Source: Isoetes taiwanensis
Lineage: Eukaryota; Streptophyta; Lycopodiopsida; Isoetales; Isoetaceae
Direction: 5' to 3'
Assembly (NCBI GenBank): GCA_021234155.1
Contig: JAJEKV010000050.1
Location: 2,489,842 to 2,553,841, forward strand
DNA: 64,000 nucleotides
The notes beneath the pieces are model-generated. The model searched no databases. It was not told the origin of the DNA and saw only the letters and a list, made by a program, of their open reading frames with translations. The position numbers and the translations under genes are program-made. Numbering within the stretch: position 1 is the first letter of the stretch; every line of letters starts with the position of its first letter. Of the stretch, positions 1-64,000 are shown piece by piece.

Positions 1-850
1 AAGTCTTTATCAAACCAAAAAAACATCTCCATAACACACTAAAACAATGTAAGGGACCCGTCTCCTTAAAGTGTGGCGGTGTCATCCGAAGGTCGACCTC
101 TCAAACTTTATGAAGTTCTGTTACGAGCTTCTAGCAATTCAGAATGAATTGCCCCCCTCGGACGGCTGGGGTCTATAGGTACCAGGAGATGATTGGGGCA
201 AGATCTGGAGATGGGTGTGGAACCCAATGCGAATTCACCCCGAAGGCTCGCGTGTTGTTGTGGCAGATAGTGCACCGATCCTTGATGGTGAACACATGGG
301 TTCACAGGATAAAACCATTTATCAGCGATTTGTGTCCAATGTGCGGTGGCTGCACCGAGACCTTGCAACACTGCATGTTCTTGTGCACAGAGATTTAACC
401 CGCATGGCATTGGGTCCAACGCCTCTGTCATACCTCTCTCCGTAGTGAAGAGGTTCTGTTAGAGATGCATCCTAGCAGGTGGTCCCAGGTTAAGAGACTA
501 GCCTTCCATCTGTGTAAGGCATGGCTACCGTGGGTCATATGGAAGCATCGACGTATGAAGGTTTTCAGGAATGAAAAGTGGCAACCTGGTGCATTGATCT
601 CTCAGTTGAGGTACAAACTATACCTCTCCTATCTGGCGTCCCCTCGGAAAGAATAGTTTCAGGCGGCTATCTAGGAAAGGACCCTCCTTATTGTAGACAG
701 TAATGGCGCGTTCATTCCGTGAGTTGTAGGATAGATTTATGAGCGATCTGGGCTGTCATCCGAGCTTGTTGCTCGGGCATGTGTTACCCTGTGCCGCTCT
801 TCTTGTACTTTATTTCTTACTAATTAATTAATTTGATTCAAAAAAAAAAA
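1..850 (+). mobile_element. 3' end of a non-LTR (LINE) retrotransposon, truncated by the window edge
   Basis: Residues encoded at 144-398 match the zinc-binding domain found after LINE reverse transcriptases (zf-RVT family): a KARVLLWQIVHRSL stretch, then LCPMCGG, then TLQHCMFLC, giving the Cys-x2-Cys...His...Cys pattern. About 450 bp of frameshifted sequence follow, ending in an A run at 840-850 as expected of a LINE 3' end. The reverse transcriptase would lie left of base 1. Frames are broken, so this is a dead copy. Confidence 0.7.
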
Positions 851-3109
851 GTTTCAATTTTCTTTTTTCCGATACAAAATGCGTCAACGATAACATCGTC
901 TCTTCAATATCTTCATAAAAGCTTACTGCACTACAATGATGCAGGAGAAAGTACATGACCAGAATGATCACCTGGGCACAGAATCAAGTAGTGGAGTGTG
1001 AAATCCTACCAAATTCACCTGGAAATTTTTTGTTTTGCCCAAAAAACTTGACCAAATATGAGCATATTATACATCATCAAAAAGATCCCATAGACAGCTT
1101 TCCAACACAATCAAACGCACTAAAAATAGAGTTCGAATTGAAAAGTTATGATGAAAAAACATGTTACCATCAAATTTGCATGCATTTTACAAAAAGGTAT
1201 CCGGATTGAAAAGTACAAAAAGAAGGTACCTATCTTAATAGAACTCTATCAAATCATATGCAATGGAAAGCGCTCTATATAAGCTTTCTAAAGAGCCCAA
1301 GATTATCTGAATCTGTCCTTTGTAGCTCAAGTTATGAGCATAGAAACAACTGCCATTCTCTCTTTAGTCCCTCTTTCTTTTTCTATTTTTAGTGAGTTAG
1401 ATACTACAATAGTTTAGTAAAAAAAAACCTCTCATAAAAATCTTAGAAATTGCCTTACATACTACATAGACAACGCTGTGCAACTGAGAATTGGAATTTG
1501 TTTTTTGCTGGGGCTTTGGAGAGTTTCAAATTGCTCTGCTATAGGTATTCTAATTTCCTTGGATTTAGAAATGAATGCCTAGTGGCCATGGCTAATTAAA
1601 CTAAAGAGTTGTGTTTACGGCCAATTTGGCCAATACCTTCTATTTCTCGCTCTCAGATCGAATTCATCAAGCTATATCTAGAAATAATTACCTTTGTTCA
1701 GACATCCTATATATACATATTTTGGTTAATATATTAATGTTATATTATCTGAATGCTTAAGTAGGTGTTGTTTTTGTGTTTCAGGCATATCCCCATATGC
1801 ATACACTCTGCCAAACTGAAGACTTGTCGGGTCTTACTGAATGTTAAGAAAGTGAATACTCTCTGGGGGTGTGGCCTCTCCTCTCTTCTGAGCCTGCAAC
1901 GCAAGTCCTTGCTCCATTCGACATGAAAAAAACTGTCACCTCTCCTACCCAAGAACATGGTGCTTAGAGGGGGGTAGGTGTTCTGGCACCCTTGCCTATG
2001 TCAGATTCGACCAGGATTTGGCATCATGTCATCACGTAGGGGGAGGGTCTCGATGCCAAAAGATGGATCCTTAAGAACCCTTCGGAAGCATCCTTCTGCA
2101 AAACTCTTCTACAGAAAGCCCTTGGGACGGACGGGCAACTTTCCCACCCTAGAATTGCAAATTGACTATGCTAACTAACTTATAACATCGACGTCACCCT
2201 AGGGGCCAAGTCTCGTGTGCAGAAGACCACCCTTGGAAAGAAACACCAAAGGAGCTCAAATCCAACACACTTGTAGTCAATTGGCCTAGGTGGTGCTTGC
2301 CAAATAGTGCTTGGTGACGCGTCAGTGTACCCTTCTGGTTATTGCAGAGAAATCATTGTCTCTGCATCAATTTTCTTTTGTGTTTGTCTGGCACGATATG
2401 ATTGCTTCAATCTTTTAGTATATTATATAGTAATTTGTGTTAGTTCATTGATGTAGCATACAAATTTGATTTCATCTCAGCATTTAGTAATGAGTACGAC
2501 CATTATGAAATGATAGTAAAACAAAAACCTGCATTGTATCATAAACAAAATCAAGAAAAGATAAAATAAAATTAGGTTCAACTCTCCTTTCTCTGAGGTT
2601 TCAGCGTCATAATTTGCAAATGAGATATGTCTTAAATAATAGACCTTTCTAAAGTTAACTTAGCCAACAGATTTGTCCAGTTTGTAGTATGTAAATTCTT
2701 TTGTCTCATATATGTGACTTTCTTTTGTCTCATGTATGTGACTTAGATATTACAATGAAATGTTAGAATATCTAACTTGAACATTGTAAATAGCATTTCT
2801 ATAATTCAATACTTCTATTTCCACCTTCTCCCACCATGAACTAAGAAAGGCAATGCTAAATAAAGGCAATGAGCACGGTTCCAACTTACAGGTTCCTCCA
2901 ACGTATGCCCAGCAACGCTGGGCGTCATAACTAGTAGCTATATAAGACATACGAACATGCATGAATACATACATAAATAGTGGATATAATGTTAATGCGA
3001 TATACATCTAATGTTATTTATATACATTTAGCATATTATCATTAAAAATCATGCCAGTCTAAAATGAATACTATAAAATGTCCATTTGCAAGGTTGTTTC
3101 GCTCGTACT
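851..3109. other. Intergenic, nothing recognised
   Basis: AT-rich sequence with only short stop-bounded frames on both strands. No domain, tandem array or inverted repeat stood out. A G-rich stretch near 1965-2050 is not explained. Confidence 0.5.
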
Positions 3110-3645
3110 AGCTAGTGGCACTTTTGTGTCAAACTTAGCCCTTTTTGTGTCAAGATATTTATGTATTTCTACTTCACAATGTCACTAAATTAACACTTTT
3201 TTGACACAATCACGTGACGTAAGTGCCACAACATATAACAGAGAATTTATGTAAAAGTTGTCAATGCATTTCACACTATAAAATGACATAAACTTTTTAC
3301 AAAAGGCGACAGGAAGATATTATAAAATGTGACATAAATGCGTAACAAAAATGACACAAAACTTTAGAACTAACGATCTTATAGAAGACATAAACCTATT
3401 GCTAATTTTGACTTTAAATTATGCCATAATCGTTTCACCGTACATGATGCAATCATCATTACAAAAGGTAACAAAAAGTACCAAATATTTGACACACATA
3501 TTTCACAAAAATGATTTTGCTATTGACACAACTATATTGACACAAGTTTTGACGCAGTCGAATTAATTTGTGTCACTTTCAAGCTTTTGACACAAATTTG
3601 ACAAATCTTAAAAGGTAGTGACGCAGGGTTTGACGCAAAAATCCT
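3110..3645. repeat. Cluster of TGACACAA / TTGTGTCA motifs, possible non-autonomous TIR element
   Basis: The word TGACACAA or its complement, with close variants such as TTTGACGCAA, recurs many times in about 530 bp. The left edge reads TTTTGTGTCAAAC and the right edge is the near complement, GTTTGACGCAAAAA. This resembles subterminal repeats of a non-autonomous DNA transposon. I saw no convincing target-site duplication and no coding region. Confidence 0.4.
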
Positions 3646-5187
3646 ATCCTCTTATAGTCAATAGAGATTAACTATACATCTATTCATACAATGGTTGATC
3701 CTAGCTATCTTCTAATCATACAATGGTTAATCCTATGACTATCTAGGAAGTTATCTACGTACTAACCGGAATCATAGTTAGATCCACTCTCTCTCTCTCT
3801 GATTCTCCATCTTTTTTACTGGAACTGGGTTGAACAACAGCTCCTTCTCCACCAATCCCCGCCAATTCGAATTGGGAAAAATTGGGGCCCCAATTTGGCA
3901 TGCCTTGCCCAATCGATTTGGGCCAGGTGGCAACTCTAGATTGGTTATTATCACAACATATATAATCATACATCAACGTTATATTTAGTGCACGTGTCAT
4001 TTTCAGCAACATTCTAACGTTTGGTTTCCAGCTTCGTGAATGGCTTCGTCAATAGATAAAAAAATGGGAGAAAAAAAAAGGGAGGTCTATAGGCTCATGA
4101 ACTCCTCCGCTACGGGTTTTCTTTAGCCGACAGAGCGGCGACAACCGATTTGGGCAAATCCTTATTTTAGGCATAGCCTGCCTTCTAAGTTTGCCGATAA
4201 TATTTTGTTCTGTATACTCTTTGCTTGAGAGGCATCGGCTGCAGATCCCGATCAGTTCTTGGTCCAACAATATCATCCTTCAGATTTTTTCCTTTATATT
4301 TTTGTTCTTTCAAAATAAAGCCTTGCTTATTTACATACAGATGTCGATATGTTGGATTTTGGAGCATCCAATCGCATGTGGCAATTCTATTTTTGGTTTA
4401 GATTTCAAAATTTTACTTGCACAACTCTTTGTAATTTGGAGTTCAATGTTGCAGCACATAAACGTGCCTCAAGGTGAGCATAAAAATCTGATCCGTGATG
4501 GCCTTAGTTCCAACTCATGCAGGTGGCTGTCATGATTTTTTTGATTGGGGTGGATAAAAAATAGCTAGGTGCTGATGGAGACTCTTTATTAGGCTGGTTC
4601 TTATCAAGGTGTATATATATCAGATAAGTACATGGACGTGGTGCTATCCTAAGGGGACATCTCCAGCCAATGTAACTAAATTGTGTGGAAGTAAAATGAC
4701 TTGCATGCTCTGCATGCTTCAGATATGATCACGTCACATTAGATTTATAGTGCATTTTTACTGCATTGATGCATTTAGTTTTAACTAAGGTGGTGCATTA
4801 TCATGTGCATCATTGCTCATGTTTAAGACATATGAGATATGCGCAATGTCATATTCTATATGCCAACAAAAATATGAAGCCAGCTTCCATGTTACAGATA
4901 TCACACCTTCAAGGGAGCCTGCATTGTGATTTTAATAACATTTTTCTGATTGTTTCTGCTATTTCTAATGTTTGATATTGGTCTATTTTGTGCAGATAGC
5001 AGGATCTGCAGAAGCATTTGAAATATTTTCTTATCGGTGTAATTTATCTACTCAGAGCACAATTGATATTGGGTTATCAGGATAGCAGCAACATGTGTGA
5101 AGACCTTGAGTAACAATATGATGATGAATGACCCAGTATTTTCATTTGTTATGTTTGTTTCCACGAATATCATTACATACTTTGCAG
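3646..5187. other. Intergenic or intronic, nothing recognised
   Basis: Contains a short CT microsatellite near 3785-3800 and no recognisable gene. The part from about 4900 may be the intron upstream of the exon at 5188. Confidence 0.4.
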
Positions 5188-5437
5188 GAACTGCATGGGG
5201 CCATTAGATCAATCATTGCAACAGGCTAACGATGCAGAAATTCAACTATCGGATGATCCAATATCTCAAGATGATGATGATGATGCGACTGATGACATTG
5301 GAAAAATTATGTACAGGGCATCCTTTTCGGATTTAGAAAATAGTCTTGTGAATTGTGATATAGTTCAATGGATTTTAATGTCACTGCTTTTGATACTTGC
5401 ATGGGGGGTGGGCATTCAAACTGCTCTATTCACTTGA
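5188..5437 (+). CDS. Putative last exon with acidic stretch and C-terminal membrane segment
   Basis: A pyrimidine-rich tract ending in TTTGCAG (5181-5187) forms a good splice acceptor. The frame that follows (first Met at 5195) has an acidic run SQDDDDDATDD, a hydrophilic stretch YRASFSDLENS, and a hydrophobic tail IQ-type segment WILMSLLLILAWGVGIQTAL ending at the stop at 5435-5437. That layout suits the C-terminal exon of a tail-anchored or single-pass membrane protein. I do not recognise the family, and no upstream exon was identified, so this may be an orphan exon or pseudogene piece. Confidence 0.35.
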
Positions 5438-6165
5438 TGCACAAAAAGCAAATAGGTAGATTTTCAGGACAGAATACAGTAGAATAAGGAAATAGAAGTT
5501 CAGTTCATCCGAGGGTCGGAAGGTGGATTTGGTATATGAAATACAATGCTTCGCTTCTCCTAAACTTCACAACAATAGTCAAAATAGATCTTGTTTTATA
5601 CCATACTACATCCAATCGAATGCTAGCATTTGCCACGGTAACAGCTAGATAGAACCTGCCAGCTAATTAAAGCTGATACCCAGAATTTTTTCTTGGATCT
5701 TAGAGCACCAGATTTTCTTTAGATCTGCATTTCTAATTGAGGATCCAAATCTTGACATCCGTGGCTTTGTCTTGCTGCATATTGCGGATGACTCAATATT
5801 TTACATATTCAAAAGAATGCAAAGTGTATAATTACTTTCAAAATATCATTTTTATTGTGTCTAAGTGGCAATATATAACAATCAATCCCAAAATGACAAT
5901 AATAGAGCACCTTAGAGCAATGCAATTTGAGGCAAGAGAGAATCTGCAATGCAATTTGAGGCAAGAGAGAAACTTTTTGTGATTAATTCGCTTTATTATT
6001 ATATAGGTCATAGTGCAAATAATTTGTCTATAGGCCATAGTGCATACATTTAAATTGGTAGGTAAAAATGACCAGCCATCTGAATGACTTTGATTTTTGC
6101 CATTGATTCAAGTGCTGTAGCTGTTATCAAGCTAATAACATTTTATCTTATTGCCAAAATTTTAA
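5438..6165. repeat. Intergenic with one ~29-bp direct duplication
   Basis: At about 5919-5970 the phrase GCAATGCAATTTGAGGCAAG is repeated in tandem. Nothing else was recognised here. Confidence 0.4.
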
Positions 6166-6752
6166 GGGAAAATTTTAAAAACACCCTTGTATTTTTGCAT
6201 ATTTATCAAAATGCCCCCATATTTTTGTTATTTGTCAAAATGCCCTTAATTTCTGTAAAACAATGAAAATGAAAGCTTCGTCAAGAACTCCTTTGATTGA
6301 GGCAGTAATCGGTGAAGAACCGGGGGCATTAAACCCCCTCCTCCATGTCAAATCTTCTATTTTGATTCAAATCCCTGTTTTCGGCGCATCAATTTCTCTG
6401 GGAAAAAACTTGAGCATTAAGAATCAGTGGAAAAACATCTGGGCATCAAATCACATGCTCTGCATTCGAGTCAGATAGCGGCTATTTTTGGTGGCTGTTT
6501 TTGGCAACAGTACAGGGATGGCCGGATTTGTTTTGTGATGTTGCAGATGTCTGAACAGGAGAGTTGAAAATGCGAATAGCTTTAGCAAGGATGTATTCCG
6601 ATTTGAAGCTCTGAAGATTTTTGAAGGATAAAGCAGATTGGGCACAAACTTGGAGCGACGAGAAGAAAAAGATTGATAAATACACAAAATACAAAATACA
6701 AAGGCATTTTAACAAATATAGAAGAATATAGGGGCATTTTTAAAATTTTCCT
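6166..6752. mobile_element. Small MULE-like element (587 bp) with near-perfect 9-bp target-site duplication
   Basis: The ends are inverted repeats of the GGGAAAATTTTAAAAA type followed by CCC-rich AAAATGCCC words; the left arm continues to about 6250 and the right arm starts near 6680. The flanks are AAATTTTAA (6157-6165) and AAATTTTAG (6753-6761), matching at 8 of 9 bases, and 9 bp is the MULE duplication size. The interior encodes nothing recognised, so this is a non-autonomous copy. Confidence 0.6.
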
Positions 6753-8786
6753 AAATTTTAGCATCTAGATCTTGGTTCGGGAAATTCCCCGGAACCATTA
6801 TAACCTACTGTGCAAAATGGAAAAAATGCACGTTAGGAAAAAAGTAGCCGGTTCTGCTCCCGAACAAAACTGCCACTTTTCAAGAAAAAGTGCGGATGGG
6901 AAAAAAAGAGGGGGAAATTTAGCAACGTGTCATTTTCATTGCCGGATATTCCATGAATACCCCTTTTCGAATTTTACATTTATGCTTAGGTTTAGGGTTT
7001 TTAGGCGGCAACGTTTGAGAGCCAGAGAAGACCAGATTTACTTGGCCGCTGGTTGGGAGTCGCCAATCTTCTCGAAGCATTTGCAGCAGCTGGGAGTAGA
7101 ATAGCAGCAGAAGCATTTGTAGCAGCTAGAAGTAGAATAGCAACAGGGAGCAGGATAGCATGAGGCTCTAATACTTGCAGCACCAGGGAGCAGAATAGCA
7201 TCAGGCCAAGAAGTTTTAGATGATTTGGTGGAAAGGAATTCTATTAGTAAGCAAGAACATGCAAGCATTTGGTGAGAGCATCTCCCATCACAAATTTCAT
7301 TGCTAACCGTTGCTCTTAATAAATGTTAATATATATTTCAGTACCTTCCACTTCATAATTTTTCTTTCTATTCTAGCTGATGCAACTCCAGCAGAGAGGA
7401 CTTTTCCAATGATGCACCCATACTAAGGTAAGGCTCGCTAAGCTTGGTTTTTTTTATCTATCTTATTGCTTAGGATTTGTATGTTTTATTTCTTTTACTC
7501 TCTTATTTCTTTTACTTTCTTATTTGGTGGTGAAAGAACACCAACGGTTTTTTGTGGTATGATACTCCCCTTGATAATACGATACTACACTAGATTTCTA
7601 GCCTAAACTGAAGATCTTGAACCAGGTTAGTAGTGTATGTTTTTGTTGTATTTCTTTTTAGCATCAAAGCAGGGAAAGCAGAGTTGTTTGTATAGGATAT
7701 TGGTGCTCTCAAATTTGTAACTACCTTAAAATGCAACAATACAAATTGCTTCTAAATCTAATGCAAATGGCTTCTACTTCTTCAGGTAAATCTTAATGGC
7801 TCCGCGAAAGAGATCACGCCTTGGAGCTTGAAAGTAGAAGAGCTAATCAAAATGGTTGGACCAATGTGAGGTTGAAGTGACTGAAAACTAGAGTAACTAG
7901 CATATTGAAAGTGATGAGCATGGACATGTTACAAGCTGTTACTGTTTTATTTTTTGAGATAAATTTATCATGGCTTATTCTTATAAGATACCAACTTGCC
8001 ATGGCTCTGTCTTATTATATATTTTATATGCATGCGAATTCTAGAAATGTGTTTGCTTGCATATAACTTGCAGGAAATTGTAAGAAATTGTAGATAAGAT
8101 TCTAATTTGTAAGAAACTTGTTGGTTGACTTTAAATTTAAAGGAAATTGTAGGCAACATTTAATTGCGAGCAGGTTCCCCAAGAAAACATAAGAAATTTT
8201 CCTTTCTAAACATATATAAGCCAGCTTCCTTTGTTATTTGATGGAATATTTCCGTCTCAAGAAAAAACCTGAGAGCACCACGTGTACTTCAAAAATATAG
8301 TTAAAAAAATTTAAAAGGAGTGATTGCATGACGTCATGATTACGACCATTACAATCGGACTTGGATCTGAGCAATACTCGGGTGAAGGATTTAAGCTCCT
8401 TGTCAGATTAACCCCTGTCGAATTTTTCTGCAGCTCCACCTCTCCTGGATTAACTATAGCCGAGCTTCCCGCTTATGGAAATAGCACGTCCATGATTCAT
8501 CTTGATATAGGGTCTTAGCGAAAACTCTGCGATATCCAGTAGGGGATCAATATGTAGCATAATAACAGGGGGTTTTGTTTGTGTTTTTGTACGCTTTTCA
8601 CAAAGGTTTTCCTAAGATTTCATGGCGTATTCGAATGGACGTACTAATGCGTACATCTAGAGTGCACCATTTCTTAGTCGTTGATTTAGCTTTTTTTTTC
8701 AATGGTCCCAACATCCAAGGGCTCAAACAAAAGCCCTCTTTTTATTTTAGGGGCTGAACATGCAAGCCTCGTGGATAGCAGATCAT
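6753..8786. repeat. Intergenic with a degenerate GGGAGCAGAATAGCA minisatellite
   Basis: At about 7080-7205 variants of (G)GGAGCAGAATAGCA and GCAGCAG words recur, making compositionally biased frames on the minus strand that I do not regard as genes. The remainder to 8786 shows no recognisable gene. Confidence 0.4.
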
Positions 8787-9673
8787 TAGGGCGGATTTGG
8801 GGTCTCAAAATGGCCCTTATCTTGGATGCCAGAATTCCACGTCATGTTTCTCGCGACCAATGATGTTTGCGCATTTTTTTCCAAAGTCAGTATTAGTTGG
8901 CAAGTAGAAAGAGGAGCAGGCTTACTTGGCATCCACATGGCGAAATTTCATAGGACATGTTTGTGCATTCATTGCAACCACATTAATGGCCCGCATTTTT
9001 CGAAAATCGTATCGCGGACCAAAATAATGGCTACTTTTCCCGCCTACTATGCACATGCCCACATGCACCAACCACTTTTTCAAATTTTGGCACCAAGATT
9101 TCCATTGTTCACATTAGCGCCGCTACGTGCATCCTCTCCGCCTTCGCTCTTCATTTGGAATCCAAGTCTCCAATAGTGTTCGTGTTTTTATGGGCGAGCA
9201 TAGAGTTAAGCAACAACGGCGAGACGATGTCTTGGACAAGCAAACGTACGTTACATGCCATGTTTTTACTACCGAAATTTTCATTCTGAAGTTTTCCTAC
9301 TTTTCAGCTCTTCCCATTCATCGTATTGCTTCCTGCCATTCATTCTTACAATTCAACGACCGATCTGTATCTCTAATTGCATCCATCATTGCTCCTAGTA
9401 CTCCTACATTGCTTCTGCAGTTCATCACTTACAAAACAATAAAGGCATGACGGTGGAAGGATATCTATCCATAGGCTTGTGGGTGAGAATGCTATCCTTA
9501 ACGAAGGATGACTATGGAGTTACATCGCCGAGCGACATTCATACATAATGAATAGGTAGAACTATAGGGTTCAAAATAAATGCTATGGATAGTATATTGC
9601 AAAAAAAGGGAAGGGAAGGGGAAGGGGGTTTGAAGAGGAGGATATTTGCAAATTTGCACCCTCAATAATACAT

Positions 9674-9741
9674 GGATCACACCATGCGAAAATGCATATG
9701 CACTTTGTAAATGTGTAGTGAGATTTCGCGTCATGTGATCC
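9674..9741. repeat. Hairpin copy 1 of the GGATCACACCATGCGAA family
   Basis: The left arm GGATCACACCATGCGAA pairs with TTCGCGTCATGTGATCC on the right, a stem of about 17 bp with a few mismatches, around a ~34-bp loop. Confidence 0.65.
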
Positions 9742-10421
9742 TTGCTTCTTTTTTTCCCTCTTCTTGATTTATATTCACTCACCGAATCAAATATTTTTCT
9801 TTGGGCTATATTTATCGGATGTAATGTGGGATTTGGGACTAGGGAAAAGCATTACCGGCATCGTTGTTGTCTAACATATGGACATAAGAGACATGCTTTC
9901 CAAGATATACATTCGGGGCAATGGGCATCTAGTTTTACGTTGTAAAATTGTGGGAGCCGAGCTTGAAAGTCGCCCCATGACCTCGTTTAAGCGAATTGTG
10001 CAAGCCTTATGAGAATGGTGTCCTTGCAATGAAGAAATGTTTGATAAGGCGTGCATCCGTGGTTGTTGAAAAAATGAGTTACAAAATATTTGCTCCATTA
10101 GAGGTGTTTACTAATGCCACGACACAAAAGCTCCAAAGACATATTGTATAAAATGTCGCTTTCATGAGCCTTTGAATCAGTTAACTCAAAGTGTCACATA
10201 TGGAAACATTGTTAGGTTTGATAAAATAACATAAAAATCTTATTTAATAAAGCTTTGGTTGTTGGTAAAGTGTTGGCTTATTGATTATGTGTTTGTATTT
10301 TGCTTTGGGACCCTCTTTGAAAAACATAATATAACTTGGAATGATACATATTTTATATGTAAATGAGAGACTATTGATGAGGGACTTGGTGTTATTATCT
10401 ATTGACAACAAACAAGAAAGT

Positions 10422-10488
10422 GGATCACACCATGCGAATTTAGTATATTCCAACCTTTTAGCTTATACAAAATTCGCTTGGTGTGATC
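10422..10488. repeat. Hairpin copy 2 of the GGATCACACCATGCGAA family
   Basis: The left arm GGATCACACCATGCGAATT pairs with AATTCGCTTGGTGTGATC. The flanking context ACAACAAACAAGAAAGT recurs before copies 3 and 4, so the hairpins sit inside a larger repeated unit. Confidence 0.65.
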
Positions 10489-10810
10489 TTTTTGGAAAAA
10501 CATGACTTCCTATAGTAAAATTACTTTGATTATCTTTTAATAAAAGAAATACATATGTGTCTTATTTGAAGTTAAGTGTGGATATGGGACGTGCTCATTT
10601 ATTGATAAAGTGTTTGCTTTTTGAAAACTTTATGTACTACTAGAGTTGGTAAAGTATTTTAGATGCAAATAGGATGCTTGATGTGATCCTTCTTAAAAAA
10701 GATATATGCTCTTTGAAAAGGACTAATAACTTTATGCACTTGGGGTGGTAAAGCATTAAATGAGAAGGGGTACTTGTGTTTAATTTTAATTTGACAACAA
10801 ATAAGAAAGT

Positions 10811-10878
10811 GGATCACACGATGCGAATTTAGTGTGTTCCATTTTTGTTGCATATTTACTATTCGCTTGGTGTGATCC
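10811..10878. repeat. Hairpin copy 3 of the GGATCACACCATGCGAA family
   Basis: The left arm GGATCACACGATGCGAAT pairs with ATTCGCTTGGTGTGATCC. The arms have changed while mostly keeping pairing. Confidence 0.65.
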
Positions 10879-11005
10879 TTCTGAAAAATAATATGCTCTT
10901 TGAAAAGGGATAATGACTTATGTACTTAAGAGTGGTAAAGCATTTTAGATACAAATAGGAATGAGTACTTGTGTTTAATTTTAATTTGACAACAAATAAG
11001 AAAGT

Positions 11006-11070
11006 GGATCACACCATGCGAATTTAGTGTGTCCCTTTTTTTTTATGTATTATTAAACTTGGTGTGATCC
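11006..11070. repeat. Hairpin copy 4 of the GGATCACACCATGCGAA family
   Basis: The left arm GGATCACACCATGCGAA faces CTTGGTGTGATCC. The inner part of the right arm has lost its TTCG bases, so the stem is shorter. Confidence 0.6.
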
Positions 11071-11229
11071 ATCTTGAAAAAAAAAAAGCTTTCAAGTAAA
11101 AAGGAAAGAAAGAAATATCTTATTTAAAGTGTAAAGTGTTAGTATATAAAGTGTTGGTTTATTAAAATACTATTTGTTTACGCTAAGTTGTAAGTTGAAT
11201 ATTTGTCTTTCTATTTACTTTTTACATAA

Positions 11230-11299
11230 GGATCACACCAGGCTAATTTCTTATATGCGCTTACTTCTCACAGCATGAAGATTTCGCATCATATGATCC
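11230..11299. repeat. Hairpin copy 5 of the GGATCACACCATGCGAA family
   Basis: The left arm GGATCACACCAGGCTAA faces TTTCGCATCATATGATCC. This is the most diverged pair of the five. Confidence 0.5.
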
Positions 11300-11640
11300 T
11301 CTTTAAACAAGGATGGCTTTGACCTTCAATGTTCATAAATTTTATGAATGTTTGCATATAAGAATGCCACATATCATATTTTCTTAAAAAATGGTCATCA
11401 AATGGATAACTAGTCAAAGAGTTCTTCTACTACTTAAAGAGTTTCAAGACTCATTTTTGCTATAATTCAAATAGCAATAGAGTTTTAAAGGAATCTATTG
11501 TTAAAGGTAGTCAAAGCCTTCTTGTATTAGCGATATCTAAACACAAACACCATAACCTTTGTACTTCAAGAATGTATAAACCCTTCACATTGCAAAGTAT
11601 AATGTCATTTATTAGCATCTTCACGGACATTTCCCCTTCC

Positions 11641-12143
11641 TTATCGGAAGCAGCTCATCTCAAGGAACTGTATTCGATTCCGAATGCCTTCATCCTCTCT
11701 CAATCTCTCACAATATCCTAGGAGACCAGAGTTACTGTCACCACAAAATCGGACTAAACTTGAAACGTCCTGAAATGACGGTTTCTTGCCACTCAACGGA
11801 TCCAATGGATATAAACTGCCATCCGCCCAGATGTCAACACTTTTTGAGCACGCAAGACACAACCGCCGAGGTCTAAGTTCTTATTTTTTAGACCTCTTTT
11901 TGCGCGATTGAAGACTGGAGCATATTCGTTGAGTCGGTTGGATCCTTATCCACACATCATTTGGAGCTTCCATATTTGCGTGGATCGCCGCGGCCACAAA
12001 ATGAAGGTGTACAATTTGTATGCCCCAAAGACAATTAAAGCCGTGTGAGCCGAAACGTCCCATACTAACCTCGTTTTTGAAATTTGCAACGTGCATATGG
12101 AAATCGAAAAGTCCATTCTCCTACAATCCATGCTTTTATACAT
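11641..12143 (-). other. Unrecognised minus-strand coding-like region inside the TIR element
   Basis: Two adjacent minus-strand frames (11641-11862 and 11881-12096 or 12143) have protein-like composition, with pieces such as RRLCLACSKSVDIWADG and PLDPLSGKKPSFQDV, the first holding a CxxC pair. I recognise no family. They could be exons of the element's own protein or of a captured gene. The 12144-12777 part of the element shows nothing further. Confidence 0.25.
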
Positions 12144-12997
12144 TAAGCAAATTCAAATTTCGAATTGTAGGGGGCGGAAAGCCCGTATTGGGATGAAGTA
12201 AAGATCCCTGTTAATCTTTGGGTTCACATGGACAAACCGCTATGGCGCTGGCTTAAAACCTCAAGTTGGGGTAAGGCAAAAACATTCAGCCCGTTTTTGG
12301 AAAATCAGCCCTTGCAAGATCCAACTTATGAGCTGATGCAACCTGAATTTTTAATCGGTCACGACTCGCCGAGAACTTCGCCGGGAGGGCCTAAACTTCT
12401 CCATGTGAACCACCCATAAAAGCGGCCCGCATACTCGAAATGAAAGTCGATACAAAGCTTCAACCTACACATTCAAATTTTGAAATGTGGAAGGCGGAAG
12501 CTTGTATGGCCATGGCCTCTAAATGAAAATAAGCGCAAGAATCGGTAACACGCGCAGCTTGGTATCGACAAACCAAGAGGCACCGCCATGAGTTGCAGGT
12601 ATGCTATAATGCAAGTGGCTTTTTAGAAGCGCCACATGTTGCATCAGCCTGTCTGACAACCAACAGAATTAAATACATATGGCGCCATGAATGCGCAATC
12701 CCCCTTATTCCGGGAGAATATTCCAAGTAAATCTGTAATGATGAGATTTTGGTATCCTAGGTGGCATGGGAAAAAAGGAGCGGAAATATGACGTGGAATG
12801 GCTGATAGGAGGCCATTTTCAGACCCCAAATCCGCCCTAATGCCTCTCCAGGCAAGGGGCAGGCGAAATTGAGAGCAGAACAGAGATGGCGAGGGCGAGG
12901 CGAAATTTTCATGGGTCACTGTGATAGCAGAGCTGGAGCTCAAAACCAGCCAGCGGAACTGCCGACTGAGCAGATGCCAAAACCAAACGTTGAGTAA

Positions 12998-13183
12998 ACT
13001 AAGCCAACCGGTGGCTATGGAGGAAGGCCAGGCAGACCGTTCTTCTACGGCCCTTTAGACGAGCAGGAGGAGATGCCCTTTTCTGAATCCAGCTCAGCCA
13101 AATTACTGGGGTCTCACGGTTATGGCCCTTTGGATGAGCAGGAGGAGATGCCCTTTTTTCAATCTAACGATGAAGAAATTTGA
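12998..13183 (+). CDS. Short exon-like frame with a duplicated YGPLDEQEEMPF motif
   Basis: A 61-residue open frame (entered after a stop at 12995-12997) contains YGPLDEQEEMPF twice, about 24 residues apart, after a Gly/Arg-rich start (GGYGGRPGRP), and ends in the acidic SNDEEI followed by a stop. At the DNA level the repeat is CGAGCAGGAGGAGATGCCC versus TGAGCAGGAGGAGATGCCC. Frame retention across both copies supports past coding. No family was recognised, and the start and any upstream exon are unknown. Confidence 0.3.
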   Translation, partial: TKPTGGYGGRPGRPFFYGPLDEQEEMPFSESSSAKLLGSHGYGPLDEQEEMPFFQSNDEEI

Positions 13184-14515
13184 AGTGCAGCTTTTTTAGC
13201 TCAGCCTACAGTTGCATCTGAGAGTCGGTTTCTTCCTCAAGCATCACTTCTGCAGAGTTCTTAGCGGGTGTTTGGATCCAACACAGATGACCATTGATCT
13301 GCAGAACATGCTGAATGATGCCGGCATGAAGGATAACCTAAAAGCATGGGCCGTATCGAGACATCAGCCGTGCTCCTGTGCCGTGCCTATGACAAAAATT
13401 TGGGATTTTTTGGTGTTGGCAAGAACGTTGTGCGGAACGGCAGCTTGGGCACAGTGTGGTTGTCGACTTACAGCCAAAATTGATTGAAGACTACCGTTTA
13501 TTTCCGATTCTGGGGGAGGTATTTGCCAACCGGATGAATGCAGCTGCTATCTTCTATATTCGAACCTGCAATATCGCATTTTGTGGCACCAACTCGCATC
13601 TGCTGCTACTCAATTTCAGCGCCTGAGGTATGCTTTAGGTTATTGCTGTATGAATCTTCTTAGCAAAATTATCTCACGCACGCAACGAAGCAAACGTGAT
13701 CATTTTTTGCTATCAACAAGCTTTTTTTGGCGAATGCCACACTAAGACATCCCAGACCCATTCCTGTGTTCATTATAAATCTTTCTATATAGGCTATAAT
13801 GCGCTTATTTTCCCTGGCGAAACTCCACCACAGCCTCCACCACAGCCTCCACCAGGCCTTTGATGATCTATGCATACTCCTTCCACTATTAGCTGCATGG
13901 AGCTGCTTAATCTCTTGTGCCCTTCCATGCTTCTGTTATTCTACATTCAAAAAGATTGGTACTTTGACAGTTTGCTACAAGTTCATAGTGTGAGTTACAG
14001 TCTGATGAGTTTATGCTACATATTAGAATTCAAATCTGGCAAAATAATATTGATTTCAATGTATTCTTGAATGCCTTTCCTTGGATCCCATCTTCCTACA
14101 TCTAGACACATAAATCTGTGCAACGTGCATGCAATAAGAAACAAAAGCCCTGAAAGAAATTTGATGCATAGAACATGCATTCTGTAGGTTTTTCTTACTA
14201 AATCAAGATAAACAGTAACAGAAACATGGGTCTAGCTTGGTCCACTCAGATCAAATTGATTGTAAGATTATTGACAACATCTTTCACTTTGAATGTTTAT
14301 TGAAGTACATTTATTTATTATAAAAGTTATGCACTGTTCAACTACATTCATGCTTTTCATGCATTTTGAGACTTTGTTGTTATGAATTAACATATTTGGA
14401 CGTCATATTCTGAAGTATTTCAATGTTTGAAGTATTTCAATGTTTCTGATCATTTTAAGTACTTTTTTTTACCGTTCTGTTCCGTGCTGAGGTAGCCGTG
14501 CCCGTTCCTTAAGGC
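13184..14515. other. Mostly unassigned; contains a 23-bp echo of the downstream gene
   Basis: The string AGCTTGGGCACAGTGTGGTT at about 13443 recurs at about 14755 inside the next coding region, suggesting a partial exon duplication. A CCACCACAGCCT minisatellite lies near 13825-13860. The rest is AT-rich with no clear gene. Confidence 0.35.
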
Positions 14516-15247
14516 TTGCCGTTCCTAAAACTGTTCCGTTCTATGCCAACTATGGCTTCATTTTACGCTGGATATGTTTTGGTGACGTTTGTAAAAAATC
14601 ATTACACTCTAGATGGTATTCATTTGTTAAGGCAAAGCTTAGTTCCTCCAACAACAAGCACGATTCGGCTGCATGCCATTAACACTCTCTGTGATGCTTT
14701 ATGATCGCACTGGCAGAATGAAAAGGAACTTCAAGCTTGTGTCGACCTAATAAAAGCTTGGGCACAGTGTGGTTGTCCGTATGGATATGGTTTCGAAGGA
14801 ATGCTCAGAGTGATCCGTTATTTTATGAAGATTGGGAATCATGAAAAAGCAGTTATGGAGTTCACAGATTTGGAGTTTGCTGCAGACAAGCTTCCTGAAG
14901 ATGTATTTTTACAATGCCTTACACTTGGCGCAAAGGCCATTATAGAGCTTAATCCGGATGAGGCGCATAGGTATTACAAACAATGCTTGCTACTGGTTTC
15001 TGCTAAGTACCCTTGCAGGTATCGCTTAAGTATCGAGACGTATTTGAGCACTGGTAGTGAATTCTATTCAGTGCATAGATACGACATTCTATACTGTAAA
15101 ATCTTTGAAGAAACAATTTCTCATGTCAATGCAAGTACTGAAACCTGTATGGCAGAGCATCTCACAGCTCCAATGACAAGGATGATGCTCTATCTTGCTC
15201 TAGCTCTACCTTCACAGTTGGATCACAGTTGGATCCATGTTCGATGA
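14516..15247 (+). pseudogene. Helix-rich (PPR/TPR-like) protein fragment with one in-frame stop
   Basis: The frames at 14516-14704 and 14801-15247 are in the same phase and are joined by readable sequence containing one TGA at 14702-14704, so together they form about 243 codons with a single stop. The sequence is amphipathic and helical, with pieces such as LIKAWAQCGCPYGYGF and YFMKIGNHEKAVMEF. These resemble helical-repeat (PPR or TPR) proteins, but no signature is decisive. It ends at a stop at 15245-15247. It could be a recent pseudogene, a gene whose TGA lies in a short intron, or a base error. Confidence 0.4.
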
Positions 15248-15499
15248 ATATGGCAGCATGCTTATTAGAGGTCCCACTATTGCATCAATCAACATTATTA
15301 CATGTTACATCGCTACAATATTGAAGCCTTTAGACTTTATATCATGATTTCTATTTCTTTTTGCTATTTTAAATTTCTAAATAAATAGATATCAATAAAA
15401 TGTTTTTAATAGTGTCTATAATATCATTACAAATATTTTCTACTTCGTTCATCAATTCGTAAGGCCCCGAAGGGGCCAAAAAAATTTTAGGTTAACACA

Positions 15500-15874
15500 T
15501 AAACCATTACATTCAACACTAAAATTAAATCCCCCTTGAAACCCCCTTTCGTTTGGGTGCATATTCACACGGGGGGTGACGTAGGGCAGCGAGAGCCCCT
15601 AAAATTATGTTTCGCATGTACAAAATCAACACCATGTAGTATATTACCTCAAATCTTATAGTATTTTGCAAATCTTGTTATACAGTATAGTGAATTTTGT
15701 ACATGCATACCCCACAAACGAGGAACTTTATGTACGGTGTAGATTAAAGAATAAAGGGTGAATATGCCTATCCAACAGCTCTCGATGCCCGGAGTCATCC
15801 CCCGTGTGAATATGCACCCAAACGAAAGGGGGTTTCAAGGGGGATTTAATTTTAGTGTTGAATGTAATGGTTTA
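15500..15874. repeat. Inverted-repeat (foldback) element with 81-bp arms
   Basis: Bases 15500-15580 and 15794-15874 are reverse complements with one mismatch seen (GTCACC versus GTCATC at the inner edge). Within the 213-bp spacer a second pair, GCATGTACAAAAT (15614-15626) and its complement (15694-15706), makes an inner stem. No target-site duplication was recognised. The near-identity of the arms implies recent formation or conversion. Confidence 0.75.
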
Positions 15875-16132
15875 GCCTCTGTCTTCCCAGCCCAGAGCGG
15901 AATAATTCTATTGATAGAGAGCTCAGAGCAGGATGATTCCACCGATAGAGAGCAGTGCCAGTATGAGAACGCCAATGGGTGCATCGCCATCTGGAATGCC
16001 ACTAACAGGGGTGTCTTTAGATGGAACATCGCTACAGGTTATCTCCTACAGGGGAGTTGCCAGAGCTTGGAGAGTGGAGCTCTGCAGCTCTGCAGATCTC
16101 TGCTCAACGAAATCTTTAAAGCAGTGGACAGT

Positions 16133-16190
16133 TCGGCTTCGACACTCCTCTAGCATGGATGGTCTTCTGCTAGAGGAGTGTCGAAGCCGA
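16133..16190. repeat. Perfect 23-bp-stem hairpin
   Basis: Bases 16133-16155 (beginning TCGGCTTCGACACTCC) and 16168-16190 are exact reverse complements separated by 12 bases. It directly precedes the LINE-type tail at 16200-16258. Confidence 0.8.
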
Positions 16191-16258
16191 TGACCTATTG
16201 GTTTCATGACCTATTGGTCTCCGTGGACGTTAAAAAAACTATTCTATTCTATTCTATG
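16191..16258 (+). mobile_element. LINE-type 3' tail with TTCTA repeats
   Basis: ATTGGTCTCCGTGGACG is followed by an A run and (TTCTA)n (16240-16258). The same phrase and tail end the LINE at 29517-30070, so this is the 3' remnant of the same LINE family. The upstream body is not clear. Confidence 0.55.
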
Positions 16259-17066
16259 CTTTGGGCACCGGCTTCTGCTCCTATAGAGCTTTTGAGCAAC
16301 AAAAAGCGAGGTTAGCTCTGGCACTTTGTCGCCATAGCCAAGCCGAGCCGAGGTTGATCTGTGGTTCTAGATATGGGCAATTCCATTTAACCCTTACTCA
16401 GCTTGAAGCTCCTGTTTATGGTCTGCAAGTATACTCTACCAGTTTTCTTTTCATTTTCTCTGCATTTGATAGACCTATTCGACCTATTTTCCACGGCTTC
16501 TGCTAGATTGTGCTGGGTGATCAGATTGCCAGAGTCCTAAGAGCCATTTTTAGACTTCAGTTCTTCATAGTTTTTTTTTTATGGAATGCTTCCATTGATT
16601 CCGGTCTTGGCCCCTCTCCCTTTCTTGAAAACCTTTCGGATTTCTGGGTTTAAATTTTTACTTATACCAGTATACCAAAAAAGCAGAGCTTTTTGTTATG
16701 TGATCATGTTAATGTAAACTGAAAGATGTGTAATGTCCTTTGCAGGAAATGCTCTTAGGTTGCAAGTTTATTTCTGTTGTCCAGGTTGCTGACGATTGTG
16801 CAGTTTTAACACATCATGAGTGGTAATTTAGCATTTAACTCTTTGTGCCATATTATTTATGATCATTTCTTGCATTAGAGTATTGACAATTCAAATTGTT
16901 ATGTCATCTCCAAGTGATGAATTAAATCTTGAGAATCCAAAATTAGGTATCTGTTCTTGAAATAGTTTATGAGTTGTTTACATATTGATAAACTGATAGT
17001 ATAAATAGAAGTGCACTTCATTAGTTTAGATTTGTACTTAACTGACTAAGCTTTGTTCCCATCTAG
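16259..17066. other. Unassigned, possibly intronic
   Basis: Several AG-type acceptors and short frames occur, and this may belong to the gene whose exon lies at 17067, but no other exon was recognised. Confidence 0.3.
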
Positions 17067-17168
17067 CATTGTTTTCATAATCCAAGTGGGAAGGTTATGA
17101 ACAAGGTTGATCTTGCAACAAAAGCTGGGTTGTGCTACAAGTACGATTTTCTTGCAATTACTGATGAA
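17067..17168 (+). pseudogene. Single exon of a class-I/II PLP aminotransferase (kynurenine/methionine aminotransferase-like)
   Basis: A 34-codon exon lies between CTAG (acceptor, 17063-17066) and GTAAGT (donor, from 17169). It encodes HNPSGKV near the start and CYKYDFLAITDE at the end. These match the family's HNPTGKV signature and the (L)AI(S/T)DE segment, whose Asp contacts the pyridine nitrogen of PLP. The frame is open from end to end. I found no convincing neighbouring exons carrying the catalytic lysine, so it is either an orphan exon from a captured or decayed gene or part of a gene whose other exons I could not see. Confidence 0.55.
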
Positions 17169-18235
17169 GTAAGTATATTTTATTTTTGTTTAATATGCAT
17201 ACCGGTGTTTTGAACATGTTGCATTCTACGGGTTGGGCTTCAAGGAGGTAAGTATTGCCACAGTTTTCGACATGTGAGAGAGAAGAATTGTCGCTTCATC
17301 CTTATCAAAGATCACCTCTATTACAGTTTTGTTAATCAACCATGGTAATTTTGTTTCTTGTGAGTGCGAAGTCATATTAGGCAATAATAAGTCAGCATTG
17401 TTATTGTTGTTAAGATAATAGGCTAGATTTTCTCAGGCAAAAAACCTTTCTTCTTCTTCGGAAGAGTTTCTTAGCATTCACATCACATTTTTCTAATTTG
17501 GATTGTTTTAATTGCAGAATCTTTTAGCATTCACATCAGACATTTCTAAACTGGACTTTTTTTTTTTTTTTTTTTTTTTTTTGGCAGATTCAATTGCTTG
17601 CGAATTGGATGGAATATTCACGTCACACAGTCTAGCGTTTCTATGTGATTTAGGCAATCCAACATTAGGAATTTGCATGTGCCTAAGATGTAGAAAAAAT
17701 CATAAAAAATCATTGCAATGGAGAAGTTTTGATGGATCATAAATATTCCTTTTTTTTTTTTTTGTTGAAGGTTAATGGTTGTGTAGCTTATCTGTGTTGA
17801 AAATTTATTGTCACTTTCAAACTTGATTCAAATAAGCTAGAGAAAAATGTAGACAATGAAATAATGTCATAATCCGCATTGGGAAGTCTTTAAAACTCGG
17901 GTAATTGGGCGACAGGTTTCAAAGGGAAATGCTTAGATCATTAGTCAATTTAACAAATCAAAATTTGCTGCAACACTAGGCTTGCTAGTTTAGTGCCCTA
18001 AGAATTGGATCAATATAATACATGCATGAAGTTATTAGAAATCCATTATAATGAATGCTATCTACGAACCATTTATAGTTTTAGTATACTCATGGAAAGA
18101 TATCTCTAGTCCGAGTGTGTGTGTTTCACAATATGTTATTAATAGATGGTCGTTAATAATGGGTTTAATTTCACAAGTTTAGAAAGGCAATTAACTTTGC
18201 ATTGTCACGTTTTAATTACACATTATTTTTTTTTT
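17169..18235. other. Unassigned AT-rich sequence with poly-T tracts
   Basis: Long T runs lie near 17557-17581 and 17750-17763. The frame at 17512 runs through a poly-T tract and is not trusted. No recognisable gene. Confidence 0.35.
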
Positions 18236-18239
18236 AAGG

Positions 18240-18360
18240 GAAACTACCAAAATACCCTTATGAGTTTGTGTAATTACCAAAATGCCCTTATGAGTTTCAA
18301 AATTACCAAAATGCCCTCAACTCATAAGGGCATTTTGGTAGTTACACAAACTCAAAGGCC
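18240..18360. repeat. Palindromic remnant of MULE-type terminal repeats
   Basis: The words ACCAAAATGCCCTTATGAG and their complement CTCATAAGGGCATTTTGGT face each other around 18310, with another direct copy to the left. The same ACCAAAAT...CCC words form the ends of the MULEs at 6166 and 20511. It looks like two terminal repeats brought head to head, or a solo end. Confidence 0.5.
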
Positions 18361-18619
18361 TTTTTTTTTAATTACTGGGTGAGAAAACACAGGTTCAAAT
18401 CACGTATATTTTTGGGACATATAGACAAGATGGACGAATATAAATGTTCACGAAACCGCGCGATAAATTTTTGTAGTCAGTAAAAAAATTTCACCAATAA
18501 AGATCTAGATCCTAGGGTCTGAAGCATAAATTTAATACGAGCATTACGGTGAAGTAATTATTACAGTAACTATGACAGTAATTACTCCTATATACCACCG
18601 GAATTACACGATATTTCTG

Positions 18620-20157
18620 CTAAGCTAACACGGAAAGAAGAGCCTTCAAGTTATCAGAAGAGGATCCGCCTTCCATAGCCGCAGCTATGGCAGATTCCTT
18701 GAGCTTCACCATTCTCTGTTTAATGGCCCGCCCTTCAGCTCCATGCATCACCATATTTATCACCCTTTCAACCTCCTCTTCTTCCACAATATCTGCTCTG
18801 TTCTTCCCAAATCTGGCTCCCGCCTTCAAATCTTCCACAATTAATTTACAGTTGAGGCTCTGGTCTGAAAAGCAAGGAAACCCAATAATCGGCACCCCGC
18901 TGCATATGCTTTCCAGGATCGAATTCCAACCGCAGTGTGATAAAAATGCCCCAACTGCTGTATTACAAAGGATTTCCAGTTGTGGCGCCCATGAGACCAA
19001 TATGCCCTGTTCTGACGATTCTTGCAAAAATCTCTGTAGAATTTCTTCTGATACCTTGTCGGATTGCTCAGGCCTTAAAACCCACATGAAGGGCTGCTTG
19101 CTTTTTAAAATCCCCTTTGTCAATTGCACGAATTGTTGCTCTGATACCGTGGCAATGCTGCCGAAGGAAATGTATAAAACAGAGGCTTCGGATTTTGCCT
19201 GCAGCCATTCCAGACACTTGGAATCGTGTGATCTTAGGCTCCAGCTTCTTTTTCTAGCATCGATCACTGGAAAAAATGGTCCTGCCGAGATGAATTTCTC
19301 GCCCAATATGGCCCTCATTGCATCAAATGCCTGGGGTTCTAATTCATAGAACGAATTCACCAAAACCCAATCCGCGAGGCTGAATGCGTTGGAAAGCTCG
19401 ATCCAGAAGGATGATTCTGCATCGGATTTTACATTTTTTTGGAAGAAATAGGAAGGAAGATCTGCAGGGCGGAGGGATGGAATGCCGGGGATGGGTATGA
19501 GCTTGGAGCAATGGTCTGACAGCTCCGAATCTGCAAGGTTGAGTGAGAATTTTGTGTTAAAACTTAAAACAGATCTAAGCAGAAAGAAAAAAATTGCTGA
19601 TTAAAAAAAACACCTGGAATAGGCAGATCATTGCTGGAATAAAGAAGAGGGCATTGGTAATGCACACTGCTCCATGAGGCAGATCCAGGAAAATATAAGA
19701 CGCCAAGAAGCCCTTTATTTCTGGCCACGGTCAGGCAATGCAGGGGCATAAAGTAGTCCACCATAATGGCACAGAGAGGACATTCCGCCTCAAAACGGCC
19801 AACAAGTTTCTCGAGTTTATCTTGCAGAGAGACTAAAAGGGAGGCGAAGAACTCCTTTTCAATTTCAAAGCAGGATGCGTCGAATCCATAAGGGGTGATG
19901 AAAGGGAAGGGGAGCGGCTCCAAGCTGATGTCTAAATCCGCTGGAAATTGCCACTGCTTTAGCAGCTGCTTGTGGATGCTTTCTATATTCAGAATTGTGA
20001 CCTTGAGCCCTTTTGATGCCAATGATGTGCAGAGGTGCAGCAGAGGCGTAATATGTCCCTGTGCTGGTAGAGGCAGCATCAGTATATGTGACCTTGCCCC
20101 TTTCTTGCCCATCTCTGCTTCTCTAAGTTCTATATGGCTCACCATTTGGATCAGCAC
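18620..20157 (-). CDS. Family-1 UDP-glycosyltransferase (UGT), two exons, apparently intact
   Basis: This enzyme transfers a sugar from a UDP-sugar to a small acceptor such as a flavonoid or hormone, and is normally cytosolic. Exon 1 runs 20112 (or 20157) to 19614. The 83-bp intron 19613-19531 starts GTG and ends TTGCAG and splits an Asp codon. Exon 2 runs 19530-18620. From the Met at 20112 the protein is 469 residues, typical of the family; an upstream in-frame Met at 20157 would add 15. Visible landmarks are the catalytic His20 in PAQGH, the partner Asp119 in IMVDY, and a complete 44-residue PSPG box (residues 347-390) from WAPQ through HCGWNS to FSDQ. The final Gln usually indicates UDP-glucose as donor. 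The acceptor cannot be told. A MITE/MULE pair lies about 110 bp upstream of the first ATG. Confidence 0.93.
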
Positions 20158-20269
20158 TTCTGTAGATAAGTATACCAGCTCTGTAAATGTGGGACGTGGT
20201 CATCTTTAAACCATGGGCGTCTCCCTAGCACATCCCTTTTGTAGCTTTAATATGGCATTAGTATATTAA

Positions 20270-21512
20270 GGGTCTATTCACACACATGGTTAAGTTTAGT
20301 TAAGTTAACTATTACCGTTAAGTTAAGTTAATAGTAACCACGTGATTGCCTTCGCACCAAAGCTAGTTAAAAAATTTAGTTAGGCTAACTTAACGGAAAA
20401 CCATTTCGCACTCGTTTAGTTAAAAAATTTGGTTAATAAATAACTTAACTAGCTAACTAAATGCTTTCAAACATGTCTAGTTAAGTTAGCCAAAGGCATA
20501 AAAAATTATAGGGAAATTTACCAAAATAACCTTATTTGTTGACTTTATTCCCAAAAAGCCCTTTGTATTTTTGAAATTCCCAAAATGCCCTTAATTCTTA
20601 AGTATTTTCCCAAATAGCCCTTTGTATTTTAAAAATCACCAAAAAGCACGTATTTACAATAGAGGATCATTTTCTAAGAGGAAGTGTTTCTTACAGATGA
20701 CAATAATTTGAAAAATAAGTTTCAAAAATGATTATGACAAAATATGCAATAGAAATGTCAAATAGAATTTCTGCAATTGCCTTCATTATGCCTGACATGA
20801 CCACAACGTGTGCACTTGTACACACGCTTTTCTCTATTTATGTCTTCTGTCGTATCCCATTTGCTTTTAGGCCTGCTAGGAGGATGACATGTTGCAGGGG
20901 GTAGCAATTCATTATTTTCAAGAAGTTCAATATTTGGAGGATAGATATGGACAGCATATAAATAACAAAATGAGCTCCACAAGTAACCTGGATGGGTATA
21001 AAGCAACTTCTCCACAAAATGCCTACGAAGCTTCTTCTTCGATATGATTTTTATAAAAGCATTAAAGTCATTTCTAGTATTAGAATGATAGGCTTATCTC
21101 TAGCTTTTGGTGATTTTTAAATTACAAAGGGTTATTTGGGAAAATACTTAAGAATTAAGGGCATTTTAGGAATTTCATAAATATGAAGGGCTTTTTGGGA
21201 ATTAAGTCAACAATTAGGGTTATTTTGGTAAATTTCCCAAAATTATAAGCACATTTAACTAAACTTAAAGTGACCTCTATGAGGTCATTTAACTTTTAGT
21301 GCTAATTTTTAATTTAGTTAACTTTTAGTTAATTTTGCTAACTTAACTGAACAAGATGCGAAGAGAAGTTTAGTTAGTGTTTTTGGTTAAAAAAGTTAAC
21401 TAAATTCTTAACTATATTTCTTAACTATATGCTAACTTAACTAGTGGTGCGAATGTAAATTTAGTTAAAAACCATATTTTAACTTAACTTAACCGCGGGT
21501 GCGAATGTACCC
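20270..21512. mobile_element. Harbinger/Tourist-like MITE, split by a nested MULE
   Basis: The ends are inverted: GGGTCTATTCACAC at 20270 and its near complement, GTGCGAATGTACCC, ending at 21512. The interior is rich in TTAAGTTAAC-type words. TAA flanks both ends (20267-20269 and 21513-21515), the 3-bp duplication of PIF/Harbinger elements. Removing the nested MULE leaves about 506 bp. The glycosyltransferase-promoter copy at 27431 reads TATTAAGT at the same point without the MITE, supporting insertion at TAA. Confidence 0.75.
20511..21238 (-). mobile_element. MULE (Mutator-like element), internally deleted, nested in the MITE
   Basis: The ends GGGAAATTTACCAAAATAAC and complement extend as ~130-bp inverted repeats (to about 20640, and from about 21110). 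They are flanked by a perfect 9-bp duplication, AAAATTATA (20502-20510 and 21239-21247). The interior encodes, on the minus strand (20758-21015), the C-terminus of a mudrA-type transposase: LLPPATCHPPSRPKSKW followed by the zinc knuckle CTRCGHVRHNEGNC (C-x2-C-x4-H-x4-C). The catalytic part is missing, so the copy is non-autonomous. A paralogous MITE at 50185-50565 has the empty site. Confidence 0.85.
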
Positions 21513-22195
21513 TAAGTCCTTATATTACACGTCTTCCTCTATAGAATATTTACATTTGGAAGAATAGCCCGTGTCCACATTTATGCACCATACATTAGTA
21601 TATGTAAAAGACGTATTTTAAGAAAATTTAGACTTATTCAAGGTTTTCGAGTTATTTATCTAACATATATAATTCTCCTACAAATATGCTTTTGGGATAT
21701 TCGTTTTTTATGCTTCTTTTTGAAGACCGCACGTAGCTTTCTGAGGAAAAATTAGGTCGATTTAAAAAAAAAAAGTGAAAAATTCTCCAATGTTGCTTCC
21801 ACGGTTGCTTCCGGATGATCCCTTCTAGCGCCCAGGCACGCCAGCAATTTCTTCATCCTCTACCCGCCATTGCGCTCGCCATCTGTCTTGGATGCAGCAG
21901 ATCAAGATAGTAGATTTTTTTCATATGGAGCAATATCTGGCCGTCGGCACACATCGAGCTCCGAAAATATGAAGCCTTCGTCATGCCAAGATGCCTTAGC
22001 CTAGCATTATTCCGGCAATTTTAGTCTTCTTTCTTCTGGCTCTGGTGTTGATTCTACATCTGGTTTTCCTGCCTTTTTGGATGTCAAATGGTTATGGCTC
22101 TCACGGTTTCCCTTCCTCTCTGAAAGGTATTGTATGCATCTTCTATATCTTTAAGCATATTCTGAAGACTCTGTTTACTTTCTTCCAGGTACTTA
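21513..22195. other. Intergenic; part of the duplicated upstream region of the UGT
   Basis: From 21518 to about 21660 the sequence (for example CTTCCTCTATAGAATATTTA) recurs at 28367-28515, continuing the duplicated upstream block. No gene recognised to 22195. Confidence 0.5.
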
Positions 22196-22690
22196 ATATC
22201 TTAATACCATGGGCAGACTTTTCGATTGTCAATCATAGACATGTGATATCAATTCAAGTGCGCGCATCTATGGCACACTAGTTTCCAGAGCTTTACATGC
22301 AATGATATAGGTCTAGCCATTTTTCATATGCTTTATGCCCGATGTATCCTTCGGTTGTCATAAGGAGCCAAAGCCTTTAGAAACTTCTGAATATCCTCTT
22401 CTTTACTAGCTCTTCTTCAAGTTAAAGATGTTGACAGTGGTTGAAACTTGCCAGTGCCATGAGTTAGTACTTTATATCATGGGCGCACTTTTTCAGTAGT
22501 CAATAAATGGGCAGATGCTATAAATTCAAGTGCACTCGTCTATGCCTCACTAATCTTTTGTTTTTATCTTAATGATATGGGTAGGGATTTCTCATTTGTT
22601 TTGGATCTGCTGTATTCTTCATTTGTTATGAATGAGCCAGAACATTTTTAAAGACTTCTGAATAGAACATTTTTAAAGACTTCTGAATAG
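22196..22690. repeat. Diverged ~265-bp tandem duplication plus a 25-bp tandem repeat
   Basis: The segment from 22196 (ATATCTTAATACCATGGGCA) has a diverged second copy from about 22463, sharing ordered words such as ATTCAAGTGC. At 22641-22690 AACATTTTTAAAGACTTCTG is repeated exactly in tandem. Confidence 0.5.
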
Positions 22691-22704
22691 TTCTCTTCTC
22701 GTAG

Positions 22705-22920
22705 ATCATGGACAGACTGCAGAGTGGGCTATGCAGTCCCAAAGTGATCTGTTGGAGGACATAATTGATCCAGATTTGAAGGGCCAATATAATGTAGAAT
22801 CCATGCACAAGTTTGTACAGATAGCTGACAAAGTTTAGCAGAGGATGGAGTTGATAGGCCTTCCATCATGGTTTGGAAGTTGGAAGATGCGTTTTATATC
22901 ATTAGTTTTACTCGAATTAT
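22705..22920 (+). pseudogene. Receptor-like kinase fragment (CrRLK1L/malectin-RLK type), C-lobe of kinase domain
   Basis: After an AG acceptor the frame reads EWAMQSQSDLLEDIIDPDLK then YNVESMHKFVQIADK, which matches the kinase subdomain X-XI region of FERONIA-type receptor kinases. The next residues of the family appear only after a one-base shift (AEDGVDRPS), so a single missing base at the expected Cys codon near 22834 breaks the frame. A more decayed second copy of part of this exon lies at about 23100-23170. The kinase core is absent, so this is a pseudogene or stray exon. Confidence 0.6.
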
Positions 22921-23617
22921 ACCTGAATGGCTTTGACGTTCAGAAACTTATTCTGTTTTAAAATTTTGGGCTCTGCATGCTTTTAATTGCAATTCTTTTG
23001 ACAGAGTAATTACCATGCAGTGCTTTCCAAACACACAGAAGAGTCGTTTCCTTTGGAGTTTTGCAAATCAATCAAGTGAGTATTGCATAGTTTGGGCAGC
23101 TGGATTGTTGAAGAACAGATTTTAAAGTTCAATACAATGTAGAGTCCAGCACAAGTTTGTGAGCTGTGAATCAAGCGAATCAGATTTCAGTAATAGTCTT
23201 GGAAGTTAATATTTTCACTATTTGTCGACGCTCAAGGAAGCCAAGCTTTTACATAATAAAGTACTATTTATTTTCTATGTCAACAATTCTCTCAGGGTTA
23301 AGAAAGACCATGCATGTGTTAAATTGCAATCCTTTTGGATATACAGTGCTTCCCAGGACAACCTTTAAGAAATTATTGGCGAGGAGAGCTCTAAAGCCCA
23401 GCTCCTTCTGTTTCCACCGTAGTATCTTAGTCAATATTGATCCCTATTTGTTAACCTGATAATCGCTTATAACTCATATGGTAATTGCTTATAACTCATA
23501 TAATTGCTCAAGCGAGGCCCTTAATAAAGGGAATGTATCATATCATATTCCTCGTTCAAAAACCACAATCCTTGAACAAAAATCAAGATGGGGCTATAGT
23601 TGATCAATTAGTAGATC

Positions 23618-23926
23618 ATGCAAATAAAAAATATGCCATGGCAGCTTGGATTTGGTGCATCATGGTTTGGTGCATCATGGTTACAGTTACAGGCAACCAC
23701 CCCTCTGCAGCGGAGATTTCAAATACGATGTGTCATCGCCATGTTGCAACATAATCACCTGACTGGCCAAATCTCAACGTTTATTCAGATATTGGCCTAT
23801 ACAGAGGACTTTGGCATGTTCCCTAAAGGGGTGTTAGATTTTAGCCATAAGGAATTTTATGGGCCGCTGCCCAATTTATGTAATTTCAAAATGGCATGCT
23901 TTCCACCCGGAGGATTAATTTGTTAG
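23618..23926 (+). pseudogene. Leucine-rich-repeat fragment of a receptor-like kinase
   Basis: The frame contains NHLTGQISTFIQIL and then LDFSHKEFYGPLPNL, matching the plant extracellular LRR pattern (NxLTGxIP...LDLSxNxFxGPLP). It ends at a stop at 23924-23926. It lies about 0.8 kb downstream of the kinase fragment, the reverse of the usual LRR-then-kinase order, so the two are rearranged or come from different genes. A 15-bp tandem repeat (TGGTGCATCATGGTT) sits at about 23655-23685. Confidence 0.45.
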
Positions 23927-26037
23927 GTACATTGTAGTTGTCGTTCGTTGATAAGTGTAAGCATAAGCATAATGTTGCTTATCAACAAACTATGAATTTG
24001 ATTATGGCATTAAGATGCTCTCTTTTAAGAAAACCCGAGAATAGGGCAGCCCACTGACAATCTTAGAATGGTCTGTGAAATTTGAAAAATAATTTAAAAG
24101 TTCTCGCTACATTACAAAGATCTAGTTATCCATCCCCATTGGATGATCAATGATATAGATGATTTTCTTAAAGGAGCATTTATCTACAAGATACTACGAA
24201 TTTTCTTAGGGCCAAAGCATAAGAGTTATAGATTTTTTGCAGGTGTAAGCCTTTTGGTGACTGTTTAGAACCTACTGGAGGGATATAGGATTCACATTTG
24301 TAGAAGAGCTGAGGAGAGGTAAGTTTGTTCTCCAGAGTAAGGGCTCTCGTTTATTTAAAGGTAGAACAGAAAAAACACGCCACAAATATTCCTATTACAT
24401 TCTATAATAATATAATATGGTGTACTGTATGCTCATGTTCAACTGTAAGCTTCGGTTGCGACGGATGTTTTACAATCAAATCTCTTTTCAAAGATATTCT
24501 GTTGATACTCTCAAAAATATTGTTAAAGTGGCCTAATTTGTTATGTGTTAATTTAAACACTTTGCTCAATGTCAAGCCAGGTCTATAACATCCACAACAT
24601 GTTAAAAATTAACTTCCAATGTTTTCCATGCAAACAACTATATTGTGTGGACACCAATTGCTCAAAGAAAGACTGAATCGGATAATTAAGTATATCCATA
24701 CAACTTTCATTTGACATAGCCTCATAGCTGCCATAAGATGTGAACAAAACGAACTAACTGAACCAAATTGCGACAATGAACAAAATGAACCAAATTGCAT
24801 CAATCCACTCTCGAACGAGGGGCACAGCTTGCACTTCAACACCACTTTTGATATGCATAAAAAATTCCCTAGATTCCACAATGATATCCACAACATGTAC
24901 CTACACCTCTTAAATCTAGGCCACTTCTTAGATCTAGATCACTTGGAATGATATCCGCATCATGTCCCTATGCCTATTGGACCTAGATCACTCACTTTTT
25001 CTTTCTCGAACTAAAACATAATTACGTTTTTATACTTATACTCCTGGTGCTTGGGCCAGGGAGGTGCCCCACAATAAAACATGGATAAAAGGATCTTTGC
25101 CATTTAAATCTTAGGCCAAAATTGTTTACCTATTACTGATCCTTACCTATTTTTCTTTCACACATTTATATTGCCCTCTCTCGAAAATGTTGTCTTAATT
25201 CATTGCATTTTTCGTGTATGATAGGGTGTTATTTCGTAGCAATTGAACATCGTGAACATTCTGTCTTCAGATGCACTTCCAAAGCATAAGAAAAACGAAT
25301 AAGAGAAATGCTCGCGGCGGCCTTGGCCGCTGTGATAAATTTCTTGTATTTATAATGATTTGAAATAAGGGTTTCGACTTATTTATATTTATAATGATTT
25401 GAAATATTGAGTGCTCAATCTTTATAATCATGTCATACAATAAATAGTGTAGAGAAGGAACCATTGTGAAGAGAATGAAAGTCGTATTTAATTAAAGTCA
25501 CTTTTTTTTGGAACCCTATTATTTTACACGAAAAGGATGAGGGAAACTTTTTAAACCGCATTATTGCTTTAGAAGATGCCTGTTTTCCTGTGTGAAAAAA
25601 AAAATGTTTAGCGAGACGAGAAGGTAAAGAGCAGATCTAAAACCAATGAAAATACTATCTCGTTGTAAACAAAGTGGTACTCTGCCCTGAATTTTTATTC
25701 ATAAATTATTTCACTACATTGTATTTTACAGTGGTTGAAGAAACCATGATGGTCGAGCTATCACAACTATTATATTGTTTTCGCACACAGACCACCTACT
25801 GGGAAAAAGGTTCGAGGTGTTCTAAACCACGAAATCAACTTGAAGATAATAGAAATCTGAATGCACTGGCCTGCCCAATGCATGTCACCAACCTCTTTTC
25901 GTCCTCTTTCTTCAACGGAATGCTCTTTCCATAACTCCTTTCCGTTCGCGATCTGGACTGGAAGAGATAAAATCAAGTTAGAGAAATGACCCTACAGACA
26001 ATACAAATAAAAGAAAACAACCAGTTCTAAGGGCTAT
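23927..26037. other. Intergenic, nothing recognised except a dispersed repeat
   Basis: Bases 25393-25479 (ATGATTTGAAATATTGAGTG onward) recur almost exactly at 32267-32353. Otherwise only short frames on both strands. Confidence 0.4.
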
Positions 26038-26430
26038 TTATGAAAAAAGCAAGTCTGATCGCCTTTCTCGACTTCGCGAAGTGAGAAAAGCGACTTCGGC
26101 CCGAAAAATCTGTCTAAGCTTCGAGGAGAAAAAAATGGGGAAAAAAATCTTTTTTTGAGGGCCTTTCTCGACTCGCGAGTCGAGAAAAGCCCTCAGACCT
26201 GCGTTTTTCAGTCTGAACTGCTTTTCTCGATTCGCGAGTCCAGAAAGGCTCTTAAAGGGGCCTTGAGGGCCTTTCTCGACTCGCGAGTCGAGAAAGGCCC
26301 TCAAGGCCCCTTTAAGAGCCTTTCTGAGGCCCTCAATGCAAACAAACCAAAAAAAAATAAAAAAAATGAGGGCCTTTCTCGACTCGCGAAGTCGAGAAAG
26401 GCCTTCAAGGCCCCTCTGAGGGCCAGAGTG
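26038..26430. repeat. Cluster of long GC-rich palindromes
   Basis: The core GCCTTTCTCGACTCGCGAG with its complement makes palindromes of about 38 bp at 26157-26195 and 26266-26303, with imperfect copies near 26060-26095, 26220-26255 and 26367-26405. CTTAAAGGGGCC and its complement join them as larger inverted pairs. Because the units are palindromic, both strands encode the same RAFLDSRVEKGPQ-like phrase; this is not evidence of a gene. Confidence 0.8.
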
Positions 26431-27011
26431 AAAACATCAATTTGAGCGCTATGCTTCAAAACTAAACAGACCTATGCATTAAATGCCCAAATGCCCGTTG
26501 AAAAGATTAAAGCTAATTAAACCTATGCATTAAACCATGAAAACCTATACAAACCAAATAGATGTATGCAAGTATTGTATATGTATAAAGAAAAATAGCC
26601 TTCATTAAATGCACCATTTTTTTTTTTTAACATAATTTTTTTAATACATTAATGTCATAAATGTATTAAGAAAATCATGGTTCCATTATATTTTTTCATT
26701 AGATCCATACAGTTTTTTATGCTTTATATGCACACACATCGCCTAGCAATATTTTTGATTAAATTTCTACTTAGTATAATCATTGGTTTGACGACCTTTC
26801 TACTAGTCTAGATACTCATATTTATTCAACTTGACCATACCTAAAACTTAGAATCTTTTATCGTCAAAGTAGAATTATGTGCCTTAGGCACATTTTCTAC
26901 TATACAGTATAAGTATAATGGTAACGTAATGTGTAACGCGTGAATATATAGCATACTTATAAAAAGAGAAATTAGAATGTATAAACAGATATGTCAAATT
27001 ATAATGCCATA
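26431..27011. other. AT-rich intergenic sequence, nothing recognised
   Basis: No frame, repeat or domain stood out. Confidence 0.4.
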
Positions 27012-27182
27012 TATTAGTATTTATTTAATAATTGTTCTTTCAACGTCTTTTTCTATACCTATTAGTATTTATTTAATAATTGTTCTTTTTCTATACCTAT
27101 TAGTATTTATTTAATAATTGTTCTTTTTCTATACCTATTAGTATTTATTTAATATTTGTTCTTTCAACGTCTTTTTCTATAC
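27012..27182. repeat. Minisatellite, four units of 38-49 bp
   Basis: The unit ATTAGTATTTATTTAATAAT followed by TGTTCTTT and TTTTCTATACC occurs four times; units one and four carry an extra CAACGTC insert. Confidence 0.85.
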
Positions 27183-27430
27183 CCCGCCTTTTTTTCCCGC
27201 CCATGCTTGAAATTTAAACTTTGGTACATACCTTTGGAACTCTTCTTTTGGGTCACCCTGCTTCCGGAATGCTGGAGCTTCAATACCCGTCAGTGCAATT
27301 CTCCACAGCTGAGCTTGAATCATTCGGAATGGGTTCTTAAGATGGGAGCTGGCACACAGGCGGAAGCGGAATTTACAGCTCTGTTTTTACCGCCGGGATT
27401 TACAGCCGGGATACACAGGCAAAAAAAAGC

Positions 27431-28520
27431 AGAGGCGTAATATATCCCTGTGCTGGTAGAGGCAGCATCAGTATATGTGACCTTGCCCCTTTCTTGCCCA
27501 TCTCTGCTTCTCTAAGTTCCATATGGCTCAGCATTTCTTCTTAATGGATCAGCACTTCTGTAGATAAGCATACCAGCTCTGTAAATGTGGGACGTGGTCA
27601 TCTTTAAACCATAGCCGTCCCTCTAGCACATCCGGTCTCTGCAACTTCTCCTTTTATAGCTTTAATATGGCATTAGTATATTAAGTACTACATAATGCAA
27701 TGCAGTACCGGAAGAGATTCCCCGCATATATCGGGCCAGCGCTTAGCCGAGGCGGTACGAAATGGCGCAGAGTCGCGAGTCACCGCCGAGGCTAGCAAGT
27801 GCGCGAAGAAAATTATGGCCAGAATCTCTTCTGGCCGTGCATTACGAGACGTAAACAATGGTTTGCCTTAAATTACGTTCAAAAGCTGCCATAGCCGATG
27901 GTTTGCCGGAGCTTATAATCTTTTGCTCCGAGAAAGAAGCAGCTTAAAACTCTACTTAAAACTCTGAAAAAGAATGCTCGAGATTAAAAAGAAAAGATAA
28001 GAACTGAGATCAATCAAACACAAATAACTGAGATACAAAGAAGCAGCTGCAAACCTTCGGTGAAGCTTTTTGTGCTTATGAAGATGCAGATGAAGCTCTG
28101 CTGGCTTATGAAGATGAAGCTCCCGCAAGTCCGACAAATCAAAGCTGTTAAAAAGCGTGAATACGAGCTCGAAATATACTGAAGAGCGATGCTAGAACAG
28201 AAGCCATGCAACAGAATGGTGTATGGCCATGGGGACGCGAGAATAGGGTTTGAACATCTGTTCTTGCCAACACCGGTGCCGCTCCATAAAACGCGGAGGT
28301 AATTACGCCTGAGAAAATAAGTCATAATTTCCAGTAATTTAAGGCAACCATTGTTTACGTTCTTACATGTCTTCCTCTATAGAATATTTACATTTGGAAG
28401 AATAGGCCGCGTCCACATTTATGCACCATACATTAGCTTGTGGCTAAGTATATACTAAGATGTCTTTAGGAACATTTAGACTTATTCAAGGTTTTAGACT
28501 TGTTTATGTTTACAAGAAAT
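27431..28520 (-). pseudogene. Second copy of the UGT 5' end and upstream region, interrupted by an insertion
   Basis: Bases 27431-27693 match 20035-20269: the start of the UGT coding region (ATG on the minus strand at 27499-27501) plus its leader and upstream sequence. Bases 28364-28520 match 21518-21660. Between them, in place of the MITE, is about 670 bp of other sequence. Its right end and inner site form an inverted repeat (27850-27875 versus 28335-28359), and 27701-27720 versus 27821-27844 form a second. Coding sequence past about 25 codons is absent, so no enzyme is made. The leader has about 9 extra bases (CTTCTTAAT region) relative to the intact gene. Confidence 0.8.
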
Positions 28521-29516
28521 TTATCGCGGCGGATTTCTCTTTACCGACTAGGTGTGAGCTTCTCATGGTCTCGGTTGCATTGAAGGCATTGAAGGCATCT
28601 CGGTTGCATTGATTGCATTGGAAAGTTAATATGGAGTTGTTAATTTCCTTGATTGCATTGGAAAGTTAATGTGGAGTATACTTTTGATTATATCCTCCCT
28701 CTAGGAAGACGTGAACACATGGATACCTTCCTTCCACATACAGTAAAATAGAAAACCCAAGATCATCTGTGCGTCTCTCCAACCACTCAGACTTTTAACA
28801 CTGCCCCACCATATAAAGAGGAACAGGAAACAAAGCAACTTCGCTTGCGGTTTTAACGCGATAAACAATGATTCATTAACAAAACACAACACAACAAAAT
28901 GTGAAGAAATAACTGGATCAACCAACAAAAAGTTGTCCCAGATGGGTACAAAAGAATTACAATATACCTAAGAAGACTTTCTCTTGAAGAGAAACAACTT
29001 AGGTTATCTTGAAAAAATATATTCGACTTAACAGCATAATGTGTAATCCCTTAGGAGTAATACATCAATCGCTAAAGCTCATTGTCACATGTAATATGAT
29101 TCTATTATCTTAGCTCCGGGGAACCAACTTCTTAGTCTATTAACAAAATCGCAGCACGGATAATGATATATGCTGCTTTTGGTCTGTAGTTTTCTGCAGA
29201 TGTTTTAGATAATTTTATCCATAAGCGAAGATTTGTGCACTTCCTCTTTAAGCAAATATTAAATAAGTTTGACTACGAAATAGGTGTGACAAAGCAACAT
29301 TTGCTAAAGGATTGGCCTCAAATACACAATATTTTTTGTTTCCAGCAAGATGGATTGTGATTTCATATATCACCAATGTGGATACAAAACCCTGCACAAC
29401 CAATTCAAATCCAATGGACATATAACCTGATTGTAGCTTTCTGACTCTCAATTTTAATTTAACACGCTAATAATGTCTACAATCTGAGCGAACAACACTC
29501 TTGGGATTCCAGGGCT
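28521..29516. other. Intergenic; short repeats only
   Basis: At about 28575-28680 the phrase TTGCATTGGAAAGTTAAT is repeated with variants. The rest shows no recognisable gene. Confidence 0.4.
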
Positions 29517-30070
29517 ATGGAGCAAGTCAAAACAGCACATTACAAGCAGCACATAAATCCCACATTAGAACGAGGCCCACAACGCTACCTACGTTCACAT
29601 CTGCCCATGAAAAAGCGCAGGCATATCGCCTCCATTCGCACAGGTGCCCACCATCTCCGGATTGAGACAGGTCGATGGATTGGGGAGCCACGTCAGGATA
29701 GGGTTTGTCAGTGCTGCCAGACGGGAGCTGTTGAGGATGAGTGTCACACTTTCCAGAGCTTCCCAGCATATGATCAGATTCGGACACGCTATGCTCAGTT
29801 GATTAGACCTGATGAGCCGCTACACATGATACTGGGCACGACTTCGGTGCGCTCACTCGGTACTGGACTTGAGGGCTCAGATATGCCCCCAGTCAACCAT
29901 TTAATTGATGTCAGCAGTCTTATTGCTGCCACGGTTTTTCCCTCGAAAACCCTTCGGGGCGGGGGGTTTTTAATCCGGGCAGTAATGTGACTGCTGCGCT
30001 TTTTGTATTGGGTCCCATAGGCCGATTGGTCTCCGTGGACGATAAAAACAATTCTATTCTATTCTATTCT
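29517..30070 (+). mobile_element. 3' end of a second LINE family (zinc-binding C-terminus and tail)
   Basis: The 157-residue frame at 29517-29990 has the pattern of LINE C-termini: IRTGAHHLRIETGRW, then VCQCCQTGAVEDECHTF, then AYDQIRTRY. The 3' part contains CCCTCGAAAACCC and GGGTTTTTAATCC words, ATTGGTCTCCGTGGACG, an A-rich stretch and (TTCTA)n at 30051-30070. The reverse transcriptase domain is missing, so it is a 5'-truncated insertion, normal for LINEs. Confidence 0.65.
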
Positions 30071-30929
30071 TATTTTCGCAATTTGTTCATAGTGAAATTT
30101 CTTGGGTACAGAAGGCCAGCTGCTTTTCATAAATATCCGGAGGACCCTAAATCTACACAACATTATATTGGTTGCTGCAATAAATGGCTTGCACCAGAGA
30201 TTGACACAGAAGGAATGGCCCATCAAACAATACAATCTCGCATATTTCGATGTATGATTGCCATAGGTTTTCATCGCAACATGATATTTTCTTTGTGGAA
30301 TGCCAAAAAGAGCTCGTAGAGAGCATGAAGTAGATGGAGGTTGCTGCAAGGAATTTGATGCTAATGCAGTTCAAAGCAATCTCAAATATTCTCAGCTATA
30401 AAGGCCAACTATAGAAGCGAACTTTGGTGACAACAAGCACTCAGTAGTTGAGTTGGCTTCTTAGAATGTTATTATACTTGTCAACAATAGAGCTTTCAAT
30501 CTCTTTAATTTAGATAATGCAGAACAAAACACTTTCAGGTTTAGAGGCAGAAAATATGAATTATGTGCCAAATGACAATAAGGACATGAACAATTGCCAA
30601 TCTGAATCTGTCTTTGCTTAACTAGTAATAGACTAGTCCCTTGCCTAACATGTGCTATTCATTATACTATCAAAGTCGGTATGTCCACAGCATTTTTAGG
30701 AATCCAGCATGCTGCATGAATTTAGTCTTTGCTACCATCTACTTCATCACTTGGAAAGGGAATGCTCTATCATTGGAAAAACGTCATAATAGTTTTATTA
30801 CATAGATAGAACTGTTATATGGCTAACTGATGGTAACGAACTGCTCTACTATAGAGAAAAAAACACTCTAACATTGAGCACAGAATATAACCTAATATTA
30901 GAACATCGGAGGCTTCCTACAAACCAACT
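30071..30929. other. Unassigned
   Basis: Frames of up to 96 codons occur on both strands at 30059-30374 with no recognisable motif. The rest is AT-rich. Confidence 0.35.
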
Positions 30930-31690
30930 ATTGAATACGAATGTCCACGCCTAAGAAGGGCTTATGTACAGTTTGGCTGTGAAGTCAAGGCAGCATTGCA
31001 GTCTTCAACTGCTATTGACCAATTTTAGATCGACTTGCAGCCCACTTGCAGAGAAAAATTGCATTATCTGGATCTACGTCCAAGCCCTCAATATACATCG
31101 TGCATAACTCAAAATATTTGCTCGCCTTGAATAGCACTTCTAAGCAATGAGTTCGCTTCAGTATCTTGAGGGTCCAATCTTACTACTTTCTCTGCAGCTA
31201 TGAGTGCATCTTCAAATCTGCAAGAAGAATGTGTCCCTCTGTTAAAATACATGCCAAGGTTTATTAGAGAATAGCTTAATATACCAATAGACATACCTTC
31301 CTCGTGCCATGGCAAGTTATGCCTATACAATAAGTAAATATTTGCTAACTGAAGTGGATTTGCACCTTATTAGGGCTACTCTTCAAGCTGCTGCTAAAAT
31401 AGTATCTACCTCATCGAACCTGTGGAGATTAATTAACGCTTCTGCTTTTAAAGCAAATACCTACGCGGGGTGAATCCATCACTAAAATCTCAATTATCGA
31501 AGTAAAACTCACATTGCGAAAACTAGCAAATGAACCTGTGGTGCATGATCAGCTCCCGCTACTATTGTTGCATCTGTCTCCATTATAAGACGACTCCATT
31601 TTTTTGTTTCCAATAACAGCAAGCTGTTGAGCTTTCATAAAATCATTGTGCCTCGTAGCTTTAAAGTACTCTGCATCAAAGGCCTCTAAT
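30930..31690 (-). pseudogene. Decayed TPR-thioredoxin-like (TTL family) gene fragment
   Basis: Reading the minus strand from 31690, recognisable pieces appear in order but in different frames: DATIVAGADHAPQVH, then LKAEALINLHRFDEVDTIL, then FEDALIAAEKVVRLDPQDTE (31130-31210), then AVEDCNAALTSQPNC followed by ALLRRG (30940-31020). These correspond to consecutive tetratricopeptide repeats of plant TTL proteins. Frames are broken by stops and shifts, some possibly introns. No thioredoxin-like C-terminus is visible, so I call it a pseudogene; an exon-intron structure with sequencing errors is the alternative. Confidence 0.55.
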
Positions 31691-31772
31691 CCTTTCATCT
31701 TAGCCTACGACAAAGCTCATGAGCACTAAAAACAGTCAGAACAACTCCAAATTTGCCACACAAATTTTTTTA

Positions 31773-32096
31773 CTATCTGGGTTGTGGCGGTAGTGTGCAA
31801 GAATAGAGCCCGTCAGAATGGAGCAGACGAATTGGAGAAAGCAGAGCCTGAGCGGCAACATTTGACGGATGCTTTTTACTGGTTGGTTGAGCGCTGATTC
31901 TGGGAAATTGAAGAATGAAAAAACCTAATACTGAACAAAAAGCAACGGAATAGAAACGCACCTTATTCATCTCTGAGATCTCTGAACAAACAAAGTAAGA
32001 GAAGCCCTGCTTATATAGACAGGAAAAAAACAGATCCCAAAGATGCTGGCTACGGTCATATTGCCACCTAGAGCTTGAAGTCTTAGATCCGACCAC
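31773..32096 (-). other. Unrecognised minus-strand frame with hydrophobic N-terminal stretch
   Basis: From an internal Met (about 31965) the frame starts MNKVRFYSVAFCSVLGFFIL, like a signal peptide or membrane anchor, and ends PPQPR. It lies just upstream of the TTL-like fragment on the same strand and could be an unrelated exon or chance. No family recognised. Confidence 0.2.
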
Positions 32097-32664
32097 GCGT
32101 ATTGAAGGAGATAAGGATTGCTCCGAAACGCAAATCCGCCATCGCCAGTTGTGTCGGTGCAGGAATTTTTACGAAACTTTTTTTCCCTTCCTATTTTTTC
32201 CCCACTCGGGAATCAAGAGCATCAAAGAATCGAATCTTGGTGTGAATAAATTATATAAGTGTAGATAATGATTTGAAATATTGAGTGCTCAATTTTCATA
32301 ATCATGTCATACAATAAATAGTGTAGAGAAGGAACCATTGTGAAGAGAATGAATTGTACTTTTGCATTTATTAAATTAATCATCAGTATATAATTCCAAA
32401 TGAATTTGGACAAGAGCAACTACATCGTCGGGAATATTTTCAAGTTGTTTCATGGAAATTGCAGAGGTCTTTGCCTTCCAACCATAGATTACTGATTGAA
32501 CATCCACCCATTGTCGTTGTTCACTTGGATTTGGCTTCTATCTTTTGTAGCAACATCCATTGTATTGATCTTTCAAACTCTTCCTATCTTTAGTGAGCGG
32601 CTTCCACCATTGGATGTGAACTCGAAGACACTCTTTTACTCCATCCTTTTGTTTAGTCCGATTA
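32097..32664. repeat. Intergenic with dispersed repeat copy; ends at duplication breakpoint
   Basis: Bases 32267-32353 repeat 25393-25479. From about 32440 a coding-like minus-strand stretch runs through the breakpoint at 32665 to about 32860 (pieces such as SEQRQWVDVQSVIYGW), with stops and no recognised family. Confidence 0.4.
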
Positions 32665-32999
32665 GTCAATGTTTGCACCTAATCAAAGTGGAGTTTCTTT
32701 CATATCATCAAGCCTCACAGAGAGAAACATTCAGGTTTAAATTCCTCTTTTGGTTTACCACTTGCAGGGCCACAATAAACCACTTCATGATCTTCGTCTT
32801 CATCGCAATCATCATTATAGAAGCATCGTCTATATGTTGATGGAGCATCCACTATGAAAGAGGCCAAAATCCATCTTGTAACTTAGAATTTCTTACTGGA
32901 GATTCCTTTAGTTCTGCTATGACATTTTTTCAATATGCAATAATTGGTTGCACTACTTCTTGATAAATGAGATTTACCTTCGGTTCTCAAGATTAGAAG

Positions 33000-33690
33000 G
33001 TAAATATAGTTCTTGAACTATTAAGGTAGTTAGTTGTTAAGTTAGTTGTCCTATTGGGCAGGTGTCCTATTTAGTTGCTTTCTTTCCATCTTTTTCTCAT
33101 CAGCCTGCATGCATCTCTTCTCTTTCCATTGTTGAAGCGTCAAGCCCATCCACCCGCCCTTCCTCTCCACTTGTTCTTATTTCCAATTGGTCTCTTTTAT
33201 TCGAAGTTGTGTTGGCTCAGTAGAGCGTGGAATTTCGTTAAGGCCCTCGTGCCTGATTGTGAGGCTTAGTGCCTGTTGTGAGGCCCTCGTGCCTGGTTGT
33301 GAGGTCCTCGTGCCTGGATGTGAGGCCCTCATACCTGGTTGGAAGCCTTAGTGCCCGTTGAGCCCTAAGGGTTCTTAACTTATCTTCTTGGTTTTTTGCA
33401 AACAACTCAAGAGCGTGTTGCCGATGGTTTGGATGAAAGTTGCAGTTCATAGGCACAAAAATGAAGATCTATAGTGAAGGCACTTTCAAACTTGAGTTCT
33501 TCGTTAACTTTCTTGTTTAATGTATTGTTCACTCAACAAGGCTAGTCAGCATGAGGGTATACTTTAGCATTGACAAATGTTGCTATTATGGTCAGGGTTT
33601 TTCCTCGAAAACCCGAAAGAGCGAGGTTTTTTAATCCCGGCCATAATGGTCGCATTCATCAAGCATTGTTTACTGTTTGGTATCAGCATG
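33000..33690 (+). mobile_element. LTR-like stretch with minisatellite and possible tRNA-Met primer site
   Basis: The segment 33245-33365 is a minisatellite of TGAGGCCCTCGTGCCTGGTT units (about 20 bp). Bases 33595-33650 contain GGGTTTTTCCTCGAAAACCC and a GAGGTTTTTTAATCCCGG word, phrases typical of plant LTR leaders. TGGTATCAGC at 33678-33687 resembles the initiator-Met primer-binding site. I could not find a matching second LTR or internal genes, so this is at best a solo or truncated LTR. Confidence 0.35.
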
Positions 33691-33779
33691 ATTTCTTGTT
33701 TGGTTTCAAAGAGGTGCCTTTGAGGGTCAACATTATTTCATGTTTGGTTTCAAAGAGATGCCCGTGAGGGTTTTATCCA

Positions 33780-34079
33780 GTGCTGGTCTTTCAGTAGCTC
33801 AAGAATCTGGAATTTGGAATTGTGACTTTGAGCCCTTTTGATGTCAAGGATGTGCAGAGGTGAAGGAGAGGCGTAATATGACCTTGTGCAGGTAGGCAGC
33901 ATCATCAGCATATGTGACCTTAACCCTTTCTTGGCCATCTCTGCTTCTCAAACTTCGATGTGGATGCGCATTTCTTCTAAATGGATGAGCATTTCTGTAG
34001 ATAAGTATACCAGCTCTGTAAATGTGGGACGTGGTCATGTTTAAACCATGGGCGTCTCTCTAGCACATCCGGTCTCTAC
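33780..34079 (-). pseudogene. Third copy of the UGT 5' end (in duplication copy A)
   Basis: The minus-strand start (Met at 33938) reads MAKKGLRSHMLM, clearly derived from the UGT start at 20112, with a frameshift soon after, near the PLPAQGH region. The leader and about 100 bp of upstream sequence (TGTAAATGTGGGACGTGGTC) are kept. It has the longer leader seen in copy 2. Coding continues only to about 33780. Confidence 0.8.
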
Positions 34080-34949
34080 ATTTAAAACCACATCAATAAA
34101 AAGAAACAAAAAGTACTTTTGTGGAATAGTGCATTTTTTGTAGTTTAAGGCTGGTTTAACATGTCAATGTCCATTCTTTAATAAGAACTAGTAAATGTGT
34201 GCCCGGCGTTGCCGGACTAATGTCCTTGCATGTGTTTTTACTCGGCCTTCAATATCCATATGTGCAAATTTGACAACGACGCATACTGATATTGGTAATA
34301 ACGGACACTATTTGCACGTTTAGTTGTCATGCATTAGTTGGAGCAAGTGACTATAGTTTCACCCAATGACAATAATATTGCTTGTTTTAATTTATATAGG
34401 CCTATTTGTGCTATGAATATTTTGAAAAAGCAGATGAATTTAGTGATGGACATGGAGTTGGAGATGGAGGAGCTTATGTATGAACAAGGTAAAGAATCGG
34501 GTTTTGGGTTTCTGATTGCTCTAATCGTTGATGCAGGATGCAACAACCCTTTGCAAAAAGTTTTCAGGCTGTTTGGAGTCGATATTTGGTATTGAAGCAA
34601 CTTAAATTCTATCTTTTGATATAACTAATATGGTAGTTTTGAGCTCAGATTAGCTCTGGTTGATCGAGAATTTTTGAGCTCATAATTTAGCTTCGGTTGA
34701 TCGAGAGAGAAAAAAAGGAATTAGAAATGACATATGGATTTACCCCTAGAATTTCTACAACGAAGATTGGGTAGTCAAAAAGTGGGACTCCCATATCCTC
34801 GATCCAACATCTTTAGAGAAGCAACAAAATGCAATCTGAATGAGGAACTTGGTGTCTAGCATAGTGGAGAAGCGCTTCGGCGACTCCTTGCAAATCCAAG
34901 GCATTAATGTCCCATGTGTGTCAAAGCGTCGATCAAAATTTGCCTAAAA
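34080..34949. other. Unassigned; one 85-codon frame with exon-like features
   Basis: A plus-strand frame at 34338-34595 includes NLVMDMELEMEELMYEQ followed by GTAAAG, and later a GATGCAG acceptor, so it may contain an exon. The duplicate at 57554-57793 keeps most of it with a shift. No family recognised. Confidence 0.25.
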
Positions 34950-35528
34950 AGCGCATCGCCCACGGCATCGTCCGCGACAAATGTCACGACAAATGTCGGA
35001 CACATCACGCAATTTGCTTTGTGATGCGGCTAATCAAGCTATGTTCAAGTGTTTTGAGGTATCAGATTTTAGGTTGTTACACAAAAACTTGCTCACGATT
35101 TTAGGTTGCTTTCGAGCGGCATAGGCATACATAAATTTCATAACCGGTGAGAACCTCACGTGGTTTTGAGTGAGTAGAAATGCTCATAAAGCATATCTTC
35201 ACGGCATCGCGCGACAAATGTCGGACACAATCGCGACAAATGTCACGACAGTGGATGTCGCATCGCGGCGTCACGCGTGACATTACTGGAACATAAGACA
35301 CGCCGCATGCGGCGTGGCATCTGAACCCAGAGACGTCGATGCGTATTTGCCACGTGTATTTGCCGGTCGCATGTGATCTGGATTTTGACCGTTGACTATC
35401 ATTAATGCGGCGTGGTCTACGAGAACGCGTGACACGCGTCATGCGTACTTTCCGCGTGTCTTTGCCAAGTCGTAGGTGACCTGGCATGTGACCGTTGACA
35501 CTACGTCGCCTGCGACGTTAAAGATTTC

Positions 35529-35536
35529 TATATAAA
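35529..35536 (+). promoter_or_regulatory. TATA box of the CACTA first gene, copy A
   Basis: TATATAAA lies 71 bp before the ATG at 35607 and just after the GC-rich subterminal repeats. It is conserved at 58753-58760 in copy B. Confidence 0.6.
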
Positions 35537-35606
35537 CAACTCTTTCTCGGCCTTCATTGTTATTTTCTTTCGCTCCTCTTCCAGCCTAGCGCCTTTGCTG
35601 CCCTAC

Positions 35607-37275
35607 ATGGATCGCCATGGTCATCGGCATGATCGACGCCTGGAGATGGCCAGGAGACAGATTGATGTTGTCTTACCACCGGGGGAGGTTGGATATGCGG
35701 AACCGTCACATGTAAGTTCGATTCTTGTATTTAGTAGCCTAGACATATATAAAACTAGGAGAGGGCGTGTCTTGCGAGTAGTAAAAAAAAGCGTGTTTTG
35801 GGTCAAGGACCGCGGTTAAGCCTCCACATTGAGTGGAGAGGACCAGGTGTGCCAGGCCCAAACTCACCTTCATACCTTACTAAGTACAATGTAGATTACA
35901 AAATTGAGGTGTCGTGTAGTCAAGGTCATATGTCGACTTCACCTTGAGTGGAGGGGACTCTATGTATCGGGGCTAGCGCGTCTCAAAAGATCTTTATTGA
36001 AATTGAAACTTATATAAGGGTCGCACTTTTCGGAAAGGGCATGGTCGGCTTCACCTTGAGTGGAGAGGACTACGGTGTCCGCCCCCAGTCATCCATTTAG
36101 GTTTTAGGGTTTAGGGTTTAGGGTTTAGGGTTTAGGGTTTATGCTACCATATATTGTATCTATCCGCAGTAGTTCAAACTATTGTTCGGTATATAGTACT
36201 TACCTTTTGTAATTGGCGGAGGGACAAAATAGTTTCGCGATTGTAAAAAGATGTATGGGGCTGAAGAGATGACTTAGAGCGGTTGTTGAAGACCATCGAT
36301 AAGATTTGGTACATTTGAACAACCCACCCGGTTTGATGCTCGTCATGGATATCGGGTTGGTATACAATTATTATTTGTTTTTTTTTTTTAAAGGTATCTC
36401 TCCCCACCAAGTATATATTCAAGATGTTTATGATATCTAAATATGTAGGTAGATGATCTTTGATGTCTCCTCCAAACTAGATGTGGATTTTGGTTTAATG
36501 TTGTCCATAGAGGCATATGAAACCGGCGATGGCACCCGATTCATCAATAATGTGGATGGGTGCGGCTCAGCGGCCGAGTGTTCCCACAAGTGAAAGAACA
36601 CGAAGGGCTACAATCATGAGAACATTGCATGTGTCGCACATTTCCCAAGAACGGCTTGGCCTCACTTGCCCGGCGTGAAATTCTGAAGAATTGCAAAGAT
36701 TAGTCCGACCCTTTGTTAGGCAATCATGAAGACATTTGGCTTGTGGCGGATGGGCTTCTATCCCTATGGATCAAGAATTTGCTTATTGGGGAAGAAGATA
36801 CATCATTATCGCGGAGCCGCATTTGTCCGAGGCTGGATTGACCTTATCTCCGAAACTTGGCGTATAGAAGTGGGCCGAGACACCCACATTCCATTAATGC
36901 CATATCACGGAGGGTCCGAAAACGATTGGAAAACTTGGCAAACTTTGACTAAATATGCTTGGCGTATGAGGATTTATGGAATGAATTCCAATCTTTGCGT
37001 CGATAGGCGTGGGGGCATGTGATGAGGAGTTGAAGTTTATTGATGGTCGGCCCGGGGTTCATGGCAATATTGCGGGGTTCATCAACAGTTCTATTGACAA
37101 CCGTGGCTGCAATTGTGAATTTTTAGAGTGTCAAGGAGGGGGAGGAAGATTTTTTACAAGATGTGTAAAAAGCGGATATATCATGGTGTGTGATATTAAA
37201 AGCATAAACATTGGAGATGAGTTATTCATCAACTATCGCTATGATAGACCTCTCCCATTTGAGATGGAACAATAG
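35607..37275 (+). CDS. SET-domain protein gene of the CACTA element, copy A (frames broken as assembled)
   Basis: Exon 1 (35607-35711, 35 codons) encodes a basic start, MDRHGHRHDRRLEMARRQ, and ends at a GTAAGT donor. Intron 1 (35712 to about 36180) holds ~112-bp box repeats and telomeric repeats. Later coding includes DVSSKLDVDFGLMLSIEAYE (from about 36456). A SET-like N-lobe (36760-36900: AYWGRR, then EAG) is followed by a C-lobe in one open frame at 37009-37275 with GNIAGFINSSIDN, CNCEFLEC and DIKSINIGDELFINYRYD. SET methyltransferases have RFINHSCxPN and GEEL(T/F)xDYxY at these places; here His-Ser is Ser-Ser and the DY-type tyrosine region reads INYRYD, so activity is uncertain. The stop at 37273-37275 is followed by AATAAA words. 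Confidence 0.55.
35815..36075 (+). repeat. ~112-bp box repeats in intron 1 (copy A)
   Basis: CTTCACCTTGAGTGGAGAGG and variants start near 35821, 35934 and 36048. The same box at the same spacing occurs at 49785-50145 in the second element and at about 59060-59320 in copy B. Confidence 0.75.
36103..36140. repeat. Interstitial telomeric repeat, TTTAGGG x5 (copy A)
   Basis: Five perfect tandem TTTAGGG units lie inside intron 1. Copy B at 59347-59380 has about three. Confidence 0.95.
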
Positions 37276-37384
37276 TATTGTTGTACTAAAAAAAGGAATA
37301 AAGAGTTTTTTTTAATATGTTTTTGTCATTCATTGAGTCTATACAAATGGTTGTATGTATTTTATACTTATTACATTATTTGAC

Positions 37385-40300
37385 ATGATGGTTATCGTTG
37401 CTCTGTTTAATGAACTCATTCAGAGCGGTCTCCATCCCGATCCATTAGTTCTAAGTTACGAGGCAAAGGGAAACCTATCATCGTGAATTTCAAGCGAGGC
37501 GCACCAATATGAAGATATTGCATACAATCAATATGAAGAGGATGAAACTATTGACGAACCCAGAAACGAAGTCTTTAAAGCATGTTAGGGTACCGAAAAG
37601 TACATACACTAGCTTTCGATATGTTTTTTTTTTCATTAAAACTCTTCAAGAATTACGATATTGATTTAGATGATGTAGAGGATGGTGGTGGAGAGGATAT
37701 GGTAGAAGATGTATAGGATACCCTTTTTTGGACTTTTTAAAGGGACACCTAACATACGTCTTGATATGTTCTGCGATGACCCTATTGTTATGATGTCGAA
37801 TGGTGGTGGAAATATGGTAGAAGTTATTTCTTGCGTCTCGAACCTCTCCCTATTTTGTTAAAAGTTATTTCTTGCTAATTCTCAATCTCAAACCAAGTTC
37901 AAGTGGAGCAATGCAAGTGTCTCTGCTCTATTGAGGTGACATACTTATCAAGTCTTTCTATCTTACCACCATCTCCATCTTTTATCTTATCACTCTTAGA
38001 TCGCGAGGTTATTGCGACGAGAAGATCCTTCGAGAGAAGAACAATATGCCTAAATGGATCTCAAGTTAAGAAAATGATTCAAGCGACCGGCCTTGGTTAT
38101 AAAGTCATACATGCATGTCCAAATGATTGTATGATCTTCTATCCCCCTTAGAGCATGAGAAGTCCACTCATTGTCTCGTATGTAATGAGCAGAATCGAGG
38201 AATGACCTAAAGGGAAAAACGGTACCTCGAGAAGGTTATTCGACACTTTCCAATAATCCCAAGGTATATGCATCACCACTTCTTACAAATAGTTGTAAAT
38301 TCACTTATTTTCTGGTACTTATATGTTGCCTATAATTTATTCTATAGGTTAAAGTTGATGTTAGTTGCAAGACATTGGCTAGCCTAATGGACTTCCGCGG
38401 CTACACATGCATCTAGTGATGATGTGATCGAACTCCGGCGGCAGTGCGACTTGGAAGCATGTCGATGCGACATGGCGACTTTGGAAAAGAACCACGTAAT
38501 GATGCGTTTGGGCACGGCCACCGATGGCGTAAACCCATATGGTACACAATCGGTTTGCATGGTCTACATGGCGATGATGATAGTGAACTACAACATACCC
38601 CATGGTTGTTGATGAAGAGTGGGCACATTATGATGACTTTATTGATACACGGGAAAAAAAACCAAGTAATTTAGATGTGTACCTAAGAATAATTGTGGAT
38701 GAGTTACTCCTTTGTGGAACCACAGTATTCAGGTCTGATGCCCATAAAAATGGCGTTTTAATCTTAGAGGTATACTATTGTGGACTATGCATGACTTTCT
38801 GGGCTTCTCGAGAGTGTTACAGGTTTAAGACATCGGGGGCACTTCCCTTGCATGATATGTGGGGAAAAGTTGCAGCACCGTCACTCTAAGCATCTGAAGA
38901 AAGTAGTATCTGAGGGTTTTAGGAAGTATTTGCAGCTCACCCCCCTTGAAAGCGGCGTGCACAATTGGGTGGCACCATGACTATCTGAGAACCACCAAGC
39001 GAGAATTACCATCTGAGAATGGGGTGGCGTTGGGATAAGAAGGAAGAGGGGAAAATCCATGAGAAATCCGTAGGGGGCACCTGTACTGAGGAGGTCGTGG
39101 CCAGGCCTAGGCGATGAGAGATGAGGAATTATCTGATGGTGGCGAGGAAGCGGAGGAGGAAGTCTTTACTACCAATATGAAAAGGAAGTCACGTTTTTTT
39201 AGACTACCATATTGGACCGACCTATTGATTCAACACCTTTTAGACCCGATGCATATCTTCAAGAGCGTGGGGAAACTCTTTATGGAAGCATGTATTTGGT
39301 CAAAAAGACACAACAAATGCGGGATGGACCTTAAGGTAAGTAATACAAAGAAAGAGGCATGGATCCGGGGTGAAGGGCAACCACTTCCTCCGCGGCAAAA
39401 TGGGTTATTGCTAGGGCTGACCATCGAGCTATTTATGATGATTTAAGGGCCCTTAGAACACCAGCCCCGGTTATATGCAATCATTGCGAACCGCATTCAC
39501 AAGTAGTGGGGAAATTTGGCCCGTTTTAAAGTCCCATGGTGGCATAAGTTCTTGCATGTAAGCAATTGAAGTCCACATATATGCACTACTATAAAATATA
39601 ACCCATAACTTATATTTGGTGTTTGGATCATGCAGTTCTTCATGCCCACGACCTTTAGGGAGTTTTAGACAAAAGGACCATTGGAGGCAATAAGTGCCCT
39701 ATCAAAGGTCATAAGGTTGTTACCCATGTTGATTTAGTGGTCCCCGTCTATTTTATTTGTGGCTAAGTTTTTTGTTTTGGACCTCATAGGTGGATGTGTA
39801 AAAAAAACTATCTTAGAAAGAGCGAAATTGAAGAGATGAAAGTGAAAATGGCGAGGCATGTTGCTTGTTGGAGAAGGAGTTTCCCTCTGAGCTTTCTTGG
39901 CAGTCAAACCCATCTTTTGGTACATCTTATTGAGGAAGTGGAGCTTCCTGAGGCTTGTACATGCCCGGATGGATGTTTTTCTTGGAAAGGTTTATGAAGG
40001 TATTGAAGGATATGGTGCGTCAAAGAGCATCCCCCAAGGTAGTATGGCGAGGGGATGGCTTGCGAAAAGAGTCACTTTTCTATATGGCGAGAATATATTT
40101 CCGCCGTACATCCGGATGCACCTAAACACTTATGGAGTGATGAAGGGGCGAAGAAGATTGTGGGGGTAGTGGCGAGAAGGCAATGGTATCAGAAGTCATT
40201 TCCGCTGATATGATCATTAAGGTTAATCAATTTCTTCTTTACAATTCGGCACCAATGGCAAAATGGATTGCTCGTTATGAGAGCGCCAAAGGAAGAAATG

Positions 40301-41293
40301 GAAGAGAAGAGGCATGAATGGAGACGACATAATAGAGCGAGCCCGTGTACCACGATGGATATGAACCCTTGGGACAAGATGGAAAGAGAATGGGTACTAC
40401 AGGCTTTGACCGATGCATATCACAAGGGGAGTATATTACAAACTTCTGGAATGGGCATACGCACAAGGTGTCATGAAAAAAAGTAGTTGCAACAAATTAT
40501 GTTGATGTAGAAATCGAGTATTTTCTTTTGATGTTATTGTATCTATTGACATTAATGGTGCTTTTGGCGGTATATATCTTACTCCTCGATATGGTGGCAT
40601 GGGACCCACTATCGTGTGAGTTCTCTTGACATACGGGGAAGACTTGTGGCTAGCGGAGTCATGGCATCATTCACGATGGAGTTTCAATCAAGTGTTGCCG
40701 TCGTAATCGTCGAGGAAGCCACGTGATTGGGTGGAGGGTTAAAGACTATAATGGAGGTGGATGTTGGTGGCAATTTTAAGACCTTCATATTCGATGTCGA
40801 TTGGTTTGACCTTCAATTAAGGGGGGCGGGCCCTCTGATGAAAGTATGATAGAACAAGTGGCTTTTTCATTTGTCAACTCTAGCAAGATGTACCACGGTA
40901 GTGAGGCGGCTTGTCCTTCGGACAAGCGTGAGCAGTACACACATACACATATCCACTTCAAAATTTAGACCATCAATATCAATCTCCGTCCGGCTTCTTT
41001 GACCAGATTTTTTTCTTTCTACCGTCGACAAGACCCAACATGGTGGTTTATCATACAAACTACAGGGGATGCCCAATATTCCAAGGTGTTGTGCTAGAGG
41101 AGTCAATAGCGTCGCGAAGAGCCCTCTGGCGGATCAAGGCATTCAAACTCACCGGGAAAGCGAGCATCAAGAGGTTGGACCACCAGCTCTCATCGATCTT
41201 ACACGAGCAATTCCCGCGAAATCTGAGATGTACTTGGGCATTTTAATACAAATGTTGGCAATGCTAACAATGGCGACTCTAGTTAGCACCTAG
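37385..41293 (+). CDS. CACTA Tnp2 transposase gene, copy A (frames broken as assembled)
   Basis: Transposase_21 landmarks appear in order. They are GLGYKVIHACPNDCMIFYPP (38090-38150) with the CLVCN cysteines, the PRNDAFG/DGVNPYGTQ region (38490-38550), and LDVYLRIIVDEL (38670-38710). Next come LRGILLWTMHDF (38765-38800) and YWTDLLIQHLLDPMHIFKSV (39215-39270), matching the family's NLDVMHIEKNV site. DUF4218 follows: MKVKMARHVACW (39838), LVHLIEEVEL, then the WM-FLERF and EGS-A-GWLAKES signatures across frames to 40080. A probable DUF4216 region (VEVDVGGNFKTFIFDVDWF across frames, 40750-40815, then GMPNIPRCCA) lies near the stop at 41291-41293. The catalytic DDE set cannot be verified with broken frames. 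Confidence 0.8.
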
Positions 41294-41365
41294 AGGAGGC
41301 GATCATTAAATTCTATATGTCAAATATTATGCACATCCTCGGTGCAATCCTTATGATAGACTATG

Positions 41366-41415
41366 TCTATTGGTCTTCGTGTGCAATAAAACCCATTCAA
41401 TTCAATTCTTTTTTT
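41366..41415 (+). mobile_element. LINE-like tail with TTCAA repeats
   Basis: TATTGGTCTTCGTGTGCAAT, an ATAAAA stretch and (TTCAA)n recall the tails at 16213 and 30025, with a different pentamer. No LINE body is visible upstream; it may be coincidental or part of the CACTA 3' untranslated region. Confidence 0.3.
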
Positions 41416-42139
41416 TCTCCCTCCCCCCTTTTGGTATACATTATATCGGGGAGGAATAAAGAGCGGGTGGAACATGGGCTCAAAGAAGCCACATAGGCTC
41501 AAGCATTGCCTCTAGACTAGAACATGCCACCTAGGCTCCAATAGAAGATCAAATATATGCCACATAAAGTAGAAAAAAAATACAACACATGGCGTCCACA
41601 ATGACATGTTGCCACAATGACATGGAGGCCCGAAAAATAGTTTGCACAAGCACTCAAATCTTTGGTAAGGATTTGGATTTCAACTTCGTCCAAAGAGTCT
41701 TCAATGGTATCTTAGTTACCATTTTCTCTAACCTAAAACCCGGTGCCACCACCAAGTTAACACGATCATTGCTTAATTTGATGCTATCCACTAGCTTTTA
41801 CATTGTGGATCAGCTGCTCTACCTTTCAAGCGGATAATAATAATGGTATTTTGTAGGGTGAACAAGTCCAAATACATAGAGTGAAGCATGAGGAGCCTCT
41901 GGGCGTTGAGCGTGTAGGCGTTGCATTTCCCTTAGGGTCGAACATGCCACCTAGGTTCAAACAAGCCTCTTAGGCTCAAGCATTGTCTAGGCTCAAACAT
42001 GCCCCGATTATCAAACATGTACACAACAAAAATAAAAATAGTTTAAGCGGCGTGGCTATAACAAAATACGTCACGTCATCTGGCGTATTGGCGTCATCAT
42101 CTCACGCGATACAAAACGACGTTAAAAACTCATTTCTTA

Positions 42140-45100
42140 GTTGGGTGAACATGAGTGGTCTTCGGCGAGGAAATTGGTCCCTGGGGCAATGTCGGCGTCC
42201 CGAGTCCATTTGCGGAGAGGCGATCGGCGGTTCGGGGGGCCCGAGATCGCCCGTCCGGCCCCGGGGGGCCTTGGGGAGAGGAAATCGGGGCAAAAGCGGC
42301 TTAGGGGGATTTTAGGGTCTTCTCTCAGTCAACACCCCCCCACCCCGTCAAGTCCCCGCGCAAAGGTCCTTGAATCGACAAGGAGAGGGCCTCCAAAATG
42401 TAAACCACAGTGGGTTGCCGGGTTCTAGAAGGGTTTTGCGTTTTGGGGGCGAGACTTGATCCGCATTGCACTGGGACTGGCCGAGAAAATGCGGCCAGAG
42501 AATCACCGAACAAGAGGCCCGACGGGCGGAGTTTGGGCTGTCCTTCTCCGATGTGGCAAGTAGAAGTCGAGGGCTTTTGGAGTGGCAAGACATTCATAAA
42601 TTATAATTAATGCATTGTGCGAAAATAAATTCTGATTTTTTGCCAGCTGGATTCCTAATCCATCTCAACACACACCCAATTTTGAGAAATTTTGGAGAAG
42701 GTCTAGGTCAAAGGGTTAGCTAAGGTCAAAGGAATGGAGTTTGTGGGATCGTTGTACTTGGGGTTGACCTTGGCTCATTTGGGCGTTATACTTGGTCTAA
42801 GATTGCATTGAGAATATAAGCATCATAACTATTAGAATGAAGATAAATGATTCTGAGAAAAAGCATCATAACTACTAGAATGAAGATAAATGATTCTGAG
42901 AAAAAGCAAAAAAAAGACTAGTGCGGGTTGGGTGGGTTGGTTTGCTTGTGATGATGGTTGTGTTTTTCAATTATCAAGGCATATGGATAGAGAGAATGCC
43001 CTTGTTCAACGGACTCCCTAAAGCTATTTGACATGGATGGCATAATTAACTTGTAATGAACTGAATTAAGGGGCAAAGCAACTTCGGGGGAGTTTAGGGT
43101 CCCAAAATAAAATCAACACCCCCCACTCCATGTCAAGACGGTGCAAGGTCCGACCAAATCGACAAGGAGAGGGCCTCCAAACGTAAACCACAGTGACTTG
43201 CCCGGATTCTAGAAGGGTTTTGTTTTGGGGGCGGTTTTGGTCTTCGGCCCGCGAGAACTTGGTCCCTAGGGCAAGCGTCGGCGTTTTGAGTCCATTGGCG
43301 AGCCAAATCGCATTCAGGAGAGGGAGGTCACCGTCCGTCCCCGGGGCCTTGGGGAGAGGAAATGGGGCAAGCAACTTCGGGGGATTTTAGGGTCCGTGCT
43401 CTGGCGTCAACACCCCCCCCACTCCATCAATCCGGGCGCAAGGTCCCCCGGAATCGACAAGGAGAGGGCCTCCAAAAACGTAAACCACGTGGGTTGCGAG
43501 TTCTAGAAGGGTTTGCGTTTTGGGGGCGAGACTTGGTTGCACTTCGGGACCTGGCGGAAAGCTGCCAGAATACGAACAAACAACCGGCGGGCCGGAGTTT
43601 GGGCCTGTCCTCCTCCCGATGTGGCAAGTAGAAGTCGAGGGCTTTGCTGATGGCAAGACATTCATAAATTAAGCAATTAATGCATTGTACGAAAATAAAT
43701 TCTGATTTTTGCCGGCTGGATTCTAATCCATTTCCAGCACCATGCACCAATTTTAGAAATTTTGAGAAGGTCTAGGTCAAAGGGTTAGCATTAGAGCGGT
43801 CAAAGGCCGGGGCCCGTTGCGGGGCAGCGTGGCACCCTTCCCAAGTCAAACGAGGCCGGGGACCTTGCGGGGATCCCTCACAAGAGGGAGAGTCCAGGAC
43901 CCCAGGCGGGATCAAAAAGTTCTCGAGGCAGCCCTTCTGGCCGCGCTCCCAGGGGCTGCGCTAATGACCACCCTCCGGGCGGTTCCCCTATCCGGCCAAA
44001 TTGGATCCTCCGCTCGGGGGCCCCTCTTGGGAAGGCCCAAAAGATTCCAGATCGGTCAGGAGAACTTGTCAAACCATGGGGCGTCCGAGGTTCGGCCTTG
44101 TAGAAACCGCAATGTCTTGTCGTTCGACACCTAGAGGCTCGGGAATGGCAAATCGACCCTGCCAAATCATCCGAATGGCGAAATTACCCTAGGGAGCAAG
44201 TTACAAGGTGGGTTTGCAAAGAAAGAAACACTCACGCCCTCCCGCGGCCGGTATCCCGCATCCACATCTTAGGCCAATTGACTACGAGTGTGATGGAAGT
44301 GAGCTACTTTGGCTTCTTGGAGGTCGGGTGGTCTTAAGCCCGCGGAACTTGGTCCCCTAGGCAATGTCGGCGTTAGGAGTCCATTGGCGAGAGCCAAATC
44401 GCGATTCCAGGAGAGGGAGGTTGCCCGCCCGTCCCCGGGGAGCCTTGGGGGAGAGAAATCGGGGCAAGCGGCTTAGGGGGGATTTTAGGGGTCAAGTGCT
44501 CTGCCGTCCAACACCCCCACTCCCACGTCAAGTCCGCGGCGCAAGGTCCCTCCCCGATCGACAAGGAGAGGACCTCCAAAGCGTAAACCCGTGGGTTGCC
44601 CGCCGGTTCTAGAAGGGTTTGCGTTTTGGGGGCGGAGACTTGGTCCTGATACACTTGGGACCTGGCGAGAAGGCTGCAGCCGAGAATACGGAGCAAGGGG
44701 AACTGATGGAGGCGGAGTTTGGGCCTGTCCTCCTCCCGATGTGGCAAGTAGAAGTTTAGCGCTGGCAAGACATTCATAAATTAATTAATTAATGCATTGT
44801 CTGAAAATAAATTCTGATTTTTTGCCAGCTGGATTCCTAATTCATCTCCAGCACACGGCCCAATTTTTGAAATTTTTGGAGAAGGTCTAGGTCAAAGGGT
44901 TAGCATTAGAACGGTCGGGGCAGCGGGTTGCGGGGGAACAGAGGTGGCACCCTTCCCCAAGTCAAGCGAGGCCAGGGGACCTTGCGGGGATCCCTCACAA
45001 GAGGGAGAGTCCAGGACCCCAAGAGGCGGGATCCAAAAAAGTTCCCGAGGCAGCCCTTCCTGGCAGCGCTCCCGGCTGCACGCTAATGACCACCCTCCCG

Positions 45101-47660
45101 GAGCCCGGTTCCCCTATCCGACCGTTGGATCCTCCGTTCAGGGGCCCCTCTTGGGGAAGGCCCAAAAGATTCAGTCGGTCAGGAGAACTTGTCAAACCGC
45201 GGAGCGTCTGAGGTCGGCCTTGTAGAAATCGCATTGTCTTGTCGTTAGGGCACGCAGGAGGCTCGAATGGAATAGCCAAATCGGCCAGGAATAGGCGAAA
45301 TTACCCTAGGGAGCAAGTTACAAGGTCGGTTTTGCAAAGAAAAAACACTCACGCCCTCCGACGGTATCCCAAATCCACATCTTAGGCCAATTGACTACGA
45401 GTGTGATGGAAGTGAGCTACTTTTGGCTTCTTGGAGGTCGGGTGGTCTTAACAACCCGCGGAACTTGGTCCCCGGGGCAATGTCGGCGTTCTGAGTCCAT
45501 TGGCGAGCCAAATCGCGATGGGAGAGGGAGGTCCCCGTCCGTCCCGGGGCCTTGGGGAGAGGAAATTCGAGGGCAAAGCGGCTTAGGGGGGATTTTTAGT
45601 CCCGCTCAAGCGTCAACACCCCCACTCCGTCAGTCAAGTCCGCGAGCGCAAGGTCCGCCCGAATCGACAAGGAGAGGACCTCAAAAGCGTAAACCACAAT
45701 GGGTTGCGGGTTCTAGAAGGGTTTGCGTTTTGGGGGGCCGTAGACTTGGTCTGTTACACTTGGGACTGGCCCAGAAACTGCGGCAGAGAATATGGAGCAA
45801 GGGAACCGGCCGGAGCAGGAGTTTGGGCCTGTCCTCCTCCCAGATGTGGCAAGTAGAAGTCGGGGCGCTTTTGCGATGGCAAGACATTCATAAATTCGTA
45901 ATTAATGCATTGTCACGAAAATAAATTCTGATTTTTGCCGGTGGATTCCTAATCCATCTCGGCACACAGGCCCAATTTTCGAAATTTTCAGAGAAGGTCT
46001 AGGTCAAAGGGTTAGCATTAGAGCGGTCGGGGCAGCCCGCGGCAGGAACCGCAGCTGGCACCCTTCCCAAGTCAAAGCGAGGCCCGGGACCTTGCGGGGG
46101 ATCCCTCACAAGAGGGGGGAGAGTCCAGGACCCCAAGAGGCGGGATCCAAAAAGTTCCCGAGGCAGCCTTCTTCGGCGGCTCCCAGGGGTGCGCGCTAAT
46201 GACCACCCTCCGGGGCCAGTTCCCCTATCCGACCGTTGGATCCTCCGTTCATGGGCCCCTCTTCGGGAAGGCCCAAAAGATTCCAGTCGGTCCGGAGAAC
46301 TTGTCAAACCCGAAGGGAAGAGGTCGGCCTTGTAAGAAACCAAGCGGTTGTCTTGTCGTTCGGGCAATCGGGGAGGCTCGAGGAATGGCAAATAGACCGC
46401 CAAATCGTCGAATGGGCGAAATTACCCTAGGGAGCAAGTTACAAGGTGGGTTTGCAAAGAAAGAACACTCCGCGCCTCCACGACCGGTATCCCCATCCAC
46501 ATCTTAGGCCAATTGATTCTGAGTGTGATGGAAGTGAGCTACTTTGAAAAGCTTCTTGGAGGTCGGTGGTCTTACGCCCCTTTAACTTGGTCCCCGTGGG
46601 CAATGTCGGATGTTAAAGTCCATTAAGCGAGCCAAATCAGCGGTTCCGGAGAGGGAGAGGTCGCCCGTCCGTCCCACGGGCCTTGGGGAGAGGGAAATTC
46701 CCTCGCGGCCAGGGGATTTTAGGGTCCGTGGGTCACGGCATCAACACCCCACTCCGTCAAGTCCGCGGCGCAAGCTCCCCGAATCGACGAGGAGGGGCCT
46801 CCAAAACGTAAACCACAGTGGGTTGCGGGTTTCTAGAAGGGTTTTGTTTTTTGAGGCGAGACTTGATCATTGCACTTGGGACTGGCCAGAAGCTGCGGCC
46901 AGAATACGAACAAGGGGAACCGCGGGCGGAGTTTGGGCCTGTCCTCCTCCGATGTGGCAAGTAGAAGTCGGGGGCTTTGCGATGGCAAGACATTCATAAA
47001 TTACGCAATTAATGCATTGTGCGAAAATAAATTCTGATTTTTGCCGAATATTTGGATTCCTAATCCATCTCGGCCTACGGCCCAATTTTTCGAAATTTTT
47101 GGAGAAGGTCTAGGTCAAAGGGTTAGCTAAGGTCAAAGGAATGGAGTTTGTGGGATCGTTGTACTTGGGGTTGACCTTGGCTCATTTGGGCGTTATACTT
47201 GGTCTAAGATTGCATTGAGAATATAAGCATCATAACTATTAGAATGAAGATAAATGATTACTGAGAAAAGCATCATAACTACTAGAATGAAGATAAATGA
47301 TTCTGAGAAAAGCAAAAAGACTAGTGTGGGTTGGGAGGGTAGATTTGGTTGCTTGTGATGATGGTTGTGTTTCGATTATCAAAGGCCCTATGATGATGGA
47401 TAGAGAAATGCCCTTGTTCAACACTCCTTAAAGCTATTTGACATGGATGGCATAATTAACTTGTAATGAAGGCGGAATTCGGGGCAAAGCAACTTCCGGG
47501 GAGTTTAGGGTCCCGGCTCTGGCGTCAACACCCCATGTCAAGAACCGCGGTGCAAGGTCCTCGACCAAATCGACAAGGAGAGGGCCTCCGAAGCGTAAAC
47601 CATGTGACTTGCCCGGATTCTAGAAGGGTTTTGTTTTGGTTTTACGCTCCCTAAAGCTAT
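42140..47660. repeat. GC-rich tandem array of ~1.1-kb units
   Basis: The marker GTCTAGGTCAAAGGGTTAG occurs at about 42702, 43771, 44887, 45994 and 47107 (spacing 1069, 1116, 1107 and 1113). GACAAGGAGAGG...CCTCC and GGCAAGACATTCATAAATT follow the same periods. Three full units span about 43235-46540 with partial units at each side. A ~525-bp block (42709-43233) recurs at 47114-47638, bracketing the full units. Frames within it are short, disagree between units and are not treated as genes. Confidence 0.9.
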
Positions 47661-48464
47661 TTGACATGGATGGCATAACTAACTTGTAATGGACTGGTTT
47701 TGTTTCTCAGAAACAATTGTACCTTGTTGAAAGATTGCTTTCCAAGTGGAAATTTTTTTAATGTGTCCGCACCGCCTTGTTGCCCCCTGGTCAAAGACTC
47801 GCCTTTTTTCGATGCACACTCTTTTAGTTATGCATTTTATTGCATTTATGGTTCATAAATTCGTAGTTAATGCATGGCATGGAATTAAATTATGGTTTTG
47901 GTCAGTGGCTTCCATGATCATCACCGGCATCTGAGGAAAATTTCCAAAATTTTTTAATGGATAAGGTCCGACCAAAGCGTTGGGGTTAGAATCGGTCGGG
48001 CCCCAATTTTGTTGGGCAAGCATGGTAGCACCCTTCCCAAAGTCAAACAAAGGCGAGGACTTTGAATGGCCACCTCGGTGGGGGGAGAGTCCCGGCCCCC
48101 GGGCGGACCCCAAAAACGTTCGAGGCACTGTCATGGCGCCGCCCACAGAGGGCTTTGTTTGCTAATGAACACCCTCCCCAAGCTCAGTTCCCCTATATAT
48201 CCCAAGCCGATTGAATCCTCCGTTCAAGGATCCACTCGAAACGGGACCAAAAAATCTAAGATCGGTCCGGAGAACACAAAAATTTTTTACCCAAGGCGTC
48301 TGACGGCGGCCATCCCCCGAGGAGCGGCGATTCGACTTAAAGCTCATACAATTTTATTTGGTAGTAATAGAATCGAATGTGATTGATTGCATGCATGCCT
48401 CGGAATTTGTTCAAATAAGCCTAGGGACAAACTTTAATGAGCATCACATTAAAAAGATGCAAAA
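47661..48464. repeat. Diverged partial unit of the 1.1-kb array and spacer
   Basis: From about 47845 to 48310 words such as TTCATAAATT, GGTAGCACCCTTCCCAA and AATCCTCCGTTCA follow the order of the array unit but are far more diverged. Confidence 0.6.
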
Positions 48465-48784
48465 AATAACGTCGCTATAACAAAATCGTTGTCGCAAGGG
48501 CGTCGCATGCGGCGATAAGACCGATTTATCGTGTTTATCGTATTTATCACGGTTTGAAATAACGTCGCATCGCGGCGTGGCGTTCGCCGCATCTGGCCTC
48601 TGTAATATTTTGAACCCCTCGGGCCTTCGGTTTTTCCGAACTTCTTTTTGCCCTACTTCTTCGGAGGTTCTTGGCGATCCGGCTAGTACCAAACTTTATC
48701 TACACCGCAAGCAACTATTCTAAGGTTAGTATATCATGTTTTTTAGATTGAATAGGTTTTTGGATTGAATGGTGCATGCCCAAC

Positions 48785-49625
48785 CTTCCTCTTTTTTTGG
48801 TTTCCTTTCCTTCCTCTTCTTCTTTGTTCTTGATTTTTTTTTTTTTCCCATTCTTCCATGCCTCATTCATTCTTCCTCCTTCTTTCTTCCTCATGCTTCA
48901 TTTCTTCCTCATGCTTCATTTCTTCCTCATTCTTCCTCATGCTTCATTTCTTCCTCCTTCTTGGTTAGTTCATTCTTTTTAGATTCATTCTTTTTGGATC
49001 CCATATTTCTTCTTTCCTCATTTCTTTTCTCATTCTTTTCTTCCTCATTTTTCTCATTTTCTTTCTTCCTCATTCTTTCTCATTCTTTATTCCTCATTCT
49101 TTCTCATTCTTCCTCATTTCTTTCTTTCTCATTTCTTTCTCATTCTTTCTCATTTTCTTCTCTCATTTCTTTCTCATGCTTTCTTTTTGTTTCTCATTTC
49201 CATTCTTTCTCATGCTTCTCATTCCTCATTCTTTCCCCCCTTCCCTCATTTCTTTCTTCTCTTCCCTTCCTTATTCTTTATTTTTTTTTTTTCATTTCTT
49301 ATTCTTCATTCTTTTTAATTTCATTTCTTCATTCTTCATTTGTTTCTTATTCTTCACATTTCTTCCTCACTTTCCATTCGATCCTTTTTCTTTCCCTTCC
49401 CCTTATTTCTTCCTTCCATTCTATTCCCTTCCTTCTCTTATTTCCTCTTATTTTTTCTTCATTCTTTCTTGTTTCTTCTCTTATTTCTTCTCTATTCTAT
49501 CCTTATTTCTTCCCTTCTATTCTCTTATTTCTTTCTCTTGTTTTATTTCTATCTCTTGTTTTCTATCCCCCCTTTTTTCCTTTCTTTCTTCTTGATCTTT
49601 TTCTTCTTTGTTCTTATTCTTCTAA
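48785..49625 (+). repeat. 840-bp polypyrimidine (TTC/TTTC/CAT) tract
   Basis: Almost every base is C or T apart from regular A in TCATTC and TTATTTC words. The long open frames rich in Phe, Ser and Leu are a by-product of composition. Confidence 0.95.
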
Positions 49626-49784
49626 TGCTTTGTTATACATTTGCGGCTTTCTATTTATTTGGACCCGCCAGGATCTTGTACCGCAGCGTCCTTATTTTTG
49701 GTAAGTAGTTGATCGCACTTGCATTTTATTTTTATAGTTTTTAAGTAGGTTAAAAAAATTGATGGAGTGGCTTGTTCAAAGGCA

Positions 49785-50145
49785 CGCGGTCGGCTCCACC
49801 TAGAGTGGGGAGGACCATGTACCCTAGGTTCGAAGTCCACTTTCACTACAATCATAAATGTTTCCTAGGTTAATGAGTGGCTTGTTCAAGGGGGCGCGGT
49901 CGGCTCCACCTAGAGTGGAAGGACCACGATGCAGGAGTTCAAGTCCACTTCGATTCCACTTGTTATTTTTAGGTTTAAAATAAAATTGTAGTGGCTTGTT
50001 CAAGGGACGCGGTCGGCTCCACCTTGCGTGGAGAGGGACTAGGTGTCCGGTCCAAGTCCACTTTTCTTCTCATTCTTAGGTAGATGTGGCTACGGCAAGG
50101 ACATGGTCGGCTCCACCCCTTGCGTGGGGGAGGACCAGGTGTTGA
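49785..50145 (+). repeat. ~112-bp box repeats in the second element
   Basis: CGGCTCCACC boxes start at 49791, 49901, 50013 and 50108, each followed by GTGG(A/G)GAGGACC-like sequence. They lie about 90 bp after a GTAAGT donor, as in the CACTA first gene, suggesting a shared intron-1 module. Confidence 0.8.
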
Positions 50146-50184
50146 ACCTTAGTTCCGCGTTTATTGTCGATTTTAGCTAGAGGT

Positions 50185-50565
50185 AGCTAGGGCTAGGTTA
50201 AGTTAACGATGGCTGGATGATTCCCTTCACACCGTGCTAGTTAAAAAAAAATAGGTTAGGCTAACTTAATGTAGTACTAATTAGCACTAAAAGCTTTGGT
50301 AAAAAAAACTTAACTAATTAACTAAATTATTTCGAACATGTCTAGTTAAGTTAGCCAAAGGCATAAAAATTATATGTACAATTAACTAAACTTAAAGTGA
50401 CCTCTATAGTGCTAATTTCTAATTTGGTTAATTTTTTTAGTTAATTTTTGCTAACTAATCGAACAAGGTGTGAAGATAAGTTTAGGTAGTGTTTTTGGTT
50501 AAAAAGTTAACTAAATTTTGGGACTATCGCTAACTAATTAACTAGTAATCTGAATGTAAATTGGT
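50185..50565. mobile_element. Truncated paralogue of the 20270 MITE, with an empty MULE site
   Basis: Collinear with the MITE at 20270-21512 (TAGTTAAGTTAGCCAAAGGC, TTAACTAAACTTAAAGTGAC and others). AAAATTATA is present once (50366-50374), exactly where the other copy carries the 728-bp MULE and two copies of this 9-mer. The outermost ends are eroded. Confidence 0.75.
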
Positions 50566-50784
50566 GAGTGGGTTACTGAATACCTAATCTAACCTATTTA
50601 GTTTTTCTTGTTTCTTCTTCTTTTTTTTTTCTTGCTTTTTGGGGGGATCGGATAAGGTATTAGTCGCCATAGGGCGTGTTATAAGTAATGATTATATGAA
50701 TGCATACATACATGTTTGATATTGTCGTATTATGTTGCATTTACTTTGTGCATGCTTGGCTTTTGTATTCATTATTTTTGTTTT

Positions 50785-52340
50785 GTTTGTAGGCATAAAA
50801 ATGGCCTCGATGGGGCAGAGATGCTTAGTGAAATTAGGCGCATCCTCATCAATCAAATATCTTGCTGGGGCCAGGCCGGGAACGACATATGCAAGCCCGA
50901 TGATCAATTAACCATTTTGTAGCATCGGTTGAGAAAAGAATGTCGGTCGGATTATGTGGGGAGGTGGCGGAGCATGAGTGCGAGTTGGAAGATATGATGA
51001 GAAAAGAACTTAAAGTCTTGGGTTTGCAATCACGAGCGAGTGAGGATGCTACTTAAGTATAAAGTGCCACTTATGAGCCCCTATCTTTGAGGCATCACGT
51101 GGGGACGATGGGCTAGTTAAGTGGCGAAGTGCAAGGTCCGGCATAAAGATCACAAGATGGCGATGCTGATCTCAATGATGAGCAGGTGAAGGAGTTAGAT
51201 AGTCTTATCCATGGTGGGAGCTCTATTGGTCGCGGGGGGCTAGATTATCATTACATGCTCATGATAAATGTCTGTGCATTTATTGACATCATTCACGTGG
51301 ATCTTTGTTGGAGTTGTAAAGTGCATTGGTAGTAAACAAAGGCTGCCGGATATACCAAATCGGATCTTGGGACCCCGTACTTTAATCAAGATGATTATTA
51401 TCTTGGCATTGTGTGGAGAGGCCAAGATAGAGGCGCATCATGGTTGTTGGTTGACAAGTATATCCGTTTCAAGAGCCCAAGTCCGGCATTGGCCACACCC
51501 TTGGACTTGCCCACGAGGTCTTTTGTGGAGATGAGCCCACGAGGGACCAATGGTAGTCTTGCCATTCATGAATGGAGGAACCTTTCTTGAGGAATTACTT
51601 GACCATCTTAGAGCCAATTCTCTTCTTATAGGAGATGGTCAAATGCAATGCATAGTGCTCAAGAAGGGGCTGATATATGAAGATAAGTCTTGGTGGAAAG
51701 CCAAAATGAGACTTCGTGTATAAATGCGTCCCGGAAATAGCTCTGGCTCTTGCGAGGAGGAGTCTATACCATCCCACGCTCGAGGTTGGACACACAAAAG
51801 CTCAATTGCAAAGGGTCAAACTCCATTTTGATGATTCCCTTACAAATGTGTGGGTGGCTATTGGTGATTGGGACCACGGCCCTCCATTTTTTTTTTGCAA
51901 GAAGGCGAATGCCCAAATTGAAGAAGCGTTATACACTACAAGATGGAATGGTGCGATATCCTTGGTGGGAGAAGAGTTTTACATCATCATCGGATGACCA
52001 AGCATCATGGGGGCATGAGATGCTCGACATATATTCCACTGGGCTACATTTACGAGATGCTCCTTGATTTTGTCCGGGCAATGCGGCTTATGGGGTTGTG
52101 TGTTGAGATAAACCCAGCCCAGATACTCTAGCACATTGGACATCATCCAACATATGAAGGTCAAATGATGATGGATGGATAGAGCTGGTGCACATGGATC
52201 GCCCATCTATTGCTTTCGGCGTCGTCGATGTGTTCAAAAGCAGCGGGGGGCTTTCTTCGATATAGTTGTGAGAGGCGACATATGAAGTGTGGTGATCCAC
52301 TTGAGATGGCTAAGCTCTTGTTAAATGCTTGCAAGAAGTG
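50785..52340 (+). other. Unrecognised protein-coding remains of the second element
   Basis: After an AG acceptor near 50790 a frame encodes HKNGLDGAEMLSEIRRILIN. Further protein-like pieces occur at 51360-51420 (NRILGPRTLIKMIIILALC), 51550-51710 (GGTFLEELLDHLRANSLL, then GLIYEDKSWWKAKMRL), 51800-51995 (LHFDDSLTNVWVAIGDWDHG) and 51990-52130 (TYIPLGYIYEMLLDFVRAM). The frame changes several times. I do not recognise the family. By position it corresponds to the SET-gene slot of the CACTA copies, but no SET motif is visible. Confidence 0.35.
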
Positions 52341-52499
52341 ATTAATATAATTTTGTCTTCCTATTTGAGGCTTGTTGCAACCAATAAATGTTTTTTTATT
52401 CAAAATTACTAATGAAAAAAAAGTAATTTATTAATCAAAAAATTATTATTAATGGTAAATAAATTATTAATCATAACTTGTAGATAAAAAGTATTTCTG

Positions 52500-52790
52500 G
52501 GGCGTCAAACCCTAGGTTTTGTGCTACATCATCAAACCCTAGATTGTAAATGCCATGTGGCACAATCTAGGGTTTGATGATGTAACACATAACTAGGGGT
52601 TTGATGATTTAACTACTATGATGTGGCAATAGGAAGTCGCGGCATTGACACAACCTAGGGTTTGATGATGTGCCACCGCATAGCGTAGGGTTTCATGATG
52701 TGGCACTAAAAATGCGATGGGATAATTTAGGGTTCCGTTGTATGACATGATACATGGCGATAATATGGCAACCTAGAGTTCGATATGCAC
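52500..52790. repeat. CTAGGGTTTGATGATGT repeats including a perfect 22-bp inverted pair
   Basis: CTAGGGTTTGATGATGTNNCAC variants recur about every 45-70 bp, some inverted. Bases 52526-52547 and 52562-52583 are exact reverse complements around a 14-base loop. Confidence 0.8.
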
Positions 52791-55334
52791 CCCATACATA
52801 TATCACGAGATACTTTTCTAATATAAATAAAGAAGATAAGAATATAAATTTAGGTATTTATTCAAAGACACTTGTTCAAAGCTTTTCTCTCTTTAATTCT
52901 CCGTTATGTTCAAATTAATATATATAGTCATGGCGGAATTTCTTAGCGGTTTTCCTCATTGTGGCCCTCTTTACGCTGATGCAATATTCATGGCGTTATC
53001 GTCTCCCCCTCGCCCCCGGTCAAGGCGGTCAAAGGCTGCGATAGTCTGCTTGGGGGCTCATTAGTGGGCACATTTGAACCATGAAAATACTATTTTCATC
53101 TCTATGGTTTTGTAAGTATCATTCTATTATTGCAACCAATATCATTCATGGTTATCAAATGTTTCTCTCACAATTTCTTTTTTGATCTAGGTGTGCTCTT
53201 TTTCTCGGCGATGAATAGGTAATGGCATGTCGTCACGGAGAATGAGCAAGGCGAAAGGTAAGTATTTATTTAGTTTTTATTATATGCTTTACCCTCTAAT
53301 TAGGTATGTGAGTTTATGCATGGAGTTTAATTTGTTGTGTAGAGGAAGGGCGGTTTAGAAAATAGGAGGAGGACTCCCTCTCCAGGTAGGGAGCAATCGT
53401 GCTGATGTTCCTCAAAGGCGCCAACCTCCACCTATCACTACACCGCCCGTTTTTGGGTATTAAGATAGCTTTTTATAAAAATAATAAATAAATGAATGTT
53501 TTTGCATGATATTTGTGCTTACGCAGCTCCTCGCCGCTCCACCACCTTCCTAAAACATGTCTCCGTCTTAGAGAGACCAAATTCTGCGACATATTTTTGC
53601 CTCTTTGACACCAGCGCCGGTTAAAGTGACCTCAGCTCCTATTCCCCAGCGACATAGTGTTGATTATCGGCCTCCCGTTCTCACGAGAATATTGAAGCAG
53701 CTAGGCGTAGTATGGACTCCGTTCTGGCAAGAGGCGAATAGATTTTCTAATGCAAGGAACTTGGAGGAAGATTTCCAGCGGTAAATATATATCCCTCACG
53801 TACCAAACATTTCTTTGGTTGCAGCATGTTAAAGATGCTCATTCTCTCATTACTTCCGGGGTCAAAGTAGTGGAGCAGCAGACTCCAAGCGTTCAAGATC
53901 GGCGGCGATCATCCGCGAGGGTTGGGGATCCGAAGAACATGGTCACTTCGCTTGGAGGGGAAGGATCAGGCGTCCCGTGTCCTTGGCGTCCATTTTAAAG
54001 AAACTTTGTTTTTAGACGCGTAAGTCTGCGGGTGATTTGGCCAGAATATACCCGACTATCATATTAATAATAATTTTTTGATGTAAGTTATGTGAACATA
54101 TTATTTAAGATATCAACCTTAAATATTAGTACTTTGTCATCTAAATTTGTTGTTTTTGTTCATTCTCTTCACTTAGAATACATTGTAAAGTGCTCAAAAG
54201 GTTCTTAATGGGCCGGGATATGTATATTGGCCGGTAGACATAAACAGCTTTTATATACCCACCATTTATGCTTCGGGCGTCTTCCTAAGAAGGATGATGA
54301 GGAAGTGTCTTTTATACTACGAGGGGCGGTTACAAAATAATATCTCGTTTATGGCCTCCCGGTATAGGGAGTGGCACGGCTTATGACCAGCCTTGAAATA
54401 GAGAGGTCAAAAATAAAATGAAACGAGTTTCCGAGGAGATAGAAAAAGCAAAAGTTTAAGCGGGAAGAAGCTCGCCGATGATGGGTGACTTATCTGAAAA
54501 AGGGAAGATACATGACCTAGTCATAGTCTTGTTTTATTATTTTTGATATTGCATTGATCTATCGATTTATGTCAAAGGCACCATGTGGTCAAAGGGCGAA
54601 GCGGAGACTTGCGAAAAGAAGGAAGGCGATTGGTCAAAAGTCCACTAAACCACTTAATCTCCACAAAGGAAGATATCAAGGTATTTCTTATTTTTTTGTC
54701 ATTCGTTCACTTTAACTTGTAGTAATGTTGTATGCCTTTGTCGGATTGCATTGAGCGTGCAAAGGATCGAGAAAGCAAACATAGAGCTCCGGGCCAGACA
54801 AAGCAACTAAAGCCCGAAAGCCCGTCTCATTTTAGACTCCGTGATCGAAAGGGTTTTCCATGGGTGCATTAAGCTATATTAGTTCACATTAATTTTAATA
54901 AGAACTTTAAATGTCACTTTGCTAATACTTTCGTTATATTATGCGTAGGAACATCTATACGGGTTAAACCTAACAACGCATACAAGTAGCCACGGAGCGT
55001 GCAAATTGTTTATCTATATCAGCGATTATCGGCGAGGGAACTCTCCCGCCAGCGGGAATCGCGAAGTGCGTTGTAGAAAATTATTATAATTCTATGAACT
55101 ACATTAGCATGCATATTCTTTTGGTTTTGAGAGCGTTGGCGGATATGAATGAAGTCTAGAGAGCATGACATGGGGCTGGGGAGGATGCGCAAACATTCTT
55201 TGGAGAGCCATCCAATGCATTAGCCGTCGCGTTGTGATTCGAGGGAGTCCCCTCTAGCTCATTTTCGGATGACTACTCCCTTGATCGAGAGAGATTAGCT
55301 CTAGGCTAAAAGGGTGGATACTCCTCTTACTTGA
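52791..55334 (+). other. Coding-like but unrecognised remainder of the second element
   Basis: Scattered protein-like stretches occur, for example RQSVDYRPP-type text with LTRILKQLGVVWTPFWQEAN (53670-53740) and LMTSLEIERSKIK (54385-54420). They are broken by stops and have GTAAG donors nearby (53259, 53772). No family recognised. Confidence 0.25.
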
Positions 55335-55512
55335 GTCTTTGTTGATTATTTAAAAATATAAATCTGATTCACTTTTGTGATTATTTAAAAATATAAATAT
55401 AAAATAATTTTGTGACTATTTAAAAATATAAATATAAAAACACTTTTGTGATTATTTAAAATATTTTTATATTTATATTTTTTTATATAAATATATTTTT
55501 ATTTTTTTTTTA
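55335..55512. repeat. AT-rich minisatellite
   Basis: GATTATTTAAAAATATAAAT units alternate with CACTTTTGTG, four or so copies. Confidence 0.8.
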
Positions 55513-56189
55513 TTTTTCCCCTACACGTCGCATCGCGGCTATTATCCACTTGTCTTTTTTGCCGCGTGGCTTTTCTCTGGCGGATTTTGAATTTTCCGCA
55601 TGTATATTCCACGCGTGTCCGCGTCGCGTCACGGCGATATACCGTCAACTTTTACGCGCGTGTATATTCCGTGTATATTCCACGTGTATATTTCGCATTA
55701 ATACATTCCCGATGTCACGTCATGTAGCGTATACGTGAAGCTTTTCGGCTGCAAATTGGATTTTTCTTTAGATGCTGCGCGAATTAATGCATCGTCCTTA
55801 TTTCACGATGTCCGTGGCATCGTGTCTGTGACGTCGTATCCGCGATATCTGGCGTGAGTCAATGTTTGCACCTAATCAAAGTGGAGTTTCTTCTTCATAT
55901 CATCAAGCCTCACGAGAGAAACATTCAGTTTAAATTCCTCTTTGGTTTACCACTCTGTGTGGCTACAATAAACCACTTCATGATCTTCGCCTTTCATCGC
56001 GAACCATTATAGAAGCATCGCCTATATGTTGATGGAGCATCCACTATGAAAGAGGCCAAAATCCATCTTGTAACTTAGAATTTCTTTACTCGAGATTCCT
56101 TTTAGTTCCTCGCTATGACATTTTTTCAATATGCACAATCTGGTTGCACTACTTTGATAAATGAGATTTTACCTTCGCTCCTCAAGATT

Positions 56190-56880
56190 AGAAGGTAAAT
56201 ATAGTTCTGAACTATTAAGGTAGTTAGTTGTTAAGTTAGTTGTCCCATTGGGCAGGTGTCCTATTTAGTTGCTTTCCATCTTTTTCATCACCTCAAGATG
56301 CATCTCTTTCTCTTTCCATTGTTGAAGCCAAGCCCATCCACCCTCTTCCCTCCACTTGTTCTTATTTCCAATTGGTCTTTTATTCAAGTTGTGTTGGCTC
56401 AAGAGAGTGCGGAATTTCGCTTAAGGCCCCTCGTGTTCGGGATTGTGAGGCTTAGTGCTGCTGTGAGGCCCTCGTTTGGTTGTGAGGAGGTCCTCCGGGA
56501 TGTGAGGCCCCTCATACCTGGAGTTAGAAGCCTTAGTGCCTGGGCTGAGCCCTAAGGGTTCTTAACTTATCTTCTTGGTTTTTTGCAAAACAACTCAAGA
56601 GCTTGTTGTCATGGTTTGATGAAAGCTGCAGCTCATAGGCACAAAAAATGAAGATCTATAGTGAAGGCACTTTCAAACTTGAGTTCTTCGCTAACTTTCT
56701 TGTTTAATGTAATTGTTCACTCAACAAGGCTAGTCGAAGATGAGGGTATACTTTAGCATTGACAAATGTTGCTATTATGGTCAGGGTTTTTCTAAAACCC
56801 GGAAAGAGCCAGGTTTTAATCCCGCCATAATGGTCGATTCATCAAGCATTGTTTATCGCTTGGTATCAGCATGATTTCTT
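56190..56880 (+). mobile_element. LTR-like stretch, copy B
   Basis: This is the copy-B counterpart of 33000-33690, with a degraded GAGGCCCTCGT minisatellite (56420-56550) and TGGTATCAGC kept at about 56862. Confidence 0.35.
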
Positions 56881-56964
56881 GTTTGGTTTCAAAGAGGTGC
56901 CTTTGAGGGTCAACATTATTTACATGTTTGGTTTCAAAGAGATGCCCGGGAGGGTTTTATCCAA

Positions 56965-57268
56965 AGGTCAATCTTTCAAGAGCTCAAGAACTGAATTTGA
57001 ATTGTGGGACTTTGAGCCCTTTTTGATGTTAAGGATGTGCGTAGGTGAAGGAGAGGCGCATTATGACCTTGTGCGTAGGCAAAGATCATCAAGATATGTG
57101 ACCTTAACCCTTTCTAATATCTCTCGGCTTCCTCAAACTCGGGATGTGGATGCGCATTTCTTTCTAAATGGATGAGCATTTGAGATAAGTATAACAACAG
57201 CTCAGAATGTGGGATCGGTCATGTTTAAACCATGTATGCCTCTTAGCACATTATCCTATTCCCTACAT
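56965..57268 (-). pseudogene. Fourth copy of the UGT 5' end (in duplication copy B)
   Basis: Counterpart of 33780-34079. The start region near 57115 is scrambled (the minus strand no longer reads ATGGCCAAG cleanly), and the leader and upstream words remain, for example GGTCATGTTTAAACCATG. Confidence 0.7.
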
Positions 57269-58858
57269 TTAAAACCACATCAATAAAAAGAAACAAAAAG
57301 TACTTTGTGGAATAGTGCATTTTTGTAGTTTGCTATCGGTTTTAACATGTCAATGTCCATTCTTTAATAAGAACTAGTAAAGTGTACGGGCGCTACGACT
57401 AATGTCCTTGCATGTTTTTTTACTCGGCCTTCAATATCCATATGTGCAAATTTGACAATCCACGATACCGATATCGGGTAATAACTTATTACACTATTTT
57501 AACGCTTTAGTTGTCATGCATTAGTTGGAGCAAGTGACTATAGTTTCACCTTAATGACAATAATATTGCTTGTTTTAAATTTATATAGGCCTATTTGTGC
57601 TATGAATATTTTTGAAAAGCAGATGAATTTAGTGATGGACATGGAGTTGAGATGGAGGAGCTTATGTATGAACAAGGTAAAGAATCGGGTTTGGGTTTCT
57701 GATTGTTCTAATCAAGTTGATGCGTGGATGCAACAACCCTTGCAAAAGTTTTCAGGCTGTTTGGAGTCGATATTTGGTATTGAAGCAACTTAAATTCTAT
57801 CTTTGATATAACCATTATGGTAGTTTTGAGCTCGACATTAGCCCTCGGTTGATCCAGAATTTTGAGCTCATAATTTAGCTTCTGGTTGATCCGTGAGAAA
57901 GAGAAAAAGAAGGAATTAGAAATGAATTATGCGCGGATTTACCTTGTGAATTTCTAAGCAACGAAGATTGGGTAGTCAAAAGTGGACTGTATATCCTCAG
58001 CCCAACATCTTAGAGAAGCAAATAAAAAATGCAATCAATGAGGAACTTGGTGTCTAGGTATATAGTGGAGAACTCTGCTTCTCAATTTTACCTCAAGAAA
58101 TCCAAGGCATTAATGTCCTATGTGTCAAAGCTGCCCGGATCAAAATTTGCCTAAAAACGCCTTATCGCCTAATTCGCATCGCCAAATGTCAATGCACAGT
58201 CGTGGACTACACGTTAATTTGCTTTGTGATGCAAATTAATCAAGCTATGTTCAAGTGTTTTGAGGTATGTGATTTTAGGTTGTTGGCACAAAACTTGCTC
58301 AGATTTTTAGGTTGCTCGCAACAAAATAGGTATACATAAATTTCATAACCGGCGAGAACCTACGTGGTTTTGAGTGAGTAGAAATGCTCTATAAAGCATA
58401 TCTTCACTGCATCACCACGACAAAAATGGGGTACTGTTACCACAAATGTCACGATGTGGATGTCGCGATGGGCGACGAGTAGTGACATTGCTGTCCGCCA
58501 CGCCGTCATAAGACACGCCGCATGCACGCGGACGCATGTAACCCGCAGACACGCCAGCACGCATACCGGTTAATGCGGTACCGCTGTGTCGCATGTGATC
58601 CGGATTTTGACCGTTGACTATACCGCCGCGATGCGACGCGGGTCTACTTAACGTATGACACGCCGGGCATTTATTTCGCCACGCGGTAACGCCAAGTCGA
58701 GGTGACCGCATACCGCCGTTGGACACCGCCGCCGGGACATGCTAAAGATTTCTATATAAACAACTCTTTCTTGGCCTTTCATTGTTATTTTTTTTTCTTC
58801 CAGCCTAGCGCCTTTGGTGTTCCTTCAAACCATATCTTATACTTGTTGTCGCCTCTAC

Positions 58859-60515
58859 ATGGATCGCCATGGTCATTAAGATGATCGATGCCTGGAGATG
58901 GCCAGGAGACAGATTGATGTTGTCTTACCACCAGGGGAGGCTGGATATGCGGAACCGTCACATGTAAGTTACTGATTCTTGTATTTAGTAGCCTAGACAT
59001 ATATAAACTAGGAGAGGACGGTAATCATGAAAGTAAAAAAAACAGGTGTCAAGGGTCAAGGACCCGGCCGCCTCCACCTTGAGTGGAGAGGACCGTGTGT
59101 GCCAGCCCAAACTCACCTTCATACCTTACTAAGTACAATGTAGATTACAAAATTGAGGTGTCGTGGTAGTCAAGGTCATATGTCCATTTCACCTTGAGTG
59201 GAGGGGACTCTATGTATCGGGCTAGCTGCCCAAAAAAGATCTTTATTGAAATTGAAACTTATATAAGGGTCGTGACTCTGAAAGGGCATGGTTGGCTTCA
59301 CCTTGAGTGGAGAGGACTACGTGTCCGGGCCCAATTCGGTCCATTTAGGATTTTAGGGTTTAGGGTTTAGGGTTAGGTTTATGCTACCATATATTGTATC
59401 TATCACAAATCGCTCAAACTATTGTGCAAGATATAGTACTTACCTTTTGTAATTGGCGAGGGACAAAATAGTTTGGCATTGTAAAAAGATGTATGGGGCT
59501 GAAGAGACGACTTAGAACGGTTGTTGAAGACCATCCGATAAGATTTGGTACATTTGAACAACCCACCGATCTGATGCTCGCCATGGATAATGTGTTGGTA
59601 TACAATTATTATTTGTTTTTTTTTTTTAAGAGTATCTCCTACCAAGTATATATTCAAGATGTTTATGATATCTAAATATGTAGGTAGATGATGCTGATGT
59701 CTCCTCCAAACTAGATGTGGATTTTGGTTTAATGTTGTCCATAGAGGCATATGAAACCGAAGCAGTAACCCGATTCATCAATAATGTGGATGGGTGCCGC
59801 TCAACGCTGAAAGTGTTCCCCCCGCGTGAAAGAACACGAAGGGCTACAATCATGAGAACATTGCATGTGTCGCACATTTCCCAAGAACGCTTGGCCTCAC
59901 TGCCCGAGCGTGAAATTCCTGAAGAATTGCAAAGATTAGTCCGACCCTTTGTTAGGCACCGCAAGACATTTGGCTTGTGGCCAGTAGACTTACCTATCCC
60001 TATGGATCAAGAATTTGCTTATTGGGGAAGAAGATACATCATTATGCGGAGCCGCATTTGTCCAGAAGCTGGATTCGGCCTTATCTCCCAAGACGCCAGA
60101 TAGAAGTGGAGCGGAGACACCCACATTCCATTAATGCCATATATGTGTCCCGAAAGTAATGCATTGGAAAACTTGGCAAACTTTGACTAAATATGCTTGG
60201 CGATGAGGATTTATGGAATGAATTCCAATGCCAAAGGCCGATAGTGTGGGGCATGTGATGAGGAGTTGAAGTTTATTGATGGTCGTGTGGGTTCATGGCA
60301 ATATTGAGATGGTTCATCAACGCTCTATTGACAACCGTGAGCTTATGCAATTGTGAATTTTAGAGTGTCAAGGAGGGGAGGTTTTTTTTTTACAAGATGT
60401 GTAAAAGCAAGAGTCATATATCATGGTTGTGTGCTATTAAAAGCATAAACATTGGAGATGAGTTATTTATCAACTATCGCTATGATAGACCCTCCCATTT
60501 GAGATGGAACAATAG
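58859..60515 (+). CDS. SET-domain protein gene of the CACTA element, copy B (frames broken as assembled)
   Basis: Exon 1 (58859 onward) is interrupted by a CGG-to-TAA scramble yet keeps the GTAAGT donor. A frame at 59493-59620 encodes VVEDHPIRFGTFEQPTDLML. The frame at 59717-60103 (128 codons, intact here though broken in copy A) runs from DFGLMLSIEAYETEAVTRF through MRTLHVSHISQERLASLP to EFAYWGRRYIIM and EAGFGLISQDAR, the last fitting a SET N-lobe. The C-lobe (60250-60515) is split by shifts, but SINIGDELFINYRYDRP is exact. Comparing copies shows which breaks are private to one copy. Confidence 0.55.
59347..59380. repeat. Interstitial telomeric repeat (copy B)
   Basis: TTTAGGG units, about three and one degraded, in the same intron position as in copy A. 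Confidence 0.9.
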
Positions 60516-60634
60516 TATTGTTGTACAAAAAAAAAAAAGGAATAAAGAGGTTTTTTTTTTTTTTAATATGTTTTTGTCATTCGTGAGTCTATACAAATGG
60601 TTGTATGTATTTTATACTTATTACATTATTTGAC

Positions 60635-63600
60635 ATGATGGTTAATAACGCTACTTCCTCGCTTTTAATGAACTCATTTAGAGCTTTGCGCCCATCCCGA
60701 TCCATTAGTTCTAAGTTAAGGTGCAAAGGGAAACCTATCGCCGTGGAATTTCTGCCGAGCGCACATAATATGAAGATATTGCATACCCAAGATCAACCTA
60801 AGCGAAGAGGATGAAACTATTGATTTAACCCGAGAACGGTTTTCGGACGAAGCCGATGCTCGATATGTTGCACGCCTTCAAGAATTACCCGATATTGATT
60901 TAGATGATGTCGAGGATGGTGGTGGAGAGGATATGGTAGAAGATGGGATACCCTTTTCGAGGATTGGTCGCATCGACGATGACCCTATTGTTATCGGGCG
61001 TAAACGCAGTTATTTCCTCGCGCCTCGAACCTCTCGCTTGTCGGCAGGCTCAAGCTAACTCTCAATCTCCAAACCAAGTTCAAGTGGAGCAATGCAAGTG
61101 TCTCGCTTCTATTGAGGTGACATACTTATCAAGTCTTTTCTATCTTACCACCATCTCCATCTTTTATCTTACCACTCTTAGATGCCAGTGTTATTGCACG
61201 AGAAGATCCTTCCAGAGAAGAACAATATGCCTACCGATGCATCTCAAGTTAAGAAAAATGATTCAAGCGACCGCCTTGGTTATAAAGTCATACATGCATG
61301 TCCAAATGATTGTATGATCTTCTATCCCCCCGCCGAGCATGAGAAGTCCACTCATTGTCTCTTGTATGTAATGAACCGAGATACGTGAATGACCTAAAGG
61401 GAAAAACGGCACTTAGAAGGTTATTCGACACTTTCCAATAATCCCAAGGTATATGCATCACCACTTCTACAAATAGTTGTAAATTCACTTATTTTCTGAC
61501 TTATATGTTGCCTATAATTTATTCTATAGGTTAAAGTTGATGTTCCGTTGTAAAGACATTGGCTAGCCTAATGGATTCTCACGGCCACACATGCATCTAG
61601 TGATGATGTGATGCGTAGTCCCGTTTACAGTAAGTTTTGGAAGCATGTCGATGCGACATGGCCCCGACTTTGAAAAGAACCACGTGAACGCGGCATTTGG
61701 GCCTGGCCACCGATGGCGTAAAACCCATATGGTACACAATCGATCGCATGGTCTACATGGCCGCTGATGATAGTGAACTACAACATACCCCCATGGTTGT
61801 TGATGAAGAGTGGGCACATTATGATGACTTTATTGATACCTGGAAGAAAACCAAGTAATTTAGATGTGTACCTAAGAATAATTGTGGATGAGTTACTCCC
61901 TTTGTGGAACATGTGTATTCAGTGTCTACACATGCCCATAAAAATGACGCTTTTAATCTTAGAGGTATACTATTGTGGACTATGCATGACTTTCCGGGCT
62001 TGCCGAAAGTGTTCCTCGGTTTAAGACATCTGGGCACTTCCCTTGCATGATATGTGGGGAAAAGTTGCAGCACCGCCACCTAAGCATCCAAGAAAGTAGT
62101 ATACGAGGGTTTTAGGAAGTATTTGCCGCCACGCACCCCTTCGAAAAGCAAAGCAGTAGACACCCGTGGCATCAGACTATACGTAACCACCAAGCGTAAT
62201 TACCATAACGAGAATGGGGTGAGCGTTGGGATAAGAAGGAAGAGGGGAAAATCCGCAAGGGGAAAACTGTAGGGGGCACCTGTACGAGGAGGTCGTGAGT
62301 CACCCAGACAAAGGAGGATGAGGAATTATACAAAGGTGGCGAGGAAGCCGCTGAGGAGGAAGTCTTTATCGCCAATATGAAAAGGAAGTCTGCTTTTTAT
62401 AGACTACCATATTGGACCCAATCTATTGATTCAACACCTTTTAGACCCGATGCATATCTTCAAGAACGGGAAACTTTTTTATGGAAGCATGTATTTGGTC
62501 AAAAAAGACACAACAAATGCCGTGATGGACCTTAAGGTAAGTAATACAAAGAAAGAGGCATGGATCCGAGGTGAAGGGCAACCACTTCCTCCGCAAAATG
62601 GGTTATTGCTAGGGCTGACCATCGAAGCTATTTATGATGATTTAAGGGCCCTTAGAACACCAACCGGTTATATGCAATCATTGCGAACCGCATTCACAAG
62701 TAGTGGGAGTCGACCGGTTTAAAGTCCCATGATCGCATAAGTTCTTGTGATGTAAGCAATTGAAGTCCACATATATGCACTACTATAAAATGTAACCCAT
62801 AACTTATATTTGGTGTTTGATCATGCGCTCTTCATGCCCCCGACCTTTAGGGAGTTTTAGACAAGGGACCATTGAGGCAATAAGTGCCCTATCAAAGGTC
62901 ATAAGGTTGTTACCCATGTTGATTTAGTGGTCCCCCCGCCTATTTTATTTGTGGCTAAGTTTTTGTTTTGGACCTCATAGGTGGATGTAAAAAAACTATA
63001 CCCAAAGACTAAATTGAAGAGATGAAAGTGAAAATGGCGAGGCATGTTGCTTGTTGGAGAAGGAGTTTCCACGAGCTTTTGGACACCAAACCCATCTTTT
63101 TGGTACATCTTATTGAGGAAGTGGAGCTCATGGAACCGTATATGCCGATGGATGTTTTTCTTGGAAAGGTTTATGAAGGTATTGAAGGATATGGTGCGGC
63201 CAAAGAGCACGCCCCGAAGGTAGTATGGCGTAGGGATGGCTTTGCGTAAAGAGTCACTTTTCTATATGACAGAATATATTTGGGCCGACATCCGTGATGC
63301 ACCTCGCTTATGGAGTGATGAAGGGACGAAGATTGTGGGGGTAGTGGCGTAAGGCAATGGTATGCGTAAGTCATTTCCACCGATATGATCATTAAGGTTA
63401 ATCAATTTCTTCTTTACAATTCGCACCAATGGCAAAATGGATTGCTCGCTATGAGAACGCAAAGGAAGAAATGGAAGAGAAGAGGCATGAATGGAGACGA
63501 CATAATAGACGAGCCCCGCACTCGATGGATATGAACCCTTGCCCGACAAGATGGAAAGAGAATGGGTACTACGTGCTTTTGACCGATGCATATCACAAGG

Positions 63601-64000
63601 GGAGTATATTACGCCTATTTTGAATGGGCATACGACAAGGTGTCATGAAAAAGGTAGTTGCAACAAATTATGTTGATGTTTTAAATCGAACCAGTATTTT
63701 CTTTTGATGTTATTGTATCTATTGACATTAATGGTGCTTTTGAAGATATATCTTACTCCTCGATATGGTGGCATGGGACCCACTATCGCGGTGAGTTCTC
63801 TTGACATACACAGAAGACTTGTGATCGCGGAGTCATGGCATCATTCGTTTTATGGAGTTTCAATCAAGTGTTGCCGATCGTGAATCGCCGTGAAGCCACC
63901 CGTGATTGGGCTCGGGAGGTTAAAGACTATAATGGAGGTGGATGTTGGTGGCAATTTTAAGACCTTCATATTCGATGTCCATTGGTTTGACCTTCATTAA
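60635..64000 (+). CDS. CACTA Tnp2 transposase gene, copy B (partial, frames broken as assembled)
   Basis: Several Transposase_21 parts read better than in copy A. One frame at 61767-61915 encodes YNIPPWLLMKSGHIMMTLLI, then LDVYLRIIVDELLPLW, a close fit to the family's YNLPPW...DVYLxPLVDEL. LIQHLLDPMHIFKN or its equivalent is at 62426-62470. DUF4218 begins at 63022 with MKVKMARHVACW, then LVHLIEEVELMEPYMPMDVF. The region corresponding to DUF4216 is reached just before the window ends. Confidence 0.8.

Follow-up and report, generated by a model that had tools for sequence, protein, structure and literature searches.

A conserved SET exon upstream of Tnp2 in CACTA transposons of Isoetes taiwanensis and its predicted place inside the transposase gene

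The question raised by this locus is what a SET-like exon does within a plant transposon. The window, i.e., the whole analysed stretch of 64,000 nt of Isoetes taiwanensis DNA, contains two decayed CACTA-type (Tnp2) transposon copies, in each of which a SET-like exon precedes Tnp2 on the + strand, and the original prediction interpreted this exon as a separate SET gene in the slot of TNPA. We show here that three lineages of the element have conserved the SET exon under selection, and that in every listed case with both parts it precedes Tnp2 on the same strand. The reading that we prefer, with a probability of roughly 0.55, is that these elements possess a CACTA (En/Spm, Tnp2) transposase gene with an extra SET exon, which would be used by alternative splicing and whose product would act at the element against silencing.

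In each copy, repeat-rich 5' sequence and a TATA-like box precede exon 1 (35 codons, GTAAGT donor), which is followed by the SET-like exon and Tnp2, and the predicted succession of a promoter, a 35-codon exon, a SET-like exon and a same-strand Tnp2 was found at 35.2-41.3 kb (copy 1) and at 58.4-64.0 kb (copy 2), the coordinates of the parts being taken by eye from the sequence. The 5' subterminal repeat region of copy 1 (35160-35520, + strand) consists of short GACGT/ACGTC-like repeats that can be read directly, and it is homologous to a part (about 4000-4700) of the repeat-dense 5' region of locus L081, which begins with a terminal repeat in contig C1040. It is followed by a putative TATA-like box of the element promoter (35529-35535, + strand, a consensus match) and by exon 1 (35607-35711, + strand), which starts with the ATG at 35607 and ends after 35 codons in phase 0 at GTAAGT. 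Intron 1 contains a TTTAGGG-type interstitial repeat (36100-36142, + strand); such plant telomere-type repeats were also observed in intron 1 of copy 2 (~59345-59380) and of L029. While the 35-codon exon and the SET exon had been recognised correctly, a second exon at about 36220-36354 (+ strand) had been missed; it is Transpos_assoc-like (CxCxxC), frameshifted in copy 1 and intact in L029 and L081. The SET exon (36449-37275, + strand) is likewise frameshifted, with intact counterparts of 273 aa in L029/L006, L011, and L016. About 20 nt past its stop codon lies an AATAAA poly(A)-like signal (37297-37302, + strand), which is also present in copy 2 and L029 and was not seen in lineages A and B introduced below. 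The decayed Tnp2 (Transposase_21) region extends from 37424 to 41250 (end approximate, + strand), matches Tnp2 of L021 with a best E-value of 1.7e-34 (tblastn), and is followed by a DUF4216-type part. In copy 2, exon 1 (58859-58963, from sequence and alignment to copy 1), the frameshifted SET exon (59684-60515) and the Tnp2 region (60700-64000, start approximate, by alignment to copy 1), which is cut by the end of the window, are all on the + strand.

Although the original prediction counted two cases, the segment 32664-40820, comprising flank plus element, corresponds to 55857-64000 at 85% identity, and therefore one insertion was duplicated together with its surroundings. Since two of the three larger family copies compared (L027, L029) depart from the sequence of copy 1 at 34366, both window copies look truncated there. 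The CACTA terminus expected on them was not found, and neither copy shows a recognisable terminus within the window: the lineage-A end pattern gave four weak matches, all inside the Tnp2 region (0.97 expected), and a combined A/W pattern gave none. Moreover, many small indels break the reading frames in both copies, and a Pfam scan of five raw window open reading frames gave no match at E<=1. A majority reading of 20 loci (one being copy 1) plus copy 2 was tried for restoring the frame and was rejected, as the frame stayed broken. Copy 1 differs from L029 at 515 of 5300 positions (window 35501-40920), and these differences affect 22.3% of the positions no more than 2 nt away from CG or CHG sites vs 4.4% of the others, i.e., they are five times denser near such sites. 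Because the majority reading gave no frame and the differences are concentrated near CG/CHG sites, intact relatives were used as the basis of the analysis. A bias of this kind is what methylated sites would give through miscalls or deamination, and the frame breaks in the assembly, which was made from Nanopore and Illumina reads (PMC8566536, in the part of the article at hand), may reflect methylated DNA instead of genuine decay. In the surroundings, a 109-nt repeat occurs in four copies (20039, 27428, 33865, and 57049), two of which are only 61-62% identical, along with neighbouring repeats, which suggests that the element copies are surrounded by host segments that are themselves repeated. 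Open frames resembling a plant UDP-glycosyltransferase by eye lie at 18620-20199 on the minus strand.

As for the identity of the exon, the SET motifs named in the original prediction are present in a single frame at 37033-37275, reading KFIDGRPGVHGNIAGFINSSIDNRGCNCEF...DIKSINIGDELFINYRYD, and this unaltered stretch of 80 aa scores just above the curated Pfam SET cut-off (E=1.2e-4, 22.9 bits vs 22.4). The region of copy 1 was matched in all 40 genome places scored (best 40 of 422 candidates; 1,658,258,908 bases in 1110 contigs searched), one being copy 1 itself and the remaining 39 showing 90-93% identity. Furthermore, profile searches of the genome, for SET with 72 matches, among them host SET genes (scoring of the best 150 out of 521 candidates), and for Tnp2 with 167 matches (best 150 of 2312 candidates scored), revealed open-frame SET matches directly upstream of Tnp2, where Tnp2 is Transposase_21 (PF02992; E=9.6e-76 in L021, 2.7e-56 in L022). 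The intact SET exons fall into three lineages: lineage W, to which the window belongs (L029/L006, L011, L016; 273 aa), lineage A (L021, L023, L049; 274 aa), and lineage B (L022, L026, L051, L053; 278-279 aa). The intact L029 protein shows 63% identity to copy 1 (best segment E=4e-81) and 70% to copy 2 (best segment E=2e-103), and between lineages the identity is 61-66% (W-A), 45-47% (W-B) and 48% (A-B). All three exceed the PF00856 cut-off of 22.4 bits, with 27.3 bits for W (E=5.2e-6), 32.6 for A (E=1.1e-7) and 29.6 for B (E=9.5e-7), so that the predicted SET match holds for the raw window as well as for its intact relatives. A profile of the element proteins aligned with seven host SET domains over 53 columns in the C-terminal half (hhalign, E=3.5e-6, probability 88). 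Searches against PDB sequences returned nothing at E<=1 for the lineage-B protein (phmmer) and a best SET chain at E=0.94 in a further search, and NCBIfam gave sub-threshold matches only, with a SET-type protein family among them, matched in the same region (E=0.08). A first AlphaFold model reached a pLDDT of 28.6 and a second one, trimmed to the SET core, 51.8, with five host SET rows in its alignment. This weak second model matched the MLL1 SET domain best in Foldseek (E=1.9e-4, partly circular owing to these host rows), and the 50 rows shown by VIA-align were SET or PR-domain chains with Z up to 7.6 (EZH2), a result that was left out of the proof of SET identity, the model being weak. Judged from profile and alignment evidence, the element exon encodes a SET protein.

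The splice phases, which were read from the sequence, place this exon within a larger gene. The best Pfam hit of exon 2 is Transpos_assoc (PF13963) in all three lineages, below the curated cut-off in each (E=4.7e-5 in A, 1.9e-5 in W as represented by L029, 2.8e-5 in L081, and 0.019 in B). Exon 1 comprises 35 codons in phase in the window copies and L081, it is out of phase in L029 via an indel, and its join to exon 2 in lineage B has no clear solution from sequence. Lineages A and B have a phase-0 end of exon 2, and their SET and Tnp2 exons each start in phase 0 after AG; in lineage W, exon 2 and the SET exon meet in phase 0, and the Tnp2 start after TTCAG (37424 in copy 1) is in frame by eye. 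The donors of exon 2 are weak (GTGCTT in A, GTTGGT in W), and the SET frame closes with a stop codon. Judging by these phases, the SET exon belongs to the 5' part of the transposase gene, where the Transpos_assoc-like exon precedes it and the Tnp2 exon follows, and the simplest reading would make it an alternative last exon of this gene. The reading of SET as a gene of its own that stands in for TNPA is accordingly dropped in favour of an exon within the transposase gene; moreover, lineage A has further open segments downstream of Tnp2, common to L021 and L023, where TNPA would be, and SET is thus not obviously in its place. These downstream segments matched no Pfam family at a meaningful score.

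The mechanism that we propose would start from one promoter and a transcript opening with exon 1 and the Transpos_assoc-like exon, as the splice phases suggest. Splicing would either end in the SET exon, with its stop codon and, in the window's lineage, its poly(A)-like signal, or skip this exon and continue into Tnp2, so that SET protein and transposase would receive the same DNA-binding start. This shared start may guide the SET protein to the subterminal repeats of its own element, where it could modify or occupy the local chromatin, or else methylate a transposition protein, and silencing would be escaped; in the main sub-variant, it would act at these sites without catalysis, much as a competitor would. 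In maize Spm, tnpA and tnpD are made by alternative splicing (PMC1636069), and TNPA reactivates a methylated promoter (PMC10398659; PMC1636069), as stated in the accessible parts of these articles; alternative splicing and anti-silencing are hence supported by analogy.

Whether the SET protein could act as an enzyme depends on its active site. The NHS motif reads NSS in all 12 aligned rows, as the original prediction had noted for the window, and isoleucine replaces the cysteine that follows, so that catalysis is not assured. GxG and the final tyrosine are invariant in this 12-row alignment, whereas a second alignment contains L062 with SLG and L067 with GYS; overall, all three lineages retain GxG, YxG, the motif's asparagine and the final tyrosine, apart from a few exceptions in single rows. 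These observations bear on a serious alternative that we favour less, namely that the SET fold was kept and methylation lost, leaving a protein that partners the transposase by binding DNA or histones, or one that competes with host SET proteins. The altered motif in all rows together with the isoleucine argues for it, as do frames that stop a few residues past the core, without a post-SET cysteine cluster; however, the residues retained across the lineages are more than a bare scaffold would need. Furthermore, plant ATXR5/6 depart from the NHSC form as well and are nevertheless active. Returning to the proposed element-directed anti-silencing function, its most far-reaching version holds that an autonomous plant CACTA element makes, by alternative splicing, a SET protein with the DNA-binding start of the transposase, which would serve as a self-addressed anti-silencing modifier with NSS as a working variant of the motif; this version is tentative and we regard it as rather doubtful in its entirety.

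An improbable alternative is a splice from the SET exon into Tnp2, which would yield a single SET-transposase fusion protein with a SETMAR-like layout. It draws on lineage B, in which a phase-0 GT (GAG followed by GT) just before the SET stop could join the phase-0 Tnp2 exon in frame; this donor is weak, however (GTCCTT, GTTCTT), no phase-0 donor was seen by eye shortly before the SET stop in A or W, and the AATAAA past the stop in W argues against such a read-through as well.

The relation between SET and Tnp2 was followed across the genome. Among the matches listed, 44 of 150 Tnp2 places are preceded within 4 kb by a SET match of the same orientation, 42 of these at 905-1278 bp, and no SET match was found downstream or on the opposite strand within 4 kb of Tnp2. 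The count comprises 150 of the 167 Tnp2 matches and 178 SET places (96 from one search with 152 matches and 82 from another with 156), leaving out duplicates across both lists and the last 33 rows of the 156-match search, one of which (C1106:2505499) by eye also pairs with a listed Tnp2 place. The predicted co-occurrence is borne out in its constant order and strand at these 44 places and does not extend to the other 106 of the 150 Tnp2 places, which lack a listed SET match; conversely, 134 of the 178 SET places have no listed Tnp2 match within 4 kb. Since only the best 150 candidates (of 2312 for Tnp2) were scored, partnerless places demonstrate neither absence nor universal pairing. Tnp2 is 53% identical between lineages A and B, similar to their SET exons (48%), as would be expected if both had travelled together since before the split. 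The dN/dS of the SET exon is 0.14-0.32 in 8 of 13 pairs, in which lineage W is represented via a 125-aa stretch (L005) and within-W pairs are left out, and the other five are saturated at silent sites; by this measure the SET exon is under purifying selection, and it is unlikely to be a passive passenger. That it is a captured host SET fragment carried along in the manner of Pack-CACTA elements is accordingly very improbable, for although capture of host DNA is known for CACTA elements (PMC8616336, available portion), order, orientation and exon phase are constant in three lineages at 45-66% protein identity and dN/dS is well under 1.

The ends of the elements were determined most clearly for lineage A, in which the terminal inverted repeats begin with CACTA. 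Its 5' end, CACTACTAGAGAATGG... / CACTACTAGAGAATGGGCTGTTTGCGACG, occurs at 24 genome places vs 0 in a reversed control, and its 3' end, ...TCTGTAGTAGTG / ...GACGTCGCAAATGGCCTCTTCTGTAGTAGTG, was found at five of eight loci examined (L034, L035, L036, L038, and L040). Two elements of 11.6-11.7 kb (3' coordinates by arithmetic) carry both CACTA ends with SET and Tnp2 matches between them, C1064:2947050-2958642 with TAC/TAC flanks and C1059:97433-109116 with AAT/AAT flanks, the latter pairing being less sure as the span contains a second 5' terminus at 104484; the SET exons of both are frameshifted. Matching 3-bp flanks were obtained in two of four lineage-A cases tested, while C996 and C1080 do not pair, and a single such match arises by chance once in 64. 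The anticipated CACTA ends with 3-bp duplications are thus documented for these two lineage-A elements and not for C996, C1080 or a lineage-W pair of termini on C503. This pair (~12.6 kb apart) was considered as an element and discarded, its flanks being unequal (AAA, GTG), and no SET or Tnp2 match occurred in the 6 kb examined between the two termini. The lineage-W terminus CACAACAAGAGAATGG... was found at 609 genome places at up to two mismatches vs 0 in the reversed control and represents a very large family whose ends read CACAA instead of CACTA. In C1040, one such terminus, likewise beginning CACAA, precedes the intact SET and Tnp2, and the corresponding 3' end was not found in C1040:12366001-12374500, the preceding 5.7 kb being left out. 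Element ends of lineage B were not found. Hundreds of termini of the SET-CACTA group are present in this lycophyte genome. A stop of L021 and L023 at a poly(A) run was considered as a new type of end and rejected, because 9 of 14 loci run on with further element sequence (L034-L040, L044, and L045, the last overlapping L040; L041-L043 are too diverged); L021 and L023 are therefore truncated at the poly(A) run in the 3' subterminal region. Downstream of Tnp2, L022, L024, and L025 have a common repeated sequence, which by eye is the same as an array of about 1.1-kb tandem repeats at 42300-47640 of the window, and this array may be part of their 3' region.

A selected SET exon within the transposase gene suggests that these jumping genes bring their own tool against silencing chromatin. 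Few transposons are known with chromatin enzymes, and such cases allow tests of how mobile DNA fights silencing. Here the SET-like domain would be an exon placed to borrow the DNA-binding module of the transposase rather than a neighbouring passenger. With three diverged lineages and intact copies in one genome, it becomes testable whether a plant transposon directs histone-modifying machinery at itself, and also whether Spm-style alternative splicing is a general route to such tools.

Among known systems, SETMAR is a chimeric gene of the host in which the transposase is of the mariner type. It resembles the present case in the association of a SET domain with a transposase (SETMAR, or Metnase; PMC4593633, accessible part), and it differs in that here a multicopy transposon with Tnp2 is concerned. 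Pfam detected no mariner-type transposase and no Harbinger nuclease family in the intact transposase reading frames, the sole transposase family being Transposase_21. SET domains in DNA transposons are already in print, as HarbingerS and MuDR transposons of Phytophthora carry SET genes (Kojima and Jurka, 2014, as cited in the accessible text of PMC12730594). These are, like the elements described here, DNA transposons with a SET gene besides the transposase, but they belong to other superfamilies and an oomycete host, whereas here SET is predicted inside a plant CACTA Tnp2 gene. Among the titles and abstract openings listed, with Repbase Reports and subscription papers beyond reach, we found no report of SET in a CACTA element. 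Fungal EnSpm elements carry a TET/JBP dioxygenase (PMC12730594, same extract) and are likewise CACTA-type elements with a chromatin-modifying enzyme thought to counter silencing; TET/JBP, however, acts on DNA methylation, in contrast to the SET domain here. VANDAL elements with VANC, and Spm with TnpA, also encode a protein that acts on the silencing of its own element (PMC10398659, available portion). For the SET-CACTA elements, in contrast, we infer anti-silencing. To our knowledge, VANC and TnpA are not SET proteins.

The closest relatives are the En/Spm-type CACTA elements of plants, with which the present elements have in common Tnp2 with DUF4218 and DUF4216-like parts, subterminal repeats, a Transpos_assoc-like exon and, in lineage A, CACTA ends with matching 3-bp flanks. 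Alternative splicing, described for maize Spm in the accessible part of PMC1636069, would be a further likeness and is proposed here. They differ from En/Spm in that the terminus of the window's lineage begins with CACAA, not CACTA, and in the additional SET exon that separates the Transpos_assoc-like exon from Tnp2.
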